Shown in pieces: positions 1-64,000 of a stretch of DNA of 64,000 bases (position 1 is its first letter; each line of letters begins with the position of its first letter). The notes under the pieces were generated by a model, which was not told the origin of the DNA, ran no database searches, and was given only the letters and a program-made list of their open reading frames with translations. Where the stretch lies: NCBI GenBank assembly GCA_003167365.1, contig PMTM01000006.1:764391-828390 (forward strand), in the 5' to 3' direction. The stretch is from Spartobacteria bacterium. GTDB lineage: Bacteria; Verrucomicrobiota; Verrucomicrobiia; Chthoniobacterales; UBA10450. A program made the position numbers and the translations under genes.

Positions 1-2
1 TT

Positions 3-482
3 TCTAAGAAACCGAAATTCCTCGGCTTGTTGACTGGCGCCGTGGCCGGTCTTGCCACAATTACTCCCGCGGCGGGCTACGTGTCGCCGGCAACCGCTGT
101 CATTATCGGCTCCGTGGCGGGTGTGGTCTGCTATTACGCTTGCGCGCTGAAGAACCGGCTGGGATGGGACGACGCTCTCGATGTGTGGGGCGTGCACGGC
201 GTGGGCGGCTTTCTCGGCATCGTTCTGCTTGGCGTCTTCGCCTCGACGGCGTGGAATCCAGCGGCCAACGGCGGCGTGGACGGATTACTCGCCGGTGACT
301 CGAGCTTCTTTTTAAAGCAGCTGGCCGCGGCGCTGTTCTCGTCTGTCTGGGCGTTCGTCTTCACGCTGGGAATGCTCTGGCTCATCAACCGCATGACGGC
401 GGTGCGTGTCGAAGATGCGCACGAAGAACTCGGTCTAGACGAGGCGATCCACGGCGAGACCGCCTACATCGAAGGGCTGTAG
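3..482 (+). CDS. amt: Ammonium transporter Amt, C-terminal part (5' end outside window)
   Basis: Membrane channel of the Amt/MEP/Rh family that takes up ammonium across the inner membrane. The frame is open from the first bases of the window, so the N-terminal half lies upstream. Visible are the TGAVAGLATITPAAGYV stretch and the D-x-W-G-V-H-G-V-G-G segment that carries the second pore histidine of the family, followed by hydrophobic helices and a short cytoplasmic tail ending in an acidic, Glu-rich segment (TAYIEGL at the end). The tail resembles the C-terminal regulatory tail usual in Amt proteins. A sigma-54-type response regulator follows 66 bp downstream, in keeping with nitrogen control, but no GlnK gene is visible here. 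The family call is secure; substrate assignment is by family. Confidence 0.93.
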   Translation, partial: SKKPKFLGLLTGAVAGLATITPAAGYVSPATAVIIGSVAGVVCYYACALKNRLGWDDALDVWGVHGVGGFLGIVLLGVFASTAWNPAANGGVDGLLAGDSSFFLKQLAAALFSSVWAFVFTLGMLWLINRMTAVRVEDAHEELGLDEAIHGETAYIEGL

Positions 483-548
483 CCAGCTGCCACAATCTGG
501 ATTTCCGGACGAGTCGCATCTCAGACCAGTTCGAGTAATCTGAGAACG

Positions 549-1871
549 ATGCGAGCGCTGGTTGTTGATGACGAACAGAATATTCGGCGCACTTTGACTG
601 TGGCGCTCGAGTCAATGGGCTATGAAGTAGCAAGTTCGGCGAACGGATCCGGCGCGTTGAACGAGATTAAGGCACGCCGGTTCGATGTCATGTTACTCGA
701 TCTCAAATTGAGCCAGGAGAGCGGGCTTGATGTGCTGGAAGAAGCGATTCGAATTTCGCCAGCTCTGGCGGTGGTGATCATGACGGCGTTCGCATCGATT
801 GAGACCGCCGTGGAAGCAATGCGTCGTGGAGCTTTCGATTATCTCCCGAAGCCGTGCACACCGGAGCAGCTTCGACAGGTTCTCACCCGCATCCAAAAAA
901 CACGAAAACTGGAACGGCGCGTGGCGGAGTTGGAATCCCGCTTGAGCGCGGACTCGCCTCAGGTCGATCTCACCACGCATTCGCCCGCGATGGAAAAGGC
1001 ATTCGACGTCGCATTGAAAGCGGCTGGCACGGATGCGACGGTTTTGCTCTTAGGTGAAAGCGGCACCGGCAAAAGCGTACTCGCGCGCGCGATACATCAG
1101 CGCAGCTCGCGCAACAGCGGAGCGTTTGTCACCGTCAGTTGTCCGAGCCTCACGCGCGAACTTTTGGCCAGCGAGTTGTTCGGTCATGTAAAAGGAGCGT
1201 TTACTGGAGCGCTCGCCGAAACATGGGGCAAGGTAACCGCCGCGGAAGGCGGCACACTCTTCCTGGACGAGATTGGGGACTTGCCGCCTGAGATTCAGGC
1301 AAAGCTGCTGCGATTACTCCAGGAGCGCGAATACGAACGAATCGGCGAAACCAAACCGCGTTACGCGGACGTGCGAATCATCGCGGCCAGCAATCACGAC
1401 CTGGCGAAGACCGTGAAGGCGGGAACTTTTCGCGAAGATCTTTATTACAGACTCAATGTCATCTCGATTACGCTGCCGCCGCTGCGCGACCGTGTGGATG
1501 ATGTCGAACGGCTCGCGATGGCCCATCTTCGTTCCGTGGCGAATCAATGCGACAAGCAAGTCGAGAGCATTTCAGCCGAGGCGCTCGATTTGATGAAACG
1601 CTACAACTGGCCAGGCAATATTCGCGAATTGCGCAACGTGATTGAACGGGCAGTCATTCTTAGTAGCAGCGATAAGATCGAGGCCAGCGATCTCACCGAG
1701 ATGATTGAGCCGGATTCAGAAGTTCGGGTTGGAGGCAGGGTAAGTTTGGAAGAACTCGAAACCGCGCATATCAAAAAGGTGATCGCGAATTCCAAAACAC
1801 TGGAGGAAGCGGCCGAGATGCTGGGCATCGATGCAGCGACACTTTATCGGAAACGGAAGAAGCTCTCCTAG
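549..1871 (+). CDS. Sigma-54-dependent response regulator (NtrC/AlgB type)
   Basis: 440-residue transcription activator for sigma-54 RNA polymerase. Residues 1-120 are a receiver domain with acidic pair D8-D9 and phospho-acceptor D51 (LLDLKL). Residues ~145-380 are an AAA+ domain with Walker A GESGTGKS, the GAFTGA loop that contacts sigma-54, and Walker B GGTLFLDEIGDL. The last ~45 residues form a Fis-type helix-turn-helix (EAAEMLGIDAATLYRKRKKL). All three modules look complete. A membrane histidine kinase starts 123 bp downstream and a second response regulator overlaps that, so the three probably form one signalling unit, as in KinB/AlgB pairs. Its targets are unknown; the porin and kdp genes downstream are candidates by position only. 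Confidence 0.95.
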   Translation: MRALVVDDEQNIRRTLTVALESMGYEVASSANGSGALNEIKARRFDVMLLDLKLSQESGLDVLEEAIRISPALAVVIMTAFASIETAVEAMRRGAFDYLPKPCTPEQLRQVLTRIQKTRKLERRVAELESRLSADSPQVDLTTHSPAMEKAFDVALKAAGTDATVLLLGESGTGKSVLARAIHQRSSRNSGAFVTVSCPSLTRELLASELFGHVKGAFTGALAETWGKVTAAEGGTLFLDEIGDLPPEIQAKLLRLLQEREYERIGETKPRYADVRIIAASNHDLAKTVKAGTFREDLYYRLNVISITLPPLRDRVDDVERLAMAHLRSVANQCDKQVESISAEALDLMKRYNWPGNIRELRNVIERAVILSSSDKIEASDLTEMIEPDSEVRVGGRVSLEELETAHIKKVIANSKTLEEAAEMLGIDAATLYRKRKKLS

Positions 1872-1994
1872 ATTGCAGATCGCGGTCTCGCGGCCGCGCA
1901 ATTCGTGCAAAATGCGACGCGCGGGAGCTGCCAATCTAATGGGCGATTTGCGTAAGATCCTTTCCGTGACGACGTAACACGGCATCACGCGTCT

Positions 1995-3854
1995 ATGGCA
2001 CAGCCTGAGCTAAAACGGGGATTAATGCTGCGGAACCGAATCATTCTCGGCCTCACTCCCATCTTCATTCTACTTATCGCCATGGGCATTTACGCTGTTT
2101 CTTTGTTCGCCAAGTTGGGCGGCGCCGTTGACGTGATCCTGCGTGAGAACTTTCGCAGTGTTCTCGCAGCGCAGAATATGAAGGAAGCCGCCGAGCGCAT
2201 GGACTCAGCGCTGTTTTTTTCACTGGTGGGTGAAGAGCAGAGAGGCCGTCGGATGTACGAACAAAATCTGCCGGCCTTCCGCGAAAATCTGAAAATCGAA
2301 CTCAACAACATTACGTTGCCGGGCGAAAAGGAATTAGCGGAGAAGGTTGCCGCCCTGCATGACCGTTATGTAAAACAGGCCGAGACGTTCTGGAACTTTA
2401 ACGATTTGGCGCAACGCCGGCAGATGTACTTCGGAGAAATGTTGCCGACGTTCACCGAAATCAAGGAGACGGCCAATACAGTCCTGCGCATTAATCAAGA
2501 CGCGATGTTGAAGGCCGATCGAGATGCGCGTCTCCTGAGCGCGACCTCGATTCGTTACATGATCATCGCGATCGGCGGCGGGCTCGTCATTGCCGTGTTT
2601 TTCGCGGTGCGATTACAACGATCCATTTTGCGCCCAATCCGAGCACTGACCGCGTCATCCAGGGAATTGGGCACAGGCAATCTCGACCAGGTTGTGCCGG
2701 TCCTTTCGCACGACGAGCTGGGCCAGCTCGCCGATGCATTCAACAAAATGGCGGGAAAACTTCGCGCCTACCGTCAGGTCACCAGTGACCAGATTCTCCA
2801 GGCTAAGCAGATGACGGAGATCACGTTCTCCGCATTCCCGGACGCAATCGTCGTCTTGTCGCACGACGGCAAAATCGATTTCAAAAACCCGGCAGCGGAC
2901 CGTTTGTTTGTCAGATTAGGCAAGGATTATTTGCCGAGTCCGTTCATGGCGGAAGCTGAGCGCGTCTTGAAAGGCGGTGCCGATTTTTTGCCGACGGATT
3001 TAGCCAAGGCGCTTTGCCTGCGCATCGATGACAAGGAAACTTTTATTTTGCCGCGCGTAATCGGGATGCGCGATGATTCCGGAAATATTTTTGGCGCGGC
3101 GGTTGTTCTTCAAGATGTAACTCGTTTTCATCTGCTCGACGAGATGAAGACCAATCTTGTCTCCACCGTGAGCCACGAATTGAAAACACCGCTTACCAGC
3201 GTGCGCATGGGACTTCATCTTCTGCTCGAGGAAAAAATCGGCTCTCTCAATCCGAAACAAGTCGAACTGCTCCTCGCCGCCCGCGAGGATTCCGAGCGTC
3301 TTTTGCGCATGATCAATGATCTGCTCGATCTCGCGCGGATTGAATCGGGGTCGCGCCGAATGAGTCTTGAACGGCACTCTCCGAACGATCTTGTGCAAAA
3401 GGCGGCAAGCGAACTTGTCGATCTTGCCGAAGCGCGCGACGCCCGCCTTAAACCGGAAGTGGAAGCGGGTCTGCCCGAGGTAGCGGTTGAACCGCAGCAA
3501 ATCTTCCACGTTTTTTCCAATCTCGTTTCCAACGCGGCAAAGTATTCGCGCGCCGGCGAAGAAATTGTGATTGCGGCACGGCGCGATCGCGAGGGCGTCC
3601 GCTTCTCGGTGATCGATCATGGCCCGGGAATTCCATTGCAATATCAGTCGCAAATGTTCGAGAAATTTTTCCGCGTGCCCGGCACGGATTCCCGCGGCGC
3701 AGGCTTGGGCCTTGCCATCGCGCGCGAGATTGTGGCTGCACATGACGGCCATGTCGGCGTCAACAGTCAGCCCGGAAAAGGAAGCGAATTCTATTTCGTT
3801 CTGCCCGAAGCCGAAGTGATAACACGATCCGCTAAACCGGAGGGAAAGAAATAA
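1995..3854 (+). CDS. Membrane sensor histidine kinase (HAMP-PAS-HisKA-HATPase)
   Basis: 619-residue inner-membrane sensor. TM1 lies at about residues 14-36; a ~150-residue helical periplasmic region follows, then TM2 near 188-206, a HAMP linker (LQRSILRPIRALT...), a PAS domain (AFPDAIVVLSHDGKI), the HisKA dimerisation helix with H394 in SHELKTPLTS, and an ATPase domain with N box (FSNLVSNAAKYS), G1 box (DHGPGIP) and G2 box (GAGLGLAI). The layout matches KinB-like kinases. The first ATG at 1995 is used; ATG 2025 is an alternative and neither has a strong ribosome site. Its stop overlaps the start of the next response regulator by one base, indicating translational coupling. The signal is not evident. 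Confidence 0.94.
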   Translation: MAQPELKRGLMLRNRIILGLTPIFILLIAMGIYAVSLFAKLGGAVDVILRENFRSVLAAQNMKEAAERMDSALFFSLVGEEQRGRRMYEQNLPAFRENLKIELNNITLPGEKELAEKVAALHDRYVKQAETFWNFNDLAQRRQMYFGEMLPTFTEIKETANTVLRINQDAMLKADRDARLLSATSIRYMIIAIGGGLVIAVFFAVRLQRSILRPIRALTASSRELGTGNLDQVVPVLSHDELGQLADAFNKMAGKLRAYRQVTSDQILQAKQMTEITFSAFPDAIVVLSHDGKIDFKNPAADRLFVRLGKDYLPSPFMAEAERVLKGGADFLPTDLAKALCLRIDDKETFILPRVIGMRDDSGNIFGAAVVLQDVTRFHLLDEMKTNLVSTVSHELKTPLTSVRMGLHLLLEEKIGSLNPKQVELLLAAREDSERLLRMINDLLDLARIESGSRRMSLERHSPNDLVQKAASELVDLAEARDARLKPEVEAGLPEVAVEPQQIFHVFSNLVSNAAKYSRAGEEIVIAARRDREGVRFSVIDHGPGIPLQYQSQMFEKFFRVPGTDSRGAGLGLAIAREIVAAHDGHVGVNSQPGKGSEFYFVLPEAEVITRSAKPEGKK

Positions 3855-4558
3855 TGAACAAACAAATCCTAATCGTAGATGACGAGCGCAACGTGCGCAT
3901 GGTGTATAGATCGGCTCTCGAAACCGAGGGTTTCGACGTTACGGAAGCGGAGTCCGGTGCGGCGGCCGTAGAAAAATTCGCGAAATCGAAATTCGATGTC
4001 GCGGTGCTCGATCTACGCATGCCGGAAATGGACGGCCTGGAGCTTTTGGAAGTGATGCGGGACAAAAACATCAAAACGCCCGCCGTGATTATCACCGCCT
4101 ATGGCGACGTGCCGAATGCGGTGAAAGCAATGAAGCTTGGCGCGATCGATTTCCTGGCCAAGCCCGTCACGCCGGAGCAGCTGCGCACACTTTTGAACGA
4201 GGTGATCGAGCGACATGCTCCCTCGCCGTCGCAGGATCGAAAATCAAGTGCGCCGAAATATAGGGCCGAGCCGAACATTCATTTGCTCGCCGCCAAGCGC
4301 GCCATAAACAATCGGGAGTTTGACGTGGCCCGCGGCCATTTGGCCGAAGTGATTAAACAGAATGACCGCATGATCGAGGCGCATAATCTTCTCGGCGTTT
4401 TGTTTGAAATGAAAAATGAGTATGGGGTGGCGAAAAGGTGTTACGGCCGTGCCATCGCGATAGACTCACAATACGAGCCGGCCCAGCAAAACATGCGGCG
4501 CCTTTACGAGCTGTTTCAATTCGGTTCGAGCAAGGAGCCGATAAACCTCGGCGAATAG
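3854..4558 (+). CDS. Response regulator with TPR-like C-terminal half
   Basis: 234 residues. Residues 1-120 are a receiver domain with D9-D10, phospho-acceptor D53 (VLDLRMP) and the KP pair near residue 103. After a Ser/Pro-rich linker (~125-140) the C-terminus is not a DNA-binding or enzymatic output domain but two or three TPR-like helical hairpins (AIDFL..., then NNREFDVARGHLAEVIKQN and VAKRCYGRAIAIDSQYEPA). The protein therefore probably works by protein contact, perhaps as a phosphate sink or adaptor for the kinase it overlaps (3854 is the last base of the kinase stop and the first of this ATG). Receiver call secure; output role inferred. Confidence 0.9.
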   Translation: MNKQILIVDDERNVRMVYRSALETEGFDVTEAESGAAAVEKFAKSKFDVAVLDLRMPEMDGLELLEVMRDKNIKTPAVIITAYGDVPNAVKAMKLGAIDFLAKPVTPEQLRTLLNEVIERHAPSPSQDRKSSAPKYRAEPNIHLLAAKRAINNREFDVARGHLAEVIKQNDRMIEAHNLLGVLFEMKNEYGVAKRCYGRAIAIDSQYEPAQQNMRRLYELFQFGSSKEPINLGE

Positions 4559-4693
4559 GCGCGGGCGAGCTTGCAATTTGCATTTCGGTAAACGCTAAAG
4601 GCTGCATTTTGCACGGAACCGATCACGTTCCGCGAGTGCTCCGATCACGTTAACTCGTTCAAAGGGAGCTAGATACTTATTCGTACGGTTTTT

Positions 4694-4709
4694 AGGCACG
4701 CTGAGAGCT
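4694..4709 (+). promoter_or_regulatory. Possible sigma-54 promoter upstream of porin gene
   Basis: Within the 300 bp gap before the porin gene lies AGGCACGCTGAGAGCT, with the GG and GC doublets separated by ten bases as in -24/-12 promoters and the GGCACG half matching the consensus fully. The TTGC half matches only at GC. A start near 4720 would leave a ~140 bp leader. The nearby sigma-54 activator gene makes it plausible. The rest of 4559-4858 shows no gene. Confidence 0.35.
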
Positions 4710-4858
4710 AAGCACCACGCCATGCGCATTAATGTGAGCTACGCGAAGACTTCGCCGTTGCGAAGAACTGCCGCGGATAGGCAATTGGTCCCAGCAGATG
4801 TCGACTGATCGCGCTCGCATTTCGCCAAGACAAACCTTCTCTGAAACAACCGCCACAT

Positions 4859-6388
4859 ATGTTTAGAATCCTCAAGCCAGCATTACCGCCAGTTTCCGCG
4901 CTCTGCGCCTTCGCCTTTGTAATCACGCTATCTGCCGTGTCCGCCCAGGACGCCTCCAATCAAACCCTCACACCGAAAGCGAAGACCAAGACCGAGATCA
5001 AAGAGGAACAAGCGAATAAAGCCAAGGTCGCGGAAAAGAAATTACACGAACCATTTTTGAAACGCTTGGACGAAGCTTTTCTGGAACAATTGGGCACGCC
5101 CGCTTGTGTCCCACCTGCGCCAGACGCTCCAAATACCCGGCGCATTCCGCCGGCGCCATTTGATTCGCCGCCATTTCCGAGCGGCGATTGGCAGATTGGT
5201 GGGAGCCAGATCATCGGCGATCCAGGCGAACTCGCGCCGTATCCATTGATGCAGGCAATTTACGAAGGACCGGGCGGTCAGGCTTGGAAAGACAGCAAGA
5301 TCCAGATTTATGGCTGGGTCAATTTCTCAGGAAACATCAGCACTTCACATCCGTCGAGCACTAGCCAGAACGGAAACTTCCCACTCATTTACGATCTGCG
5401 TCCCAATCGGATGGAGCTGAACCAATTCGTTGTTTATCTTGAGCGGCTGGCGGATGAAAATCAGACGGATCACGTTGATTGGGGCTTCCGGATTTCAACG
5501 CTTTACGGGCTCGATTACCGGTTCACGACAACCTACGGGTTTCTCAGCGATCAATTGTTAAAGCACAATAGTTACGCCGGTTTCGACATGCCGATGATTT
5601 ATCTCGATATCTACGTTCCGCAGATTTTTCAGGGAATGAACATCAGAATTGGCCGCATCATTTCCGAGCCTGATATCGAAGCGCAGCTGGCGCCGAACAA
5701 CCTCATGGCCAGCCACTCGCTCCTTTATAGCTTCGATGACTATTGTCATGAAGGAATTTTTACGACCACGAAGATTAACGATCAGTGGACGATTCAGGCC
5801 GGCATAGATTGCGGCACTGACGTCGCCATTTGGCAAAATGACCCAGGCCGCCAGCCGACCGGCACGGTCATGATTCAATGGACTGCGCCGAACCAAATGG
5901 ATTCAATCTATGCCGGTGCCAACAGTTTCAACAACGGTGCGTTTGGCTACAACAATCTGCAACAATTTGTCGGAACCTGGACGCACAAGTTCAACGACAA
6001 AGTCTACACCGCGACCGAGGCCTGGTACATGTATATGGAAGACGCAACGACTCATCCGACAAATGATGTGCCGTTCCAAAACGGTTTTTTCCCTGTGCAA
6101 CCCGGTTACGCGCCGGAGTGGGCGGTTGTGAACTACACTATGTTCCGTTTGTCGCCGGGCACGTTCCTTACAGTTCGGAACGAATACTTTAATGACAAAG
6201 TTGGCAGCCGCACCGGCTTTGCCACGCAGTATTCCGAGCATTCAATCGGCATTACGTGGTGGCCGGACAAAATCATCACCATTCGTCCCGAACTTCGGTT
6301 CGATCACTCTTACGACACCCCCGCGTATAATAATGGAACCGATAAGAGTCAGCTCGCCTTTATTACCGACGTGATTTACCACTTTTGA
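4859..6388 (+). CDS. Outer-membrane beta-barrel porin (bbp2-like)
   Basis: 509 residues. An N-terminal signal peptide (VSALCAFAFVITLSAVSAQ) is followed by a Lys/Glu-rich helical stretch (~35-75) and a Pro-rich linker; the rest is a beta barrel rich in alternating aromatic strands and closing with ...FITDVIYHF, the terminal Phe expected for BAM-dependent insertion. The segment after residue ~140 (KIQIYGWVNFSGNISTS, RPNRMELNQFVVYLER, RIGRIISEPDIEAQLAPNN) resembles the putative beta-barrel porin-2 family. Likely a diffusion channel. A second outer-membrane protein follows 22 bp later and kdp genes lie beyond, so it may serve ion or solute entry; the substrate cannot be read from sequence. Confidence 0.8.
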   Translation: MFRILKPALPPVSALCAFAFVITLSAVSAQDASNQTLTPKAKTKTEIKEEQANKAKVAEKKLHEPFLKRLDEAFLEQLGTPACVPPAPDAPNTRRIPPAPFDSPPFPSGDWQIGGSQIIGDPGELAPYPLMQAIYEGPGGQAWKDSKIQIYGWVNFSGNISTSHPSSTSQNGNFPLIYDLRPNRMELNQFVVYLERLADENQTDHVDWGFRISTLYGLDYRFTTTYGFLSDQLLKHNSYAGFDMPMIYLDIYVPQIFQGMNIRIGRIISEPDIEAQLAPNNLMASHSLLYSFDDYCHEGIFTTTKINDQWTIQAGIDCGTDVAIWQNDPGRQPTGTVMIQWTAPNQMDSIYAGANSFNNGAFGYNNLQQFVGTWTHKFNDKVYTATEAWYMYMEDATTHPTNDVPFQNGFFPVQPGYAPEWAVVNYTMFRLSPGTFLTVRNEYFNDKVGSRTGFATQYSEHSIGITWWPDKIITIRPELRFDHSYDTPAYNNGTDKSQLAFITDVIYHF

Positions 6389-6422
6389 GCGTGACCAACG
6401 TCAATGCTTAATGCTTGAGCCA

Positions 6423-7337
6423 ATGAGAATTCAAACGCTAACATATCGCGTCACGCAAAGTGATGGCACATGCTTTAGGCTCATCGTTAATCTTGTCTTG
6501 GTCACCGTTGCCGCGCACCTCGGTGTCGCGGATGAGGTAGCAAGCGCGTCGCCGACCCCGGACAAATCAATGTATACGCTTTTTAATCCTACTCCGGTCG
6601 ATCTGCGTCGGGCTTACAACACCGACCGCCCGAGCAAGACCGACAGCCCATACACGATTGACGCCGGCGTCTTTCAGATCGAGAGCGACCTGGCGAACTG
6701 GACGGCCGATGTGGCCGATCATGTTCGCGTCCGCACCTGGATCGTCGGCAATACGAATTTCAAGCTCGGCCTAACCAATTGGATGGATTTCGAGGTTTTT
6801 CCGCAGCTCTACGTCAATACCCGGACGAGCGGATCCGGTTTTGGAACGCCGGTGGGACAGGATGGATTCGGCGACACAACACTGCGTCTGAAAATCAATC
6901 TTCTCGGCAACGACGGCGGAAAATTGGTGGTCGCTTTCGTTTCGTCGTTAAAGGTGCCAACGAACACGGACCATTTTGCCAATCACGTCTGGGAGCCTGG
7001 CTTCGAGCTGCCGATTAACTACCCCCTTCCATGGGGTCTTACGCTCTTTGCGCAAACCCGGCTAGACATCCTCGATGAGCCGCACAGCGGCGACATGCGG
7101 GTGCAGTGGCAGAATCCGATTGGCCTCTCTCGCACGATCGTCGGCAACCTGAGCGGCTATGTTGAATTCTACGACGCGGTCAGCACGGGTCACAACCATC
7201 CCTGGGTCGGCACGCTCGATACCGGTTTGATTTACCAGGTGACATCGAATTTTTCCGTCGATGTAAACTCTTTCTTCGGGCTGACTGATAGCGCGCCTGA
7301 TTGCAACGCTTTTGTCGGATTCGCCCGGCGCTTCTGA
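6423..7337 (+). CDS. Outer-membrane transporter-like beta-barrel protein
   Basis: About 304 residues from the ATG at 6423; an ATG at 6411 adds four residues and cannot be excluded. A hydrophobic N-terminal segment (LIVNLVLVTVAAHLGVA) acts as signal sequence. The mature part has the pattern RPSKTDSPYTIDAGVFQIESDL, GLTNWMDFEVFPQLY, GDTTLRLKINLLGND and ends in a Phe (GFARRF), which fits the phenol-degradation MetA-like/outer-membrane transporter family of 12-strand-type barrels. It follows the porin gene closely on the same strand and precedes the kdp block. Family name is from motif impression; function as a channel is inferred. Confidence 0.7.
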   Translation: MRIQTLTYRVTQSDGTCFRLIVNLVLVTVAAHLGVADEVASASPTPDKSMYTLFNPTPVDLRRAYNTDRPSKTDSPYTIDAGVFQIESDLANWTADVADHVRVRTWIVGNTNFKLGLTNWMDFEVFPQLYVNTRTSGSGFGTPVGQDGFGDTTLRLKINLLGNDGGKLVVAFVSSLKVPTNTDHFANHVWEPGFELPINYPLPWGLTLFAQTRLDILDEPHSGDMRVQWQNPIGLSRTIVGNLSGYVEFYDAVSTGHNHPWVGTLDTGLIYQVTSNFSVDVNSFFGLTDSAPDCNAFVGFARRF

Positions 7338-7356
7338 TCTCCATACCTAATTATTT

Positions 7357-7473
7357 ATGCATAATCTTTTTCCCTTCATCGTGACGATGGGCATGTTTAC
7401 GCTGCCGCTCGTCTCCATTTCGATTTGCGAGAAGCTACGCAAAAAGGCTTCGACTCGCAGGTCGACATCATGA
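7357..7473 (+). CDS. Small single-span membrane peptide ahead of kdp operon (38 aa)
   Basis: Open frame of 38 residues beginning MHNLFPFIVTMGMF, with one hydrophobic helix (residues 3-24) and a basic tail (KLRKKASTRR). It lies directly before a second tiny membrane ORF and kdpF, on the same strand. Coding status is inferred from a clean hydrophobic-then-basic profile and its position; no strong ribosome site precedes the ATG. Could be a regulatory or assembly peptide of the pump, or chance. Confidence 0.4.
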   Translation: MHNLFPFIVTMGMFTLPLVSISICEKLRKKASTRRSTS

Positions 7474-7519
7474 TCCATCAGGAGGAATGAGTTCACGCTC
7501 ACCTTTAACCAAACGACTT

Positions 7520-7603
7520 ATGCAAGACCTCTTTTTCATCGGACTTACGATTGGTTTCTTCGTCCTCATGCTCGTCTTTATTTGGGCGTGCGAAAAAGTT
7601 TAA
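7520..7603 (+). CDS. Small single-span membrane peptide in kdp operon (27 aa)
   Basis: A 27-residue frame, MQDLFFIGLTIGFFVLMLV..., with one transmembrane helix and the tail CEKV. It could start upstream at ATG 7487, adding MSSRSPLTKRL in frame; an AGGAGG at 7480-7485 sits too close to that ATG to serve it well. The peptide lies 19 bp before kdpF. Similar tiny helices ending in a C-[DE]-[KR]-[LV] tail occur ahead of kdpF in other bacteria as far as I recall, which favours a genuine Kdp-associated peptide. Function unknown. Confidence 0.5.
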   Translation: MQDLFFIGLTIGFFVLMLVFIWACEKV

Positions 7604-7622
7604 CCGCAGCGGAGATCCATTT

Positions 7623-7706
7623 ATGACCAACCTCATTGTCGGAATCATTGCTCTCGGGCTGATCGTTTACCTCATCTTCACGATCATTCGCCCGGAGAAA
7701 TTCTAA
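7623..7706 (+). CDS. kdpF: Potassium-transporting ATPase subunit KdpF
   Basis: A 27-residue peptide with one membrane helix (LIVGIIALGLIVYLIFTII) ending in RPEKF, the typical KdpF tail. KdpF stabilises the KdpFABC pump in the inner membrane. It stands 13 bp before kdpA. Too short for most gene finders but position, length and the R-P-E-[KR]-F end make the call firm. Confidence 0.88.
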   Translation: MTNLIVGIIALGLIVYLIFTIIRPEKF

Positions 7707-7719
7707 TCGCTGATCATTT

Positions 7720-9546
7720 ATGAATGCGAACGGCTGGATTCAATTAGCTCTTTACGTCGGCGTGTTGCTTCTCATTACGAAGCCGCTCGGACTCTACCTG
7801 CTGCGCGTCCTGGATGCGCGCGGCAAGACTTTTCTCGACCCAATCATGAGGCCGATCGAGCGGCTGACCTACAAATTGCTCTGCGTCGATCCGGAGAAGG
7901 AACACGATTGGAAACGTTACACCGCCGCGATGCTGATCTTCGGATTTGTGACCATGCTGTTCACCTACGCGATTCTCAGGTTGCAGGATATCCTGCCGCT
8001 CAATCCGCAAAAAATGGCGGCCCTGTCCGAGCATCTTTCTTTCAACACGGCGGCTAGTTTCACTACCAACACGAATTGGCAGAGCTACGTCGGCGAAAGC
8101 ACAATGTCGTATTTTTCGCAGATGGTCGGCCTCGCCAGCCACAACTTCTTGTCGGCGGCCGTCGGCATCAGTATCGCAGCCGCGTTAGTGCGCGGCATTG
8201 CCCGGCACACTTCCAAAACCATCGGCAACTTCTGGGTCGACCTGACCCGCGTTACTTACTACCTGCTGCTGCCGATCTGCGTGATTTACGCGGTTGTTCT
8301 TGTTTCACAGGGCATGATTCAAAACTTCAAGCCCTACGACACGGTTAGCCTGACGGAACCTTTCACGACGCAGGTGCCGAAGGTTGATGACAAAGGCAAC
8401 CCTGCAGTCGATGCGCAAGGTAAGCCGGTCATGGAAGACAAGAAGATCGATAGCCAGACAATTGTGCAGGGTCCAATGGCCTCGCAGATCGCGATCAAGA
8501 TGCTCGGAACGAACGGCGGCGGGTACACGAACGCCAACGCTGCGCATCCTTACGAAAACCCAACTCCGCTTTCCAACTTCCTTCAGATATTGTCGATCTT
8601 TGCGATTCCCAGCGCGCTCACTTATTACCTGGGCCGAATGGTGAAGAATCAGGGCCACGGCTGGGCCGTGTGGAGCGCGATGTTCGTGGTTTTTCTAACC
8701 GGCGTATTGGTCTCCTGGCACTACGAAGCGGCGGGCAATCCGATCATGCATCAACTCGGCGTCGATCCGGCTTCGGGCAACATGGAAGGGAAAGAAGTTC
8801 GCTTCGGCATTTTTAATTCCGCGCTTTTCGCAACGATCACGACCGATGCGTCCTGCGGTGCCGTAAACTCGATGCACGATTCGTTTACGCCGCTCGGAGG
8901 TTTGGTTCCGTTGCTCAACATGGAGCTGGGCGAAATCATCTTTGGTGGCGTCGGCGCCGGGCTTTACGGGATGCTGATCTTCGTCGTCCTCGCTGTCTTT
9001 ATCGCCGGGCTGATGGTGGGCCGCACGCCGGAGTTCCTGGGCAAGAAGATCGAACCTTATGACATCAAGATGGCGGCGCTGGTTATTCTTGTGCTCGGTT
9101 TTTCGATTCTGGGGTTTTCCGCGTGGGCTTGTTTGAGCAAATGGGGCGCGCCCGATCCGGTGACTCAGCAACTTACTGACGGAACGAACAACAACGGGCC
9201 ACACGGATTCACTGAAATTCTCTACGCTTACAGTTCCTGTACGGGCAACAATGGCAGCGCCTTTGGCGGAATCGGCGCCAACACGCCGTGGTACAATGCC
9301 ACGCTCGGACTGGCCACGCTCTTCGGCCGCTTTGCCATGATCGTGCCGATCCTGGCGCTGGCCGGCTCGCTTGCTCGCAAGAAACGTGTGGCATCAAGTG
9401 CGGGCACTTTTCCCGTCTCAGGTCCGCTTTTTACAACGCTGCTTGTCGGCACCGTCCTGCTGGTCGGCGCACTCACGTTTTTTCCGGCGCTCTCCCTCGG
9501 CCCGATCATCGAGCATTTCATGATGCACAGCGGAAAACTTTTCTGA
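7720..9546 (+). CDS. kdpA: Potassium-transporting ATPase, channel subunit KdpA
   Basis: 608-residue channel-like subunit of the KdpFABC potassium pump, which binds K+ at the outside and passes it to KdpB. Ten or so membrane helices are visible. The four selectivity-filter repeats can be read: TTNTNWQSY, GTNGGGYTNANAAHPYENP, TTDASCGAVNSMHDSFTPL and SSCTGNNGSAFGG. An insertion of polar residues around 215-245 (VPKVDDKGNPAVDAQGKPVMED) is longer than in the enterobacterial protein, as is seen in non-proteobacterial KdpA. Start ATG 7720 lies 13 bp after kdpF. Expressed presumably at low K+; see the KdpD-like gene at the end of the operon. Confidence 0.98.
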   Translation: MNANGWIQLALYVGVLLLITKPLGLYLLRVLDARGKTFLDPIMRPIERLTYKLLCVDPEKEHDWKRYTAAMLIFGFVTMLFTYAILRLQDILPLNPQKMAALSEHLSFNTAASFTTNTNWQSYVGESTMSYFSQMVGLASHNFLSAAVGISIAAALVRGIARHTSKTIGNFWVDLTRVTYYLLLPICVIYAVVLVSQGMIQNFKPYDTVSLTEPFTTQVPKVDDKGNPAVDAQGKPVMEDKKIDSQTIVQGPMASQIAIKMLGTNGGGYTNANAAHPYENPTPLSNFLQILSIFAIPSALTYYLGRMVKNQGHGWAVWSAMFVVFLTGVLVSWHYEAAGNPIMHQLGVDPASGNMEGKEVRFGIFNSALFATITTDASCGAVNSMHDSFTPLGGLVPLLNMELGEIIFGGVGAGLYGMLIFVVLAVFIAGLMVGRTPEFLGKKIEPYDIKMAALVILVLGFSILGFSAWACLSKWGAPDPVTQQLTDGTNNNGPHGFTEILYAYSSCTGNNGSAFGGIGANTPWYNATLGLATLFGRFAMIVPILALAGSLARKKRVASSAGTFPVSGPLFTTLLVGTVLLVGALTFFPALSLGPIIEHFMMHSGKLF

Positions 9547-9576
9547 GGCTCTCAACTCTCAACTTGTAATTTTTCC

Positions 9577-11601
9577 ATGGCTGCTAAAACTCATTCCATC
9601 TTCGACCCAACGATTGTTGTTCCAGCAATCGGAGAGGCTTTTAAGAAACTTAACCCCCTCCACATGGTGGGTAATCCGGTGATGTTCGTCACCGAAGTCG
9701 GCGCCGCCATCACGACCGTGCTGATGTTTACCGGGACGGAAGGGGCGCCGTTTGGATTCCTTCTGCAAGTCACGCTCTGGCTCTGGTTCACGGTGATTTT
9801 CGCGAACTTCGCCGAAGCGATGGCGGAAGGTCGTGGCAAAGCGCAGGCGGATTCGCTGCGCAAAGCGCGGACGCAGACTTTCGGGCAACGTCTCACTCCG
9901 AGTGGCGGCCTTGAGCAGGTTCCCGCCGACCAACTGCGCAAAGAAGACGTAGTCATGGTGAAAGCGGGCGAGTTGATTCCCGGCGACGGTGAGATCATCG
10001 AAGGGGCCGCAACCGTGGACGAGTCGGCCATCACCGGCGAATCGGCGCCAGTTGTGCGCGAAGCGGGCGGCGATCGCAGCGCCGTGACCGGCGGCACGCG
10101 CGTCCTTTCGGACGTCATCAAAATTCGCATCACCTCGAATCCGGGCGAGACGTTTTTGGATCGGATGATCGGTCTGGTGGAAGGCGCGAAACGTCAGAAG
10201 ACGCCTAACGAAATCGCGCTCACCATTCTGCTCTCGGCGCTCACCATCATTTTCCTCATCGTGCTGATCTCGCTCAAGGCCTACGGCATTTATGTCGGCG
10301 TTACATTTTCAATCACGGTGCTGGTGGCGCTGCTTGTTTGTTTAATCCCGACGACGATCGGTGGTCTGCTCAGCGCGATCGGTATCGCGGGGATCGACCG
10401 GCTTGTGCAGAAAAATGTGCTCGCGATGAGCGGCCGCGCGGTCGAGGCCGCTGGTGACGTCGATGTTCTGCTGCTCGACAAAACCGGCACCATTACCCTG
10501 GGCAATCGCCAGGCGACGGCATTTGTTCCAGTGCCGGGGGTCACCGAACAGGAACTTGCCGAAGCCGCGCAGCTTTCCTCGCTCGCCGACGAGACACCGG
10601 AAGGCCGCAGCATTGTCGTGCTGGCCAAACAAAAGTACGGAATTCGCGGCCGTGAGCTGCATGACATGCCGAACGCCACCTTTGTTCCTTTCAGCGCGCA
10701 GACGCGAATGAGCGGCGTGGACTACAATGGTCAAAGTTATCGAAAAGGCGCGGCCGGAGCGATCCGCGATTGGGTTGGCGGACGTTTGCCGAAAGAGATC
10801 GAGGAGGAAGTGGAATCTATCTCCAGCAACGGCGGCACACCGCTCGTTGTCGCGATGAAAGAGAAAGCGCTCGGCGTCATCTACCTCAAAGACATCGTCA
10901 AAGGCGGTCTGTCGGAGCGCTTCGAGCGTTTTCGCGCGATCGGCATCCGCACCGTCATGATCACCGGCGACAATGCACTGACTGCCGCCGCAATCGCCAA
11001 GGAAGCGGGACTCGACGATTTCCTGGCGCAGGCGAAACCGGAAGACAAACTCGCGCTCATTCGGAAGGAACAGGAGGCGGGGCACCTCGTTGCCATGACG
11101 GGCGACGGCACGAACGACGCGCCCGCGCTGGCGCAAGCGGACGTGGGCGTGGCCATGAATACCGGGACGCAAGCGGCCAAGGAAGCGGGTAACATGGTCG
11201 ATCTCGATTCAAACCCAACGAAACTGCTGGAGGTTGTGGAGATCGGAAAACAACTCCTGATCACGCGCGGTGCGCTGACCACGTTCAGCATTGCGAACGA
11301 CGTAGCCAAATACTTTGCGATCATCCCCGCGATGTTGCTCGGTACCTTTCCGCTAATCGCGCCGCTCAACGTCATGCGGCTGCAATCGCCGACGAGCGCG
11401 ATCCTAAGCGCTGTTATTTTTAATGCGCTGGTCATTATCGCGTTGATTCCGCTCGCGCTGAGGGGCGTAAAATTTCGGCCGCTCGGAGCAGCCAGGATTC
11501 TTCGGCGCAATCTGCTGATTTACGGCCTCGGCGGCATTTTGGTTCCGTTTATCGGAATCAAAATGATCGACATGATTATTACTGCGGTGCACCTCGCTTG
11601 A
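9577..11601 (+). CDS. kdpB: Potassium-transporting P-type ATPase, KdpB
   Basis: 674-residue P-type ATPase subunit that drives K+ uptake by ATP hydrolysis. Landmarks: [14 protein letters not shown] in the first helices, the actuator [14 protein letters not shown], the phosphorylation motif DKTGT with D301, the nucleotide-binding region ([12 protein letters not shown], residues ~370), and [21 protein letters not shown] with the hinge aspartates. Length is usual for KdpB. It begins 30 bp after kdpA and its stop is followed 8 bp later by kdpC. No sign of damage. Confidence 0.98.
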
Positions 11602-11609
11602 TTCGACCC

Positions 11610-12197
11610 ATGAAAGACATATTCATTGAAATCAAAAACTCCGTCATCGCGACCATTATTTTTGCGATCATCCTGTGCGGCGTTTATCCGTTGATCGTCT
11701 ACGGCGCCGGGCAACTTTTCTTCCCGAATAAAGCAAATGGCAGCTTGATCGAGGGAAAAGACCGCAAGCTTGTCGGTTCCGAATTGCTCGGACAAATGTT
11801 TAGCGGCGAAAAGTATTTCCATCCGCGCCCGTCGGCGGCGGGAACGGGCTACGACGCTGCCAACTCGAGCGGCACTAATCTGGGGCCGACCTCGCAGAAG
11901 CTGAAGGATGCGGTTAAGGCCGCGGTTGAGCAATATCGCAAGGAAAACAATCTCACCCCGGATGTACTTATCCCGGCCGATGCAGTGACTTCCTCCGGAA
12001 GTGGGCTCGACCCGCACATCAGTGTCCGGAACGCGCAGCTTCAGACAGAGCGAGTGGCAAAGGCGCGGAGTCTCGATGAAAATGGCGTCCGAGCACTGAT
12101 CGAGAAATTCACGGACGGACGGCAGCTCGGCATTCTCGGTGAGCCGGGTGTGAATGTGCTCAAACTCAACCTCGCACTCGACGGCGCTTTGCCGTAG
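11610..12197 (+). CDS. kdpC: Potassium-transporting ATPase subunit KdpC
   Basis: 195 residues from ATG 11610; the frame extends to a TTG at 11598 overlapping the kdpB stop, but the ATG gives the usual MKDI...-type N-terminus. One N-terminal membrane helix ([22 protein letters not shown]) anchors a periplasmic-side domain with family motifs [49 protein letters not shown] and VNVLKLN. KdpC assembles with KdpA/KdpB and raises K+ affinity. It closes the structural part of the operon; a hairpin overlaps its stop codon. Confidence 0.97.
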
Positions 12198-12252
12198 GCC
12201 AACTGTCACATGCCGCGCCAAAGTCCCGGCCTTGCCGGCGCGGCAGTTGGCC
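12197..12252 (+). repeat. Interrupted inverted repeat between kdpC and the KdpD-like gene
   Basis: GGCCAACT (12197-12204) and GCCGCGCC (12212-12219) pair perfectly with GGCGCGGC (12237-12244) and AGTTGGCC (12245-12252), giving a 16-bp stem broken by a 7-nt bulge on the left and closed by a 17-nt loop. No run of T follows, so it is not a classical terminator; it may be an mRNA stability or attenuation element between pump and sensor genes. Confidence 0.6.
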
Positions 12253-12275
12253 ATAGGTTGCGAGAGTTGTGACTT

Positions 12276-13406
12276 ATGGCTGCCGAGACTTCCACTGCGA
12301 AACCGACCGCGGAAGACTTTCTTTCGATCATCCGTGAGCAGCAGCGCGGAAAACTGAAGGTCTATCTCGGTTCTTCGCCGGGCGTCGGAAAGACGTACGA
12401 GATGCTAATGGAAGGCACCCGGCTCAAAAAACGCGGTGTGGACGTGGTGGTCGGCTATGTCGAGCCACACGATCGCCCGGAGACGACCGCGCAAATTGGG
12501 GATTTGGAGGTCATACCACCGCGCACGGTCAAGTATCATGACGTTACTCTGCAGGAAATGGACCTTGACGCGTTGCTCGCGCGCAAGCCGATGGTTGCAC
12601 TGGTCGATGAATTGGCGCACACCAATGCGCCCGGGAGCAAGAATCGCAAACGCTACGAGGACATTCAGGACTTGCTGGCAGCGGGAATCAATGTCATCAG
12701 CACCGTCAATATTCAGCATCTCGAATCGCTCTACAATATTGTCGAGCAAGCAACCGGTGTTCGGGTCAAAGAGCGCGTGCCTGACGAAGTGATCGCGCAG
12801 GCAGACCAGATCGTAAATGTCGATCTTCCCGCCGAGGATCTCCTGGACCGTTTGCAATCGGGAAAAATTTATCCGCTGGAGCGGGTTAAGGCGGCGATGG
12901 CAAACTTTTTCACGAAAAGGAATCTGACTCGATTGCGCGAGATGACCTTAATTGAGAGTGCCAACTTTCTTGATCGCCAGGAGCGCGAAACCGCACCTGA
13001 TGAAGCGAAGGTAAGCGCCATGGGACAGGTAATGGTGGCGATCAGTAGCCGAGGACCCGACTCGGAAAAACTGCTGCGAAAGACGGCTCGGCTCGCGGCC
13101 CAACTCAACGGCAATTGGTATGCCGTCTACGTGCAAACACCGGAGGAGTCCGCCATCAAGATTTCGGCCGAAGATCAGCGACGCGTCACAGACACTTTGG
13201 AAACAGCGCAAAAAATGGGCGGCCTGGTCATCCTGTTGAAAGGCGAAGACGTGGCTGAGGCGCTCGTCGCCTTCGCCCGGGAATATGGAATTACACACAT
13301 AGTCGTTGGCCGGCCGGGCAAGAAAAGGCCGTGGAAAGTATTCAAGCGCTCCTTGCACGACGTGTTGCTGAAAGAGCTGCCGGACGTTGATTTCATAATC
13401 GCTTGA
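12276..13406 (+). CDS. KdpD-type sensor domain plus Usp domain, no kinase
   Basis: 376 residues. Residues ~22-230 are the cytosolic N-terminal domain of KdpD (GKLKVYLGSSPGVGKTYEML with a Walker A at 32-40, VDELAHTNAPGSKNRKRYEDI, NIQHLESLYNIV). Residues ~245-376 form a universal-stress-protein domain (VMVAISSRGPDSEKLLRKTARLA ... HIVVGRPGKKRPWKVFKRSLHDVLL). The four membrane helices, HisKA and ATPase parts of full KdpD (~890 residues) are absent and no kdpE follows; mutS is next. Such short KdpD proteins occur in several phyla. In Staphylococcus the Usp domain of KdpD binds c-di-AMP, so this may sense that nucleotide or ATP and act on the pump or another kinase. Confidence 0.92.
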   Translation: MAAETSTAKPTAEDFLSIIREQQRGKLKVYLGSSPGVGKTYEMLMEGTRLKKRGVDVVVGYVEPHDRPETTAQIGDLEVIPPRTVKYHDVTLQEMDLDALLARKPMVALVDELAHTNAPGSKNRKRYEDIQDLLAAGINVISTVNIQHLESLYNIVEQATGVRVKERVPDEVIAQADQIVNVDLPAEDLLDRLQSGKIYPLERVKAAMANFFTKRNLTRLREMTLIESANFLDRQERETAPDEAKVSAMGQVMVAISSRGPDSEKLLRKTARLAAQLNGNWYAVYVQTPEESAIKISAEDQRRVTDTLETAQKMGGLVILLKGEDVAEALVAFAREYGITHIVVGRPGKKRPWKVFKRSLHDVLLKELPDVDFIIA

Positions 13407-13512
13407 AGTCTTGCGCGGTGCCGGGATTCGAATCCGCGTTTCCCATGCCGGTGGAAGAGCCGTCGTGAATTCGAAACTCGCAATTTCGACTGGTCGATTT
13501 CAAGCTTAAGAC

Positions 13513-16059
13513 GTGAACGACGCGCTCACACCGATGATGCAGCAGTACCAGCGGCTACGGAAAAGCATTCCGGAGGACACGCTGTTGCTCTTTCGGCTGG
13601 GCGATTTTTACGAGTTGTTTTTCGAGGATGCAAAAGAAGCATCGGGGCTGCTTAATGTCGCCCTAACCAAGCGCAATAGCGTCCCAATGTGCGGAGTGCC
13701 TTATCACGCCGCCCAGAATTACATCGCGAAGCTGATCAAAGCCGGTAAGCGCGTCGCGATCTGCGATCAAACGAGCGAGCCGCAGCCCGGAAAAATCGTC
13801 GATCGCGATATTACGCAAATCATCAGCGCCGGAACGGTGAGCGAGTTGAATTTGCTGGAAGCGAAACGCGCGAATTATCTCGGCGCGGTTTATATCGACA
13901 ATGACACTTACGGATTTGCCTACGCCGATCTGACCACGGGCGAGTTCCGGCTGACGCAATTGCGAGATCGGCAATCCCTCTTCGACGGGCTGGCGCGCGT
14001 CTCGCCTTCCGAGCTGCTGGTGAGCGACGAACAAAAAGAGCGATTCGGCGAGATGGAGCACGCGATCGGGTATGACAGCTACGCTTTTTTGCCGGAACAA
14101 GCGTCGTTCACCTTGTGCGAGCATTTCAAAACCAAATCGCTCGATGGATTTGGTTGCGCACAAATGCCGGCAGCGGTCGGTGCGGCCGGCGCCATCGTTC
14201 ATTACCTGAAGCATCAGCTTCGGCGGAAGATCGATCATCTCATTTCGCTGCGTTGTGATGTTTTCTCGGAGTTCGTCACCCTCGACGCAGCAACGCAAAC
14301 GAATCTCGAGCTGGTCGAATCGCGCAGTGCGCGGGATACGAGTTTGCTCGCGGTGCTCGATCGCACGCTCACACCGATGGGCGGGCGAAAGCTGCGCGCG
14401 TGGATTCTGCAGCCGCTGCGCGATCTGACAGAACTGCAATGCCGCCAGCAAATGATCGCGGATTTGTTGCACGAACCGGACTTGCTCGCCTCGATCCGGG
14501 CTGAATTGAAATCCATCCGCGATCTTGAGCGCGCCGCCGGACGTTTGAGTCAGGCGTCCGGAAACGCGCGCGACCTGGTTGCCTTGAAAACTTCGCTCGA
14601 ACAAATACCGAAGTTAAAAGGCGAGATCGCTAAACTAATCGAGCGAATCGATTTCGGGACAGGTAGGGACGCACCTTCGGGGCGTCCGACTAATAATTCG
14701 ACGGACGGCTCGGAGAGCCATCCCTACCAATCATTGGCAAACCGTTTGCAGAAGGAACTGCTGGAGATGCCGGAACTGGCGGAGAATCTTGCGCGCGCGG
14801 TGGTTGACGATCCGCCGTTCGTTTTGAAGGAAGGCGGAATTTTTCGCGACGGTTACGATGTCGATCTTGATCAACTGCGCCAGGCGTCGCGCGACGGCAA
14901 GAACTGGATCACCGAGTTACAGGAAAGGGAGATTGCGAGCACGGGGATCAAGTCGCTCAAGGTGCGGTTCAATTCCGTTTTCGGTTATTTCATCGAAATC
15001 ACGAAATCGAACCTGGCGAGCGTGCCGGCGAATTACACGCGCAAGCAAACAACAGTGGGTGGGGAGCGTTTTATCACACCGGAGCTCAAGGAAATGGAGG
15101 CGAAAATTCTCGGCGCGGACGAGCGAGCGCGAAATCTCGAGTACCAACTTTTCCAGAAATTGCGCGACGAGACGCTGAAGGAAATTACTTCGATTCAGCA
15201 AACCGCGGCCGCGATTGCGATTGTCGATGTTGTCTGTTCGCTCGCGGAGACGGCGAGGCTATTTCATTATTGCTGTCCGACACTCGACGAATCGCTTCGG
15301 CTTCAGATCAAAGACGGACGGCATCCGGTGCTCGATCAAAACTTGGTCGAAGAAAAATTCGTTCCGAACGACACGACACTCGATGGCGAAACTCGGCTGG
15401 CCATCATTACCGGCCCGAACATGGCGGGCAAGTCGACCTACATCCGCCAAGTCGCGCTCATTGTTTTGATGGCGCAGATCGGCAGCTTTGTGCCGGCGGC
15501 GAGCGCGGAAATCGGGATGGTCGATCGAATTTTTACGCGCGTCGGTGCGAACGACGATCTTTCGCGCGGACAATCCACGTTCATGGTGGAGATGAACGAG
15601 ACCGCCAACATCGTGAACAACGCGACCGCGCGCAGCCTGGTCATCCTGGACGAGATCGGGCGCGGCACGTCCACATTCGATGGTTTATCGATCGCGTGGA
15701 GCGTGGCGGAATTTCTGCACGACAAGATCAAAGCGCGCACGCTTTTCGCGACGCACTATCACGAGCTGACGAAACTGGCGGCGGAGCGCAAAGGCGTCTG
15801 CAACTTCAATGTCGCCGTGCGTGAATGGAACGAGCAGATCATTTTCTTGCGCAAGATCGTTCCCGGGGGCGCGGACAAGAGTTACGGGATCCAGGTCGCG
15901 CGCCTCGCCGGTCTGCCGAAAGAGATCCTCGATCGTGCCAAAGATATTCTGTCGCATCTGGAAAAGCCGGATAGTGCAGTCGAGCGTTCCGCGAAAACAA
16001 AGAAGAGATCGGCAAGAGCAATTGTCAAAGCGGAGAAACCGCAGCTTGATTTGCTGTAG
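13513..16059 (+). CDS. mutS: DNA mismatch repair protein MutS
   Basis: 848-residue mismatch-recognition ATPase that starts methyl-independent or -directed repair. It begins with GTG (13513). The mismatch-binding Phe-X-Glu motif is F32-Y33-E34 (GDFYELF). The connector and lever domains follow, then the clamp, and the ATPase with Walker A GPNMAGKST (~634), DEIGRGTSTFDG and the TFFATHYHEL-type ATHYHEL segment, ending in a helix-rich tail with PQLDLL. Odd feature: residues ~384-406 (GRDAPSGRPTNNSTDGSES region) are encoded by a 67-bp palindromic repeat inserted in frame in the lever domain; the sequence resumes normally with LANRLQKELLEMPELAENL. The protein otherwise looks intact and probably works. 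Confidence 0.97.
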   Translation: MNDALTPMMQQYQRLRKSIPEDTLLLFRLGDFYELFFEDAKEASGLLNVALTKRNSVPMCGVPYHAAQNYIAKLIKAGKRVAICDQTSEPQPGKIVDRDITQIISAGTVSELNLLEAKRANYLGAVYIDNDTYGFAYADLTTGEFRLTQLRDRQSLFDGLARVSPSELLVSDEQKERFGEMEHAIGYDSYAFLPEQASFTLCEHFKTKSLDGFGCAQMPAAVGAAGAIVHYLKHQLRRKIDHLISLRCDVFSEFVTLDAATQTNLELVESRSARDTSLLAVLDRTLTPMGGRKLRAWILQPLRDLTELQCRQQMIADLLHEPDLLASIRAELKSIRDLERAAGRLSQASGNARDLVALKTSLEQIPKLKGEIAKLIERIDFGTGRDAPSGRPTNNSTDGSESHPYQSLANRLQKELLEMPELAENLARAVVDDPPFVLKEGGIFRDGYDVDLDQLRQASRDGKNWITELQEREIASTGIKSLKVRFNSVFGYFIEITKSNLASVPANYTRKQTTVGGERFITPELKEMEAKILGADERARNLEYQLFQKLRDETLKEITSIQQTAAAIAIVDVVCSLAETARLFHYCCPTLDESLRLQIKDGRHPVLDQNLVEEKFVPNDTTLDGETRLAIITGPNMAGKSTYIRQVALIVLMAQIGSFVPAASAEIGMVDRIFTRVGANDDLSRGQSTFMVEMNETANIVNNATARSLVILDEIGRGTSTFDGLSIAWSVAEFLHDKIKARTLFATHYHELTKLAAERKGVCNFNVAVREWNEQIIFLRKIVPGGADKSYGIQVARLAGLPKEILDRAKDILSHLEKPDSAVERSAKTKKRSARAIVKAEKPQLDLL
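14662..14728 (+). repeat. REP-like two-hairpin element inserted inside mutS
   Basis: 67-bp element bounded by perfect 8-bp inverted ends, GGTAGGGA and TCCCTACC. It contains two smaller hairpins: GACGC/GCGTC (14668-14672 with 14682-14686) and GGCTC/GAGCC (14707-14711 with 14715-14719). It is read through in frame by mutS. The structure resembles dispersed palindromic repeats; no second copy was found in this window. Confidence 0.75.
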
Positions 16060-16146
16060 GGAGGGTCGATTCACCTCAACTATCGCTACGTTTTTCGCTG
16101 ACGACCGCGCTCGACGAAATTATGATAAGCGTTGAGCGAGCTTGCT

Positions 16147-17544
16147 ATGGCCGTCAAAACTGAAAAGGAACTGAGCGAAACGCAACATGCGCATTGGTTG
16201 AAAGCGGTGGCGGCGATTGAGCTGCGCAACTTCGGTTACGCGATCTCACTTTTGCAGGGAATCCTGAAGCAGGAGCCGGAATTCTTGACCGGACGGCAAT
16301 TGCTGCGGCGAACGGAAGTGACCAAAAGCAAAGCGACGAAGAGAACCATTTTTAATATTTCCACCGCGCCGCTCGCGGTCATGAAGGCGCAGCGCGAGAT
16401 GAAAAAGGATCCCAAGCGGGCGATCGAGATGATCGAAAAAGTTTTGGAAGAAGAACCGTACCATCAACAAGCGAACCTGGTCTTGAAACAAGCGGCGGTC
16501 ACCGCGGGTTGGCCGGAGATCGCGGTTTTCGCGTTGCAGACTTTGCTCGAAGAGAATCCGCGTGATGTGAAAGTGCTGCGCGAGCTCGGCCGGTTGCATC
16601 GCGATCTGGAACAGAGCGAGCAGGAGGTTGAAGTCTACAATCGCATTAGCGAGATCGATCCGCTCGACGCGGAAGCGTTGCGTCTCGGCAAAGACGCGGC
16701 CGCGCGCGCCTCGATGGCGACCGGCGGCTGGACCCGGGCGGAGAGTTATCGTGACCTGATCAAGGACAAAGAACTGGCTGTGTCGCTGGAACAACGAAAC
16801 CGGACAAAGTTGAGCGGCGAAGCTCTCGATCTGCAAATCGCGGAAGCGTACGCGCACCATCAGGCCGAGCCGCGGAATGTCGATTTGGTGCGAAAGCTCG
16901 GCGTTTTGAACGAGCAGAAGGATGATCTGGCGACGGCAATCGAGTGGTATCAATATGCGGTCAATTTGACCGGCGGGGCCGACGCCGGACTTGTTCGCAA
17001 AGTTTCCGATTTGAAGATGAAGTGGTTCGAGCGTGAGATCGCGGGACATGAGGAGTTTCTTGCGACCGACTCAGGCGACGAAGAACTCCGCGCGAAGAGA
17101 GCCGGAGAGCTGGCGGCCGCGAAGAAAAAGCGCGCCGAAATTTTGATCGACGAGGCGCGAAAACGCGTCGATCGGAATCCAACCAATCCGCAATTTCGTT
17201 TAGAGCTGGCGGAACATCTGGTAAATGCGGGCCGGTTTCGCGAGGCCTTGCCGGGGCTGCAACGGGCCCGGCAAAATCCAAATGTGCGGCTGAAAGCGAT
17301 GAGTTTGCTGGGCCGCTGTTATCACGAGCTTGGGATGCTCGATCTGGCCGCGAAACAACTGGAAGAGGCGGCGAAAGGGCTTCTATCCATGGACTCGATG
17401 AAAAAGGAGATCGTTTACAATCTGGGCCGGATTTACGAAACGATGGGCGACAAGCAGCGGTCGCTCAATTGCATGAAGGAGATCTACGAAGCCGACTCCG
17501 AGTACAAGGACGTGGCGACGCGAGTCGAGATTTCATACGAGTAA
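16147..17544 (+). CDS. Tetratricopeptide-repeat protein
   Basis: About 465 residues from ATG 16147 (the frame opens at a TTG 15 bp earlier). No signal peptide; almost wholly helical with TPR-type hairpins recognisable at HWLKAVAAIELRNFGYAISLLQ, AIEMIEKVLEEEPYHQQANL, VKVLRELGRLHRDLEQSEQE, TAIEWYQYAVNL and ALPGLQRARQNPNVRLKAMSLLGRCYHELGMLDLAAKQLEE. A long charged helix around 300-340 (AKRAGELAAAKKKRAEILIDEARKR) may be a coiled coil. It follows mutS on the same strand by 87 bp. Presumably a cytoplasmic scaffold; no specific role can be read. Confidence 0.8.
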   Translation: MAVKTEKELSETQHAHWLKAVAAIELRNFGYAISLLQGILKQEPEFLTGRQLLRRTEVTKSKATKRTIFNISTAPLAVMKAQREMKKDPKRAIEMIEKVLEEEPYHQQANLVLKQAAVTAGWPEIAVFALQTLLEENPRDVKVLRELGRLHRDLEQSEQEVEVYNRISEIDPLDAEALRLGKDAAARASMATGGWTRAESYRDLIKDKELAVSLEQRNRTKLSGEALDLQIAEAYAHHQAEPRNVDLVRKLGVLNEQKDDLATAIEWYQYAVNLTGGADAGLVRKVSDLKMKWFEREIAGHEEFLATDSGDEELRAKRAGELAAAKKKRAEILIDEARKRVDRNPTNPQFRLELAEHLVNAGRFREALPGLQRARQNPNVRLKAMSLLGRCYHELGMLDLAAKQLEEAAKGLLSMDSMKKEIVYNLGRIYETMGDKQRSLNCMKEIYEADSEYKDVATRVEISYE

Positions 17545-17685
17545 AACAGGCGGACAAAGCGATTATCGGTTGTTCGGCGAAGGCAATCGTAGTTATCGAT
17601 CCTGTCCTAATCCCCAGAAAATTTACGGATGCACCGGACTGATGCGGAGAGGTGGATACGGCCAGACAAAAAATCAGCCTGCGAG

Positions 17686-20364
17686 CTAAGCGCGATTGCC
17701 GGCCGCGCCAGACTTCGCTTCGTGACCAAGCGGAGCCGCGGGCTCGACAATGGGGATCGGGCGCGCCAGACCGGCGATCTTCTGACGGTCGACCCCAAAA
17801 ACTGTCGCCTGCGGTTCAAAACGATCCAGGAGTTCGCCATAATTTCGCATGAAGTGATCTACCAATTCTCTTTCGAAAAGATTGGTCGTGTTGATCATGG
17901 AAGTTTCATGATGACGATAAAGACACAACGTATTTGGAACGAAACCGACCGGTTGATTGTGATGAGCGAAGCGGAGCCACAAGTCGTAGTCTTCCCAGCC
18001 AAACCAGCCGATTTGATTGAGTTCGTTATCGTAACCGCCGAGATGAAGCAACGTGTCGCGGCGAAACATCGCCATGGCGTCGATGTACGGATACTGGACG
18101 AGAATTTGCGGGTCCCAATCGAAATACGAAAGGAGACCCTCGTGGTTCGCCGGCATGCCGCGGAATCGACAGAGAAGGCTGTAGGCAGCGGAGTAATTCT
18201 CCGGGCCTGAGATAACATCGAGCAATTGTGTCAGGCTTTTCGCGAAGACAAGGTTATCGGCATCCATCATGAACACGTAAGGTGCCCGGCAGTTTTCCAA
18301 GCCGACATTTCTGGCGTCGGCCAATCCGGTGTTGAGTTTCTTATCGACGATCAGGATTGGCAGTTGAGATCTCTGCTGGCAACGGATGGCCGTGCTGAGC
18401 GAGTCATCGGTCGAAGCGTCATTTACGATAACGATCTCAAGCGAATCGCGTAACTCAGCCGCAGCCCGCGCGATGCTGGCCAGACAATCGTCGATGTAGT
18501 GTGTGTAATTGTAGAGCGTGATGAGAACTGAAAGCGACGGCACATTCGCCTTCTGGAACGGTTCATTTTCATGACGTTCCCAGAGCGGGTTTCCGCTTCG
18601 GCGCGCTGCTTCCTGTTGCGCGAATCTCGCTTTGTAACCCCGCCGTTTGGTAAGGATGTCGAGACGCATTTTCTGTTCGAAAGACGTTGGCACAGCGTTG
18701 CCCGAAGCCGTTCCATTAACGCGTTTTACTGGCGCAGCTTTGAAGAGCGCCGCCGCCTTCCTGGGGACCTCACGGAGGTCGCGAAGAATGGCGCTGCCCA
18801 GCAAGTGTGCAGTGTATCGCGAAATATTGCGCATCAGCTCGGAGGGCAGCGGAACCGATGGCGAGTCAAGAGGCGCCGTGAAAGAGTGGACGCCATCCCC
18901 GGCCGGCTGCGCTTCGTTCTCCGCCTCAATCTGTTGAAGGAATGTCTGACACCCCTGACTTTGCCGGAGTTGGGTTTGAATGAATTCCAGGCCCTGCCTA
19001 GCGATCTGTTCGCACTCTTCGGGATGGGCGAGATAATATTCGCAGCACGGAACTAGGTACTCCGGCTCCGCCATAATGAAATGTCGGCCGGGCTGAAGCG
19101 CGCCATAGCCGTGGCATGTCTCGGTAATGATGCAGCATCCATTGGCGAGCCCCACCAGCATGCGGTGCCACTCGAAATATTTTTGGTTCGAGTAATGCAG
19201 GTTCAGAAGAATTCTTGAATTGCCAAGCAACTCGTTTCGACGTTCTACGCTGAGATAACTTCTCGTCGCCTTCGTCTTGGCGAACCCAAGCGGCACCAGC
19301 CGGAGATGACAGCGATGCTGGGAAAAAAAGTTGGCATGCTCGGCAATAAATTTTTCGCGGCGCGGGGTCATCGATCCCAGAAATGTGACGTCGTAGGTGC
19401 GGTTTCGATGGGGGATCTTGACCGGATGCGCGAGAGTTGGGTGATATCCGAGATGAAAGTGATAGCAGGGCAGGCCGCGAGCCTGATACGCGGCCACGCT
19501 AAGAGCGTTGATGTCCGCTACTCCCCGTGCGTGAATCGCCCATTGGAGGTTGCTCTGAAACCAACTGGTTTCAGGCTGCTCGGTGCAAAACAACACGAGC
19601 TTGCGCGTGAGCTCGCGAATGGAGCGCCGTGGAAGTATGTCGCGCAGGTAAAGATTATAATATTCGTGCGGCGTGACGACAATTTGGAGCGTGTCATCAG
19701 CCGGCCGGCTCGCGGGCTCCTCGTCGAGGCGAACACGGGCGGCGCAGCCAATTTCACGAAATCCGGCCGCGACCAACTCTCCTATTTCAAGAATGAATAG
19801 ATTCGATTTCGAAGTCGCAAAAAGATCGATATTCTTGAATCGAATCGGCGGCTCCGGCCGAGTCCGCGTTGGAGCAATGGAGGCAGGCAAGCTGTAGTGA
19901 GCGATAACTTTCTTCGGAGCGAAAAGGTGTTTGAGATAAAAAATCAGGAATCGTCGGAAGTTTGAAAGCCCGAGCCATTTGAAAAGCACGAGGGGAAAAG
20001 CAACCACACTTGTGCTGTAGAAAGTGCGCCAGACGCGATCATGATCGAGAACCTGTAGCGTTAAGCGGCTTCGCCCGAACGCTAGCCGAAGTTCGATTAA
20101 GAAGCCGCTAGCCCTTGCGTTCGGCAAATCGGGGTAGGAGGCAGCCACATCCGGACGACTGCGTTTGCGTCGCGCGCGAAAGATTCTTCGCCCGAATAAT
20201 TTCCGTCTTGCTATCGCCCGTATTCCATTGATCGGTTTGCCGTCCAACTGCAAAAGCCATCCGCTCAGGTCTACCTTTCCGCCGAAAATCACGGACTCGA
20301 TTGGTAAATCGAAGCGAAACGCATAATCGTCCGCTGGGTGCGGCGGCAGAGAAGGTTGAGTCAT
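17686..20364 (-). CDS. Multi-domain glycosyltransferase (GT-B-like plus GT2)
   Basis: 892 residues. Residues ~1-130 form a module (GGKVDLSGWLLQLDGKPING..., RPDVAASYPDLPNARASGF) of the same type that is repeated three times in the neighbouring upstream protein. Residues ~175-510 resemble a glycosyltransferase of GT-B fold (HRNRTYDVTFLGSMTPRREKF, SRILLNLHYSNQKYFEWHRMLVGLANGCCIITE). Residues ~600-860 are a GT2 domain (SVLITLYNYTHYIDDCLASI, IVIVNDASTDDS, and the DAD motif in FMMDADNLVF). Probably cytoplasmic and active on surface polysaccharide. It follows the next gene in the reading direction by 36 bp, so the pair is likely one operon. Donor and acceptor sugars are unknown. Confidence 0.85.
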   Translation of the reverse strand: MTQPSLPPHPADDYAFRFDLPIESVIFGGKVDLSGWLLQLDGKPINGIRAIARRKLFGRRIFRARRKRSRPDVAASYPDLPNARASGFLIELRLAFGRSRLTLQVLDHDRVWRTFYSTSVVAFPLVLFKWLGLSNFRRFLIFYLKHLFAPKKVIAHYSLPASIAPTRTRPEPPIRFKNIDLFATSKSNLFILEIGELVAAGFREIGCAARVRLDEEPASRPADDTLQIVVTPHEYYNLYLRDILPRRSIRELTRKLVLFCTEQPETSWFQSNLQWAIHARGVADINALSVAAYQARGLPCYHFHLGYHPTLAHPVKIPHRNRTYDVTFLGSMTPRREKFIAEHANFFSQHRCHLRLVPLGFAKTKATRSYLSVERRNELLGNSRILLNLHYSNQKYFEWHRMLVGLANGCCIITETCHGYGALQPGRHFIMAEPEYLVPCCEYYLAHPEECEQIARQGLEFIQTQLRQSQGCQTFLQQIEAENEAQPAGDGVHSFTAPLDSPSVPLPSELMRNISRYTAHLLGSAILRDLREVPRKAAALFKAAPVKRVNGTASGNAVPTSFEQKMRLDILTKRRGYKARFAQQEAARRSGNPLWERHENEPFQKANVPSLSVLITLYNYTHYIDDCLASIARAAAELRDSLEIVIVNDASTDDSLSTAIRCQQRSQLPILIVDKKLNTGLADARNVGLENCRAPYVFMMDADNLVFAKSLTQLLDVISGPENYSAAYSLLCRFRGMPANHEGLLSYFDWDPQILVQYPYIDAMAMFRRDTLLHLGGYDNELNQIGWFGWEDYDLWLRFAHHNQPVGFVPNTLCLYRHHETSMINTTNLFERELVDHFMRNYGELLDRFEPQATVFGVDRQKIAGLARPIPIVEPAAPLGHEAKSGAAGNRA

Positions 20365-20400
20365 GCAATGAGACCCCGGGTACTGGAAAGATGATTCAAG

Positions 20401-23400
20401 TCAATGCCGTTTCCATGGCTTTTCTACCCGCGGGGGAAATGCCAGTGTAAACGGCTTGGTTTCGATTGAAAGATTTGGGTTGTAATAAGGATCGGCCTCA
20501 ATCTCGCGCCCCCACCGGTTCTTCATAAAAGCGACCTCGGCGAGAAAACGCTTTTGCTTCGCGATCGTATCCTCCAGTCCGCGGCTCGCCGATTCGTGAT
20601 GATACAACTCCGCGTGCGGGCTCCAAACGATTCGGTAACCGGCTTTAATCAGGCGCAGACAAAAATCGATGTCATTGAATGCGACCGGGAGGTTGGTTTC
20701 GTCGAGACCGCCAAGCTGAAGGTAAAGCTCTTTGCGCAAGACCATGCAAGCACCCGTGACGGCGGAAAAGTTTTGCAGGAGATGGGCGCGCGAGAAATAC
20801 CCATCTTCATTGCGAACGCCGGCGTGGGCGTGATCGGCCGGGCCGCCGATTCCAAGAATTACACCGCCGTGCTGCATGATCCCATCGGGATACCAAAGGC
20901 GCGCACCCACCGCCCCGATTTCGGGGCGCGCCGCGTGACTTATCATTTCGGTAAGCCATCCGCTACTTTTCACTTCGAGATCGTTATTGAGCAGCGCGAT
21001 GAAGGTTCCGCGCGCACGTCTGACGCCGATGTTGTTCAAGCGGCTGAAATTAAACGTGCCCTCGACTCGGTGGACTTCTGCTCGCGCGGGTTGACTCAGC
21101 TGCGAAAAATATTCGAGCGTCCGTGGGTCACGGCTTTCGTTGTCGAGAATGATGATTTCGAAATTTGGATAATCGGTGTTGGCGCGGATGCTCTCAATGC
21201 ATTTGCGCAAGAATTCGACATGGTCGCGCGTCGGAATGATGATAGAGACAAGCGGTTTATCGGGCGGCGGCGCGTATTTGGCACGTAGATAATTTGTGTA
21301 ATCCGGCTCGACCCTAGCCGAGATGTTCATACGATCGAAATGCTCCTGCCCCGCGCGAATCGCAGCCTGGTGGGCGTAAGGTTTAGTGGCGGGCGACGTG
21401 GCCGTGCTTTCTGGTGGCATGCGCCAATGGTAAAGGATGTGTGGAATGTGCCGAATCTGCTCTGGCCGAATCTGTTCCACACATCGCCAGATAAGATCGT
21501 AGTCCTGAGAACCCTCAAAACCGTTTCGAAATCCGCCTAATTTTCGGATCAGCTCGGTCCGATAAACACTCAAGTGATTAATGTAATTCTGCGAGGAAAA
21601 CAGGTCTTCGTTCCAATCCGGCTTGAAGTATGGATGGCAACGGCGCCCCTGTACATCGAGCTTGTCTTCGTCGCTATACAAAAACTGCAGGTGTGGACTG
21701 CGATTTAGTTCGAGAGCGGCAAAATAGAGCGCGGTCGGCGCGAGCTCGTCATCATGATCGAGCAGGGTAGTGTATTCACCGGAGGCAAGGGCAAGAGCAT
21801 CGTTGGAAGCCGCGCAAATATGTCCGCATTCTGGCCGTCGAAGGATCTTGATCCGTGGATCTGAGCGAGCATAACGCTGCAATAACTGCCAAACCTCCGG
21901 ATTCTGCGAACCGTCGTCGACCGCGCAAAGCTCCCAATGCGGATAGAGTTGCCGCTTAACGGATTCGAGGGCCCGGCGCAGATAGCGCAAGTCCGATTCG
22001 AACGCGGGCAGTAATACGGAAATGCGAGGTTGTCGGACCAGACTGCGAATGTGGCGGCGGATTAGCAAACGATCGCGCAGGGTCAGTTTATCGTATAAAT
22101 CAATCCAAAGAGCGTAACTGCCATCTCGAGCCGGAGTGTTCCTGGCCCGGCGCCAGCGCAGCGGGCGGCGGAGGCGCCGCAAAAACAATGGTTCCCACTT
22201 TGCGTCACCGCTGCGGGCTTCGAGTACGAGGTCACTGCCGCCAAGCGGAATCTCCAGATCAACTAAGAAACCACTTTGGAGCGCCGATGGAACATCGGGA
22301 AAAGCAGCTCGCACATCGCGTCGCAAAATCCCATAGGTGGCTGGCCACGTGCAGTCCCCCAGGCGGCCGCGGATTTCCGTTATCGGCGATCCATGAAGCG
22401 CTACGCACCAGCCTTCGAAGCGCTGATAACGTGGCGCTCGCGCCCAGTCATCACAAGGTTCCATCCAAAACGCAAAGCGAGATACGACTCCGCCACCATT
22501 GGGACGAAAGTTTTCCAACTCTTCCGTTCCAACCGTATCGTCACTCGGCGGCGAACCGGTGTGTGATAAATCGTGTCGAAAAAACGGTTGCCACTGACCA
22601 TCAGCATCGAGCAGTTCCAAAAGAATACTGGCCTCCGTGCGATGAAGGTTTGCTTTCACGGCGAAGCCGCTGCAGTGCGCGAAGGGAAGCTGCGGAAAGA
22701 TCGCGCGAATGTCGCGCCGCTGAATGCCGACGTTGCCTTGAAAGATCCGGCGGCCGACGCGAGCTCGTACTCCGGCTACGGGATCGCCTGTCCGGTCCAC
22801 GCACCAACCGCAAATATGTAGGGCGCCCGAGCGTAGCGTCCAATTCTGCGGACGATCGAACCACCAATCGTAGCGCGCGGCGTTTTCCTCCAACCGCCAC
22901 TTCTCATATTCACGACGTGCCTCCGGGCCAGAAGACACTCCGCACACCGTGGTGGAAAAAACCAGCGCCCAACGTCCGTTTCCCGCCGGTACTTCAATCT
23001 CGAGCCTGACAGTTTTGCTTGGCACTTCTACCACCACAGCGAATCCGCACCGCAAATGTGATTCCGCCAGGCCAAGATAATTCGCGACGTCGGGCCGATC
23101 ATAAACGCAGACGGCGCGAAAGATGCGGTTCCCGACCTTGCAGCGCACCTGTGTGGCCGGACGCCCGTCGAAGCCGACACACCATCCGCTTAGTCGCTGA
23201 TATTGCGCCGACGTCGCCCAGTGCTCCGGCGTGTCGAGCCAGAATAAGAATTCGTCCGAGTACCGCGCATCGCTCTGGGAATACCGCGCTCGTACTTCCT
23301 GCAACGTCGCAAACTCCCTTTGCCATCTGATGGATGCCGAAACAGGAGCATTCGGAGGCACGATGTTCGCGTCCTCCGACGGATGCCTGTCGTGCTCGAC

Positions 23401-23424
23401 GTCGGAGGCGGATTGCTTCATCAC
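20401..23424 (-). CDS. Large glycosyltransferase with two GT2 domains
   Basis: 1007 residues. The first ~430 carry three copies of a ~120-residue module (core GWCV..G.P...R...G...F...RRD.R..FP...SGF). Two family-2 glycosyltransferase domains follow: ~460-690 (ISVLLPAFESDLRYLRRALES, LCAVDDGSQNPEV, LLDHDDELAP, LYSDEDKLD) and ~725-960 (PLVSIIIPTRDHVEFLRKCIES, IIILDNESRD, FIALLNNDLEV, FNDIDFCLRL). Such tandem GT2 proteins build O-antigen-like or capsular glycans. The gene is followed 36 bp later by the other glycosyltransferase, which shares the same N-terminal module. Both GT2 metal-binding motifs look intact. Confidence 0.9.
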   Translation of the reverse strand: MMKQSASDVEHDRHPSEDANIVPPNAPVSASIRWQREFATLQEVRARYSQSDARYSDEFLFWLDTPEHWATSAQYQRLSGWCVGFDGRPATQVRCKVGNRIFRAVCVYDRPDVANYLGLAESHLRCGFAVVVEVPSKTVRLEIEVPAGNGRWALVFSTTVCGVSSGPEARREYEKWRLEENAARYDWWFDRPQNWTLRSGALHICGWCVDRTGDPVAGVRARVGRRIFQGNVGIQRRDIRAIFPQLPFAHCSGFAVKANLHRTEASILLELLDADGQWQPFFRHDLSHTGSPPSDDTVGTEELENFRPNGGGVVSRFAFWMEPCDDWARAPRYQRFEGWCVALHGSPITEIRGRLGDCTWPATYGILRRDVRAAFPDVPSALQSGFLVDLEIPLGGSDLVLEARSGDAKWEPLFLRRLRRPLRWRRARNTPARDGSYALWIDLYDKLTLRDRLLIRRHIRSLVRQPRISVLLPAFESDLRYLRRALESVKRQLYPHWELCAVDDGSQNPEVWQLLQRYARSDPRIKILRRPECGHICAASNDALALASGEYTTLLDHDDELAPTALYFAALELNRSPHLQFLYSDEDKLDVQGRRCHPYFKPDWNEDLFSSQNYINHLSVYRTELIRKLGGFRNGFEGSQDYDLIWRCVEQIRPEQIRHIPHILYHWRMPPESTATSPATKPYAHQAAIRAGQEHFDRMNISARVEPDYTNYLRAKYAPPPDKPLVSIIIPTRDHVEFLRKCIESIRANTDYPNFEIIILDNESRDPRTLEYFSQLSQPARAEVHRVEGTFNFSRLNNIGVRRARGTFIALLNNDLEVKSSGWLTEMISHAARPEIGAVGARLWYPDGIMQHGGVILGIGGPADHAHAGVRNEDGYFSRAHLLQNFSAVTGACMVLRKELYLQLGGLDETNLPVAFNDIDFCLRLIKAGYRIVWSPHAELYHHESASRGLEDTIAKQKRFLAEVAFMKNRWGREIEADPYYNPNLSIETKPFTLAFPPRVEKPWKRH

Positions 23425-23490
23425 TAAATTCTAGGCTCCCGCAAAACTCTGGCAAGAAAGACACCCTTTATGTCCGCGCGCAGCCTCCGC

Positions 23491-24321
23491 TTAAATTCCT
23501 GATTTTGTGGCCAGCAGTTCGAAGCCGGCGGCGATCCGTTTTTGCATCGGCTGTGGAAGATTTTGCAAGGTGCCAAACCCCGGTGGTGGTTCGCCGCGCT
23601 GGGTCCAAAATTCCGCCCATTCGCCAACGGTTGAGTCGCTGATCAGGGCTTGCTCTTTCCAGCTCGCACCTCCCAAGCGCGCCGCCTCGAGGACATTCGA
23701 CATCAAGAATGCAAGCATCACGCCTGGCGCGAAATTGGCGCTCACCCGGCAGTCTTCGATCTCGAAACCCGAGAACCACTCTCGGACACCATACTCAGTT
23801 GCGTTATAATAGTGATGCGGCGCCTCATGCAATGTTTGCAAAAACGCCGTGTGAATGGCAACCGCGCCGCCAGGCTTCAGGACACGACGGATTTCCTGGG
23901 CGGCGTTCTTCGGATCAATCAGATGCTCGAAGACGTTAAAAGCGAAAACGCGATCGAAGATTTTGTCGCGAAACGGGAGATGATGTGCGTCGCCGACCAC
24001 GTTGGTATGCCGGAAAATCTTGTGTTCGAATTCAATGCAGTTCGGATATCGCGTCGCCGTGGCCCCGGCGCCGATGTGCAGAACGAAATCCTTCCCTTCT
24101 TTTAACACCGCTTCGAAATCTGGACCGATCGGGTTGCTGATGTGGTCGGGCTCGACCAAGGCGAGGGGTTCGGGCAGAAAAACGGGGACGCCCTCCTTGA
24201 TCGCAAATGAAGCCGCGCAATTCGGGCAAAGGACCGCATTACGTTTTATTCGCAGAGCCGTTTGGCAGGCAGGGCAGGTAAGGATGTCATTAAGGAGGGG
24301 ATTCAACTTCTGAGAAAACAC
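23491..24321 (-). CDS. SAM-dependent methyltransferase with N-terminal zinc ribbon
   Basis: 276 residues. A Trm112-like zinc ribbon opens the protein (ILTCPACQTALRIKRNAVLCPNCAASFAIKEGVPVF, four Cys as CxxC...CxxC). A class-I methyltransferase domain follows with VLHIGAGATATRYPN (SAM-binding loop), VGDAHHLPFRDKIFDRVFAFNVFEHL and EIRRVLKPGG. The HHYYNATEYGVREWF segment is common in methyltransferases of glycan clusters. It lies 66 bp upstream of the GT2 protein in the same direction, so it probably modifies a sugar or lipid intermediate of that pathway. Exact acceptor unknown. Confidence 0.85.
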   Translation of the reverse strand: MFSQKLNPLLNDILTCPACQTALRIKRNAVLCPNCAASFAIKEGVPVFLPEPLALVEPDHISNPIGPDFEAVLKEGKDFVLHIGAGATATRYPNCIEFEHKIFRHTNVVGDAHHLPFRDKIFDRVFAFNVFEHLIDPKNAAQEIRRVLKPGGAVAIHTAFLQTLHEAPHHYYNATEYGVREWFSGFEIEDCRVSANFAPGVMLAFLMSNVLEAARLGGASWKEQALISDSTVGEWAEFWTQRGEPPPGFGTLQNLPQPMQKRIAAGFELLATKSGI

Positions 24322-24474
24322 TCGGAGACCGTAAAAGAAGCCACTGGGTAAGCAAGCTCCCTCGCTCTAATTCCTTTAGGCAAACCTCATAAGAATGTTT
24401 CAATGACCTGGCCCAGGTGTTGCTTCTTAGCAATTATGGTAATTTCGAATCCCATATGTTCTCCTCGAAGTGCG

Positions 24475-25923
24475 ATGGCCTCATTTTCCTTTATGGCTAC
24501 GCGGGCCGCTGCCACCCTGATTTTGATTTTTGTTGCCGCGCCCCTCAGCGGCGCGGTGCCTGGGATTAAGACTTACGTTGTCACCAACACCGCCAGCAGT
24601 GGCCCAGGCAGCCTGAATGACGCTGTCTTTCAGGCCAACTATAATGGCGGCGACTTTAACTACATTAACTTCAACATTCCAAGCAGCGGAAGCGTCGTTG
24701 ATATCACTCTGAGTGACACGCTATATGTCGCTCGTCCCATGAGCCTGAATGGAATCAGTCAACCTGGGTATGCAGGCACTCCACTCGTGCGAATCAATGC
24801 CAATGGATTCGCGAGTGCGATCTTGTTGGCTGGGAACGTGCCTAACGTACCTCCCTTCAGTAATGGGACAACGGCTACCAGTTCGGGCAGCACCATCCAG
24901 GGCTTTCAGATCACGAACTATTCGTCCAACGCCATTACGATTTTAAAGGAATCTCAGGGGAACTGGGTTCAGAACAACTGGATGGGTTTTCAGCAGACCG
25001 CGCCAGGCACATTTGTTCGAAATGTCACCGCGCATCCCGGCTGTCGCGGATTGGGTGTCGCATCGAGTTTTAACACGATTCGTTACAACGTCATTTCCGG
25101 TGTCGATAATGGAATTGCGATCGGCGATGATATCGCCAACCCGAGCGGCAACACTTATGTCACCAATGCGCTGGAACATAATTTCATTGGCACTGATCCA
25201 ACCGGCGCAACGAAGATCGGCAATGATTCAGACGGTATCTTTCTTGGAGCCGGTGCGGCTTATAACTACATTGGGCCCGGAAATGTCCTCTCTGGCATGG
25301 CCTCATCCGGAGTGGAGATGCTCCATCCTACCAACCATGGCAACATCGTAATTGGCAATCTAATCGGGCTAAACGCGGCAGGGAATGCAGCCATTCCAAA
25401 TGGCGAGCTCGGCGTTCTCGTCGCTAACGGCGCCGAATTTAACGACATTGGCAGTCCGAATCCACTCTACGGCAATGTAATCTCAGCCAACACCCTCGGA
25501 GGGGTAGTGATTGGTCTCAACGGATATGCGCCGGTCAATTATCCTTATGGGAACTGGGTAGAGAATAATCTTATCGGGACGGATAAGACCGGCACAAGTG
25601 TCATTCCGGGGCAAGGTATGGGCATTGTTGTCCAGAACAACTCGAAGACCATCATCGTTCAGCACAACATCATCGTAGGCGAAACGAATAATGGAATTGT
25701 CGTAAATGATTCCACCGAAAGCGGATTTTACGGAAATCGTATCGGCCAGAGTGCAACCGGCGTGGCAATGGCCAACGCAGGCTACGGTATATGGCTCGCG
25801 AATCGTGCGTCATATAATTATGTCCAAGTTGGGAGCGATCCGAACTTGTTCGGGACAAACGTCCTTGGCTCGATCGGGGTGGACGCGTCCGGGACTTGTA
25901 TTGGCAACGTCTTTGGTCCCTAG
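24475..25923 (+). CDS. Secreted parallel beta-helix protein
   Basis: About 482 residues from ATG 24475; the frame opens 72 bp earlier, but this ATG gives a good signal peptide (MATRAAATLILIFVAAPLSGA). The mature part starts with TYVVTNTASSGPGSLNDAVFQAN, seen in CSLREA-like surface proteins, and continues with regular ~22-residue turns carrying N-x-I-G and NGI patterns (NFIGTDPTGATKIGND, NLIGLNAAGNAAIPN, NLIGTDKTGTSVIP). This is a right-handed parallel beta helix, exported and possibly polysaccharide-binding. No anchor is seen at the C-terminus. It is transcribed away from the methyltransferase; the 153 bp between them serves as divergent promoter region. Confidence 0.8.
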   Translation: MASFSFMATRAAATLILIFVAAPLSGAVPGIKTYVVTNTASSGPGSLNDAVFQANYNGGDFNYINFNIPSSGSVVDITLSDTLYVARPMSLNGISQPGYAGTPLVRINANGFASAILLAGNVPNVPPFSNGTTATSSGSTIQGFQITNYSSNAITILKESQGNWVQNNWMGFQQTAPGTFVRNVTAHPGCRGLGVASSFNTIRYNVISGVDNGIAIGDDIANPSGNTYVTNALEHNFIGTDPTGATKIGNDSDGIFLGAGAAYNYIGPGNVLSGMASSGVEMLHPTNHGNIVIGNLIGLNAAGNAAIPNGELGVLVANGAEFNDIGSPNPLYGNVISANTLGGVVIGLNGYAPVNYPYGNWVENNLIGTDKTGTSVIPGQGMGIVVQNNSKTIIVQHNIIVGETNNGIVVNDSTESGFYGNRIGQSATGVAMANAGYGIWLANRASYNYVQVGSDPNLFGTNVLGSIGVDASGTCIGNVFGP

Positions 25924-25958
25924 ATGATAGTCAGAATCGCTCGATTCTTAAACTCGCT

Positions 25959-28493
25959 CTATTGAGAGAGTCCGAAATCTCGCACTAAGAGGCGATACGA
26001 ACCGTGCGCCTCCACCGTTCTGAAGCCGGTTATTTGTCCTTCTTCTTCCGGCATTTCCATCTCCAGGACAAAACGAACGCCCAATCGGTCGAACACTTCG
26101 CTCTTCAGAGGCAAATGAACCGTATAGGCCTGGATGAATTTGAGATCGAACAATACCTCGTTATTGGGTGAAGGAACGAAGGACACATCTGCATACCTGT
26201 GGTGCACTGCAGCAAATTTATTTGATGGATCCAGCGCGCGCACCAAGGCGGTGTCTGGGTTGCAACGTGTCCCCCCGACAACCTCCCCTCCTGTCGCCTT
26301 CACAAACTGAGTGATCGCGCTACTTCTCGACGAAGCCCCTAAGACCAACCATTTCCCCGCTGGATCCTGCCGATGACGATCTGAGATGGAGCGGAATAGG
26401 TTGCTCTCCATGAAGCCGGGCAGCCTGCGGCCCAGTGGATTCACCGATGCGTTTATGCAGAGCAGCGGAGTAATGAGCAGGACGCAAGCGGCAACCACCC
26501 TTCGCGACCACAAACAAATAAAAAGTAACCCAAAAAAAGCTGCTGCGGCGATCACGCTCGTGACAGGAAGAAAGTCTCCAAGTTTCGCGTTGGTAATGCG
26601 AAACACCACCAGGAGCAATGATGCGATGACCACGAATAACGCTGCTTCCGTTGGGAAACTCGGCAGATTCTTATCTTCCACCTCAATCGCGAGGTAGCGG
26701 AACAAAGCTATTGTGGAGGCTACCCCAAGGACAAGTTGGGCCCGAAGCGCATAGACGTAGGACCAGCCCGTGCACGTCGCGAACCAACCAGGGATCCCAA
26801 CGATCATAAAGTATATGATAAGACAGGCGAAACTAACAGAGATGAGCAAGACTGGATCAAATCGCCGGCGGCTAATATCTCGGATGGCAACGGCGGCGAG
26901 TAATGGGGCGACAAACAAGAAGCCACTCGCTTCACAGACATTGCCGAAGATACGAGGATACTGTTCCTGCGTCATTGGGGTAGCGAGAAACGATGCAAAT
27001 AGCCCCGCCCACGGATAATCGCCGCCTTTGCTAAAGGTGCGTCCCGGATAAAGCAGATCGCCTGTCGTTCGAATTACATCTGCGACCTCAGAATACCAAA
27101 GCCCGAGAAGGCCGATCGAAACTAGCATCGCTATCCCGAAGCAAAGGCGGCGAAATCCAGAAAACCGATCGGGTCCAGGAGCCCGCCAGAAACCCGAAAA
27201 GATCATGACACCACCGAGATAAAGAAGCGGGATTTGAAACCGGGGATAGCAGCAGAGAACGAATTGCATCCACGCGGCGACAAGGAATAGGCTGGCTAAA
27301 GCTACCCTTAGTCTGGTGGTCGATCGAAAAATCATCGCGATCAACCAAAGGGAGAGGAAGAACATACCCACCATCTCCGGCAGTGCGGTAGGAGTGCTCC
27401 ACCACCATTGCATGAAGGAAGAGACCAAAAGAAAAAGGCTTCCAGCGAACGCCAGTAATACATTTCCTCGAGTAACTAACTCGAGGAACAAGAATGCTCC
27501 CAGCAGCAATGCGAACCACTTAAAGTTCCAATAGAAGGCGAATGCCCGCTCGAACTTCATGGTGAAGAAACCCCACATCTGAGGTCGAAAGAACATAGAC
27601 CAGTGGCGCGCGGGTAAGTTGTTCAATAAGGTCGATGTTGCGTCGCCAATATTGCCGTTTGCGATCGGCAATGGCGGGTCATGGTTGAATTGAGAAAGCA
27701 TCCACGGAGTCTCCACCATCCACTCGTCCGATCGGATATCCTTAGGCGATCCAAAGAGCAGACCGCGCTCTGGATCCATGCGGTCCGCATAAAAGCGGTA
27801 GAGACCGCTTGAGCTACCATTTAGTTCCAACACTGTTCCGGCAACAAAAAAGAGGACTAGCAGGCCGATCACCGTTGAGCGTGCTCTCTTTGACCCGAGC
27901 AACGCAGGCAGGGCGTGGTCCGTTTGGCGCGGCGTCTTCGGCGTCAGCGCAAGAAATGCCAGGGCAGCAAAGCAAACCAATGCGGTAACCCAGCGATCCC
28001 TTCGATGAAATGCCTTCGTCGCCTTGATTTGAAACGGCAAGTCGATCGAAACCTCTGTCCGCTGTGCGTAAGGCAACGGGTCAATCTTTGTCACGCCGCC
28101 AACCTCCCTAATTTCCTTAATTCCGACGCAGGACGTCAGGGTAGCAGTAGTAATTGGAGTAGCTCCACCATCGAAACGTTTCAGCGCCATCTTGCGTAGC
28201 TCAAGAGGCCCGGCGCCATCCCATTGATCAAGGCGAAGTGAATTGAGTGTTAATGCCTCGATCGGCAGCCGGACCAGCGTGAAGTAGTCTCCGCTCTCGA
28301 CCATGTGAGAGACGGCGTCGCGGTGCCCCAAGCCCGTGCCAGAATAATAAAGGGTAAGATGCGCGCACCCTTGCGTGCGGATTTCCATTTCGAGTGTAAA
28401 AGGGCTCGGTCGCCAGCGACTTTGCCAAAGCAAAGCCAGTACGCAGATGCCCAACACTGCAGAACTGATCATGGGCCTATATGAACGACTCAT
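25959..28493 (-). CDS. Large polytopic membrane protein, YfhO/glycosyltransferase-like
   Basis: 844 residues with about 12-14 membrane helices. An N-terminal helix is followed by a ~150-residue extracytoplasmic domain, then the motif GSPKDIRSDEWMVETPWMLSQ and a set of helices (GSLFLLVSSFMQWWWSTPT, LLYLGGVMIFSGFW), and a C-terminal soluble domain (~680-844). The IRSDEW-TP motif and general layout recall the DUF7657/YfhO-like membrane proteins found in cell-envelope glycan loci, some of which are thought to be membrane glycosyltransferases. It is convergent with the beta-helix gene (35 bp between stops). No enzyme motif can be confirmed by eye. Confidence 0.65.
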   Translation of the reverse strand: MSRSYRPMISSAVLGICVLALLWQSRWRPSPFTLEMEIRTQGCAHLTLYYSGTGLGHRDAVSHMVESGDYFTLVRLPIEALTLNSLRLDQWDGAGPLELRKMALKRFDGGATPITTATLTSCVGIKEIREVGGVTKIDPLPYAQRTEVSIDLPFQIKATKAFHRRDRWVTALVCFAALAFLALTPKTPRQTDHALPALLGSKRARSTVIGLLVLFFVAGTVLELNGSSSGLYRFYADRMDPERGLLFGSPKDIRSDEWMVETPWMLSQFNHDPPLPIANGNIGDATSTLLNNLPARHWSMFFRPQMWGFFTMKFERAFAFYWNFKWFALLLGAFLFLELVTRGNVLLAFAGSLFLLVSSFMQWWWSTPTALPEMVGMFFLSLWLIAMIFRSTTRLRVALASLFLVAAWMQFVLCCYPRFQIPLLYLGGVMIFSGFWRAPGPDRFSGFRRLCFGIAMLVSIGLLGLWYSEVADVIRTTGDLLYPGRTFSKGGDYPWAGLFASFLATPMTQEQYPRIFGNVCEASGFLFVAPLLAAVAIRDISRRRFDPVLLISVSFACLIIYFMIVGIPGWFATCTGWSYVYALRAQLVLGVASTIALFRYLAIEVEDKNLPSFPTEAALFVVIASLLLVVFRITNAKLGDFLPVTSVIAAAAFFGLLFICLWSRRVVAACVLLITPLLCINASVNPLGRRLPGFMESNLFRSISDRHRQDPAGKWLVLGASSRSSAITQFVKATGGEVVGGTRCNPDTALVRALDPSNKFAAVHHRYADVSFVPSPNNEVLFDLKFIQAYTVHLPLKSEVFDRLGVRFVLEMEMPEEEGQITGFRTVEAHGSYRLLVRDFGLSQ

Positions 28494-28643
28494 CGACCAA
28501 GTGTCCGACCATCGAGACCGAATGTTGTCATTTGTCGAACGAGCTTTGGCGCATCTGCTCGTAGTGAACCGCGCAATTTGATTTTGCGCAATGCCGGAGA
28601 GAACCGCCTTGCTTTTGCACCGCTAAGCTGAATCCTGCCCATA

Positions 28644-30047
28644 ATGCGGAAAACAAAAATCATCTGCACGCTAGGGCCGGCTACCGAGAAAACGGAAACC
28701 TTGCGGCAATTGATTCAAACCGGAGCGGATGTGTTTCGCTTCAACATGAGTCACGCGCCCCATGATTGGGTTCGCCAAATGGTCGGCCGTATTCGCGAAC
28801 TGGCGAGCAAGGTTGGCCGTCCGGTCGCCATCCTTCTTGATACTCAGGGCCCGGCTATTCGGACCGGCGATTTAAAGAAGGACTTGGAATTAAAACAGGG
28901 GGACGTGCTGGAGTTCACTGTTCGTGGCGCGAAGCCGAAGGAGAAATACTCGGTCGACGTGAACTACAGCGGGTTTGCTGGCGATGTATCGGTCGGCGAT
29001 ACGGTTCTGGTCGATAACGGTCTGATCAAAACGGTGGTGATCGGAAAGAGAAAGGACCGAGTTCGCTGCAAAGTAATCACTCCCGGCCATCTCGGCTCGC
29101 GCCGCCACATCAATCTTCCGGGCGTGCATGTGAACCTTCCGGCCCTGACCAAGAAGGACATTGTCGATCTTACGCTCGGTGTTGAGCTGGGAGTGGATTT
29201 TGTCGCGTTGAGCTTTGTGCGTCGGGGGCGCGATCTGGAAGAGTTGCGCAGTTTTCTGAGAAAAAAGAAGAGCCACGCCCTGATTGTGGCGAAGATCGAA
29301 GGCCAATCAGCAGTAAAGAAAATCGATGAAGTGATCGCGGCCGCGGACGTGGTCATGGTCGCGCGCGGCGACCTTGGCATCGAATGTCCGATGGAAGAAT
29401 TACCGATTATTCAGCGGCGGATCGTCAAGCGTTGCATCCGTGTGGGCAAGCCGGTAATCGTCGCCACGCAACTTTTGGAATCGATGATCGTCAATCCAGT
29501 TCCCACGCGCGCGGAAATTACCGATGTGGCCAACGCCGTTTTCGAACAAGCTGACGCTATTATGTTGAGCGGCGAGACAACAATTGGGCGTTATCCAGTC
29601 GAATGCGTGAAAGTCATGCATCGCGTCGCTTTGCGGATCGAGCGCAGTGGGGGCGCAGATTACGCCGAAGACGTTTTGCTGGAAGATGCCCGGCAGAAAA
29701 TGGTGGCGTCTGCTGTTTTTCTCGCGAGTTCGCTGCCCGGTTCCAAACTGATTGTCTTCACCCACCACGGCATAATGGCGCGTTATGTATCAAACATGCG
29801 CCCCCTGCGCGCGCCCATTTTTGCGTTTGCACCGAACGATGAAGTTTGTCGGCAGCTTGCTCTTTGTTGGGGCACCTATTCGCTGAAGACCACTTTCACC
29901 AAAGATCCGAATATAACCATCCAGGCGGCCGAGGAATTTCTTCGCAAGAACAAGCTGGCTGCTCGCGGCGACCAACTCGTGATTGTTAGTGATTTGCGCG
30001 CGGGCGAAACCCTGGTCGACTGCGTGCAGCTGCGCACAGTGAAATAA
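28644..30047 (+). CDS. pyk: Pyruvate kinase
   Basis: 467-residue glycolytic enzyme converting phosphoenolpyruvate and ADP to pyruvate and ATP. Motifs: RKTKIICTLGPAT at the start, FRFNMSHAPHD, ILLDTQGPAIRTG, a B domain (~70-165), VDFVALSFVRRGRDLEE, VAKIEGQSAVKKIDEV and the signature MVARGDLGIECPMEELP with the catalytic Lys-Glu and metal-binding Glu/Asp. The C-terminal domain is slightly short compared with the ~475 usual, but complete. ATG 28644 lies 150 bp from the divergent membrane-protein gene, leaving room for its promoter. A terminator directly follows the stop. Confidence 0.97.
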   Translation: MRKTKIICTLGPATEKTETLRQLIQTGADVFRFNMSHAPHDWVRQMVGRIRELASKVGRPVAILLDTQGPAIRTGDLKKDLELKQGDVLEFTVRGAKPKEKYSVDVNYSGFAGDVSVGDTVLVDNGLIKTVVIGKRKDRVRCKVITPGHLGSRRHINLPGVHVNLPALTKKDIVDLTLGVELGVDFVALSFVRRGRDLEELRSFLRKKKSHALIVAKIEGQSAVKKIDEVIAAADVVMVARGDLGIECPMEELPIIQRRIVKRCIRVGKPVIVATQLLESMIVNPVPTRAEITDVANAVFEQADAIMLSGETTIGRYPVECVKVMHRVALRIERSGGADYAEDVLLEDARQKMVASAVFLASSLPGSKLIVFTHHGIMARYVSNMRPLRAPIFAFAPNDEVCRQLALCWGTYSLKTTFTKDPNITIQAAEEFLRKNKLAARGDQLVIVSDLRAGETLVDCVQLRTVK

Positions 30048-30079
30048 AAAACGCGCGGACGTTTCCATCCGCGCGTTTT
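30048..30079. terminator. Bidirectional rho-independent terminator
   Basis: AAAACGCGCGGA (30048-30059) pairs with TCCGCGCGTTTT (30068-30079) around an 8-nt loop, giving a GC-rich 12-bp stem with A-tract on one side and T-tract on the other. It sits between the converging pyruvate kinase and sigma-factor genes and would stop transcription from both sides. Confidence 0.9.
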
Positions 30080-30096
30080 CAAATGAAGATACCGAG

Positions 30097-30963
30097 TTAA
30101 ACCTCGACCGGAAGTTCGACGTCGACTGGGCGTTCTTTCTTGCTCAGGGCGCGCCGCAGTTTCGACAGCGCAATGTTCTGCAATTGGCGAATGCGTTCGC
30201 GCGTCACACCGAATTTTTTGCCGACTTCTTCCAAAGTTTTCGGCTTGCCACCGTCGAGGCCGAAGCGCTGGAAAATGATTTTCTTCTCGCGATCGTCGAG
30301 CACGTCGAGCAATCCGCCGACTTCGTTGCGAAGGTTCTTGTCGCGCAACAATTCAAACGGCGTTTGCGCCTCTTCGTCGCCCACGATCTCGCCGAATTCG
30401 GTCGAATCGTCGTCGCTGATCGGCGCATCGAGCGACGCTGGCCGGATCGAAACCGTTTTCAATTGCGAAACTTTGCCGCTGGCGATGCCGATTTCCTCGC
30501 CCAGCTCGTCGTCGGTCGGTTCGCGGCCGAGTTCTTCGCTCATCTGCAGCGAGACGCGGCGCATCTTGGAAATCTTGTCCACCAGATGGACCGGAAGCCG
30601 GATCGTTTTGCTCTGGTTAGCCAACGCGCGCTTGATCGATTGCTTGATCCACCAGGCGGCGTAGGTGCTAAGCTTTCCACCCTTGGCCGGGTCGAACCGC
30701 TCGACCGCCTTCATTAATCCGATGTTGCCTTCCGAAATCAGATCGAGCAACGGCAATCCAAGATTGGCGTAATCGTGCGCAATCTTCACGACGAGACGCA
30801 AATTCGAGCGGATCATCAGGGCTCGCGCTTCGCGATCCCCCTTCTTGATTTTCGCAGCAAGTTCGATCTCCTGCAGCGGGGTCAAAAGCGGGATTTGCCC
30901 GATCTCGCGCAGGTAAATCTTTATTCCAGTATCGCTATCTTCAGCGGCCATATAAGTTCTCAT
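30097..30963 (-). CDS. RNA polymerase sigma-70 family factor (RpoD/RpoS-like group)
   Basis: 288 residues, lacking the acidic region 1.1 of a housekeeping RpoD. Region 1.2 (IKIYLREIGQIPLLTPLQEIELA), region 2 (NLRLVVKIAHDY, DLISEGNIGLMKAVERFDP, STYAAWWIKQSIKRAL), region 3 (LGREPTDDELGEEIGI) and region 4 (LDDREKKIIFQRFGLDGG, TLEEVGKKFGVTRERIRQLQ) are all present. It binds core RNA polymerase and -10/-35 promoters; with its short form it could be either the principal sigma of this lineage or a stationary-phase/alternative group-2 factor. An internal ATG at 30951 is an alternative start. Upstream 339 bp is A+T-rich non-coding DNA, fitting a regulated promoter. Confidence 0.93.
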   Translation of the reverse strand: MRTYMAAEDSDTGIKIYLREIGQIPLLTPLQEIELAAKIKKGDREARALMIRSNLRLVVKIAHDYANLGLPLLDLISEGNIGLMKAVERFDPAKGGKLSTYAAWWIKQSIKRALANQSKTIRLPVHLVDKISKMRRVSLQMSEELGREPTDDELGEEIGIASGKVSQLKTVSIRPASLDAPISDDDSTEFGEIVGDEEAQTPFELLRDKNLRNEVGGLLDVLDDREKKIIFQRFGLDGGKPKTLEEVGKKFGVTRERIRQLQNIALSKLRRALSKKERPVDVELPVEV

Positions 30964-31302
30964 CCGAGGGGCTTAAGTGTTGGATCGACAAGTCCTTACC
31001 GGTTTTCTTCGCCGGCGCCTCATCGCTCACATTTAGTAACATCTATAAAAGTATTTAACAAGGTTAAATATTCGAATCTCTGACCGCTTTTGGACGTGTC
31101 TTGTTCAATCTTTTTGGATCTTCAATACGAACACTTTAGAACACGATTAATTTCAGAATTTTCAGACTCGTTGCTCCGTGAATAAGCAGGCAACGCGCTC
31201 TCATATATATAAATACTCAGTCCGCCGTCACGGCGGTTCTCTTCTGTTCCCCTCTAATTGCCTTTTCCTCCTTCATTATCTTTGACAACTTATATCCCCC
31301 CC
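30964..31302. promoter_or_regulatory. Divergent A+T-rich intergenic region (sigma factor / yifB)
   Basis: No gene seen in 339 bp. The middle (31030-31215) is distinctly A+T-rich, with TATATATAAATACT near 31205 that could be a -10-type region for yifB. A small hairpin CCGCCGT/ACGGCGG lies at 31222-31236, in the presumed yifB leader. No convincing -35/-10 pair could be fixed on either strand. Confidence 0.4.
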
Positions 31303-32364
31303 ATGTTGGCCAAGATTTATTCCGCCGCTGTTTACGGCGTCGATGCCTACGAAATTGAAATTGAGGTCAATGGCGCGGGAGGCGATCCGAAAGTCATCAT
31401 CGTTGGATTGCCTGACACGGCGGTGAAGGAGAGCCGCGATCGCGTGACGACGGCGATTAGCAACAGCGCTTATCATTGGCCGCGCGGCCGCACGACCATT
31501 AATCTCGCGCCCGCCGACATCAAGAAAGAAGGGCCGAGTTTCGATTTGCCGATTGCGCTCGGGATGATTTCGGTTTGCGAAGAGATCGACAGCAAGCCAT
31601 TCGAGAACTTCAGTTTTGTCGGTGAGCTGGCATTGGACGGCGCGGTGCGCCCGGTCAAAGGCGTGTTGCCGATTGCGCTGGAGGCGAGGCGCCGGGGCAA
31701 GCGTGCTCTTTTCGTGCCGGAGGCGAACGCTCGCGAAGCCGCCATGGTGGACAAGATCGACATCTACGGCGTCCAGAACTTGCGGCAGACTTTTCAATTT
31801 CTCCGCGGCGAGCTTGCGCTTCTGCCTACGCGCGGCGATCTCACTGGATTTTTTTCCGCGCATCAAGATTACGACGTCGATTTCAGCGACGTGAAAGGTC
31901 AAAGCCACGTTAAGCGCGCGATCGAAGTCGCGGTCGCAGGTGGTCACAACATTCTTATGATCGGTCCGCCAGGTTCCGGGAAATCGATGTTATCAAAACG
32001 CATCGGCACGATTATTCCACCGATGTCGCTGGAAGAGGCGATCGAGACGACGAAAATCCACAGCATCGCGGGCCTGCTCGACAGCCAAAGATCTTTCGTG
32101 GCCTCGCGCCCGTTTCGTTCGCCGCATCACACCATTAGCGACATCGGTTTGCTCGGCGGCGGCGCCTTTCCCAGTCCTGGAGAAGTAAGCCTGGCCCATA
32201 ACGGCGTGCTTTTTCTCGACGAACTTCCCGAGTTCAAAAGATCGACACTGGAAGTGCTGCGTCAGCCCGTTGAGGATGGGAAAGTTACAATTTCGCGTGC
32301 GGCCGGCAGCCTGACTTTTCCATCCGAGTTCATGCTGGTGGCGGCGATGAATCCGTGCCCGTAG
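31303..32364 (+). pseudogene. yifB: YifB/ComM AAA+ helicase gene, interrupted after the AAMNPCP motif
   Basis: Start ATG 31303 gives [22 protein letters not shown], the usual YifB N-terminus; the frame is open from 31258. Intact parts are the Lon-like N-terminal fold ([34 protein letters not shown]) and the first half of the AAA+ domain ([21 protein letters not shown], Walker [28 protein letters not shown], Walker [11 protein letters not shown]). The frame stops 353 residues in, inside AAMNPCP, where the family continues with CG and ~150 more residues including the zinc and C-terminal regions. None of that is found downstream in the window, so insertion of foreign DNA is the likely cause. ComM helps branch migration during natural transformation; the fragment lacks sensor residues and should be inactive. 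Confidence 0.92.
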
Positions 32365-32452
32365 GGATTCAAGCGGGGGTGACATCGAGCATAAATGCTA
32401 TTCCGTCGATTGTGGGAACAGGAATTCTGCTCCGTTATGCTCAGATCTCGCT
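32360..32452 (+). repeat. Direct repeat A: element end at the yifB break point
   Basis: Begins CGTAGGGATTCAAGCGGGGG exactly where yifB similarity ends. It matches a second copy at 36453-36545 over about 93 bp with scattered substitutions and two small indels. Most simply, it is the terminus or attachment half-site of an inserted element. Confidence 0.75.
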
Positions 32453-32582
32453 AACTCCTTGTCGCGGCCGGACATGATCATTGGCGCACTAGGATCATCA
32501 AGATGACGATCCTAGTGACTTACATGGCGATGGATATCGAGTGGGCCTCGGGGCATGCGAACCGCTCTATAAAGATGATCGT

Positions 32583-33347
32583 ATGGCGCAAGTATTCGGA
32601 ACCTCGGGTCGCAACGCAACAGAACAGTCCCATCAACGTACAAAGCGATTGCTTGTCACGGGATTTGTAGGAATCGCGGCGCTAGCCGTTCTCGGCGGGT
32701 ACGCTCTTGGGGCAGCATTTCCGATTCGCGGATTCGTCCTCAGCTGGGTGCTGATCATTAACGCACTACTCGGCCTCCTCATATGGCTCATCGGCAAGTG
32801 GGCCACGGACAAGATCGACACGATAGATCGAGAACGAATCTCCTGGCGCAAAGGCGCTGTGGGCGAAGCGCTCGTCGCTGCGACCCTGACAGAACTGCCG
32901 GGCAATTTTGTTGTCGTCAACGATGTGTCGAATCGTTTCGGCAATATTGATCACGTAGTAATCGGCCCCACCGGTGTTTACATGATCGACGCCAAAAACT
33001 GGACAGGCTCAGTAAAAGCAGATGCTCAGGGAGAGCTGATGCTGAATGAAAAACCTCTCCCGAAGCCGCCGATCAAATCGCTTCTTGGGTCAGTGATGGA
33101 TTTTCAAAGCAAGCTCAAGGCGTTAACCGACGCAGACTATTTCGTTCGTGGACTGATGGTGTTTCCCAACGCGTACGTGGAAGCGAACTATGGCTCAACG
33201 CGCCAAATTCACTGCTTGCGAAATGAGCGATTGGGCGAGTATCTCCAGGACCAGGAATTTTCACGAAAACTTTCCCGATCCGACATCGACGGAATTAAGC
33301 GCGCAACTCTTCAACTTGCCGGAATGGACGAACGCTTCACCGTTTGA
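32583..33347 (+). CDS. Membrane-anchored NERD-domain protein
   Basis: 254 residues from ATG 32583 (frame opens at 32541). Two membrane helices lie near the start (LLVTGFVGIAALAVLGGYALGA and FVLSWVLIINALLGLLIWLIG). A NERD (nuclease-related) domain follows at ~95-220: GAVGEALVAATLTELPG, VVNDVSNRFGNIDHVVIGPTGVYMIDAKNWTGSV. The usual E-x-K of this fold reads D-A-K here. NERD proteins are presumed endonucleases related to PD-(D/E)XK enzymes and turn up in defence and mobile elements. It is the first gene after the yifB break and is followed by a repressor/peptidase pair. Confidence 0.8.
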   Translation: MAQVFGTSGRNATEQSHQRTKRLLVTGFVGIAALAVLGGYALGAAFPIRGFVLSWVLIINALLGLLIWLIGKWATDKIDTIDRERISWRKGAVGEALVAATLTELPGNFVVVNDVSNRFGNIDHVVIGPTGVYMIDAKNWTGSVKADAQGELMLNEKPLPKPPIKSLLGSVMDFQSKLKALTDADYFVRGLMVFPNAYVEANYGSTRQIHCLRNERLGEYLQDQEFSRKLSRSDIDGIKRATLQLAGMDERFTV

Positions 33348-33439
33348 ACGGCCTACGCAGGTCGTCCGCCGTCAAGACCAGCCTTTCTCCGCGCCGGAGC
33401 ACTTCCGGATGGGTATCGAGATAGACTTCGACTAGCGCG

Positions 33440-33474
33440 TTGACACCGAAGGGAAATACGCTATTTAGCGTATT
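33440..33474 (+). promoter_or_regulatory. Promoter and overlapping operator of the XRE gene
   Basis: A perfect -35 box TTGACA (33440-33445) is followed by a perfect inverted repeat AATACGCT-ATTT-AGCGTATT (33455-33474) that covers the expected -10 region and ends on the base before the ATG at 33475. Repressor binding here would block RNA polymerase; transcription would start close to the ATG, so the message may be leaderless. No ribosome site precedes the ATG. Confidence 0.75.
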
Positions 33475-33807
33475 ATGTCAGACGATATACTCAGCTTTGG
33501 TCGGCGGATCGCCAAAAGGCGGAAGGAGTTGGGATTTAGTCTGAAGGACGTATCAGACCGGGTTAAGAAAGAAGACGGGGAGTCAATATCTCCCCAATAC
33601 CTCAATGACATCGAACACGACCGGCGACAGCCCGATTCGGAACGTCTCATCGATCAATTAGCGCTCGCACTTAAACTCCCGGCGGAAGTGCTGTATTACG
33701 AGGCTGGAAAACTCGGAGATTCAACAAAGGCTCGGAAAGCCAGTGAGAAGCAGATCGTTGCCGCTTACAAGGCTTTCCGCCATACGCTGAAAGATCCCGG
33801 CAAATGA
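33475..33807 (+). CDS. XRE-family transcriptional repressor
   Basis: 110 residues. Helix-turn-helix of Cro/CI type at ~8-65: FGRRIAKRRKELGFSLKDVSDRVKKEDG...SPQYLNDIEHDRRQPDSERLIDQLALALKLPAEVLYYEAGKLG. The C-terminal 40 residues are a charged helix. Its stop overlaps the start of the ImmA/IrrE peptidase by four bases (ATGA), the classic repressor-antirepressor pair of mobile elements, in which the peptidase cleaves the repressor on stress. The operator overlapping its own start codon indicates autoregulation. Confidence 0.9.
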   Translation: MSDDILSFGRRIAKRRKELGFSLKDVSDRVKKEDGESISPQYLNDIEHDRRQPDSERLIDQLALALKLPAEVLYYEAGKLGDSTKARKASEKQIVAAYKAFRHTLKDPGK

Positions 33808-34514
33808 AGTACGTGCCGGATCGCACCGGTCGTTTTCCGAAGCGACCCCATTACGAGCCAGCTGAATTAGACCAAGAATGTGAGCACATCATCACTGATT
33901 TTATGCGCGATCATTGTGGTGGATTTCGGTTGCCGATACCGACCGAAGCGCTGACAAAGCTCATCGAGAAGGATGCCGAAGATCTCGATCTTTTCTCAGA
34001 TCTATCTGGAGAAGGTAGCGATGTCGAGGGTGTGACAGACTTCGTCGCCAAATGCAAACCGCGTGTGCGGATTTCCAGCACTCTGTCAAACCAGCGCGGT
34101 GAGAACCGTCTGCGGACCACTCTGGCGCACGAGTATGGCCACGTGAAGTTCCACGATTTTCTGTGGCAGGTTGAGGTAACAAACCAAAGACTCCATGCGC
34201 ATTTCGCGCCCGAGGCTTCGCCCAAGTGTCACCGGGGGCGAATCCTTAATGCCCCCTACTCCGATTGGATGGAATGGCAGGCGGGATACATATCAGGGAG
34301 CTTGCTGATGCCTGTCACTTCGGTACGCGGAATGGCCGCATCGTTTATGGAAACTTATAAACTTTTCGCGCCGGTGCCCTCGACGGCGAACGAAGCTGGG
34401 ATGCTTGTAGACTTGATCCATACCGCTTTTGCCGTCTCCATCGAAGCTGCCCGCGTCCGTTTGTTGAAGCTCAGTTTGCTAAGCTCCGTCGATCTGGGAC
34501 CACAACTGTTTTGA
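33804..34514 (+). CDS. ImmA/IrrE-family metallopeptidase
   Basis: 236 residues with zinc-peptidase motif HEYGH in RTTLAHEYGHVKFHDFL at ~110, preceded by a region (TDFVAKCKPRVRISSTLSNQRGENRLR) usual for this family, and a later WQAGYISGSLLMPVTSVRG helix that carries the third zinc ligand region in relatives. It is translationally coupled to the XRE gene. In ICEBs1 and Deinococcus, such peptidases cut the partner repressor and trigger element transfer or stress genes; here the likely substrate is the XRE protein next door. Length is usual; no damage seen. Confidence 0.88.
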   Translation: MKYVPDRTGRFPKRPHYEPAELDQECEHIITDFMRDHCGGFRLPIPTEALTKLIEKDAEDLDLFSDLSGEGSDVEGVTDFVAKCKPRVRISSTLSNQRGENRLRTTLAHEYGHVKFHDFLWQVEVTNQRLHAHFAPEASPKCHRGRILNAPYSDWMEWQAGYISGSLLMPVTSVRGMAASFMETYKLFAPVPSTANEAGMLVDLIHTAFAVSIEAARVRLLKLSLLSSVDLGPQLF

Positions 34515-34610
34515 TTTATTTTGCTTGTGCTTACGTCAATCAGCGGATACGCTTAATGACAGACGCGGATGAACCGTGTCCAAATCACTAACAACAAAGG
34601 AGAAAACTAT

Positions 34611-34913
34611 ATGAAGGAATACCAAGTAACCTGCATAACGAAACCGGATCGTTTCAACACGCACGAGCACATCACGCACATTGGCAATGTCGCCGGCAAG
34701 TGGAAGATCACACGCGAACTGGCCATCCAAAAAATCGAATCCAAGCAGGAGGCCTTTTTCACGGTTGATCGAACTTCCGGACGAAAGATGTATGTGGGCG
34801 TTGTGAGGGAGGCAGGCAAACTGCCTTTTCTGCGCACTCACGCGGACGGGAAATGGAACGACAACTTGCTGGCTCAAGCGGAATGCAACGGGTCGTGCAA
34901 ATTGATTGGCTAA
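34611..34913 (+). CDS. DUF3892-like small protein
   Basis: 100 residues from ATG 34611, preceded by a good ribosome site AAAGGAG; the frame extends upstream to 34569 but this start is better. The sequence MKEYQVTCITKPDRFNTHEHITHIG, then KITRELAIQKIESKQEAFFTVD, GRKMYVGVVREAGKLPFLRTHADGKWNDNLL matches the small DUF3892 proteins of unknown function that occur in accessory regions. It lies 96 bp after the peptidase gene and 63 bp before the zinc-ribbon gene, probably co-transcribed with the latter. Confidence 0.8.
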   Translation: MKEYQVTCITKPDRFNTHEHITHIGNVAGKWKITRELAIQKIESKQEAFFTVDRTSGRKMYVGVVREAGKLPFLRTHADGKWNDNLLAQAECNGSCKLIG

Positions 34914-34976
34914 TTGGGATTGGGGTGGCGAACAAAAATTGCTGCCCTATTCCATCAGGTAAAGGTTGTTGAACTA

Positions 34977-36038
34977 ATGACAGCTCCACTTTTCCGGGAA
35001 GGCGGGCCGTACAAAGTGCGGCGCACAGGCCACGAACAATACGAAATGAGTATTCCGCTCCCCACCGATTCCGAAGGACGCGTCGCTCGTGAGTGCCCAT
35101 CGTCAACCTGCTCGCCAGGGTACTTCAAAGTGAAATCGGGCACGGGCATTACCCAAAACCATACCGAAGCGTTTTGCCCGTATTGCCGTTTCGGTAGCGA
35201 GCCGGGTAAGTTTTTCACAAAAGGCCAGGTAGAATACGCCAAGTCCGTTATGAAGCGGGAAGCGGTAGCGGGCGTCGAGGGCATGATGCGTGATGCTTTC
35301 GGCATTGGTTCTTCAGGTAAGAAAACGATTGGGGACGGTCCGATAAAGCTGGAGTTCAGCATTAAACGAGGCAGCCCGCCGTCTGTTTATCGTCCTTTTG
35401 AAGAGGCGTTACAAAGAACGGTGATTTGTCCGAAGTGCGGATTGGATCACGGTGTTTTTGGCTTAGCCGTTTGGTGTCCAGATTGTGGCGAGGACATTTT
35501 CCTGACGCACGTGGAGGCGGAATTGCGCGTAATACAAACGATGTTGTCGGACATTCCTCGGCGGCGCAAGGATCTCGGCCCTCGGATCGCTGCACGAGAT
35601 GAGGAAAATTGCTTAGAAGATGTCGTCTCGGTCTATGAGGCAGTGCTGCGGGCCATAGTGGTTCGAGAGTTGAGGAACCGTGGAAAAACCATGGAGGAGA
35701 TTCAAGACACTCTTAAACGTCGCGTTGGAAACAAGCTTCAGAGCGTTCTGCTTTCACAGGAAACAGTAGAACAACTGCTAGGGCGAAGGTTATTTGAACC
35801 ATTCGAACAACAGGAAATTGATCGATTGCGGCAAACGTTTGAGAAGCGGCATCCAATCACGCACAACCTTGGCGTCGTTGACCGAAAGTACTTGGAGCGT
35901 CTACGAACGGCAGAACGCGAAGGCCGCGAAATCCGGGTAACACCAGGCGAGGTGTCGGATGCCATTAGCGTTGTCCTGAAGATTGTGACTGACCTGCATC
36001 GCCGCCTTTTCGATCTGACCGCAAATGGAACCGTATGA
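34977..36038 (+). CDS. Uncharacterised zinc-ribbon protein of accessory block
   Basis: 353 residues from ATG 34977 (open from 34914). Cysteine pairs: CPSSTCSPGYF and FCPYCRF in the first 90 residues, and a clean zinc ribbon CPKCGLDHGVFGLAVWCPDCG near 190-210. The rest is helical, with a basic region (LKRRVGNKLQSVLL) and an RHPITHNLG segment resembling HEPN-type helices (R-x4-H within KRHPITHN). No family was recognised. The stop overlaps the next gene by four bases (ATGA), so the two are translated together. Possible role in nucleic-acid recognition within the six-gene block; this is inference. Confidence 0.7.
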   Translation: MTAPLFREGGPYKVRRTGHEQYEMSIPLPTDSEGRVARECPSSTCSPGYFKVKSGTGITQNHTEAFCPYCRFGSEPGKFFTKGQVEYAKSVMKREAVAGVEGMMRDAFGIGSSGKKTIGDGPIKLEFSIKRGSPPSVYRPFEEALQRTVICPKCGLDHGVFGLAVWCPDCGEDIFLTHVEAELRVIQTMLSDIPRRRKDLGPRIAARDEENCLEDVVSVYEAVLRAIVVRELRNRGKTMEEIQDTLKRRVGNKLQSVLLSQETVEQLLGRRLFEPFEQQEIDRLRQTFEKRHPITHNLGVVDRKYLERLRTAEREGREIRVTPGEVSDAISVVLKIVTDLHRRLFDLTANGTV

Positions 36039-36298
36039 ACTTTATCCATTCGCGTGAATATCTGAACCGTGGCAACGTCGTGCAGTTGGATTGTGATACG
36101 CAATGCAACTTCATGATTACCACCGACAGCGATTTTTCATCGTATCGATGCGGCGGTAGATTTCAGTATTACGGTGGGCACTATTCCCGATTCCCTGCAC
36201 GGATCGCTATTCCCCATTCTGATAACTGGAACATCATCGTCGATCTTGGCGGCGGCAGAGCGAATATCCGTTATAACATTAGTATACTAAGGGGCTAG
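36035..36298 (+). CDS. DUF1883-family small protein
   Basis: 87 residues; MNFIHSREYLNRGNVVQLDCD, MITTDSDFSSYRCGGRFQYYGGHYSRFPARIAIPHSDNWNIIVDLGGGRANIRY is a near-complete DUF1883 domain, a compact beta-rich unit of unknown function often coupled with other accessory genes. Overlaps the zinc-ribbon gene by ATGA. It is the last gene of the block bounded by the two direct repeats. Confidence 0.82.
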   Translation: MNFIHSREYLNRGNVVQLDCDTQCNFMITTDSDFSSYRCGGRFQYYGGHYSRFPARIAIPHSDNWNIIVDLGGGRANIRYNISILRG

Positions 36299-36573
36299 GC
36301 GGCTGACCGAGGATATCTGTTTTGCCTGGCGCAGAAAGACTCAAGAGGGGAGTAGGCCAATCTCCTTTACAAGAGCAGGCGCTTCAGACTATCCAGCGAT
36401 GCGCCCCTCATGATCGCAATCTCGTATCGCCGGGAAGATTCACTACCCATTGCGTAGGGATTCGAGCGGGGGTGACAGCGAGCATAAATGTTCTTCCGTA
36501 ATTGGAGGAACGGATCTCGACACCCTTATGCTTAGGTCTCTCGGAATCTCGAAAAGGAGATGTGGACGATTTC
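36299..36573. other. Intergenic stretch holding direct repeat B
   Basis: 275 bp between the DUF1883 gene and the convergent HEPN-like gene. It contains direct repeat B (36453-36545). On the minus strand a 25-codon frame ending SLDSLKRLLL begins at 36450, exactly beside the repeat, too short to call. No other gene, terminator or promoter was recognised. Confidence 0.5.
36453..36545 (+). repeat. Direct repeat B, second copy of element end
   Basis: CGTAGGGATTCGAGCGGGGG... matches repeat A (32360-32452) in the same orientation. Matching continues through AGCATAAATG, TTCCGT, TTATGCT and TCTC blocks. The flanking DNA on the left differs from yifB, so it marks either the left end of a second, related insertion or an internal attachment-like site. 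Confidence 0.72.
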
Positions 36574-37554
36574 TTATTCTTGAGGCCGATGTTCTTGGAA
36601 GATTTGCGGGCGAATGTCTCGATCGCAGAACTGCCTGATCACCGTCGCGGCGGTTAGTTGGCATAAACAAAGCCCATTCGAGACCGACCGAAAATCCTTT
36701 TCGGGACCTGAGTACCTATCATCCAAAGGCGGAAACAAGTGTGCGAGACTCTTGATAATTTCGAACTCTTTGAGCTGGCACAAGACGTTTGCGGCGTCCG
36801 TGAGTCCGATGATGTCGTGACCAAGCTTTTTTAACTGCCGTTCGGTAGCGTTTCCTTTTTCGACCAGAAACGCTTTAAGGAATATTTCTGTTCCCATTCG
36901 CGCCGTCAAAATTGCCTTTGGATTTGGTCGCGGAGAATCAAGCAGAGCGATTGCCGCCCTTAACTCTCTGTCACCATTGTTCAAAAGCATCCAAGTTTTG
37001 GATCCCAAAGTCTTAAATCTGCGGATGTCGTCGAAGCCACATCCATAATCAGCGCAATCTGCCCAGTATAAAACGTAATTCCATAACTCATCCCTATCCT
37101 CCTGTAGTTCTTGCCTTACTGGATCCGGCATAGTTTCCAAAGCTTCCAAGGCATTTAGTTTTAAAGAACCCCAGAAAACGGGAACCGACACGGGCCAAAA
37201 ATACGCATCGAAAAAGTAGCTCCCGGTAAACAACGATCCTATGTGGTGTGCATCTGCTGCAGATCGCGCTTTGAACCACTCAAATACTCTCGAAGCGCAC
37301 GATGATGAGAAGTCTATGATCGTATTGGTCTCTTTTGTGTATTCGAGTAATGCCTTAAATGACCGCTGCTTCTGAGCGATTGAATCGCGACGGTAGCGTT
37401 CGTTTGCGCGCGTTAGCCATTCTTCAGGAATATCAGCCGAGTTTACTGATGTAGCACCAAGCGCGGCGATGGCCTCATTCGACGCAGTGGAGCCGGCAAT
37501 ATGTGGGGCAAATTTGCCTGCGATAAACAAAAACCTTAACGAAGGGGTAATCAT
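36574..37554 (-). CDS. HEPN-like protein of unknown function
   Basis: 326 residues, mostly helical. The C-terminal third (ILTARMGTEIFLKAFLVEKGNATERQLKKLGHDIIGLTDAANVL) has the character of a HEPN domain: an alpha bundle with A-R-...-E-x-x-L-K-A-x-L and a conserved G-H. The N-terminal 200 residues are unrecognised, with an FTGSYFFDAYFWPVSVPVFW aromatic stretch. HEPN proteins are common RNases or partners in toxin-antitoxin and abortive systems; catalytic R-x4-6-H is not clear here. It points toward the 36453 repeat and is divergent from the PEP-CTERM gene. Confidence 0.55.
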   Translation of the reverse strand: MITPSLRFLFIAGKFAPHIAGSTASNEAIAALGATSVNSADIPEEWLTRANERYRRDSIAQKQRSFKALLEYTKETNTIIDFSSSCASRVFEWFKARSAADAHHIGSLFTGSYFFDAYFWPVSVPVFWGSLKLNALEALETMPDPVRQELQEDRDELWNYVLYWADCADYGCGFDDIRRFKTLGSKTWMLLNNGDRELRAAIALLDSPRPNPKAILTARMGTEIFLKAFLVEKGNATERQLKKLGHDIIGLTDAANVLCQLKEFEIIKSLAHLFPPLDDRYSGPEKDFRSVSNGLCLCQLTAATVIRQFCDRDIRPQIFQEHRPQE

Positions 37555-37753
37555 CAGAAAGCGTGCGCGTAATGTCTAAATATAATCGATCAATGCAAAG
37601 CCACTTCAAGAAGTCAGTGCAGGTATGTTCTTTAAGCCAAGGGTTCGGCGCGTCCCTTAGAATTCCCCCTTCTAGGAGAACTGTCTCGAAAGTGCTCCGT
37701 TCTCCTGTTTTGTACTGGCAAAACTGTGCCCCGCCTGTTCCCATTCGACTACG

Positions 37754-38905
37754 TTGAAATCAAAGGGGATTCGAGCGGTAGTCTTGTTCGTGGCGGCTTC
37801 CCTAGCGCCTATAGCGCACGCGCAGTACTTGTTCACCGACATTGCCGACAGTAACAGCGCTTACAATTTTTTCGGCTCGGAGCCAGCAATCGCAAACACA
37901 GGCGCGGTTTCGTTTTATTCCCAACTCGACAATGGATCTGAGGGAATTTTTTTGTTCTCTAATGGCACCGTTACAACAATTGCGCAGACAGCCAATGGCT
38001 ATTCGTCGATAGCAGGTGATACCGCCATCAGCAATTCGGGTTATGTTACCTTCAACGCCATCCACGGACCAAGTGATGGCCTGTTCTTGAGTAATGGAGC
38101 AAGCACAACGACGATTGCACAACAGGACCAAAACTTCAGTTCGGTTGACAATGCGCCTGCCGTGAATGGCTCGAACACCGTTGCCTTCTTTGCAAATTTA
38201 ACAAATGGTGTTGCCGGAATCTACTCAGGAAACGGTAGCAATACGATCACAATCGCTGACTCAACTAGCGGTCGGTTCTCATTATTCAGCCACCCTTCCA
38301 TCAACGACGCTGGTTTCGTGGCTTTTGCGGCGAGTCAATCTTCGGGGGCCGGTGCCGAAGTTGTGCGAGGCAATGGCGGGTTCCTCACGACAATTGCAGA
38401 TACGTCGAGTTCGAGCGCGTTCAGCGCGTTCGGCGGAGCAGCATCTATAAACTCGGCGGGCGGTGTGGCATTCTCGGCAACGCTAAAGGCCGGCGGGCGC
38501 GCAATTGCGTTTGGAAATGGCATCTCTCAACCCACGATAATTGCTGATACAAATGGCGCTTTCAGTAATTTCGCGAACGAACCCGCCTTGAATGACAACG
38601 GGCAAATCGCTTTTCTCGCATACGAAAAAGGTTCAGGTGCGACCGGCATTTTTACAGGCCCTGATTTAATCACCAACAAAGTCATTGCGACCGGTGACCA
38701 ATTATTCGGATCGACCGTTGACGCTTTAAATTTTTTTATTCACGGAGAGAACAATGACGGTCAGATCGTATTCTATTACCATTTAACTAATGGAGTCCGC
38801 GGGATCGCCGTTGCCACTATCCCAGAACCTCGCACTTGGATTCTTTTATTCGTGGCAGCGACCTGTTTTTATCCGTGGCGACTTCGTCGTTCATTTTCTA
38901 AATAA
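37754..38905 (+). CDS. Exported PEP-CTERM repeat protein
   Basis: 383 residues. A signal peptide (IRAVVLFVAASLAPIAHAQ) is followed by seven or so ~45-residue repeats of the NxxGxVAF type (PAIANTGAVSFYSQLDNGSEGIFLFSNG, PSINDAGFVAFAASQSSGAG, PALNDNGQIAFLAYEKGSGATGIFTG), probably a beta propeller. It ends in IPEPRTWILLFVAATCFYPWRLRRS, a PEP-CTERM sorting tail: motif, hydrophobic helix and basic end. It should be exported and processed by an exosortase, typical of Verrucomicrobia and relatives. Odd as cargo beside a recombinase; it may be a resident gene trapped between insertions. Confidence 0.85.
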   Translation: MKSKGIRAVVLFVAASLAPIAHAQYLFTDIADSNSAYNFFGSEPAIANTGAVSFYSQLDNGSEGIFLFSNGTVTTIAQTANGYSSIAGDTAISNSGYVTFNAIHGPSDGLFLSNGASTTTIAQQDQNFSSVDNAPAVNGSNTVAFFANLTNGVAGIYSGNGSNTITIADSTSGRFSLFSHPSINDAGFVAFAASQSSGAGAEVVRGNGGFLTTIADTSSSSAFSAFGGAASINSAGGVAFSATLKAGGRAIAFGNGISQPTIIADTNGAFSNFANEPALNDNGQIAFLAYEKGSGATGIFTGPDLITNKVIATGDQLFGSTVDALNFFIHGENNDGQIVFYYHLTNGVRGIAVATIPEPRTWILLFVAATCFYPWRLRRSFSK

Positions 38906-38975
38906 TGATATGCTCGTAGTTGTGGCCGGAAACGCCGGGGTGACCGAGAGGTGTTTCGTTCCTAGTTTGTAATAA

Positions 38976-40748
38976 CTATTTCCCCACTTCCGCGCGGCGT
39001 CGCAGGTACGCTTCATGCGCCTTAGCCGCGATGCAGCGACGACATTGGCCTTTGCGCGGATAAAATTCTTCCGCCGGAAACACATTGTTGCAGGCTGAGC
39101 AACGCCGCATTCCAGCCGGCACTGGATCAACAACTGTCAGCGCGAATGGAGTTGGGAGATGAATGGGCGGCGTCGAGAAACCCGCTCCAAGTTTCGCGGC
39201 GCTGGTCGCGTGTAAATCGTCGCGCAGTTTGAACGCGATGATCGAGCGATCTTTCACGTAAATTTCCGAGAACAGCGCGAGGATGATTGCCTTCTTTTCC
39301 TTCCGATTCGTCATCCGTTTGAATCGAAACGCTCCGCGGACGACTTTGCGGACGAGTTCTTCGGTGGATATGTCACGCTCGTCTTTTTGATCGGCCACGC
39401 GTCGATGCAATGACGCCATCTGCGTTTTGATCGTATCACGCCGGGTCCGCAATTCCTCCAATGTCATAGCGCCGACCTCGTACGCATCGAGTAGACGTTT
39501 ATCTTTTTGCTTTAGAGCTACGAGTTGCGATTCGCTGGTCGGTTTGGGGAACGGGTGGACGACTTCGCGAGTGCGTTGCAACGACTGATCGATGATTTGG
39601 GTTAGGGTGTTCGCATTCGTAAGCGTCTGGATCGCGAATGCTTCGATCAAACCGTCAACTTCGCGCTGACGAAGGTTGGGCTGTTTGCATCGGCCGAGCT
39701 CATCACAATAAGCGTAGTGGTTGCGTTTGCAGAAATATTGGCCTGAGCGGTTACCGCTCCGCCGTTTTCCCGATGAGCAATAAAATGGCTCGGCGCAATG
39801 GCCGCATCGGGCGACTCCAGTACCGTAGTTGTAGGCCCCATCTTGTTTTCGACTCTCCTGATGGTTGCGGCGCGTCTCGGTAATTCGCTGCTGAACAACG
39901 TTGAAGTCTTCCAGCGGGATGATGGGATCGATGATTTTTACCTTAATCACGTCATCCGGTGCGCGTTTTACCTTCACGCGGTAGAGTTTGCCGGTGCGAC
40001 TCACACGCTTCTCACCGCGCTTTTCTGAGATTATGCGCTCACCGGTCGCGTAGACGCGACGGGATAAAATGTTTCGGATCGTCCTGCCATTGAGGCCGAG
40101 CCGCCGTCCTAAGGCCGAGTAATTTCCGGTCTCGTTCAGAAATGCGCGGAAAATTTCGACGACATCTCGAGCCCGATCATTCCAGTACCACTTTTCTGTC
40201 GATCGCTCGTAGGAGAGACCCAGCGGGACGGTCAGGTAATTCGTCGGACATTTCGCGGTCCGGCGCTTGATTTCACAGGCCCCTTTTTGGCGCTCCTTAA
40301 TTAACTGGAGTTCATATCCTGAAATCGCGGATCTGATGTTTGCAAAAAGCGCCGAATCTTTGTTAGCCAGGTCATACTCGGTGTCGCCCGAGTATATAAT
40401 AGCGCCCGAATCCTTGAAAACCTGAAGGATGACATAGTCAGCGGGCTCAGTCGGCCGGAACAGTCGATCGAGATCTGCGACAACAAGCCCAATCCCGCGC
40501 GACACGATTTCTAGAATTTCGCGGATGTCTGGGTTGCGCAACATGTCAGACCCGGAGCCCGTGATCTCATAAATGCGCCGGCAGTGGAGATTCTTCCGCT
40601 GGATGGTTTCTTCGATTACCCGGCGCTGCCTCGCGATACCAGCGCGGTCATCGCGGGCTTGATCGGCAGTCGAAACGCGGATCAGGCCGACGACCTCACA
40701 AGGCGTCGATGTTTCGACGAACGGCGATGACTCGGGTTGAGCGGACAC
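38976..40748 (-). CDS. Large serine recombinase (site-specific integrase)
   Basis: 590 residues. Catalytic domain ~20-165 with the nucleophile Ser in VGLIRVSTADQ and the DRLFR motif in VVADLDRLFRPTEPAD. A recombinase domain follows (~185-300: NYLTVPLGLSYERSTEKWYWNDRARDVVEIFRAFL, GLNGRTIRNILSRRVYATGE), then zinc ribbon (ARCGHCAEPFYCSSGKR ... CKRNHYAYCDELGRCKQ) and a coiled-coil region (~400-470). A second small Cys cluster ends it (RRCSACNNVFPAEEFY, GQCRRC). Length and layout are those of phage- and ICE-type large serine integrases, which cut and join short att sites. It is preceded by a 72-residue gene and is divergent from the PolB operon. Confidence 0.95.
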   Translation of the reverse strand: MSAQPESSPFVETSTPCEVVGLIRVSTADQARDDRAGIARQRRVIEETIQRKNLHCRRIYEITGSGSDMLRNPDIREILEIVSRGIGLVVADLDRLFRPTEPADYVILQVFKDSGAIIYSGDTEYDLANKDSALFANIRSAISGYELQLIKERQKGACEIKRRTAKCPTNYLTVPLGLSYERSTEKWYWNDRARDVVEIFRAFLNETGNYSALGRRLGLNGRTIRNILSRRVYATGERIISEKRGEKRVSRTGKLYRVKVKRAPDDVIKVKIIDPIIPLEDFNVVQQRITETRRNHQESRKQDGAYNYGTGVARCGHCAEPFYCSSGKRRSGNRSGQYFCKRNHYAYCDELGRCKQPNLRQREVDGLIEAFAIQTLTNANTLTQIIDQSLQRTREVVHPFPKPTSESQLVALKQKDKRLLDAYEVGAMTLEELRTRRDTIKTQMASLHRRVADQKDERDISTEELVRKVVRGAFRFKRMTNRKEKKAIILALFSEIYVKDRSIIAFKLRDDLHATSAAKLGAGFSTPPIHLPTPFALTVVDPVPAGMRRCSACNNVFPAEEFYPRKGQCRRCIAAKAHEAYLRRRAEVGK

Positions 40749-40760
40749 AATTATAAAAAA

Positions 40761-40979
40761 TCAGTTCACGGGTTTTGCCACAATTGCCGGACCGGCTCTG
40801 CGTTGCGCCACGATCGCGGATGCGGCATCCCGAATGCGCGCGACATCGTCATCGGCGAGTGCTTCTGATAATGCTGCGATGAGCGCATCAATGCTCCGCT
40901 CTTCCTCCAGCGCAGATTCGACTAAACGCCGAACTAGCGGGGTGATAAGTTTTTCGTTAACGCTGTTTTGGTCAGACAC
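40761..40979 (-). CDS. Small helical protein coupled to the serine recombinase
   Basis: 72 residues, MSDQNSVNEKLITPLVRRLVESALEEERSIDALIAALSEALADDDVARIRDAASAIV..., two or three amphipathic helices and no DNA-binding motif that I can recognise. It starts the recombinase transcript and ends 12 bp before the recombinase ATG. Size and position suit a recombination directionality factor or a regulator, but this is positional inference only. Confidence 0.65.
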   Translation of the reverse strand: MSDQNSVNEKLITPLVRRLVESALEEERSIDALIAALSEALADDDVARIRDAASAIVAQRRAGPAIVAKPVN

Positions 40980-41078
40980 GTTGCGAATCTATGACCCCAG
41001 TTCGCAGTGTCTCTTGCTGCAAGCAGTCATCTTGCAGGCCGGAACAAGCTTGACCTACCGCGTAAGATTTTCTGCCTA

Positions 41079-42218
41079 ATGAACGATCCTACTGATTCCG
41101 ACTGGAACTGGTTCGCGAAGTTTCCTCATCGAGAAACGGGCAAGAAGCTACCTCGAAGTGCGGAAGACGAATTAATCCGCATGTGCGTCTGGGAATACGC
41201 GCGCGAGTGCAGACCGTTAGTCGAAGCGATCTCAAAATATCGTGACACCGTAAGAATTGGACAGCGAGCCCGTGAGGAGGCGGATGAGCTTGTCCAAGTC
41301 ATCGAGCGCATGGCGGGTCGTTTCAATTGGCGCTTTCTCTGTTCGCCGGATTTTCCGGACAAAGCTTGGTTAGACCTAAGTTCACGACGCTCGAATGCAT
41401 ATGCCGACTTCCCATTTGCGGAAAGAGCGTCGATTCGTCCAACGGATGTAACGATCGAAGTGAAGCATGGCAAAAGGACACGCCCACAAAAAGTCGATTG
41501 GTTGCCGACGCCGCCGCGTTTTTTCGGTGACCTAGGGAACTTTTTCAATAACAGAGATCCCGAAGTTCTGGGGCAGGTCAATCGATTCATCATCGAGGTA
41601 ATGACGGAACAGTTCCAGTGGTTTGGGGTTAGTGCTTTTCATTGTCTGGTAATTCCGGAGCAATTTTTTGAAGTTGTCGATCCGGAGGATTTAGCGGCAG
41701 CGTTGCGTAATCTATGCCACTCGCTTAACCGTCGGCGGCTCATACTAAATGAGCCTTCGAGCAGTCGATCGCATTATGCTTCCTATTTGGGTTGGCTTGC
41801 AACGATGCGTTTCGCGCATTTTTTCGACCGCAAGGAACAAAGGCAAAAAATAGCAGTGCTTAAAGAAGGACTCGTTTCCGGTAGGTTGGGGCGGAATGCC
41901 ACCGAGACAGCACTTGGATTTTTAACCAATCTCGGTCGAGCAGAGTTTCGCGCCAAGGCGGCAGATATCTATCGCAAAATGTTTAACCTCGGGTCAGACG
42001 CGGAACCAATTCATTTTCAAACTTTTGAAGAGATCGAGGCTGCAAGACGACAGCGTGCAACCGAAGACAGCTCGTTGGCGACTGTGAGAGTTCGGCAACA
42101 TGACAACAAGACCAAGATCCGAAGAGGATCAGGCAGTCGGCTCCGGCGAAATGCCGGAGGTAGTCGAACCAAATCAAACAAAGCAAAGCGCAGTGGTCGA
42201 AAAATACACCGGCGCTGA
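41079..42218 (+). CDS. Uncharacterised protein, first gene of PolB operon
   Basis: 379 residues from ATG 41079 (open from 41007). The N-terminal 120 residues are helical and charged (DELIRMCVWEYARECRPLVEAISKYRD); a W-L-P-T-P-P-R-F-F-G-D-L-G segment and a long helical region follow. The C-terminus is very basic (RRGSGSRLRRNAGGSRTKSNKAKRSGRKIHRR), suited to DNA binding. No family recognised. It is divergent from the recombinase pair with ~100 bp between starts, and its last 118 bp overlap the next gene in another frame. A role in replication or transfer is suggested only by context. Confidence 0.7.
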   Translation: MNDPTDSDWNWFAKFPHRETGKKLPRSAEDELIRMCVWEYARECRPLVEAISKYRDTVRIGQRAREEADELVQVIERMAGRFNWRFLCSPDFPDKAWLDLSSRRSNAYADFPFAERASIRPTDVTIEVKHGKRTRPQKVDWLPTPPRFFGDLGNFFNNRDPEVLGQVNRFIIEVMTEQFQWFGVSAFHCLVIPEQFFEVVDPEDLAAALRNLCHSLNRRRLILNEPSSSRSHYASYLGWLATMRFAHFFDRKEQRQKIAVLKEGLVSGRLGRNATETALGFLTNLGRAEFRAKAADIYRKMFNLGSDAEPIHFQTFEEIEAARRQRATEDSSLATVRVRQHDNKTKIRRGSGSRLRRNAGGSRTKSNKAKRSGRKIHRR

Positions 42219-42744
42219 CGTGCGTCGCAATCCCCACGAAGAATACAGTGGGATTCCCGTCGTTCAAACCACCGAGGAATCTACTCCAGCGGCGAGCCGC
42301 ATGAGTGTCGACGATCGGGGGTCGCTCACACCGGCCGAGCGTGCCGAGCTGGAATCAATTATGTTGCCTGCGCAGATCGAGGCGATTGAGGTTAGCCGCC
42401 GGTCGCGTGTCCAACGCCGCGCCAAAGCCAAGAAGGATATTCCAGAGTTAATCGCGGCGAATGCGGAGGAAATGATGGTGGAGGCGGTAAACAAACGCTT
42501 TTACTCGGCTAAAGGTGTGGCGACTTGGCTGGTCAACCATGGTTTGCATGAGCCAGTGCGAGTCTACAGCGCATTCGGCGCTGCCCTGGGCAGGCATGGA
42601 CTGAACTTGCCGTCCATGACCGTGAAAGGTCGTCGTTATAGCGACTTGGCCTGCATCGGATGGATTCAAGAGCAGAAGCGTTTGCGTCAAAGCACGATCG
42701 ACCAAATGGGAAACGATGTGCGGCACGCCGTCATCGCTGATTAA
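42100..42744 (+). CDS. Uncharacterised basic protein of PolB operon
   Basis: 214 residues. The first ~75 are polar and probably disordered; the remainder is helical and basic (RRSRVQRRAKAKKDIPELIAANAEEMMVEAVNKRFYSAKGVATWLVNHGL...). It overlaps the preceding gene by 118 bp in a different frame, which is long for a true pair, so the real start may lie later (for example ATG 42301 or 42361). The C-terminal half looks like a small DNA-binding fold (YSAKGVATWLVNHG ... VKGRRYSDLACIGWIQEQKRL). Function unknown; the next gene, 69 bp on, is the polymerase. Confidence 0.6.
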   Translation: MTTRPRSEEDQAVGSGEMPEVVEPNQTKQSAVVEKYTGADVRRNPHEEYSGIPVVQTTEESTPAASRMSVDDRGSLTPAERAELESIMLPAQIEAIEVSRRSRVQRRAKAKKDIPELIAANAEEMMVEAVNKRFYSAKGVATWLVNHGLHEPVRVYSAFGAALGRHGLNLPSMTVKGRRYSDLACIGWIQEQKRLRQSTIDQMGNDVRHAVIAD

Positions 42745-42813
42745 TCCACGCGCGCCGAAACCGGGCGGGAACTTCACACGAGTTCCCGCCCACAGGGCGC
42801 GATCACCCACGTT

Positions 42814-45312
42814 ATGGCAACCACAGAAACGGAGGACGAATCCGTCTACATCGGATTCGATACCGAATATCAACGTGTCGGCGACAAAAACTTCATCTTG
42901 TCGGCGCAGATTTTTGGCATCTGCCAGAACCAGACTTGGCAGGCGATCAAGTTTCTAAGTGACAAGCGGATGACTTTCGAAGAGGTCGTTAAGTGGGCAG
43001 TTGAGGAAGGGATTCGCGGCCGGGTACTGAAGCGTCGTCCCGCCAAGATTTATTTGTGCGCTCACTATTCGATTGCCGATATGTCGACGCTGCGGGAACG
43101 CGAACGCACTTTTCGCCAGATCGATTACTGCAAAAAGACGTTTGTAACAATTAGGGAGCCAATTCGAGTCCGTTACCATGATGAGAACCGCAACAAACAC
43201 GAGATAGAGGTGGTTCTTCGGGATCCATGGCTAATGGCTCCGGCTGGCAAACGTAAGCTGGAAGTCATCGGAAAGTATGTCGAACTCGAAAAGATCGACG
43301 TCCATCCATATGGGAAGGACGAGATGGGCCGGCTCCTTCGTGAGAATCAGGAGCTCTTTATCAAATATGCAATTGCCGACGCACAGATCGCCGCTGTTTA
43401 CACCCGCGAAATGGCGAGGTTCGCGAACGAATTCTTCGGTTCGTCCGAAGCTCCCGCAACCATCGGCGGCTGCGCGGTGAAGCTAGCGCTGCAATCTTGG
43501 AAGAAAGAGAAAATCGATCGTCATACCGTTCTCGGCACGAAACGGGTCAAGCGCGAAAAAGGCCGCTTCGATATTGTGCCGCTTCCCATTCGGCAGGATT
43601 ACGAAAATTTCGCGAAGAACGCGTTCGCGGGCGGCAGAAACGAAACCTATTGCTTTGGCCCTTCCCCGGAACGTGATTTTGTCGATCTTGACTTGGCTGG
43701 CGCGTACGTATCGGCGCTCGCGACCCTCGGACTTCCTCAATGGGACCGCCTGCGCTCCACCTGCAACCTGGACGATTTCCAACCCGATGTAATCGGGTTC
43801 GGTTTCGTAAGATTCAAATTTCCTCCAAGCACTCGGTTTCCGTGCATGCCGGTGCGGACCGAGACATCGCTGATTTTCCCCCTCCAAGGCGAATGCTATG
43901 CAACGGCCCCAGAGATTCTTCTCGCAAGAAAGCTCGGCGCGGAGATTGAAGTGCGTAGGGGTTGCGTGATGCCAATGGATTTTGGGTGTCGCCCGTTTGT
44001 TGCGATTTCGAAAGAAGTCGCGTTGGCGCGCGAGAAATTCAAAGCGCAAAGCGGTACGGGCTCGCTAATGGAGCAACTCGTCAAGACCGTTGGAAATTGC
44101 GTCTTTGGAAAACTCGCGCAGGCCATCCGGCCAAAACGTGTGTTCAGCACGAGGCTGATGGACATGGAAGAGATGAAGGAGTCACCACTTACGAATCCCT
44201 ACCTTGCCGCGTATGTGACAGGGTTCATTCGTTCGGTCCTTGGTGAGGTTCTTGCGGCAGTGCCGAAGGAGTGCCTGGTCATCTCCGCCACGACCGACGG
44301 TTTTCTGTCGGACGTACCTGAAAGCTTTATCAACCAGCTGACGGCGGGACCACTGTGTCGGATGTATGCAGCAGCTAGAGCGTTAGTCGCTGCCGATCAG
44401 CAGGTTCTTGAGCCCAAGCATCGTGCGCGGCAGGTAATGTCCTGGCGGACTCGCGGTCTGGCGACTCTTGATCACGATCCTGAAGAAGAGTTAATGCTCG
44501 CGCGCGCTGGTATCCGTACGCCGCAAGGTTCGCTCGAAGAACAAAACGAATTTATCGTCACTAAATTCGTCGGTCGCGAGTATGGAGAAACATTTGCCGG
44601 CGTACGTCTCCGCAATGCCCGGCAACTCTGCTTCGACGGCGGTGACTTCGTGTCGGAAGAGTCGGTCGTTCGGCATCGGATGGACTATGACTTCAAGCGG
44701 GTGCCGACTCGGATCGGAGAGCGGCCGATCAATGGCCAGCCGCACGTCTGCTTCGATACTGTCCCCGTGCAGGACGCAGCGCAGTTTGGACGACTGCGTG
44801 ATCGCTGGAAGGATTTCTACGAGCGATTTCAACAGCCGCTCAAGCGCGAACACGACTTTCGCGATTTCCAAGAGTTCCTCGCCATCAAGAAATCGGGAAA
44901 ACTACAATTGCCGCAGAAAGGCTCGGCTTTGTACGTAGCGCGAAAGATGTTCCTCGTCGCCTACACCCACTCCGAGTGGGGTCTCTCGTGCGAACTCTCG
45001 AACACGGAGCTGGCCCGAACTCTCTCCAAGGAGGGTTTCGCCACCGACGTGGGGGAAGTCGAAAACGCAAAACGACCGGAGACACCGCTCTACTCCAACT
45101 GCGTGGAGGCGACGGAAGAGGTCGAGAACTTTCTTGGGTTCGTGCAGCAACGCTTCCCAGGCTTCGAGCGCAGCGCACTTGTCGCTGCCCTTCCCGGTAC
45201 CGCTGCGGTCGGCGTGCCTAGTTTGGCGGTACCCGCGCCGCCGCACGGAAAAGGCCGAGCCGACGAAGTGCTGGAACCGGCCGAGTGCGCCTACGGCGGG
45301 GAGACTTCCTAG
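42814..45312 (+). CDS. Family-B DNA polymerase of a mobile element
   Basis: 832 residues. A 3'-5' exonuclease domain shows Exo I FDTEY (D16, E18), an Exo II-like AHYSIADMS and Exo III YAIAD. The polymerase domain shows motif A DLDLAGAYVSAL (D293), motif B KTVGNCVFG (K424, N428, G432) and motif C ATTDGFL (D495; the usual DTD is TTD here). The ~131-residue A-B and ~71-residue B-C spacings are close to those I remember for phi29 polymerase. About 340 residues follow motif C, much more than in phi29, with no recognised domain. Cellular replicases of bacteria are family C, so this is element-encoded. It is followed by a primase-like gene. Confidence 0.88.
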   Translation: MATTETEDESVYIGFDTEYQRVGDKNFILSAQIFGICQNQTWQAIKFLSDKRMTFEEVVKWAVEEGIRGRVLKRRPAKIYLCAHYSIADMSTLRERERTFRQIDYCKKTFVTIREPIRVRYHDENRNKHEIEVVLRDPWLMAPAGKRKLEVIGKYVELEKIDVHPYGKDEMGRLLRENQELFIKYAIADAQIAAVYTREMARFANEFFGSSEAPATIGGCAVKLALQSWKKEKIDRHTVLGTKRVKREKGRFDIVPLPIRQDYENFAKNAFAGGRNETYCFGPSPERDFVDLDLAGAYVSALATLGLPQWDRLRSTCNLDDFQPDVIGFGFVRFKFPPSTRFPCMPVRTETSLIFPLQGECYATAPEILLARKLGAEIEVRRGCVMPMDFGCRPFVAISKEVALAREKFKAQSGTGSLMEQLVKTVGNCVFGKLAQAIRPKRVFSTRLMDMEEMKESPLTNPYLAAYVTGFIRSVLGEVLAAVPKECLVISATTDGFLSDVPESFINQLTAGPLCRMYAAARALVAADQQVLEPKHRARQVMSWRTRGLATLDHDPEEELMLARAGIRTPQGSLEEQNEFIVTKFVGREYGETFAGVRLRNARQLCFDGGDFVSEESVVRHRMDYDFKRVPTRIGERPINGQPHVCFDTVPVQDAAQFGRLRDRWKDFYERFQQPLKREHDFRDFQEFLAIKKSGKLQLPQKGSALYVARKMFLVAYTHSEWGLSCELSNTELARTLSKEGFATDVGEVENAKRPETPLYSNCVEATEEVENFLGFVQQRFPGFERSALVAALPGTAAVGVPSLAVPAPPHGKGRADEVLEPAECAYGGETS

Positions 45313-45659
45313 CCGTGCAGTTGCCCTTTTCTCCAAAAAACGCTTCTTACGGAGCAGCGCTTCTCGGCTCTGGGAGAGCGGGCACGACCGGCAGCGTTCA
45401 AACCACGAAGCTGCCCCCTTCTTCGTGCTTTTTCGGGCCGGAAAGAAGCCACGAAAAGCCGCCGGGCTTCGTGTCTCTCGCGCCAACGGCGGGCTACGTT
45501 CGTTCCGAGAAAAGGACGACGCGCCCACGGTTCGCTCCGCAACATCGGCTCTACGGCGAGTTCCGTAACGACGGCACTTTTAAGATAAAGAAAACCGACG
45601 CACCTCTGGCTCGGTTGTACCAAACGCGAACGCAACGCCAGCGATTACAACCAACATAG
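45285..45659 (+). CDS. Possible small basic protein between PolB and primase
   Basis: A 124-codon frame that starts inside the end of polB (28-bp overlap) and stops four bases before the primase ATG, filling the 351-bp gap between them. The product is basic and Pro/Thr-rich (KPPGFVSLAPTAGYV, LYGEFRNDGTFKIKKTDAPLARL). Tight packing argues for coding; lack of any recognised fold and competing open frames on both strands argue against. If it is not a gene, the gap is untranslated. Confidence 0.35.
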   Translation: MRLRRGDFLAVQLPFSPKNASYGAALLGSGRAGTTGSVQTTKLPPSSCFFGPERSHEKPPGFVSLAPTAGYVRSEKRTTRPRFAPQHRLYGEFRNDGTFKIKKTDAPLARLYQTRTQRQRLQPT

Positions 45660-45663
45660 CTCC

Positions 45664-46575
45664 ATGAGAACGTCACCGAATCCTTCAAAGCCGTCTCCAA
45701 AAGTTGTCGTTTCGCGCGATAAAGATGCTGCGGAGCATCGGAGTCTGGAGGACGGACGACGCATCATCCGCTCGACGACACGACTGCTCGGGCAACCAGT
45801 CGTGCTCGTTTCGATGCATCCGCGTGCAAAGACACCGCGCTTTCGAAAGTTCCAGACCTTCACGCTCGACCTAATGCAGGACGAGCAGTTCATCGCCTGC
45901 ATCGGAAGACCTAACTGCAACGTCGCTGTGCTACTCGGCAAAGCGAGTAGAGGACTGTGCACGTTCGACTTCGACGACGATCGGAACGCAGAAATGTTTC
46001 TTCGGCTGAACGAGCCATTCCAAGAGACGCTAATGACCACCGCGCGACGCGGCCGGAACTTGTGGTTTGTTGTCGATGGCGAATACCCTCGCAGCTTCGA
46101 CGTAAGAGATGACGAGGGCCACAACTGCGTAGAGTTCCGAGCAGACGGACGGCTGACAATCATTTACGGCACGCACCCTTGCGGATACTCATATCGTTTG
46201 TTGCACAGGGCGTACCCGATCAGATGCAGATGGAGCGATGTGAATTGGCCGTTTGAGTGGGAGGAGCAACTACCTCGCACAAATGCGCCACGCGACATCG
46301 TTGATAGACTGCGATGTGCAGCGACCGAGGAATATCCGCAATCACCGCGGTTGGACTTCGCGAAACTCTCGAGCCTTGCACCTCGAAAGGACGGCTCCTA
46401 CAACGCACGATGTCCTGCTTGCGCCGAGCAAGGTCGAGACACTTTGGGAAATCACCTGATCATATTTCCAAACGGTTCATTTGCGTGCGTCATCTTCCCG
46501 CACAGCGTGAAAGGTTCGATAAAGCATCGGGCAACGACACAACGACTGGCCGGAACCGAAGGTCGCGGCCGCTAG
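45664..46575 (+). CDS. PrimPol-like archaeo-eukaryotic primase
   Basis: 303 residues. Residues ~55-190 resemble the bifunctional primase-polymerase fold: NCNVAVLLGKASRGLCTFDFDDD with metal-binding D102-x-D104, TTARRGRNLWFVVDGE (motif II, where the family usually has H for N), and VEFRADGRLTIIYGTHPCGYSYRL (motif III). A C-terminal zinc-binding segment follows (YNARCPACAEQGRDTL...FACVIFPH), like the CHC2-type finger of primases. It would lay primers for the adjacent family-B polymerase. No helicase domain is attached. The gene ends 12 bp before the convergent nuclease gene. Confidence 0.78.
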   Translation: MRTSPNPSKPSPKVVVSRDKDAAEHRSLEDGRRIIRSTTRLLGQPVVLVSMHPRAKTPRFRKFQTFTLDLMQDEQFIACIGRPNCNVAVLLGKASRGLCTFDFDDDRNAEMFLRLNEPFQETLMTTARRGRNLWFVVDGEYPRSFDVRDDEGHNCVEFRADGRLTIIYGTHPCGYSYRLLHRAYPIRCRWSDVNWPFEWEEQLPRTNAPRDIVDRLRCAATEEYPQSPRLDFAKLSSLAPRKDGSYNARCPACAEQGRDTLGNHLIIFPNGSFACVIFPHSVKGSIKHRATTQRLAGTEGRGR

Positions 46576-46586
46576 AATGCGACGGT

Positions 46587-48524
46587 CTAATCTTCGCCGG
46601 TGATGTGCTCCAAAGGGTTGTCTGCGATTGCGTTGATTACTTCAATCCGTCTAGCATCTGAATCGAAGACAAACGCATACCAATGAGAGCCGTCACCTTC
46701 TTTCGGACAATTTAACCTTAACTCATTTCCATCGACTCGAAACATGACTTCCGCTCCGCAGCCAGCTAGCGGCGCGTCTTTTGAGTAGTTCGTAACCACA
46801 CAGTGATATTTTCCCTTTAACCAACGCGCAATTTGAATGTTCTCAGTACAGTTGCCGGTCCGTAGATCATTGTCCAACAATGCCCAAGGCGAGGCTTCGA
46901 TATCCCCTCGCTCCGAATAACAAATCTCAATTGTTTCGCCTTCGCTGGCGATGAAGAGATGCAAATCCAAGTCTGATGGATTAGCGCCCCAAGAAAGACT
47001 GATCCTTCCGCCGGTATCGGTCGTCGCCTCCGGTCCGACTGTCTTTAACGACTTGTCAATCGGTCCATAGCGATCCCTCAAGGCCCTTTGTACCGTTTCT
47101 CCAAATGTCTGAAGGGCTGCACAGGATCCCGGCTTCATTTCTCCTATAATGCTGGTTCGTCCCCGGAAAGTTTGATCCACAAGATCCAGGATGTTCTGTC
47201 TCACTTTTCCATAGTTCACTAGGACGACGTGAGCACTCGGCCGTCCCTTGGCGTAATCGGTTAAAGCATGCGCAAATTTCTTCGCTGACGCTGCACGGTA
47301 CTGTTTGCATTCTACTATCAAAATTGACGCCGCGACATCGGTTATCGGATCTGTAATCAACGTGTAGTCGGGTTGGATTGCCCGCTTTCGCCCGGAGCCA
47401 ATCGGACCTTTTAAAGGGGACCGCAACTCTGCCCACACGTGCAAGGCAGGATCTAAAGATCGAACTGTCGCTAAATGAGTTCCTGAGAAAGCGAAGACTA
47501 GGGCGTCATTGATGGTATGAACCTTGACGGACCACTCGGAGAGCGCATCGAGGATCTGCGTTGACACCCATGCGGAATAAAGTTCGTGACGGCGTTGCCA
47601 AACCGGGAGCTTCAAAAATTCCTCAAGCTGCCGTTCAAGACTGGTCCCCTTGTATTGACGGGTGCTGAGCATTGCAAACACCTTGTCAAGGGCTACGACC
47701 AACGCGGAGCTCTCGCGCTCTTGCTCGATACTGGGAAGCGACGAGATCTGCTCCACTTTGCTATATATGCCACGCGCCAGTGAACCGGCCCACAGATCAT
47801 GATCGATTCTTCCAAGGAGATTTGCCGGCCAAAAATCGTGTTGTTCTTCGGGTTCGTCACTGGTCGAAGATTTCCTAGATTCTTCAAAAGCTCGCCTGTG
47901 AAGTTTATTACGGTTGCGGCCAAACTTAGTGCTTTCCTGGACGACACTGCTCCAAACCGACCATGTTCTCTGCAATCGGTCGTCCAGATCCGGCGTGCCC
48001 GTATGCGGTAATGGCGGCAAGAAATTAGGCCAAAATCCCTGGTCGTACTCACTTAACCATCGTTTCATACCCGGATCGCGGACTTGCGCGTCCATGGTGC
48101 GAACAACTTCGTTGAGAGCCCACAGAGTGTTGTGATTCCAAACGTTGACCACAAACACCCTTTCAACTTTTCGCCATGTCTCTGCCCAGGCACGAAAGTG
48201 CTCAAGATCAAACTTGAGTGCTGGGATGTCTTTCCCGAAGTCGAATTGCACCTCAAGATTCTGCTTGGTTTCCTTTGCTCCCGCCTTCGCAAACATCGCG
48301 AGCAAGTCAACCATCATTGCAGCATAAGGTTGTGCAGCCCGAAAAAACGCGATTAAGAAATCCTCAGTGGTCACTGCCTTCTTTTTTAGCGCCGATCCTA
48401 CGTCTCCTGGGGGCAGCGCCAGTTTCGCCCTGATCTCGTCGATCAAATCTTCATCATAAAGTCTTAAATCGGCACCACCGTGCTTAATTAGAAATTTCCA
48501 AACATCTATCGCCGTGTTTAGCAT
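46587..48524 (-). CDS. PD-(D/E)XK nuclease with YfaP/DUF2135-like C-terminal domain
   Basis: 645 residues. The first ~370 are helical and unrecognised (from DVWKFLIKHGGADLRLYDEDLIDEI onward). A restriction-endonuclease fold is seen at ~390-460: QPDYTLITDP...SILIVECKQYRAASAKKFAHALTDYAKG, with D-...-E-C-K catalytic pattern. The last ~130 residues (ISLSWGANPSDLDLHLFIASEGETIEICY ... LLDNDLRTGNCTENIQIARWLKGKYHCVVTNYSKD) form a beta sandwich like the DUF2135/YfaP domain usually found in exported proteins. No signal peptide, so it is cytoplasmic. The pairing is unusual; location next to SIR2-HerA points to defence. Confidence 0.75.
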   Translation of the reverse strand: MLNTAIDVWKFLIKHGGADLRLYDEDLIDEIRAKLALPPGDVGSALKKKAVTTEDFLIAFFRAAQPYAAMMVDLLAMFAKAGAKETKQNLEVQFDFGKDIPALKFDLEHFRAWAETWRKVERVFVVNVWNHNTLWALNEVVRTMDAQVRDPGMKRWLSEYDQGFWPNFLPPLPHTGTPDLDDRLQRTWSVWSSVVQESTKFGRNRNKLHRRAFEESRKSSTSDEPEEQHDFWPANLLGRIDHDLWAGSLARGIYSKVEQISSLPSIEQERESSALVVALDKVFAMLSTRQYKGTSLERQLEEFLKLPVWQRRHELYSAWVSTQILDALSEWSVKVHTINDALVFAFSGTHLATVRSLDPALHVWAELRSPLKGPIGSGRKRAIQPDYTLITDPITDVAASILIVECKQYRAASAKKFAHALTDYAKGRPSAHVVLVNYGKVRQNILDLVDQTFRGRTSIIGEMKPGSCAALQTFGETVQRALRDRYGPIDKSLKTVGPEATTDTGGRISLSWGANPSDLDLHLFIASEGETIEICYSERGDIEASPWALLDNDLRTGNCTENIQIARWLKGKYHCVVTNYSKDAPLAGCGAEVMFRVDGNELRLNCPKEGDGSHWYAFVFDSDARRIEVINAIADNPLEHITGED

Positions 48525-49080
48525 TGTGGATGTCGATGCTCTTTACGTTGTTTCAAGGGTCTGCGAACAGTGGCATTTATTGCTTGCAGTCGAAGACGCA
48601 ACGCGACCCTTAACAGCAGTGGAATCGCGGTTCGGCGATGGCTCTATCGCGTCGGACGGGATCTGAAATAAAAGGCGCGGGGGGCCGCTTTTCGGCTGGA
48701 GGGCTCATGACTGCAATAATTGAAAGTCTGCGCGGAAAGTCGAGAAGATTTCCGCCTTTTAGAAGCACACTTCCTCTGCGTTTGTATCACTCATAGGGAC
48801 GGGATGCATCTACGTCGCATTACGCTGGACTAACTTTTCAAAGACAGATATAACTTAGGCTTCAAATTGTTCTGGGGGGAACAAACGCCGCCCTTCACTG
48901 TTTCCCCATTGGTTCTTTGGGGGGCGGCGACTCTCTTTAAAGCCTATGCACGAGAAACCGTCTTGACGGACACGATCCTGCAGCACCGCGCCGATTGCGT
49001 CCGCGAGAGTCTTCGTGGTATTCTTACCGAACGGTGCGCGAGCCTCGACGCGCTGTTTCACCAACTATGACCTCCCAGCC
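48525..49080. other. Long divergent intergenic region (nuclease / SIR2)
   Basis: 556 bp that should hold both promoters. No confident gene: a 69-codon minus-strand frame (48855-49064) begins MVKQRVEARAPFGKN and a plus-strand 67-codon frame overlaps it, neither convincing. GC-rich hairpin potential exists around 48690-48760 (GGCGCGGGGGGCCGC). No tandem repeats seen. Confidence 0.45.
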
Positions 49081-50220
49081 ATGAAGTTCCTCGGCGTATC
49101 AGCCTCAAACGATTGGGCGTCTCTAAACCCAACCGAGAATCCAGACTTTGCTTCTGTTCGTTCGAGACTGGAGCGCGCTCTCTCGGATGTCATGCTGTCA
49201 GAAAACCTTATCGTTCTGACTGGCTTAGGCACTTCACTCTGCTTAAAAGATTCTAACGGGAAAGTTCTTGCGCCGACAATGAGCGATCTGTGGGACTCCG
49301 CAAAACAAAAAGCTGGAGAGCAGTTCGAATCTGTGAAGACCAAGGTTCATTACTCTGCGGCCGAGAGCGGTGACAACATTGAACATCTCCTTTCGCGTTG
49401 CCAAATGTCTGAAAAGTTAAATCACGACCCGGAGGTTGAAAAATTCGTTAGTGAAACCGAGGCCCTTATTGTGGAAAAGTGCCGGTTCGTCGATGCCGCA
49501 GTCAATCTAAGCGCTCACGAAGCATTCCTGCGAAAAATTGCGCGGCGTTCTACGCGATTACCACGCGTTGAACTTTTCACTACCAACTACGATCTCAGCT
49601 TTGAAGGTGCCGCGAGTAATTCCCGATTCATTGTTATTGATGGATTTTCTCATGTTCAGCCGCAGGAATTTGATGCCGCACTGTTCTCGTACGACCTAGT
49701 TCGGCGAAAGAACTCCAGCGAGCTTCCTGAATTCGTACCGAATGTGTTTCATCTCTATAAACTGCACGGCTCACTCGACTGGGAACGTCAAGAGGGGCGC
49801 GTAATTAAGGAGCCCAAGACGAAGAAACCACTCATTATTTTTCCACGCGAGAGCAAATTCGAATCATCTTACGATCAGCCATTTCTTGAATTGATGGCTC
49901 GGTTTCAATCTGGATTACGTGAAGCCAATACCGGATTGCTGATTATCGGCTACGGTTTCAACGATCATCACATAACGCAGCCGATCCTTTCCGCAATTAG
50001 ATCGAACATCGGTCTGAAGGCCATTATTGTTGATCCGGCTGCGGAGCAGTCGACTAACTCGATTTTAAGAAGTGCACGCGATCTCGTTTCGAACGGCGAT
50101 ACCCGCGTCTCCCTCGCCGCCGTGGATTTTGAACAACTCGTAACTTTTGTCCCGGATCTTGTTGCCGCGACCGAGGAAGAAACTCACCTTGACCGAGTTC
50201 GTAAAATTCAAGCGGGATGA
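49081..50220 (+). CDS. SIR2-family NADase, SIR2-HerA defence system
   Basis: 379 residues from ATG 49081; the frame opens at 49015. SIR2 motifs: IVLTGLGTSLC (nucleotide loop), LFTTNYDLSFE (T-x-N-Y-D), the LYKLHGSLDW with catalytic His, IIFPRESKF and LLIIGYGFNDHHI. Proteins of this class act as NAD+ hydrolases in anti-phage systems, killing or halting the cell upon infection. Its stop overlaps the start of a HerA-type ATPase gene by four bases (ATGA), the arrangement of the known SIR2-HerA system in which both form a large complex. The call of the family is strong; activity is inferred. Confidence 0.92.
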   Translation: MKFLGVSASNDWASLNPTENPDFASVRSRLERALSDVMLSENLIVLTGLGTSLCLKDSNGKVLAPTMSDLWDSAKQKAGEQFESVKTKVHYSAAESGDNIEHLLSRCQMSEKLNHDPEVEKFVSETEALIVEKCRFVDAAVNLSAHEAFLRKIARRSTRLPRVELFTTNYDLSFEGAASNSRFIVIDGFSHVQPQEFDAALFSYDLVRRKNSSELPEFVPNVFHLYKLHGSLDWERQEGRVIKEPKTKKPLIIFPRESKFESSYDQPFLELMARFQSGLREANTGLLIIGYGFNDHHITQPILSAIRSNIGLKAIIVDPAAEQSTNSILRSARDLVSNGDTRVSLAAVDFEQLVTFVPDLVAATEEETHLDRVRKIQAG

Positions 50221-51938
50221 CTACCGCGTTGCCAATTTATCCGTTCGAGCATCAGCGGTGCATCGGAACGATATGTGAAGTTGGACCCAGTTCGGCAAAG
50301 GTGAATTTGCCTTATGCGGCGTCTCTCGATGGCCAATGGCTATACGGAAATCGATTGGGTGCCGGTGAGGTCGGAGAATTCATCATTATCGAATCCGGAG
50401 ATACAGGAATATTTGGGAGGCTTGTCAGTATAAAACTTCCAGAGCGCGACCGGTTATCTGTTGAACCTGGTTCCGGTAAACACGACGCCCACCCGATTGG
50501 CACAGCGCAATTGCTCACAACAATCGCGTTGAAAAATGGCGAAGTAACGGGTGGGATTGCACAACATCCCCGACTTGGTAGCTGCGTATATGCAGCACAT
50601 CCATTGCTATTGAAATGGCTTGCAGAGAGAACTGGCAGTGGGAATCCGACCGTAGTTTTTGAGCTAGCTACCTTGCCATCTGCAGGTGAAATCCCCGTAA
50701 TTTTTACACCAGAGCAATTGTTCGGACATCACTGCGCGATACTTGGAGCGACCGGAGGAGGCAAGAGTTGGACGATCGCCCGAATTCTCGAACAGGCAAT
50801 GAAGCAAAACGCTAAGGTTATCTTATTTGATGCGACGGGTGAATTTCACACGCTCGGATCGGGAGTCCACAATGTCTACGTTGGCGCAACTTCTGCGCCC
50901 GAGGCCTTAGCTACAGAAGTGGTGGTTCCTTATTTCCAGCTCACGGAAGCTGACCTTTTCGCGTTATTTAAACCCAGCGGACAAACCCAAGCGCCCAAAC
51001 TTAGGGCTGCGATGAAGAGTTTGAAACTGGCCAAAGTAGATCCCAATTTGGCGTCGGAGGGTGTGCTTGTGAAAGTAAACAAGAATCGAGCGGCTTTCGA
51101 ATCGAGTAATCGAACACACGCTACGACGCTTGAAAACCCGCAAGCAGATTTCGATATTTCGAATTTAGTCCGCCAAATTGACGCTGAGTGTGTGTGGCCA
51201 ACGAGCCAACGCGACTCTTCGAGCTGGGGCGGACCGGACGAACAGGCTCGAAGTTATTGCGTAACGCTACTCGCCCGGATTGAAGACATGCTTCAATCAA
51301 ACGAAATGGCCTGCATTTTTCAACCTGTGGGTAAGCGATCGTTATTTACTGAGATTGAGCAATTTCTCTCCAGGGACAATGAACCAGTGATGCGAATCTC
51401 GATGAAATTTCTCAGCTTCCAGCAAAATGTTAGAGAAATTGCCGCTAATGCCGTCGCGCGCTCACTGCTGACATTGGCTCGTCAATCGCGGTTCGAAAGT
51501 CGTCCAACGTTGGTAATCCTGGACGAGGCCCATCAATTCTTAAATAAGTCGTTGGGTGATGAAAGTAATAGATACGCGTTGGAAGCATTCGGGCTCATAG
51601 CAAAGGAAGGCCGAAAGTTCTGTTTGACCATCTGTATTGCTACTCAGCGCCCACGAGATATTCCTGAAGATGTTCTGAGTCAGATGGGCACGTTGATAGT
51701 TCATAGACTTACGAATGACCGAGATCGAGAGGTCGTAGAGCGTGCTTCCGGTGAGATTGACCGGACAGCGGCAGCATTTCTTCCGACACTTGCTCCTGGG
51801 CAGGCAGTAATCATCGGCGTTGATTTCCCCATTCCTCTAACAATTCAAATCTGCAAACCTCAGCATGAACCAGATTCTAGAGGGCCAAATTATCAAACAT
51901 GCTGGGACGCATCGGCTACGTCGCCATCGGAATCGTAG
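50217..51938 (+). CDS. HerA-type ATPase of SIR2-HerA defence system
   Basis: 573 residues. An N-terminal HAS-barrel (~1-110: YPFEHQRCIGTICEVGPSSAKV ... GIFGRLVSIKLPE) precedes a FtsK/HerA ATPase domain with Walker A GATGGGKSW, the FDATGEFHTLG strand and Walker B LVILDEAHQFL, followed by CIATQRPRDIPEDVLSQMGTLIVHRL and a C-terminal PGQAVIIGVDFPIPLTIQI strap. It forms hexameric DNA translocases in relatives; with SIR2 it builds an anti-phage complex. Coupled by ATGA overlap to the SIR2 gene. No truncation seen. Confidence 0.93.
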   Translation: MTTALPIYPFEHQRCIGTICEVGPSSAKVNLPYAASLDGQWLYGNRLGAGEVGEFIIIESGDTGIFGRLVSIKLPERDRLSVEPGSGKHDAHPIGTAQLLTTIALKNGEVTGGIAQHPRLGSCVYAAHPLLLKWLAERTGSGNPTVVFELATLPSAGEIPVIFTPEQLFGHHCAILGATGGGKSWTIARILEQAMKQNAKVILFDATGEFHTLGSGVHNVYVGATSAPEALATEVVVPYFQLTEADLFALFKPSGQTQAPKLRAAMKSLKLAKVDPNLASEGVLVKVNKNRAAFESSNRTHATTLENPQADFDISNLVRQIDAECVWPTSQRDSSSWGGPDEQARSYCVTLLARIEDMLQSNEMACIFQPVGKRSLFTEIEQFLSRDNEPVMRISMKFLSFQQNVREIAANAVARSLLTLARQSRFESRPTLVILDEAHQFLNKSLGDESNRYALEAFGLIAKEGRKFCLTICIATQRPRDIPEDVLSQMGTLIVHRLTNDRDREVVERASGEIDRTAAAFLPTLAPGQAVIIGVDFPIPLTIQICKPQHEPDSRGPNYQTCWDASATSPSES

Positions 51939-51967
51939 TTCTGACGTAAGTCGCGTCAGCGCTATCG

Positions 51968-52204
51968 CTAAGACAACGCGAGATCAGTCTCCGCCATCTG
52001 ACCCTGCACGTTAACGCTCAGGGTATGCGCTCGTATGTCTGACGTTACATAGCCGAACGTTTTCCAAAATTCGAAACCCTGGCCGAGAACTACGCCCAAT
52101 ACGAGGACAAGCAATGTGAACCCTCGATCTCCCCACACGTTTCTTTGTTGGTTCTCCATTGCCGCGAAAATCTCCGCCCGCATCTTCCTGGCTGGCGTCG
52201 ACAT
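51968..52204 (-). CDS. Small membrane protein (about 78 aa)
   Basis: From ATG 52204 (or 52216) the product starts MSTPARKMRAEIFAAMENQQ, then has one membrane helix (GFTLLVLVLGVVLGQGFEF) and an outward polar tail. The frame stays open further upstream to 52363 but that part overlaps the DUF2971 gene. It points toward the SIR2-HerA pair's 3' end. Function unknown; small membrane proteins often accompany defence genes. Confidence 0.5.
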   Translation of the reverse strand: MSTPARKMRAEIFAAMENQQRNVWGDRGFTLLVLVLGVVLGQGFEFWKTFGYVTSDIRAHTLSVNVQGQMAETDLALS

Positions 52205-52344
52205 ATAACCGGTCATCGAGGTTAACCTAGGATTCATCCTGCGGCATATCTGAATACATTGAGGCAGGTGTGGACCTATGCGGCGCGCCAAGTGAAATTT
52301 CAGTCCCGCTTGCGCAATCACCCCGCTGCGCGCAGCCTCATTAC

Positions 52345-53121
52345 GTGAAAACAGGTTCAACACCTCCAGCGATCCTCTACAAATATCTCGACGAGTCCGG
52401 CGCGCAGACCTTTCTCGCCAAGCCGCAGTTACGATTTACAAAATTCATCGACCTCGATGATGTCCTCGACACAATGCCTGGCTTCACTCCGCAAAGCGGT
52501 GATCAGGCGCGCATCAATGCGATAGAACGGGTGAGTCGAAATCCGCTTGAATCAATATCGATAAAACACCAACTCATCTTTTTTGAAGAACTTGGTATGC
52601 TCTCAACATCATATCTAGAAGAGTTGATGCGTGAGGTCATCAAGGACCAAGGCGAGTTTCCCTATGTATGTTCTCTATCCGCCGAGCCGGGTTCTCTCGC
52701 AATGTGGTCGCTGTATGCCCAGCGGCATGCGGGAATTGTTTTTGGAATAAGTTCGCGTTGTGACCGTTTGATTGCGGATAAGGAACGCGAACTGCAACAG
52801 ATGGTTTACTCGCCGGATCGTCCAAACACGCCCTTCAACAATCCTAAATTTGAAGATGTTATTTCAGCTCTTTGGACGAAGGGAACGGATTGGGAGCATC
52901 AACAAGAATGGAGAATTCTGGCAGAGAACGGAGCCACTGATTATCTGATGCGCGGCGAGGTGAAGGAAGTCATTTTCGGTTATCGCTACGCTCCCAAGGT
53001 TACGGGCGATAAAGCAGAGCACATGAAGCGAGAGGTGTTTCAGCAAACAAAGTTCTTCGATGCGTTTCCAAGTCCGGTGGAACACAAGATGATAGCCCGC
53101 CCAATAGAAGCGGATCGCTAG
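52345..53121 (+). CDS. DUF2971-family protein
   Basis: 258 residues from GTG 52345, giving the usual start ...PPAILYKYLDESGAQTFLAKPQLRFTKFIDLDD; an in-frame GTG at 52270 is possible. Later motifs fit the family: YVCSLSAEPGSLAMWSLYAQRHAGIVFGI and ALWTKGTDWEHQQEWRIL. The family is of unknown biochemistry and frequent in defence islands and near restriction systems. It stands between the SIR2-HerA pair and an AbiU2-like HEPN gene. No neighbouring overlap decides an operon. Confidence 0.82.
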   Translation: MKTGSTPPAILYKYLDESGAQTFLAKPQLRFTKFIDLDDVLDTMPGFTPQSGDQARINAIERVSRNPLESISIKHQLIFFEELGMLSTSYLEELMREVIKDQGEFPYVCSLSAEPGSLAMWSLYAQRHAGIVFGISSRCDRLIADKERELQQMVYSPDRPNTPFNNPKFEDVISALWTKGTDWEHQQEWRILAENGATDYLMRGEVKEVIFGYRYAPKVTGDKAEHMKREVFQQTKFFDAFPSPVEHKMIARPIEADR

Positions 53122-53184
53122 ACGGACGATGACCCAGAATCACGCAATGCAGCGTCGGATGACCGACGATGAGTCTCGCCGCGG

Positions 53185-53835
53185 TCAGCCTCCAAATCGA
53201 AGGCTTTTTGGCCGCGACCTCTCAGCATCATATCCAAGCTGAAGGTATCTCACGAGCTCTTGAAAGTCCCCGCAAACTGCGCCGGTGTGATAGGTGGATT
53301 CTACATTTGAAAAAAAACAATCAAACGCGCTCAGAAAGTCGACGATCATTTTGCCCAATTGTCTCATTGCAGAGATAGTAATTCCTTCTCCGATCTTCAT
53401 GCGGGGCGGCAGATAAACCTCTGATGAAGAATGGGCGAGTTTCTTGTGACGGTATTTTTGCATCGGTTGAACAGCCTTCTCAATTGCGGGCCATTTTTCG
53501 CGCAATGCTATTTCCAGTTTCGAATATTTTGAGGCTCGGAGTGTCGCAAGTAAGCCAAGAAGGGTTACATTTTGCTGGCGATTTTTTCGCGCGCCGCTTT
53601 CTCTTTGGGCCGTCATGCGCGTAAACAACAAAACGATATGGTTCACTAGCAATTCCTGATATTGAATAAAAAAGCCTGGCGCTGTCTCATTTAAAACCTT
53701 TATCCTTGCTGGCTCATATAACCACGCCAGCTCATCAATAAGACTAAGCGCCTCGCTTATCGCCCCTCCTAGATGCGCATACGTGTGCCGGAATTTCAGA
53801 GGGATTCGTGGGTCAGGTTTAAGTCGCCTAGCCAT
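53185..53835 (-). CDS. HEPN protein, AbiU2-like
   Basis: 216 residues from ATG 53835 (open to 53871). Helical throughout: FFIQYQELLVNHIVLLFTRMTAQ, LLGLLATLRASKYSKLE, then MQKYRHKKLAHSSSEV with the HEPN catalytic-type R-x5-H, and a closing helix AMRQLGKMIVDFLSAFDCFF. The layout matches HEPN_AbiU2, the ribonuclease-like domain of an abortive-infection family. Probably a solitary defence or toxin gene; a partner antitoxin was not recognised. It is convergent with the DUF2971 gene. Confidence 0.7.
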   Translation of the reverse strand: MARRLKPDPRIPLKFRHTYAHLGGAISEALSLIDELAWLYEPARIKVLNETAPGFFIQYQELLVNHIVLLFTRMTAQRESGARKNRQQNVTLLGLLATLRASKYSKLEIALREKWPAIEKAVQPMQKYRHKKLAHSSSEVYLPPRMKIGEGITISAMRQLGKMIVDFLSAFDCFFSNVESTYHTGAVCGDFQELVRYLQLGYDAERSRPKSLRFGG

Positions 53836-54023
53836 CGAAACGGAGGTTCCAAAGCGTATTACCGACAGCACAGCAAATCAATTCCTTTACAGAAGACTTC
53901 GCCAACTCAACCCTTCGCTGGACAACCTGTGGACAAGTCCCGTGGACATCGTTGCGCAGCAATGCGCTGATTTGCACACCCGGCGTCGAGTTACCAGCAC
54001 CTCTATATAATAAGAGCAGCGAG

Positions 54024-54079
54024 TGGAGCCGACGACGGGATTCGAACCCGTGACCTACGGTTTACGAAACCATTGCTCT
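54024..54079 (-). pseudogene. 3' fragment of a tRNA-Thr(CGU) gene, probable attachment-site remnant
   Basis: On the minus strand the sequence contains a complete anticodon stem-loop with loop TTCGTAA (anticodon CGT, Thr), variable region, a perfect T-arm (ACGGG/CCCGT around TTCGAAT), acceptor 3' strand CGTCGGC, discriminator T and an encoded CCA. The 5' half is missing: after AGAGCAATGG the match ends at 54079, and the partner acceptor strand GCCGACG does not occur. This is the type of displaced 3' end left at the far border of an integrated element. It cannot make a working tRNA. Confidence 0.8.
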
Positions 54080-54185
54080 GATATCGCGGACAGCGGCCGG
54101 CGGGAGCTGACATCACGACACTTGCCATTTCTTCCTCACTTTGAGAGGGTACATTCACCTTGCCTCCCGTGAACTCCGTTCTTCC

Positions 54186-57100
54186 GTGAACCTATCGCAA
54201 TTACTCGCTGACTATGAAGCTAAGAATCCTAGGCGAGCGACCGGCGGACTTCGTGCACTTAGTGGGTTTGATTACCAACTTCGACTGTACTTAGCCGATT
54301 ATGTCGAGGCGCTTACGAAGGGAGAAAGTCTTGAAGGTGCCGGAACCAATTTCACGCACGGCCTAGAAGCGCTTTCCGATTTCACCAGCTCCGTGGGGAG
54401 GGGGTGGATATGCGTCCAAGTGAAGCGAACGCTCACGCAAGCGTCGATTGTCGCTGCCGCCGTTGAGTTTGCCGTCATCGAGGAGTTCTTGACCTCGCAC
54501 GGTCAACCTTATGGTGACACTCTTCCCCGGTACTGTGTTGCGGGCCAACGATCCGATCTTGTGAGCGACTGGTCATGGGATACGGTCAAACTGCCAACAG
54601 ACATCGAGAGGAAGAACCCAAGCCTCTCGGCGATTTGGGAAAGGATTCGTTTAGAAGAGCGCTTGGACCCGCCGCGCACCGAACTTGATCCTTGGTGGCG
54701 TGTTATAGTGGCTACTTTTGATGTTCTCGACCGGCCATTCGAATTCGCCCGTCGCGCCTTGGAAATCTGTCTTCGTCGACACGAAATCTCTGCCGCGCAA
54801 GTTCGCGACCGAATCGCAGAGTATTTTACGGAGATGCAGCGTCCGGTTCGGGTCACGCCACCGCGAATCCTGACAACTGAAGACTTCGTACCAGATTCGG
54901 TCGAGACTCTTAAACCGCTTCGGGTCGGATACCGGCCGAGTCTAGCGCTGGTGCGGGGCCTCCAGTACATGCCGCGTCCAACGCATGTAAATGATGCTCG
55001 GCGAGAATTAGAGCGTCTGTTGACGCTGCGGGATCACGGAGAAACGTACGGTTTGCAGGTGTTCTGGATTAAGGCGCGGTCCGGAACAGGTAAGAGTGTG
55101 CTGCTGCTCCAATTGATGGAGGAGATGGTACAGAGAGGACAACGCACCATCTGGTTGGAGGACGACGCCGCGAAAGTGACAAGCGTCTTGGAGGCGGTCC
55201 GCGATGAATTGAAATTAGGGAGCACTGAGGTGCCCGACATACTCTTCGTTGACGATGTCTACGCACCGCAAAGTCAAGAAGTATTGAACCTCATGCTTAT
55301 AGAACGGATTATTGAGTCACGACCTTTCGATCGTTGGCCGGTCGTTGTTACCTGTGGACCACCAGAGTTTCGAGATCGGATGGAGCGCGATGCGTGTGGA
55401 GGGGCGGTCAGATTCCACGACTGGAGGCTCCCGCTAGTTTGCCCAGCAGAAGCCGACAAGTTCAAGAGTTGGTATCGGTCGCGCACCGGTGAACAACCGC
55501 CAACTGGAAAGGCATTTTCAGAAACTGAGGGTCTGATGGTTTCGATGGCGTTCGAGATGCGATTTGAAAAACGCGACGCGAATCTGGAACCGTTCGCCAA
55601 CCGCTTCGGCGAGCGATTGAAAGCAAGCAACCTTGATGAGCCTTTGCAAATTCCGCTCGCCTTGAATCGGCTCTACTTGTGGACTCCGACTATTTGGCTA
55701 ACGGAACGCGTCCGAGAGCAATTCGACTCCCTTAATAAGGAGCGGGATTTTTCGATTCTAGAACTACGAGCCAGTGGCGAATTCCTGCGACTGACTCACC
55801 CGCACATTAGCGACGCGATTTATCGCGCAGTGCGCTATCCCATGGTAGGTCGTGCCTTTGCTAACGATCTCGCCAATGCTTTAAAGATGGCCGCCGAGAC
55901 TCACGTGCCAACCCTGCGCCTTCTAATGCGCACTCTCAGCTCCGTCGACGAGCGTATTAAAGAGCGTTTGAACGACGTTGACCTGCAACATTTAGCCAAA
56001 CGTGCAGCTGCTGATTGGATCACTGAACGCGTTGAAGTAAAGATTTCGGAAACTGATGCGCTGGCTGATCTGCGCGTTTCTTGGAGTTGTTGGCATGCTC
56101 AACACCCGGAGCTTGCATTAGAAGTCTTGCTGGGCCGAACTCCAGGACAGCTTATCGACGAGGCGCGACAGGCGCTGGATTCTTCGCGCGCAACATGGCC
56201 TTTCCTCTGGCGTCGCCTCGACTCAGCTTTTCAAAACCATGCCGGTTTGGCAGTTGACGCACTTGACTGGTTATTCCTACCGAGCTCTCAGACATCGCGC
56301 TCTTGGAGTTTTATCTGGGAGCGTGTTTGGGATTTGAGTCACATTTACCCCAAGCTAATCGATATGCTGCTTCTCGTCCGCGGTGCCGAGGCCTGGCTAA
56401 ATCAAAACGCGGAGCAACGGACGTGGCATTACATTTGGAAAAAACTTCTGGAAGCCAGTCGGTGTGCATCGCCGATACTAACGACGGAATCCGTTCTTGC
56501 ACGCGGTTGGAAATGGGCGATCGAATCGGCGGACTGGCATGTTCGGGCTGATCACCCTGCCTGGACGTTCGTCTGGCAGGATTTATTAAGCGGATTTCAA
56601 CGAACATCAGATCAACGGAACGTACTGCTGTTGCGCGGTTACGATTGGCTCGTTGAACACGAGGAATACGGTGGATGGCCCTACGTGTGGGATCGCCTGA
56701 CGAACGAAAAGGATCTCCCTGCTGAAATTAGTCGTGTGGACTTGTTGCTGCGCGGTTACGATTGGCTCGCCGAACGCGAGCGCTGGAATCAGTGGGGTTT
56801 CGTGTGCGAGCGTTTGCTGAAATCTCCGGAGGCCCGACATATACCAGAGGTACGAGAACGTGTGGTCCCATGGTTAATAGATTCAGAAAACCAAGCCCGG
56901 GCTGAGTGGGACAAACTTCTCGAGCACTACCTAGATGCTGGCGGCAGGGACAAGACGGCGCTCAATTGTGCGATCGAGTGGATCTGGAAGAATCTTGACA
57001 AGCCACAGGTTCCGCCATTCGCCGCCAAGATTCTTAGTGTCTGCGAGAATCGACGCGAACTTGATGACTTAGCACGTTGGCTGAGTTCATGGATTTGTGT

Positions 57101-58448
57101 TCATCAGAACAACAGTCAGCTGCCCTTTCTTGCCGGATCTCTTCACCCATTACTTTCTGAACAGGAACTAACGTCACTACCGGGATGGGCCGCTCTACTA
57201 AAATCGCTGGCTGCACAACCCTTTATAGACTCGATAATTTTCGCGCAGTTGAGCCGCAGTAAGGCATTTGCTGCGGATGGTCGACTTGAGGAGGCACTAG
57301 CAGAACTTCGCCAAGTAGCGGATCGGGCGAAGACCGCTCTCGACTGGTACGCCCTCGCCGTTTCCTACGGAAAGACGGGATGCCATGAGGAGTGTGTGAG
57401 GGCAGCGCGGAAAGCTACTGAGATGGAGCCTGAGGATCCGAAATACTGGCGTTGTCTTGCAATCGGGCTGGATAATCTCGGCAGGAACAAGAAGGAAGTG
57501 ATTGAAGTGCGAATTCGCATAGCGGAGTTGACCGACACCGGTCTCGATTGGTACGCCCTCGCCGTTTACTATGGAAAGGTAGGAAATTCTGAGGAAGCTG
57601 TGAGAGCAGCGCAGAAAGCCATTGAAAAAGAACCTCTTCATTCGGAATATTGGTGTCGGCTCGCAGTTGAGTTGGCGAACGTACCCGGGAATCAGAAGGA
57701 GGCCCGGCAAGCACGAAACCGCGCAGCGGAGTTGGCTATGACCGCGGATAATTGGCAGGCCATTAGCGTGGCCAACCAACGGGCTGGGTTGTATGAGCCG
57801 GCCATCGAAGCAGCTGACAAAGCTATCGCGATAGCTCCCGAACATGTGGAGGCTTGGCGTTCACGCGCAGTAAATTTGGATCAAATCGGCCGACCCGATG
57901 AGGCTATTCTCGCATGGAAGTCGGTAGACGAGCTCGCGGGCGTAGCAACGCGGATGACGACGGTAGACGAGGCTTTGAACGACGTTCAGACAAACCCAAA
58001 GTCAATGGACGCTTGGAGACGTCTGGCATATGTATATCGTCGTGTGGGTCAGGCGTCAGAAGCAGTTTCGATCGCTCGGAGTGCAGTGGAACTTACGCCA
58101 CACATCGCTTTCGCCACGATTGCAGTTGCGGAGGATTTAATGAGCGTCCTTCCGGAAGCTGTCATTGGCCTTGTTGAAGATTTGATTGTTTTAGACCCGC
58201 AAAACGGGAACTATTTGCACCTATTAGGCGCAGCACGGCGAAAGGCTGGCGACCTAAATGGCGCTGTGGACGCTCTTCGCAAGGCGTGCAGTCTTGACCC
58301 GAAACGACCGAATTATTGGTACGCCTTGGGGAAGGCTCTTGAGGATCTCAGGACGTTGGATGAGGCTAGAATTGCTTACGAGAAGGCCGTGGAGCTTAAA
58401 GCAACGTACGCGAAAGCTCGCCGTGCTTTGGAGCGACTCACGAGTTAG
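54186..58448 (+). CDS. Avs-like defence protein: nuclease, STAND NTPase, W-repeats and TPRs
   Basis: About 1420 residues from GTG 54186; the frame opens with a TTG at 54141 (used for numbering). Domain 1 (~30-170) looks like a DUF4297/Cap4-type PD-(D/E)XK nuclease: GLRALSGFDYQ, EALSDF, CVQVKRT. Domain 2 (~270-560) is a STAND NTPase with Walker A RSGTGKS (K318) and Walker B DILFVDDVY. A middle region (~685-960) has repeats with the core W-x-[FY]-[VI]-W-x-x-L. Domain 4 (~1030-1435) is a TPR array (LEEALAELRQVADRAKTALDWYALAV, CVRAARKATEMEPEDP). Nuclease-STAND-TPR architecture is that of Avs antiviral sensors that recognise phage proteins. The W-repeats are unusual. Confidence 0.85.
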   Translation: MNLSQLLADYEAKNPRRATGGLRALSGFDYQLRLYLADYVEALTKGESLEGAGTNFTHGLEALSDFTSSVGRGWICVQVKRTLTQASIVAAAVEFAVIEEFLTSHGQPYGDTLPRYCVAGQRSDLVSDWSWDTVKLPTDIERKNPSLSAIWERIRLEERLDPPRTELDPWWRVIVATFDVLDRPFEFARRALEICLRRHEISAAQVRDRIAEYFTEMQRPVRVTPPRILTTEDFVPDSVETLKPLRVGYRPSLALVRGLQYMPRPTHVNDARRELERLLTLRDHGETYGLQVFWIKARSGTGKSVLLLQLMEEMVQRGQRTIWLEDDAAKVTSVLEAVRDELKLGSTEVPDILFVDDVYAPQSQEVLNLMLIERIIESRPFDRWPVVVTCGPPEFRDRMERDACGGAVRFHDWRLPLVCPAEADKFKSWYRSRTGEQPPTGKAFSETEGLMVSMAFEMRFEKRDANLEPFANRFGERLKASNLDEPLQIPLALNRLYLWTPTIWLTERVREQFDSLNKERDFSILELRASGEFLRLTHPHISDAIYRAVRYPMVGRAFANDLANALKMAAETHVPTLRLLMRTLSSVDERIKERLNDVDLQHLAKRAAADWITERVEVKISETDALADLRVSWSCWHAQHPELALEVLLGRTPGQLIDEARQALDSSRATWPFLWRRLDSAFQNHAGLAVDALDWLFLPSSQTSRSWSFIWERVWDLSHIYPKLIDMLLLVRGAEAWLNQNAEQRTWHYIWKKLLEASRCASPILTTESVLARGWKWAIESADWHVRADHPAWTFVWQDLLSGFQRTSDQRNVLLLRGYDWLVEHEEYGGWPYVWDRLTNEKDLPAEISRVDLLLRGYDWLAERERWNQWGFVCERLLKSPEARHIPEVRERVVPWLIDSENQARAEWDKLLEHYLDAGGRDKTALNCAIEWIWKNLDKPQVPPFAAKILSVCENRRELDDLARWLSSWICVHQNNSQLPFLAGSLHPLLSEQELTSLPGWAALLKSLAAQPFIDSIIFAQLSRSKAFAADGRLEEALAELRQVADRAKTALDWYALAVSYGKTGCHEECVRAARKATEMEPEDPKYWRCLAIGLDNLGRNKKEVIEVRIRIAELTDTGLDWYALAVYYGKVGNSEEAVRAAQKAIEKEPLHSEYWCRLAVELANVPGNQKEARQARNRAAELAMTADNWQAISVANQRAGLYEPAIEAADKAIAIAPEHVEAWRSRAVNLDQIGRPDEAILAWKSVDELAGVATRMTTVDEALNDVQTNPKSMDAWRRLAYVYRRVGQASEAVSIARSAVELTPHIAFATIAVAEDLMSVLPEAVIGLVEDLIVLDPQNGNYLHLLGAARRKAGDLNGAVDALRKACSLDPKRPNYWYALGKALEDLRTLDEARIAYEKAVELKATYAKARRALERLTS
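56628..56780 (+). repeat. Tandem direct repeat inside the Avs-like gene
   Basis: CTGTTGCGCGGTTACGATTG at 56628 recurs almost exactly from 56745, 117 bp (39 codons) on, each followed by GGCTCG and GAAC-CGAG. Both encode LLLRGYDWL[VA]E[HR]E. It reveals recent duplication of one W-repeat unit. Confidence 0.8.
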
Positions 58449-58583
58449 CGCCCTTCTTCCAGCGTTCACATGCAAATATTTTAGTTCCAGTGATTAGGCT
58501 ATCATTCTGTTGCCTCTTACCAATATCGACAGATTGCTCAAGCACCTGCCACGCTCGTTTTACAATTTGCGGTCAGCACCTAA

Positions 58584-59546
58584 TTATCTTGGATTTATGC
58601 CGGCGATGCTGATACCGGCAGTGGCCGTGGATCGCCATTGCTGCCCCCAGCCTTGCACTCTAACAACGTCGCCCAAGGTGAGTTCGACTGTGAGGGAAAG
58701 GGCCTGAGGGCGCTCCGGTTCTCGTTCACCCAAATGGCCGCGGCGTCGAAAGGTCAATGTTATTTCGGCATCCCCTTTTGCCGGCATCTCCAAGACTCCA
58801 CCTTTCCAGTCTCCGCCAGCGAAACCGAAGCAACAAGATCCAATACCGCTTGCGTTATCGAGATCGTACCGTTGCCCAAGGTCATCGACGAGGAAAGTCT
58901 TGCCGTCGCCTAGGAAACCGCCCGCCAGCAGCATCTTTATGCGAGTGGTCGTTATGCTTGTGAATCTGACATAAACGGTGGCGTTGCCGTCTCCGGAGAT
59001 CTGAGCGCGCGGCACCTCAACTATAAAGTATTCGAGCTTCTGGCGGGGCGGTGGTGCATCGCTAGTTTTGCTTGATGGACCTGCTTTTGAAGCCGGTACC
59101 TCGGGGGCAGTCTCAGTTGGGTTGGGAGTGTTGCCCACTTCGGCGAGTCTTTTCAGAGCCGCATCGAGTTTGGTCTCAATCTGCCCAACGGTCGACTCTA
59201 GGTTCCTAGCTTTTTGTTCAGCCGATTCGAGTGCCAATCGATCATTCTTTGCTTGCTGTTCCGCTTGGTCAGCACGCTTCTCGGCTGCTACATGCGCAAC
59301 GCGCTCGCCTTGGAGCATTATCCTGATCTGCGCGAGCTGGTCTGGCGCCTCGTGATGGCCTTTTGAGAAAGGTCGGCTCGTGCCGATGGCGATCCCTATG
59401 AAAACGCAACATAGTACACCTAAAATAATCCGACGAATGGTAACGGCCCAACCACGATAAACGGAGATTATGATAGGAATGGCGGTCACAACGGCCATAA
59501 CGCCCGACACTATGTTCGCGTATTGTGCTGTTCTTGAGACGTCCAC
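58584..59546 (-). CDS. Membrane-anchored coiled-coil protein of unknown function
   Basis: 320 residues. Two N-terminal membrane helices (IVSGVMAVVTAIPIIISVY and RIILGVLCCVFIGIAIG) are followed by a ~70-residue coiled coil (RIMLQGERVAHVAAEKRADQAEQQAK...ESTVGQIETKLDAALKRL), a Pro/Ser/Thr-rich linker and a beta-rich C-terminal domain (~165-320: LEYFIVEVPRAQISGDGNATVYVRF ... LTVELTLGDVVRVQGWGQQW). No family recognised. It is convergent with the Avs-like gene and divergent from the resolvase. Could be an effector or sensor at the membrane; unproven. Confidence 0.65.
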   Translation of the reverse strand: MDVSRTAQYANIVSGVMAVVTAIPIIISVYRGWAVTIRRIILGVLCCVFIGIAIGTSRPFSKGHHEAPDQLAQIRIMLQGERVAHVAAEKRADQAEQQAKNDRLALESAEQKARNLESTVGQIETKLDAALKRLAEVGNTPNPTETAPEVPASKAGPSSKTSDAPPPRQKLEYFIVEVPRAQISGDGNATVYVRFTSITTTRIKMLLAGGFLGDGKTFLVDDLGQRYDLDNASGIGSCCFGFAGGDWKGGVLEMPAKGDAEITLTFRRRGHLGEREPERPQALSLTVELTLGDVVRVQGWGQQWRSTATAGISIAGINPR

Positions 59547-59867
59547 GGGATGGGGTTGCGGTTGTTAGGAGGAAAGTCGTCTAACATACGATTATGTCGA
59601 CAATTTGGACGGATATCCACCGTAATGGCCGCCCCGTCCGTCTTTCTCTCAAATTTCATAGCGCCATTTGTGCAGCGGTCGCAGTTTGCCTAGCAGCGAG
59701 TGTTAAATTGGTCTCCAATGAAAGGGCTCGAACCCTGTAATAAGCGCGAAGTTCGGGCTGCGTCCGCGCAAGTGTCAAAGAGTATCAAATGCTTGTACAG
59801 CCGTCCAAAATGTGTTTTACTAGTTCTGTTACAGGGCGAACGGACGTTCACCCTGTAACAAGAATAA
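59547..59867. promoter_or_regulatory. Upstream region of the resolvase with repeated boxes
   Basis: 321 bp without a gene. The box ACCCTGTAA occurs at 59732-59740 and 59850-59858, and its complement TTACAGGG at 59829-59836. The pattern of spaced boxes ahead of a serine resolvase suits a res site. The region also carries promoters for the divergent coiled-coil gene. Confidence 0.45.
59828..59859. repeat. 14-bp inverted repeat just before the resolvase gene
   Basis: GTTACAGGGCGAAC (59828-59841) and GTTCACCCTGTAAC (59846-59859) are complementary except for one position, with spacer GGAC, ending eight bases before the resolvase ATG at 59868. This is well placed as a resolvase binding subsite or autoregulatory operator. 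Confidence 0.75.
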
Positions 59868-60578
59868 ATGTCGAAGGAGCCTGAGAAACAGAGACGTTGG
59901 GTATGCTACTACCGAGTCTCTACGCAGCGGCAAGGTGAGAGCGGTCTGGGCTTAGATGCACAGCGAAAAGCCATCGAGACCTACCTTAGTGTTCACAGCG
60001 GTAGCGTTCTCGCTGCCTTCACCGAGACTGAATCAGGCAAGAGAGCAGGGAATCGGCCCGAACTGCAACAGGCGCTTGATTTGTGTCGACGGAAGCGGGC
60101 AACGCTTGTGATTGCAAAGCTCGACCGCCTTGCCAGAAACGTCCATTTCATCTCAGGATTACTTGAATCGGGCTGTAATTTTGTCGCGGTCGATCAACCA
60201 ACAAAAGATCGCTTCATGCTCCACCTCCAAGCTGCTTTCGCGGAAGAAGAATCACGGAGAATTTCGCTTCGCACAAAGGAGGCGCTCGCGGCAGCAAAGC
60301 TTCGCGGGATTGTGATCGGAGCGTCCGGACGTGATCTTGCTCAGCGACACAAAACCGCGGCATTAAACCGCGCAAGAGTAATAATGCCAATCATCGAAGC
60401 TATCCAGGCCGCAGGGTTTAAAGGTTCGCGTCAAATTCGAGATGAGTTGAACCGCCGCCGAGTGCCATCGCCGGGCGGAGCGTTTTGGCATCTGCCGACC
60501 ATCCATAAGACATTGCAACGAATTGCCTTTTTAAAATCAGCCCGCGTCTCGCGTTATAGACCCGGAAGGTCGGGGTAA
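59868..60578 (+). CDS. Serine recombinase of resolvase/invertase type
   Basis: 236 residues. Catalytic domain ~8-140: VCYYRVSTQRQGESGLGLDAQRKAIETYL with the nucleophile Ser in YRVS, ETESGKRAGNRPELQQAL, TLVIAKLDRLARNV (DRLAR motif) and the long E helix AFAEEESRRISLRTKEAL. A short C-terminal recombinase/HTH region follows (SRQIRDELNRRRVPSPGGAFWHLPTIHKTLQRI). It is shorter than the large integrase at 39-40.7 kb and would resolve or invert DNA at nearby sites. An inverted repeat precedes it. Confidence 0.93.
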   Translation: MSKEPEKQRRWVCYYRVSTQRQGESGLGLDAQRKAIETYLSVHSGSVLAAFTETESGKRAGNRPELQQALDLCRRKRATLVIAKLDRLARNVHFISGLLESGCNFVAVDQPTKDRFMLHLQAAFAEEESRRISLRTKEALAAAKLRGIVIGASGRDLAQRHKTAALNRARVIMPIIEAIQAAGFKGSRQIRDELNRRRVPSPGGAFWHLPTIHKTLQRIAFLKSARVSRYRPGRSG

Positions 60579-60609
60579 TTACCCTCTGCTCAACCAGCCC
60601 TACATATAT

Positions 60610-60876
60610 ATGTATGTATATATGAGGGTCGGGGTGTTTGTAGAGAAACTTGGGCGCGGAATACCTTTGACCGAAGCGGCTCCACGAACCCTGAAAGTGG
60701 GCAGGCTGTATCCTATATCTCTCGGAAATCGGAGCCCAGATCCGGTTCCTTTCATACGCCTGCAGGGAAAGTGGCTTGCCGAACTTGGTTTCAAAGAAGG
60801 CGATATCGCAGACGTTGTAATCGCGCCCGGAGAAATCCGGCTCGTGGCGTCGCGAGGGCAAGCCGACGGTAGTTAA
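60610..60876 (+). CDS. SymE-like type I toxin
   Basis: 88 residues (ATG 60610; ATG 60622 also possible). The body RTLKVGRLYPISLG...VPFIRLQGKWLAELGFKEGDIADVVIAPGEIRLVA is a SymE domain, an AbrB-like fold known in E. coli as an RNA- or DNA-acting toxin silenced by an antisense RNA overlapping its start. An A+T-rich near-palindrome precedes the ATG. A cis-antisense RNA cannot be confirmed from sequence alone. The 3' end overlaps a convergent small gene by four bases. Confidence 0.85.
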   Translation: MYVYMRVGVFVEKLGRGIPLTEAAPRTLKVGRLYPISLGNRSPDPVPFIRLQGKWLAELGFKEGDIADVVIAPGEIRLVASRGQADGS

Positions 60877-61073
60877 CGGCGTTTCTGCTTGGCGACCGCA
60901 AGATGTTTGGTCCAGCCAAGTTGCTCGAGCTTATTGGCTGCTCGTTTCTTACCACTAAGTGCAAGCCCAACTAGGTATTTCTTTAACTTCGCGTCATGAC
61001 CTGGCAGAAAGCGGCCGCCTTTTGTCGTGCCGCCGCAATCGCATTCGCAATGAGGAGCTGTAAGTCTCTTTTT
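60873..61073 (-). CDS. Small Cys-containing protein with GGRFLPGHD motif
   Basis: 66 residues from ATG 61073 (ATG 61091 and 61118 are upstream options). The core CECDCGGTTKGGRFLPGHDAKLKKYLVGLALSGKKRAANKLEQLGW is a compact motif I have seen in short proteins of mobile elements: Cys cluster, G-G-R-F-L-P-G-H-D, and a basic helix. Function unknown. It is convergent with the SymE-like gene. Confidence 0.65.
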   Translation of the reverse strand, partial: KKRLTAPHCECDCGGTTKGGRFLPGHDAKLKKYLVGLALSGKKRAANKLEQLGWTKHLAVAKQKRR

Positions 61074-61273
61074 CATAAGACAAGAAATCATGCCGCGATG
61101 TTGCGTACAAGTATCCAACTGCCGATGTCTTGAGTTTCGAATTCTTCTCGGGGAGATAGTTCCGAAATCTTGCTCGCCAAAAAATTGACGAGCGACAGCT
61201 TCTTCTCACTGGTCCTAGTTTCACGCGTCGCGCGCGCACGTCCGCCTCTGCAATCAGGGCAAGGCTTGAACTC

Positions 61274-61492
61274 CTATGAGAAGAGTCTTACTACGAATGC
61301 AATCGTGGAGATGACGACTGTAAGCCACGCAAATATTTTGATGCCTTCCGCGGACCAGTTCGGGGCGAAAACACTGATCAATAGCCCCGACGCGAATCTA
61401 CCTTCAAACCATTCCGCACCGCCCCAGAAGATGACCCAAAGCCAGAAGGCCGTGTTTACGCCGTAAGATACGAGCCACACTGGAATAGACAT
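61274..61492 (-). CDS. Small two-helix membrane protein
   Basis: 72 residues, MSIPVWLVSYGVNTAFWLWVIFWGG...ASGLLISVFAPNWSAEGIKIFAWLTVVISTIAFVVRLFS, with two or three hydrophobic spans. Same strand as the CPBP-like gene, 46 bp downstream of it, so probably the last gene of the RHS-CPBP transcript. No family recognised. The 155 bp beyond it (61119-61273) hold nothing recognised. Confidence 0.6.
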   Translation of the reverse strand: MSIPVWLVSYGVNTAFWLWVIFWGGAEWFEGRFASGLLISVFAPNWSAEGIKIFAWLTVVISTIAFVVRLFS

Positions 61493-61538
61493 TTCGGCAA
61501 GTCATTCACAAACTGCGCGTAGGATTGGGAATCCTCCA

Positions 61539-62330
61539 TCAAAATCCTTTGAAAAACGACAGCTGGTATCCATAAACTAGGACGTTGAATGTGACGTGGT
61601 GCGCCAGCGATGCAGCAAGCGATTTCCGAAACTCGTAAAGGATGAAATTTATTAATCCAAAAACAAAAAAATTTAGAAACAACAACTTACTCTGATGAGC
61701 GGCGGAGAAAATGGCGGAGCCTAAAAGCAAGGATGCGACTATTCCCCATTGTGATCGGAATGCTCGATACATCAATCCAATGAACACGATTGTTTCCACT
61801 AGGGGGGAATAAAAGGCGTCTAAAAAAAAAGTGCCGCCCACATGATCCATCTGCGAGGAGCTATAGCTGCCTAGGGAGTAAAATTCGCCCTTTATCCATT
61901 CGGAGCCGACAGGCATCGCGAGATACAGCCAGGGGAGCAGCAGTTTGTTTCCCAAATAATAGCTGATGAAACCAACGCTAATTCCGATTAAAAGCTCTTT
62001 CCACTGAGAACTTCGGCCGAACATATATAAGTCCGTCCGTCGTGACCATACCTTGATAGCAAGCAATCCGCTGCCAAGTAGAAGTGTCAGTTCTCCAAAA
62101 AATCCTCCTAGACTCCGAAGATATCCTTGGAATGCGGGATTGTGGTAAAAATTTACTCCTCGTTGAGCTATCGCACCGAGAGAAACCAGAAATATACCCA
62201 CCGCAACGCCAACCAATGGTAAGATTACATAAACGCAAGCCACGCCCCCGATGGCCTTAAGGCTAGATGTTATCCTTAGCTTTGCTGCCACGTGAGCATT
62301 ATTTCTTAATTGGATCGGTTGGATGCGCAT
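61539..62330 (-). CDS. CPBP-family intramembrane protease homologue
   Basis: 263 residues with about seven membrane helices. Motif 1 is VETIVFIGLMYRAF (family EExxxR has E-T here with the later R kept), motif 2 IFSAAHQS, motif 3 LAHHVTFNVLVY. CPBP proteins (Rce1/Abi type) cut prenylated proteins or bacteriocin precursors and often give self-immunity to bacteriocins. Its start lies 32 bp inside the 3' end of the RHS gene, suggesting translational coupling and a protective or maturation role toward the RHS product. Confidence 0.8.
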   Translation of the reverse strand: MRIQPIQLRNNAHVAAKLRITSSLKAIGGVACVYVILPLVGVAVGIFLVSLGAIAQRGVNFYHNPAFQGYLRSLGGFFGELTLLLGSGLLAIKVWSRRTDLYMFGRSSQWKELLIGISVGFISYYLGNKLLLPWLYLAMPVGSEWIKGEFYSLGSYSSSQMDHVGGTFFLDAFYSPLVETIVFIGLMYRAFRSQWGIVASLLLGSAIFSAAHQSKLLFLNFFVFGLINFILYEFRKSLAASLAHHVTFNVLVYGYQLSFFKGF

Positions 62331-64000
62331 CTTGGACGTTCACGAGCTTGAAGAGGAAATCAAATAAGGCCTCGATACGGTCCGAAATTTCCCGTTCAAA
62401 GAAATCCTTACCTTTACAACCATAACCAAGTCTCCCACCAGCTTCAACAAGTGGGCCAGCGTCAGCCGCAAGACTCTGAGCGTTCCGGGTTCCCGCGCCG
62501 TAGTAGCCCGGTCCGTCGATGCCTGGCGGTCTCGCCTCATCCTGAAGACCAAGAGGATCAACGCGCAGCAAAGGCTCATTTCCAACATAGCCGTACAAGT
62601 TAATTCCGCCGCCTTCTCCAATCGGATCTCGGCTGATCCATCTGCCGAGAGTGGGGTTGTACGCACGGTACTTCGAGAGATTCATGCTGCTTGGCGCGTG
62701 AAAGTACTCTCCGGTGTAACCAAAGTCGACATTCATGTTGCCGCTAACGACAACTGAATTTCCCCAAGCATCATAATCGAACTGCGATTTCAACGCCCCG
62801 GTTGAATCAGTCACTTCGCGAATGCTCCCCAAGTGATCACGTGAATAGTAATAATTTCCGGCATCACTGCCGCCGACACGTTGTTCGCCCTCGGCAAAGA
62901 AACGCTTCGTTACCGTACTGCCTGTGCTATCGCGCTCCTCGCAAATCTGATTGCCGCACCAAACGAAGTTCTTCACCACCGTGGGGGGTGGCGGATACGG
63001 CTGTACCGTCACGCGTAACTGTTGCACATTGCTTCCACGCTGCGCCGCTTTGAATCCAAGGGTGAAGGTACCGCCGCTGGTATTAAACGTCTGCGAGATC
63101 ACGCCATTGAACTGAACAAAAGCCGCTTGTGTTCCATACAGAGTACTGACATTCCCGAAGCCGCTGCCATTGCTCACAATCCCGGAATCGGTTTGAAACG
63201 ACCAGGTCGCATCCGATGGCCGATAGACATAGTTGCTCACCGGCGGACTCTCAAAACTGCCATTAGTGACCAAAGTGCCATTGAGCGTAATGTCATCAAC
63301 AAAGACAGTGTTATCTCCCCCGGTTGGATTAAGCCCTTCTAAGGTCAGCGTGTATGTGCCGGTCAAGAGCAAGAAGGAAGCGGTATTGAAAGTCGCATAA
63401 CTGCTCCCGGATGGCTGAATTGTCGCCGTTATCCCTGGCCCGATTTCGGTTATTCTCACACGTCGATTTAATCCATCGTAAGCAAATTCCGTGCGATTGC
63501 CGCTGTCGAGGTAAGTGATCGCCACCAATCGATTGGCTGCGTCCCATTCGAAGGTCTGGTTCCCACCGTCATAGGTCATGTTACCGTTGGCATCATAGGT
63601 GATCGCCACTGGGTCCTGTGGATCGGTGTTGAGCGTCTCCGCAACACTATCGAGCTGATTGAGAGCATTGGCGGTGTAGTTAAAGAACGTGCCGTTGGGT
63701 GCGTGTCCATGCGCCGGCGTATAAGTACTCGCACTCAGGCGATTCCCGGCATAATCGTAACCGTAATCGGATTGCAGATTGTCCTGCGCTCGCGAGACGT
63801 TGGTCAATTGCTTTGCATCATCGTAGGTGAAGGAAAGATCGGTTTCATCTGTGCCCAGCGTCTTGGTCCAGGATTGAATCTGCCCTTCCGGATCATACGA
63901 GTAATCATGCTGCGAGAGGTTGACCAAGCCGCTCGTCAGATGCTGCAAGGTTTGTAATCGGCGATCGCCGCTGTTGTCGTAATAGTGATAGTTCGCGGTC
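62299..64000 (-). CDS. RHS-repeat protein, C-terminal part (5' end beyond window)
   Basis: The minus-strand frame remains open to the window edge, so only the last ~567 residues are visible. YD repeats can be read (YHYYDNSGDRR, YSYDPEGQIQSW, YDYAGNRL, ITYDANGNMTYDG). A carbohydrate-binding-like beta insert follows (residues corresponding to 62980-63420: NGSFESPPVSNYVYRP). The RHS core closes with DHLGSIREVTDSTG, YDAWGNSV, AYNPTLGRWISRDPIGEGGGINLYGYVGNEPLLRVDPLG. The variable C-terminal tip after DPLG is ~85 residues with an unknown, Gly-rich and then charged sequence (GCKGKDFFEREISDRIEALF). Such tips are usually toxins; the overlapping membrane gene could be its partner. Confidence 0.88.
   Translation of the reverse strand, partial: TANYHYYDNSGDRRLQTLQHLTSGLVNLSQHDYSYDPEGQIQSWTKTLGTDETDLSFTYDDAKQLTNVSRAQDNLQSDYGYDYAGNRLSASTYTPAHGHAPNGTFFNYTANALNQLDSVAETLNTDPQDPVAITYDANGNMTYDGGNQTFEWDAANRLVAITYLDSGNRTEFAYDGLNRRVRITEIGPGITATIQPSGSSYATFNTASFLLLTGTYTLTLEGLNPTGGDNTVFVDDITLNGTLVTNGSFESPPVSNYVYRPSDATWSFQTDSGIVSNGSGFGNVSTLYGTQAAFVQFNGVISQTFNTSGGTFTLGFKAAQRGSNVQQLRVTVQPYPPPPTVVKNFVWCGNQICEERDSTGSTVTKRFFAEGEQRVGGSDAGNYYYSRDHLGSIREVTDSTGALKSQFDYDAWGNSVVVSGNMNVDFGYTGEYFHAPSSMNLSKYRAYNPTLGRWISRDPIGEGGGINLYGYVGNEPLLRVDPLGLQDEARPPGIDGPGYYGAGTRNAQSLAADAGPLVEAGGRLGYGCKGKDFFEREISDRIEALFDFLFKLVNVQDAHPTDPIKK

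Follow-up and report, generated by a model that had tools for sequence, protein, structure and literature searches.

The window, i.e. the whole stretch of 64,000 nucleotides that was analysed, is part of contig C1 in a 3.1-Mb Verrucomicrobiota genome (G000). It contains a group of genes in the order integrase and 72-aa protein on the minus strand, followed by a 379-aa protein, a 214-aa protein, a family-B DNA polymerase (PolB) and a primase on the plus strand. The first-pass annotation had described these genes as running leftward and rightward in this manner, and all the reading frames were found to be open. The integrase is a large serine recombinase (LSR) of 590 aa (38976..40748) with Resolvase, Recombinase and Zn-ribbon domains, the Zn-ribbon match lying under the Pfam cut-off, and with a C-terminal Cys4 tail. 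It matches the phage integrase family phrog_95 (4e-51), and no counterpart was found in annotated phages. The 72-aa protein (40761..40979) lies 5' of the LSR in the same orientation and is, speculatively, a candidate directionality factor. Neither the 379-aa protein (41079..42218; 403 aa if started at the upstream GTG at 41007) nor the 214-aa protein (42100..42744) has a Pfam match. PolB (832 aa, 42814..45312) is followed by an ORF of 124 aa (45285-45659, plus strand) and by the primase (45664..46575). The 124-aa ORF, which the first-pass annotation had counted with the other genes, is present as a reading frame; it has no homologue in the related locus L007 and may not be a gene.

Locus L007 belongs to a genome of a different genus in the same family (G038), on a contig named Spartobacteria. 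The LSR, the 379-aa and 214-aa proteins, PolB and the primase are kept there in the same order and on the same strands at 27-64 % identity (27 % for the 379-aa and 46 % for the 214-aa protein), a recurrence that is more than chance, and the 72-aa protein has a weak counterpart (E 0.006). The genes flanking the unit are not alike in the window and in G038, and the unit has therefore been inherited or moved as one. The 379-aa protein showed no homology to the middle gene of loci L017-L019. In L007 the polymerase shifts frame near residue 50 (9763-9894 versus 9875-12121), the start of the gene being either broken or misassembled.

Polymerase and primase

PolB carries the ExoI, ExoII and ExoIII motifs and the Pol A, B and C motifs, and it had no match to a Pfam family. 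It was aligned with related polymerases to give a set of 58 sequences, including that of an E. coli pipolin (near tRNA-Leu) and those of Staphylococcus and Fusobacterium plasmids. In motif C, the residues T494, D495 and G496 are invariant or nearly so throughout this set (56-58 of 58 sequences), giving the pattern (T/V)TDG, and not one of the sequences has the first Asp at the motif C consensus position. Primer-independent family-B polymerases (piPolBs) are known to lack this first Asp (PMC7544198). The top database matches are plasmid polymerases from Staphylococcus, Fusobacterium and Pseudosulfitobacter, the Staphylococcus matches including plasmid NC_005006; S. epidermidis plasmids have been named as pipolins in published work. 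Genome contigs yielded 52 relatives when scanned, with Vibrio, Photobacterium, Aeromonas, Ruegeria and Brucella represented. In the polymerase tree the window sequence is nested within loci of E. coli, Vibrio, Aeromonas and Rhodobacterales, the deep branching being weak with a single phage outgroup. The best PDB match to the predicted fold is phi29 polymerase, and a sequence search of solved structures gave nothing convincing. No close relatives were found in viral contigs with the single sequence as query, and a search with the alignment returned one contig (L073).

Judged by its sequence, PolB is a member of the piPolBs, and by family it would be primer-independent. Since piPolB is the sole defining feature of a pipolin (PMC9710591), the motif C without the first Asp, the placement in the tree and the best matches together make the element a pipolin, i.e. 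an element of a known kind. The first-pass annotation had placed it outside both casposons and pipolins, mainly because known pipolins have tyrosine recombinases, and this classification is not upheld. A categorically new class of self-replicating element would be suggested by the combination of an LSR, a separate Prim-Pol-type primase and uncharacterised proteins, which is unreported in the part of the pipolin literature covered; we regard such a class as very improbable, as both the polymerase motifs and the tree place PolB among the piPolBs and it is piPolB alone that defines a pipolin.

The primase has a putative stand-alone Prim-Pol-type domain and a zinc-finger-like C-terminal part, without a helicase. 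It matches phrog_1156, annotated as 'DNA primase' (E 4e-9), and shares 34 % identity over residues 35-204 with a protein that combines a PF09250 Prim-Pol domain with D5_N and a P4-type helicase. It had no direct match in Pfam, PF09250 included, none was found in annotated phages, and a sequence search of solved structures gave nothing convincing. The structure model was uninformative (pLDDT 32). The primase and the 379-aa and 214-aa proteins are common only to the two closest relatives, the window and G038. A survey of PolB homologues for co-occurring genes, as proposed in the first-pass annotation, gave a divided answer: the full gene set does recur in a small lineage, but a widespread new class did not emerge, as most PolB relatives are without this LSR family and nearly all are without the primase.

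Proposed integration into comM

The first-pass annotation needs correction on the extent of the element, as the unit is nested in a larger island that begins at a break in the host gene comM/yifB, at 32,360. The 5' part of comM (31303..32359, plus strand) ends in ...AAMNPCP, and after the codons for NPCP the sequence is foreign. At the outer left boundary of the island lies attL (32349..32366, plus strand), with the comM core AATCCGTGCCCGTAGGG; its partner attR, GATCCGTGTCCGTGCGG, is located on another contig of the same genome (G000:C7, about 10342). The sole Mg_chelatase_C domain of the genome is also on that contig (C7:10511-10804). When the two comM parts were joined at the shared core, an intact ComM of 511 aa was obtained, colinear end to end with intact ComM of same-family relatives at 79-86 % identity. 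The predicted attB in comM covers about 60 bp around AATCCGTGTCCGTGCGG. We infer the join of C1 to C7 from the single comM and from repeats common to both contig ends. The right end of C1 and the left end of C7 (L075, L076) share repeat families of roughly 55-150 bp, which probably caused the assembly break.

The comM gene is cut at the identical codon, NPCP|CG, in five genomes with the LSR (G000, G038, G384, G460 and G395). In G395, where the island is 28.7 kb, the LSR reading frame reaches the comM break. Of the checked genomes that lack the LSR, 27 (G334 and 26 others) have an intact gene, as against none of the five that carry it (Fisher p 5e-6, a value that ignores relatedness). One further genome among those checked has a frameshift at another place in comM, and no comM match was obtained in two. 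In G460, a short additional comM copy (residues 346-371) occurs just 3' of the comM 3' part (G460:C1:4080764-4080841; L082, L084). The island of the window is flanked by attL and attR with a shared comM core, and relatives have the gene intact. Position strongly supports integration into comM by this LSR, which is most likely the enzyme responsible.

The distance between the comM break and the LSR of the window is 6.6 kb, and a search for att-like sites beside the LSR gave no significant one. At the 3' end of the LSR (about 38.91 kb) the best alignment was 17 nt with gaps, outside the top windows, and this candidate was rejected. The tRNA-Thr at 54024 had also been considered as an attachment site and was set aside after the comM split was found.

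Island size and cargo

The islands in comM range from about 29 to 208 kb, with about 60 kb for the window, 80 kb for G460 and 208 kb for G384, the last with two piPolB units and a separate LSR for each. A direct repeat of 47 nt has its left copy on the element side of attL (32360..32406, plus strand) and a second copy, 91 % identical, at 36453..36499 (plus strand); shuffled sequences gave no chance match. The second copy is a candidate internal junction of an earlier insertion, and the pair is a possible sign of tandem insertions.

Pipolins have reportedly been described, in a 2024 survey, as reservoirs of defence genes. Inside the comM island of the window there is a complete SIR2-HerA defence pair (49015..51938, plus strand; PADLOC SIR2 3.5e-96, HerA 7e-180), and the cargo of L007 includes the Lamassu gene LmuB. 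Defence-like genes were also seen at 32541-36038 and 52270-58448, i.e. a NERD nuclease, an HTH protein with an ImmA/IrrE-type peptidase, PDC-M14A-like and PDC-S31-like (DUF2971) genes, an AbiU2-like HEPN protein and a STAND-NTPase/TPR protein of 1435 aa. A repeat-rich protein with a PEP-CTERM-like end is encoded between the comM break and the LSR (37754-38905).

The D1 repeats and the contig breaks suggest a decaying mosaic, and the locus could be the dead remnant of an old insertion, with a polymerase and an integrase that no longer replicate or move. That a closely similar copy was not found and that the L007 polymerase frame is broken near its start would agree with this. Yet all the window genes are open and the catalytic motifs are intact at high divergence from relatives, which indicates selection until recently, and we consider a dead remnant unlikely.

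Association of the integrase with piPolB

Five loci, distributed over four Verrucomicrobiota genomes, have the LSR adjoining piPolB. Of 388 genomes of the phylum, four have the LSR and four a full-length piPolB, three genomes having both (chance 2e-6). The Cys4 zinc-finger-like tail of the LSR (38976-39100) occurs in the piPolB-linked integrases, is absent from the G395 integrase, and resembles endonuclease VII-type motifs (phrog_1035, 1.7e-5). The LSR family is present in each island searched, and no other large serine recombinase was detected there, the G038 island not being in one assembled piece. The recombinases detected in the searched island of the window were the LSR and a small serine resolvase, without any tyrosine recombinase. 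About half of the piPolB loci other than the five with this LSR have a tyrosine recombinase nearby; recombinase detection here means similarity to a few queries.

An arrangement in which the LSR is part of a comM island that merely houses a separate piPolB element, the two being neighbours and not one mobile unit, has several observations on its side. G395 has the LSR and a split comM with no piPolB detected, showing that the LSR is not dependent on piPolB; G334 has piPolB and lacks the LSR; the islands are large mosaics; and the LSR of the window is away from the comM break. Against this, the divergent pairing within about 2.5 kb is kept in all five loci, even though the LSRs are down to 26-31 % identity to that of the window, the five LSR-linked piPolBs form one clade in the polymerase tree (SH-aLRT 99), and in G384 each of the two piPolB units has an LSR of its own. 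We therefore find such a chance neighbourhood rather improbable. The proposals of the first-pass annotation that the genes act as one unit, and that this unit is an integrative element combining a large serine integrase with a PolB of its own, are both well supported by the recurrence in another genus, the adjacency of LSR and PolB in five loci and the exact split of comM.

Discussion

We consider it likely that the locus is a Verrucomicrobiota pipolin in which a large serine integrase takes the place of the usual tyrosine integrase, and which integrates at comM and would be replicated by its piPolB. It is similar to the pipolins of E. coli, Vibrio, Rhodobacterales and the Staphylococcus plasmids in having a piPolB with exonuclease motifs and a TTDG motif C, in being integrative and in its variable cargo. 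The integrated pipolins of the published work covered have tyrosine recombinases and frequently occupy tRNA genes, those of E. coli being located in a Leu-tRNA gene, whereas the window element has a large serine integrase and is located in comM. A further difference is the extra stand-alone Prim-Pol-type primase, found in the window element and one other genome only. Casposons are also integrated elements with a family-B polymerase of their own, but they are integrated by Cas1, and the unit described here has a serine integrase and no Cas1 among its genes.

The comM gene is already a much-used LSR target and as such is not new. In the parts of the literature covered, Mg-chelatase/comM is the target of 12.4 % of predicted site-specific LSRs (PMC10083194) and of sr1WO, the large serine recombinase of phage WO (PMC9203015). 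These LSR elements split the same gene as the window element does, but the parts of the two papers covered do not mention piPolB, to which the window LSR is tied, and the link of comM targeting with piPolB appears to be new.

A comparable arrangement occurs in Rhizobiales, where in five piPolB loci (L029, L031, L065, L068 and L072) a broken comM lies immediately next to a large serine recombinase. The likeness is in the combination of piPolB, LSR and broken comM. These LSRs are only distantly related to the Verrucomicrobiota LSR family and form a separate clade, and the breaks are at about codon 30 or 216, unlike NPCP|CG. Three of the five loci also have a tyrosine recombinase, and either enzyme may be the mover there.

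In the mechanism we propose, the LSR would recombine a circular element with comM at the NPCPCG codons, splitting the gene, and excision would restore comM and yield the circle again, possibly, as a speculation, with the aid of the 72-aa neighbour. The piPolB would copy the circle and, by its family, could start DNA without a primer, while the Prim-Pol-type primase and the 379-aa and 214-aa proteins may assist replication in the window lineage. The sizes of the islands and the presence of two units in one of them are observed; repeated insertion at comM together with capture of defence genes may have been the process by which they became large.

A serine integrase with a codon-resolved site provides a directly testable recombination system for pipolins, whose movement is so far unproven, and a primase beside a polymerase that is expected to need none poses a clear biochemical question. 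The serine-integrase variant extends pipolins to another integration route. A wider proposition, to which we would give even chances, is that piPolB elements have been paired on two or more occasions, in Verrucomicrobiota and in Rhizobiales, with distantly related LSRs that break comM, so that a self-replicating lineage systematically disables a host transformation gene, the Prim-Pol primase having been added in one Verrucomicrobiota lineage. Loss of ComM would be expected, by analogy, to lower transformation. It has been argued that mobile elements break comM and thereby block transformation (PMC4774983), and the variant described here ties pipolins to this idea.
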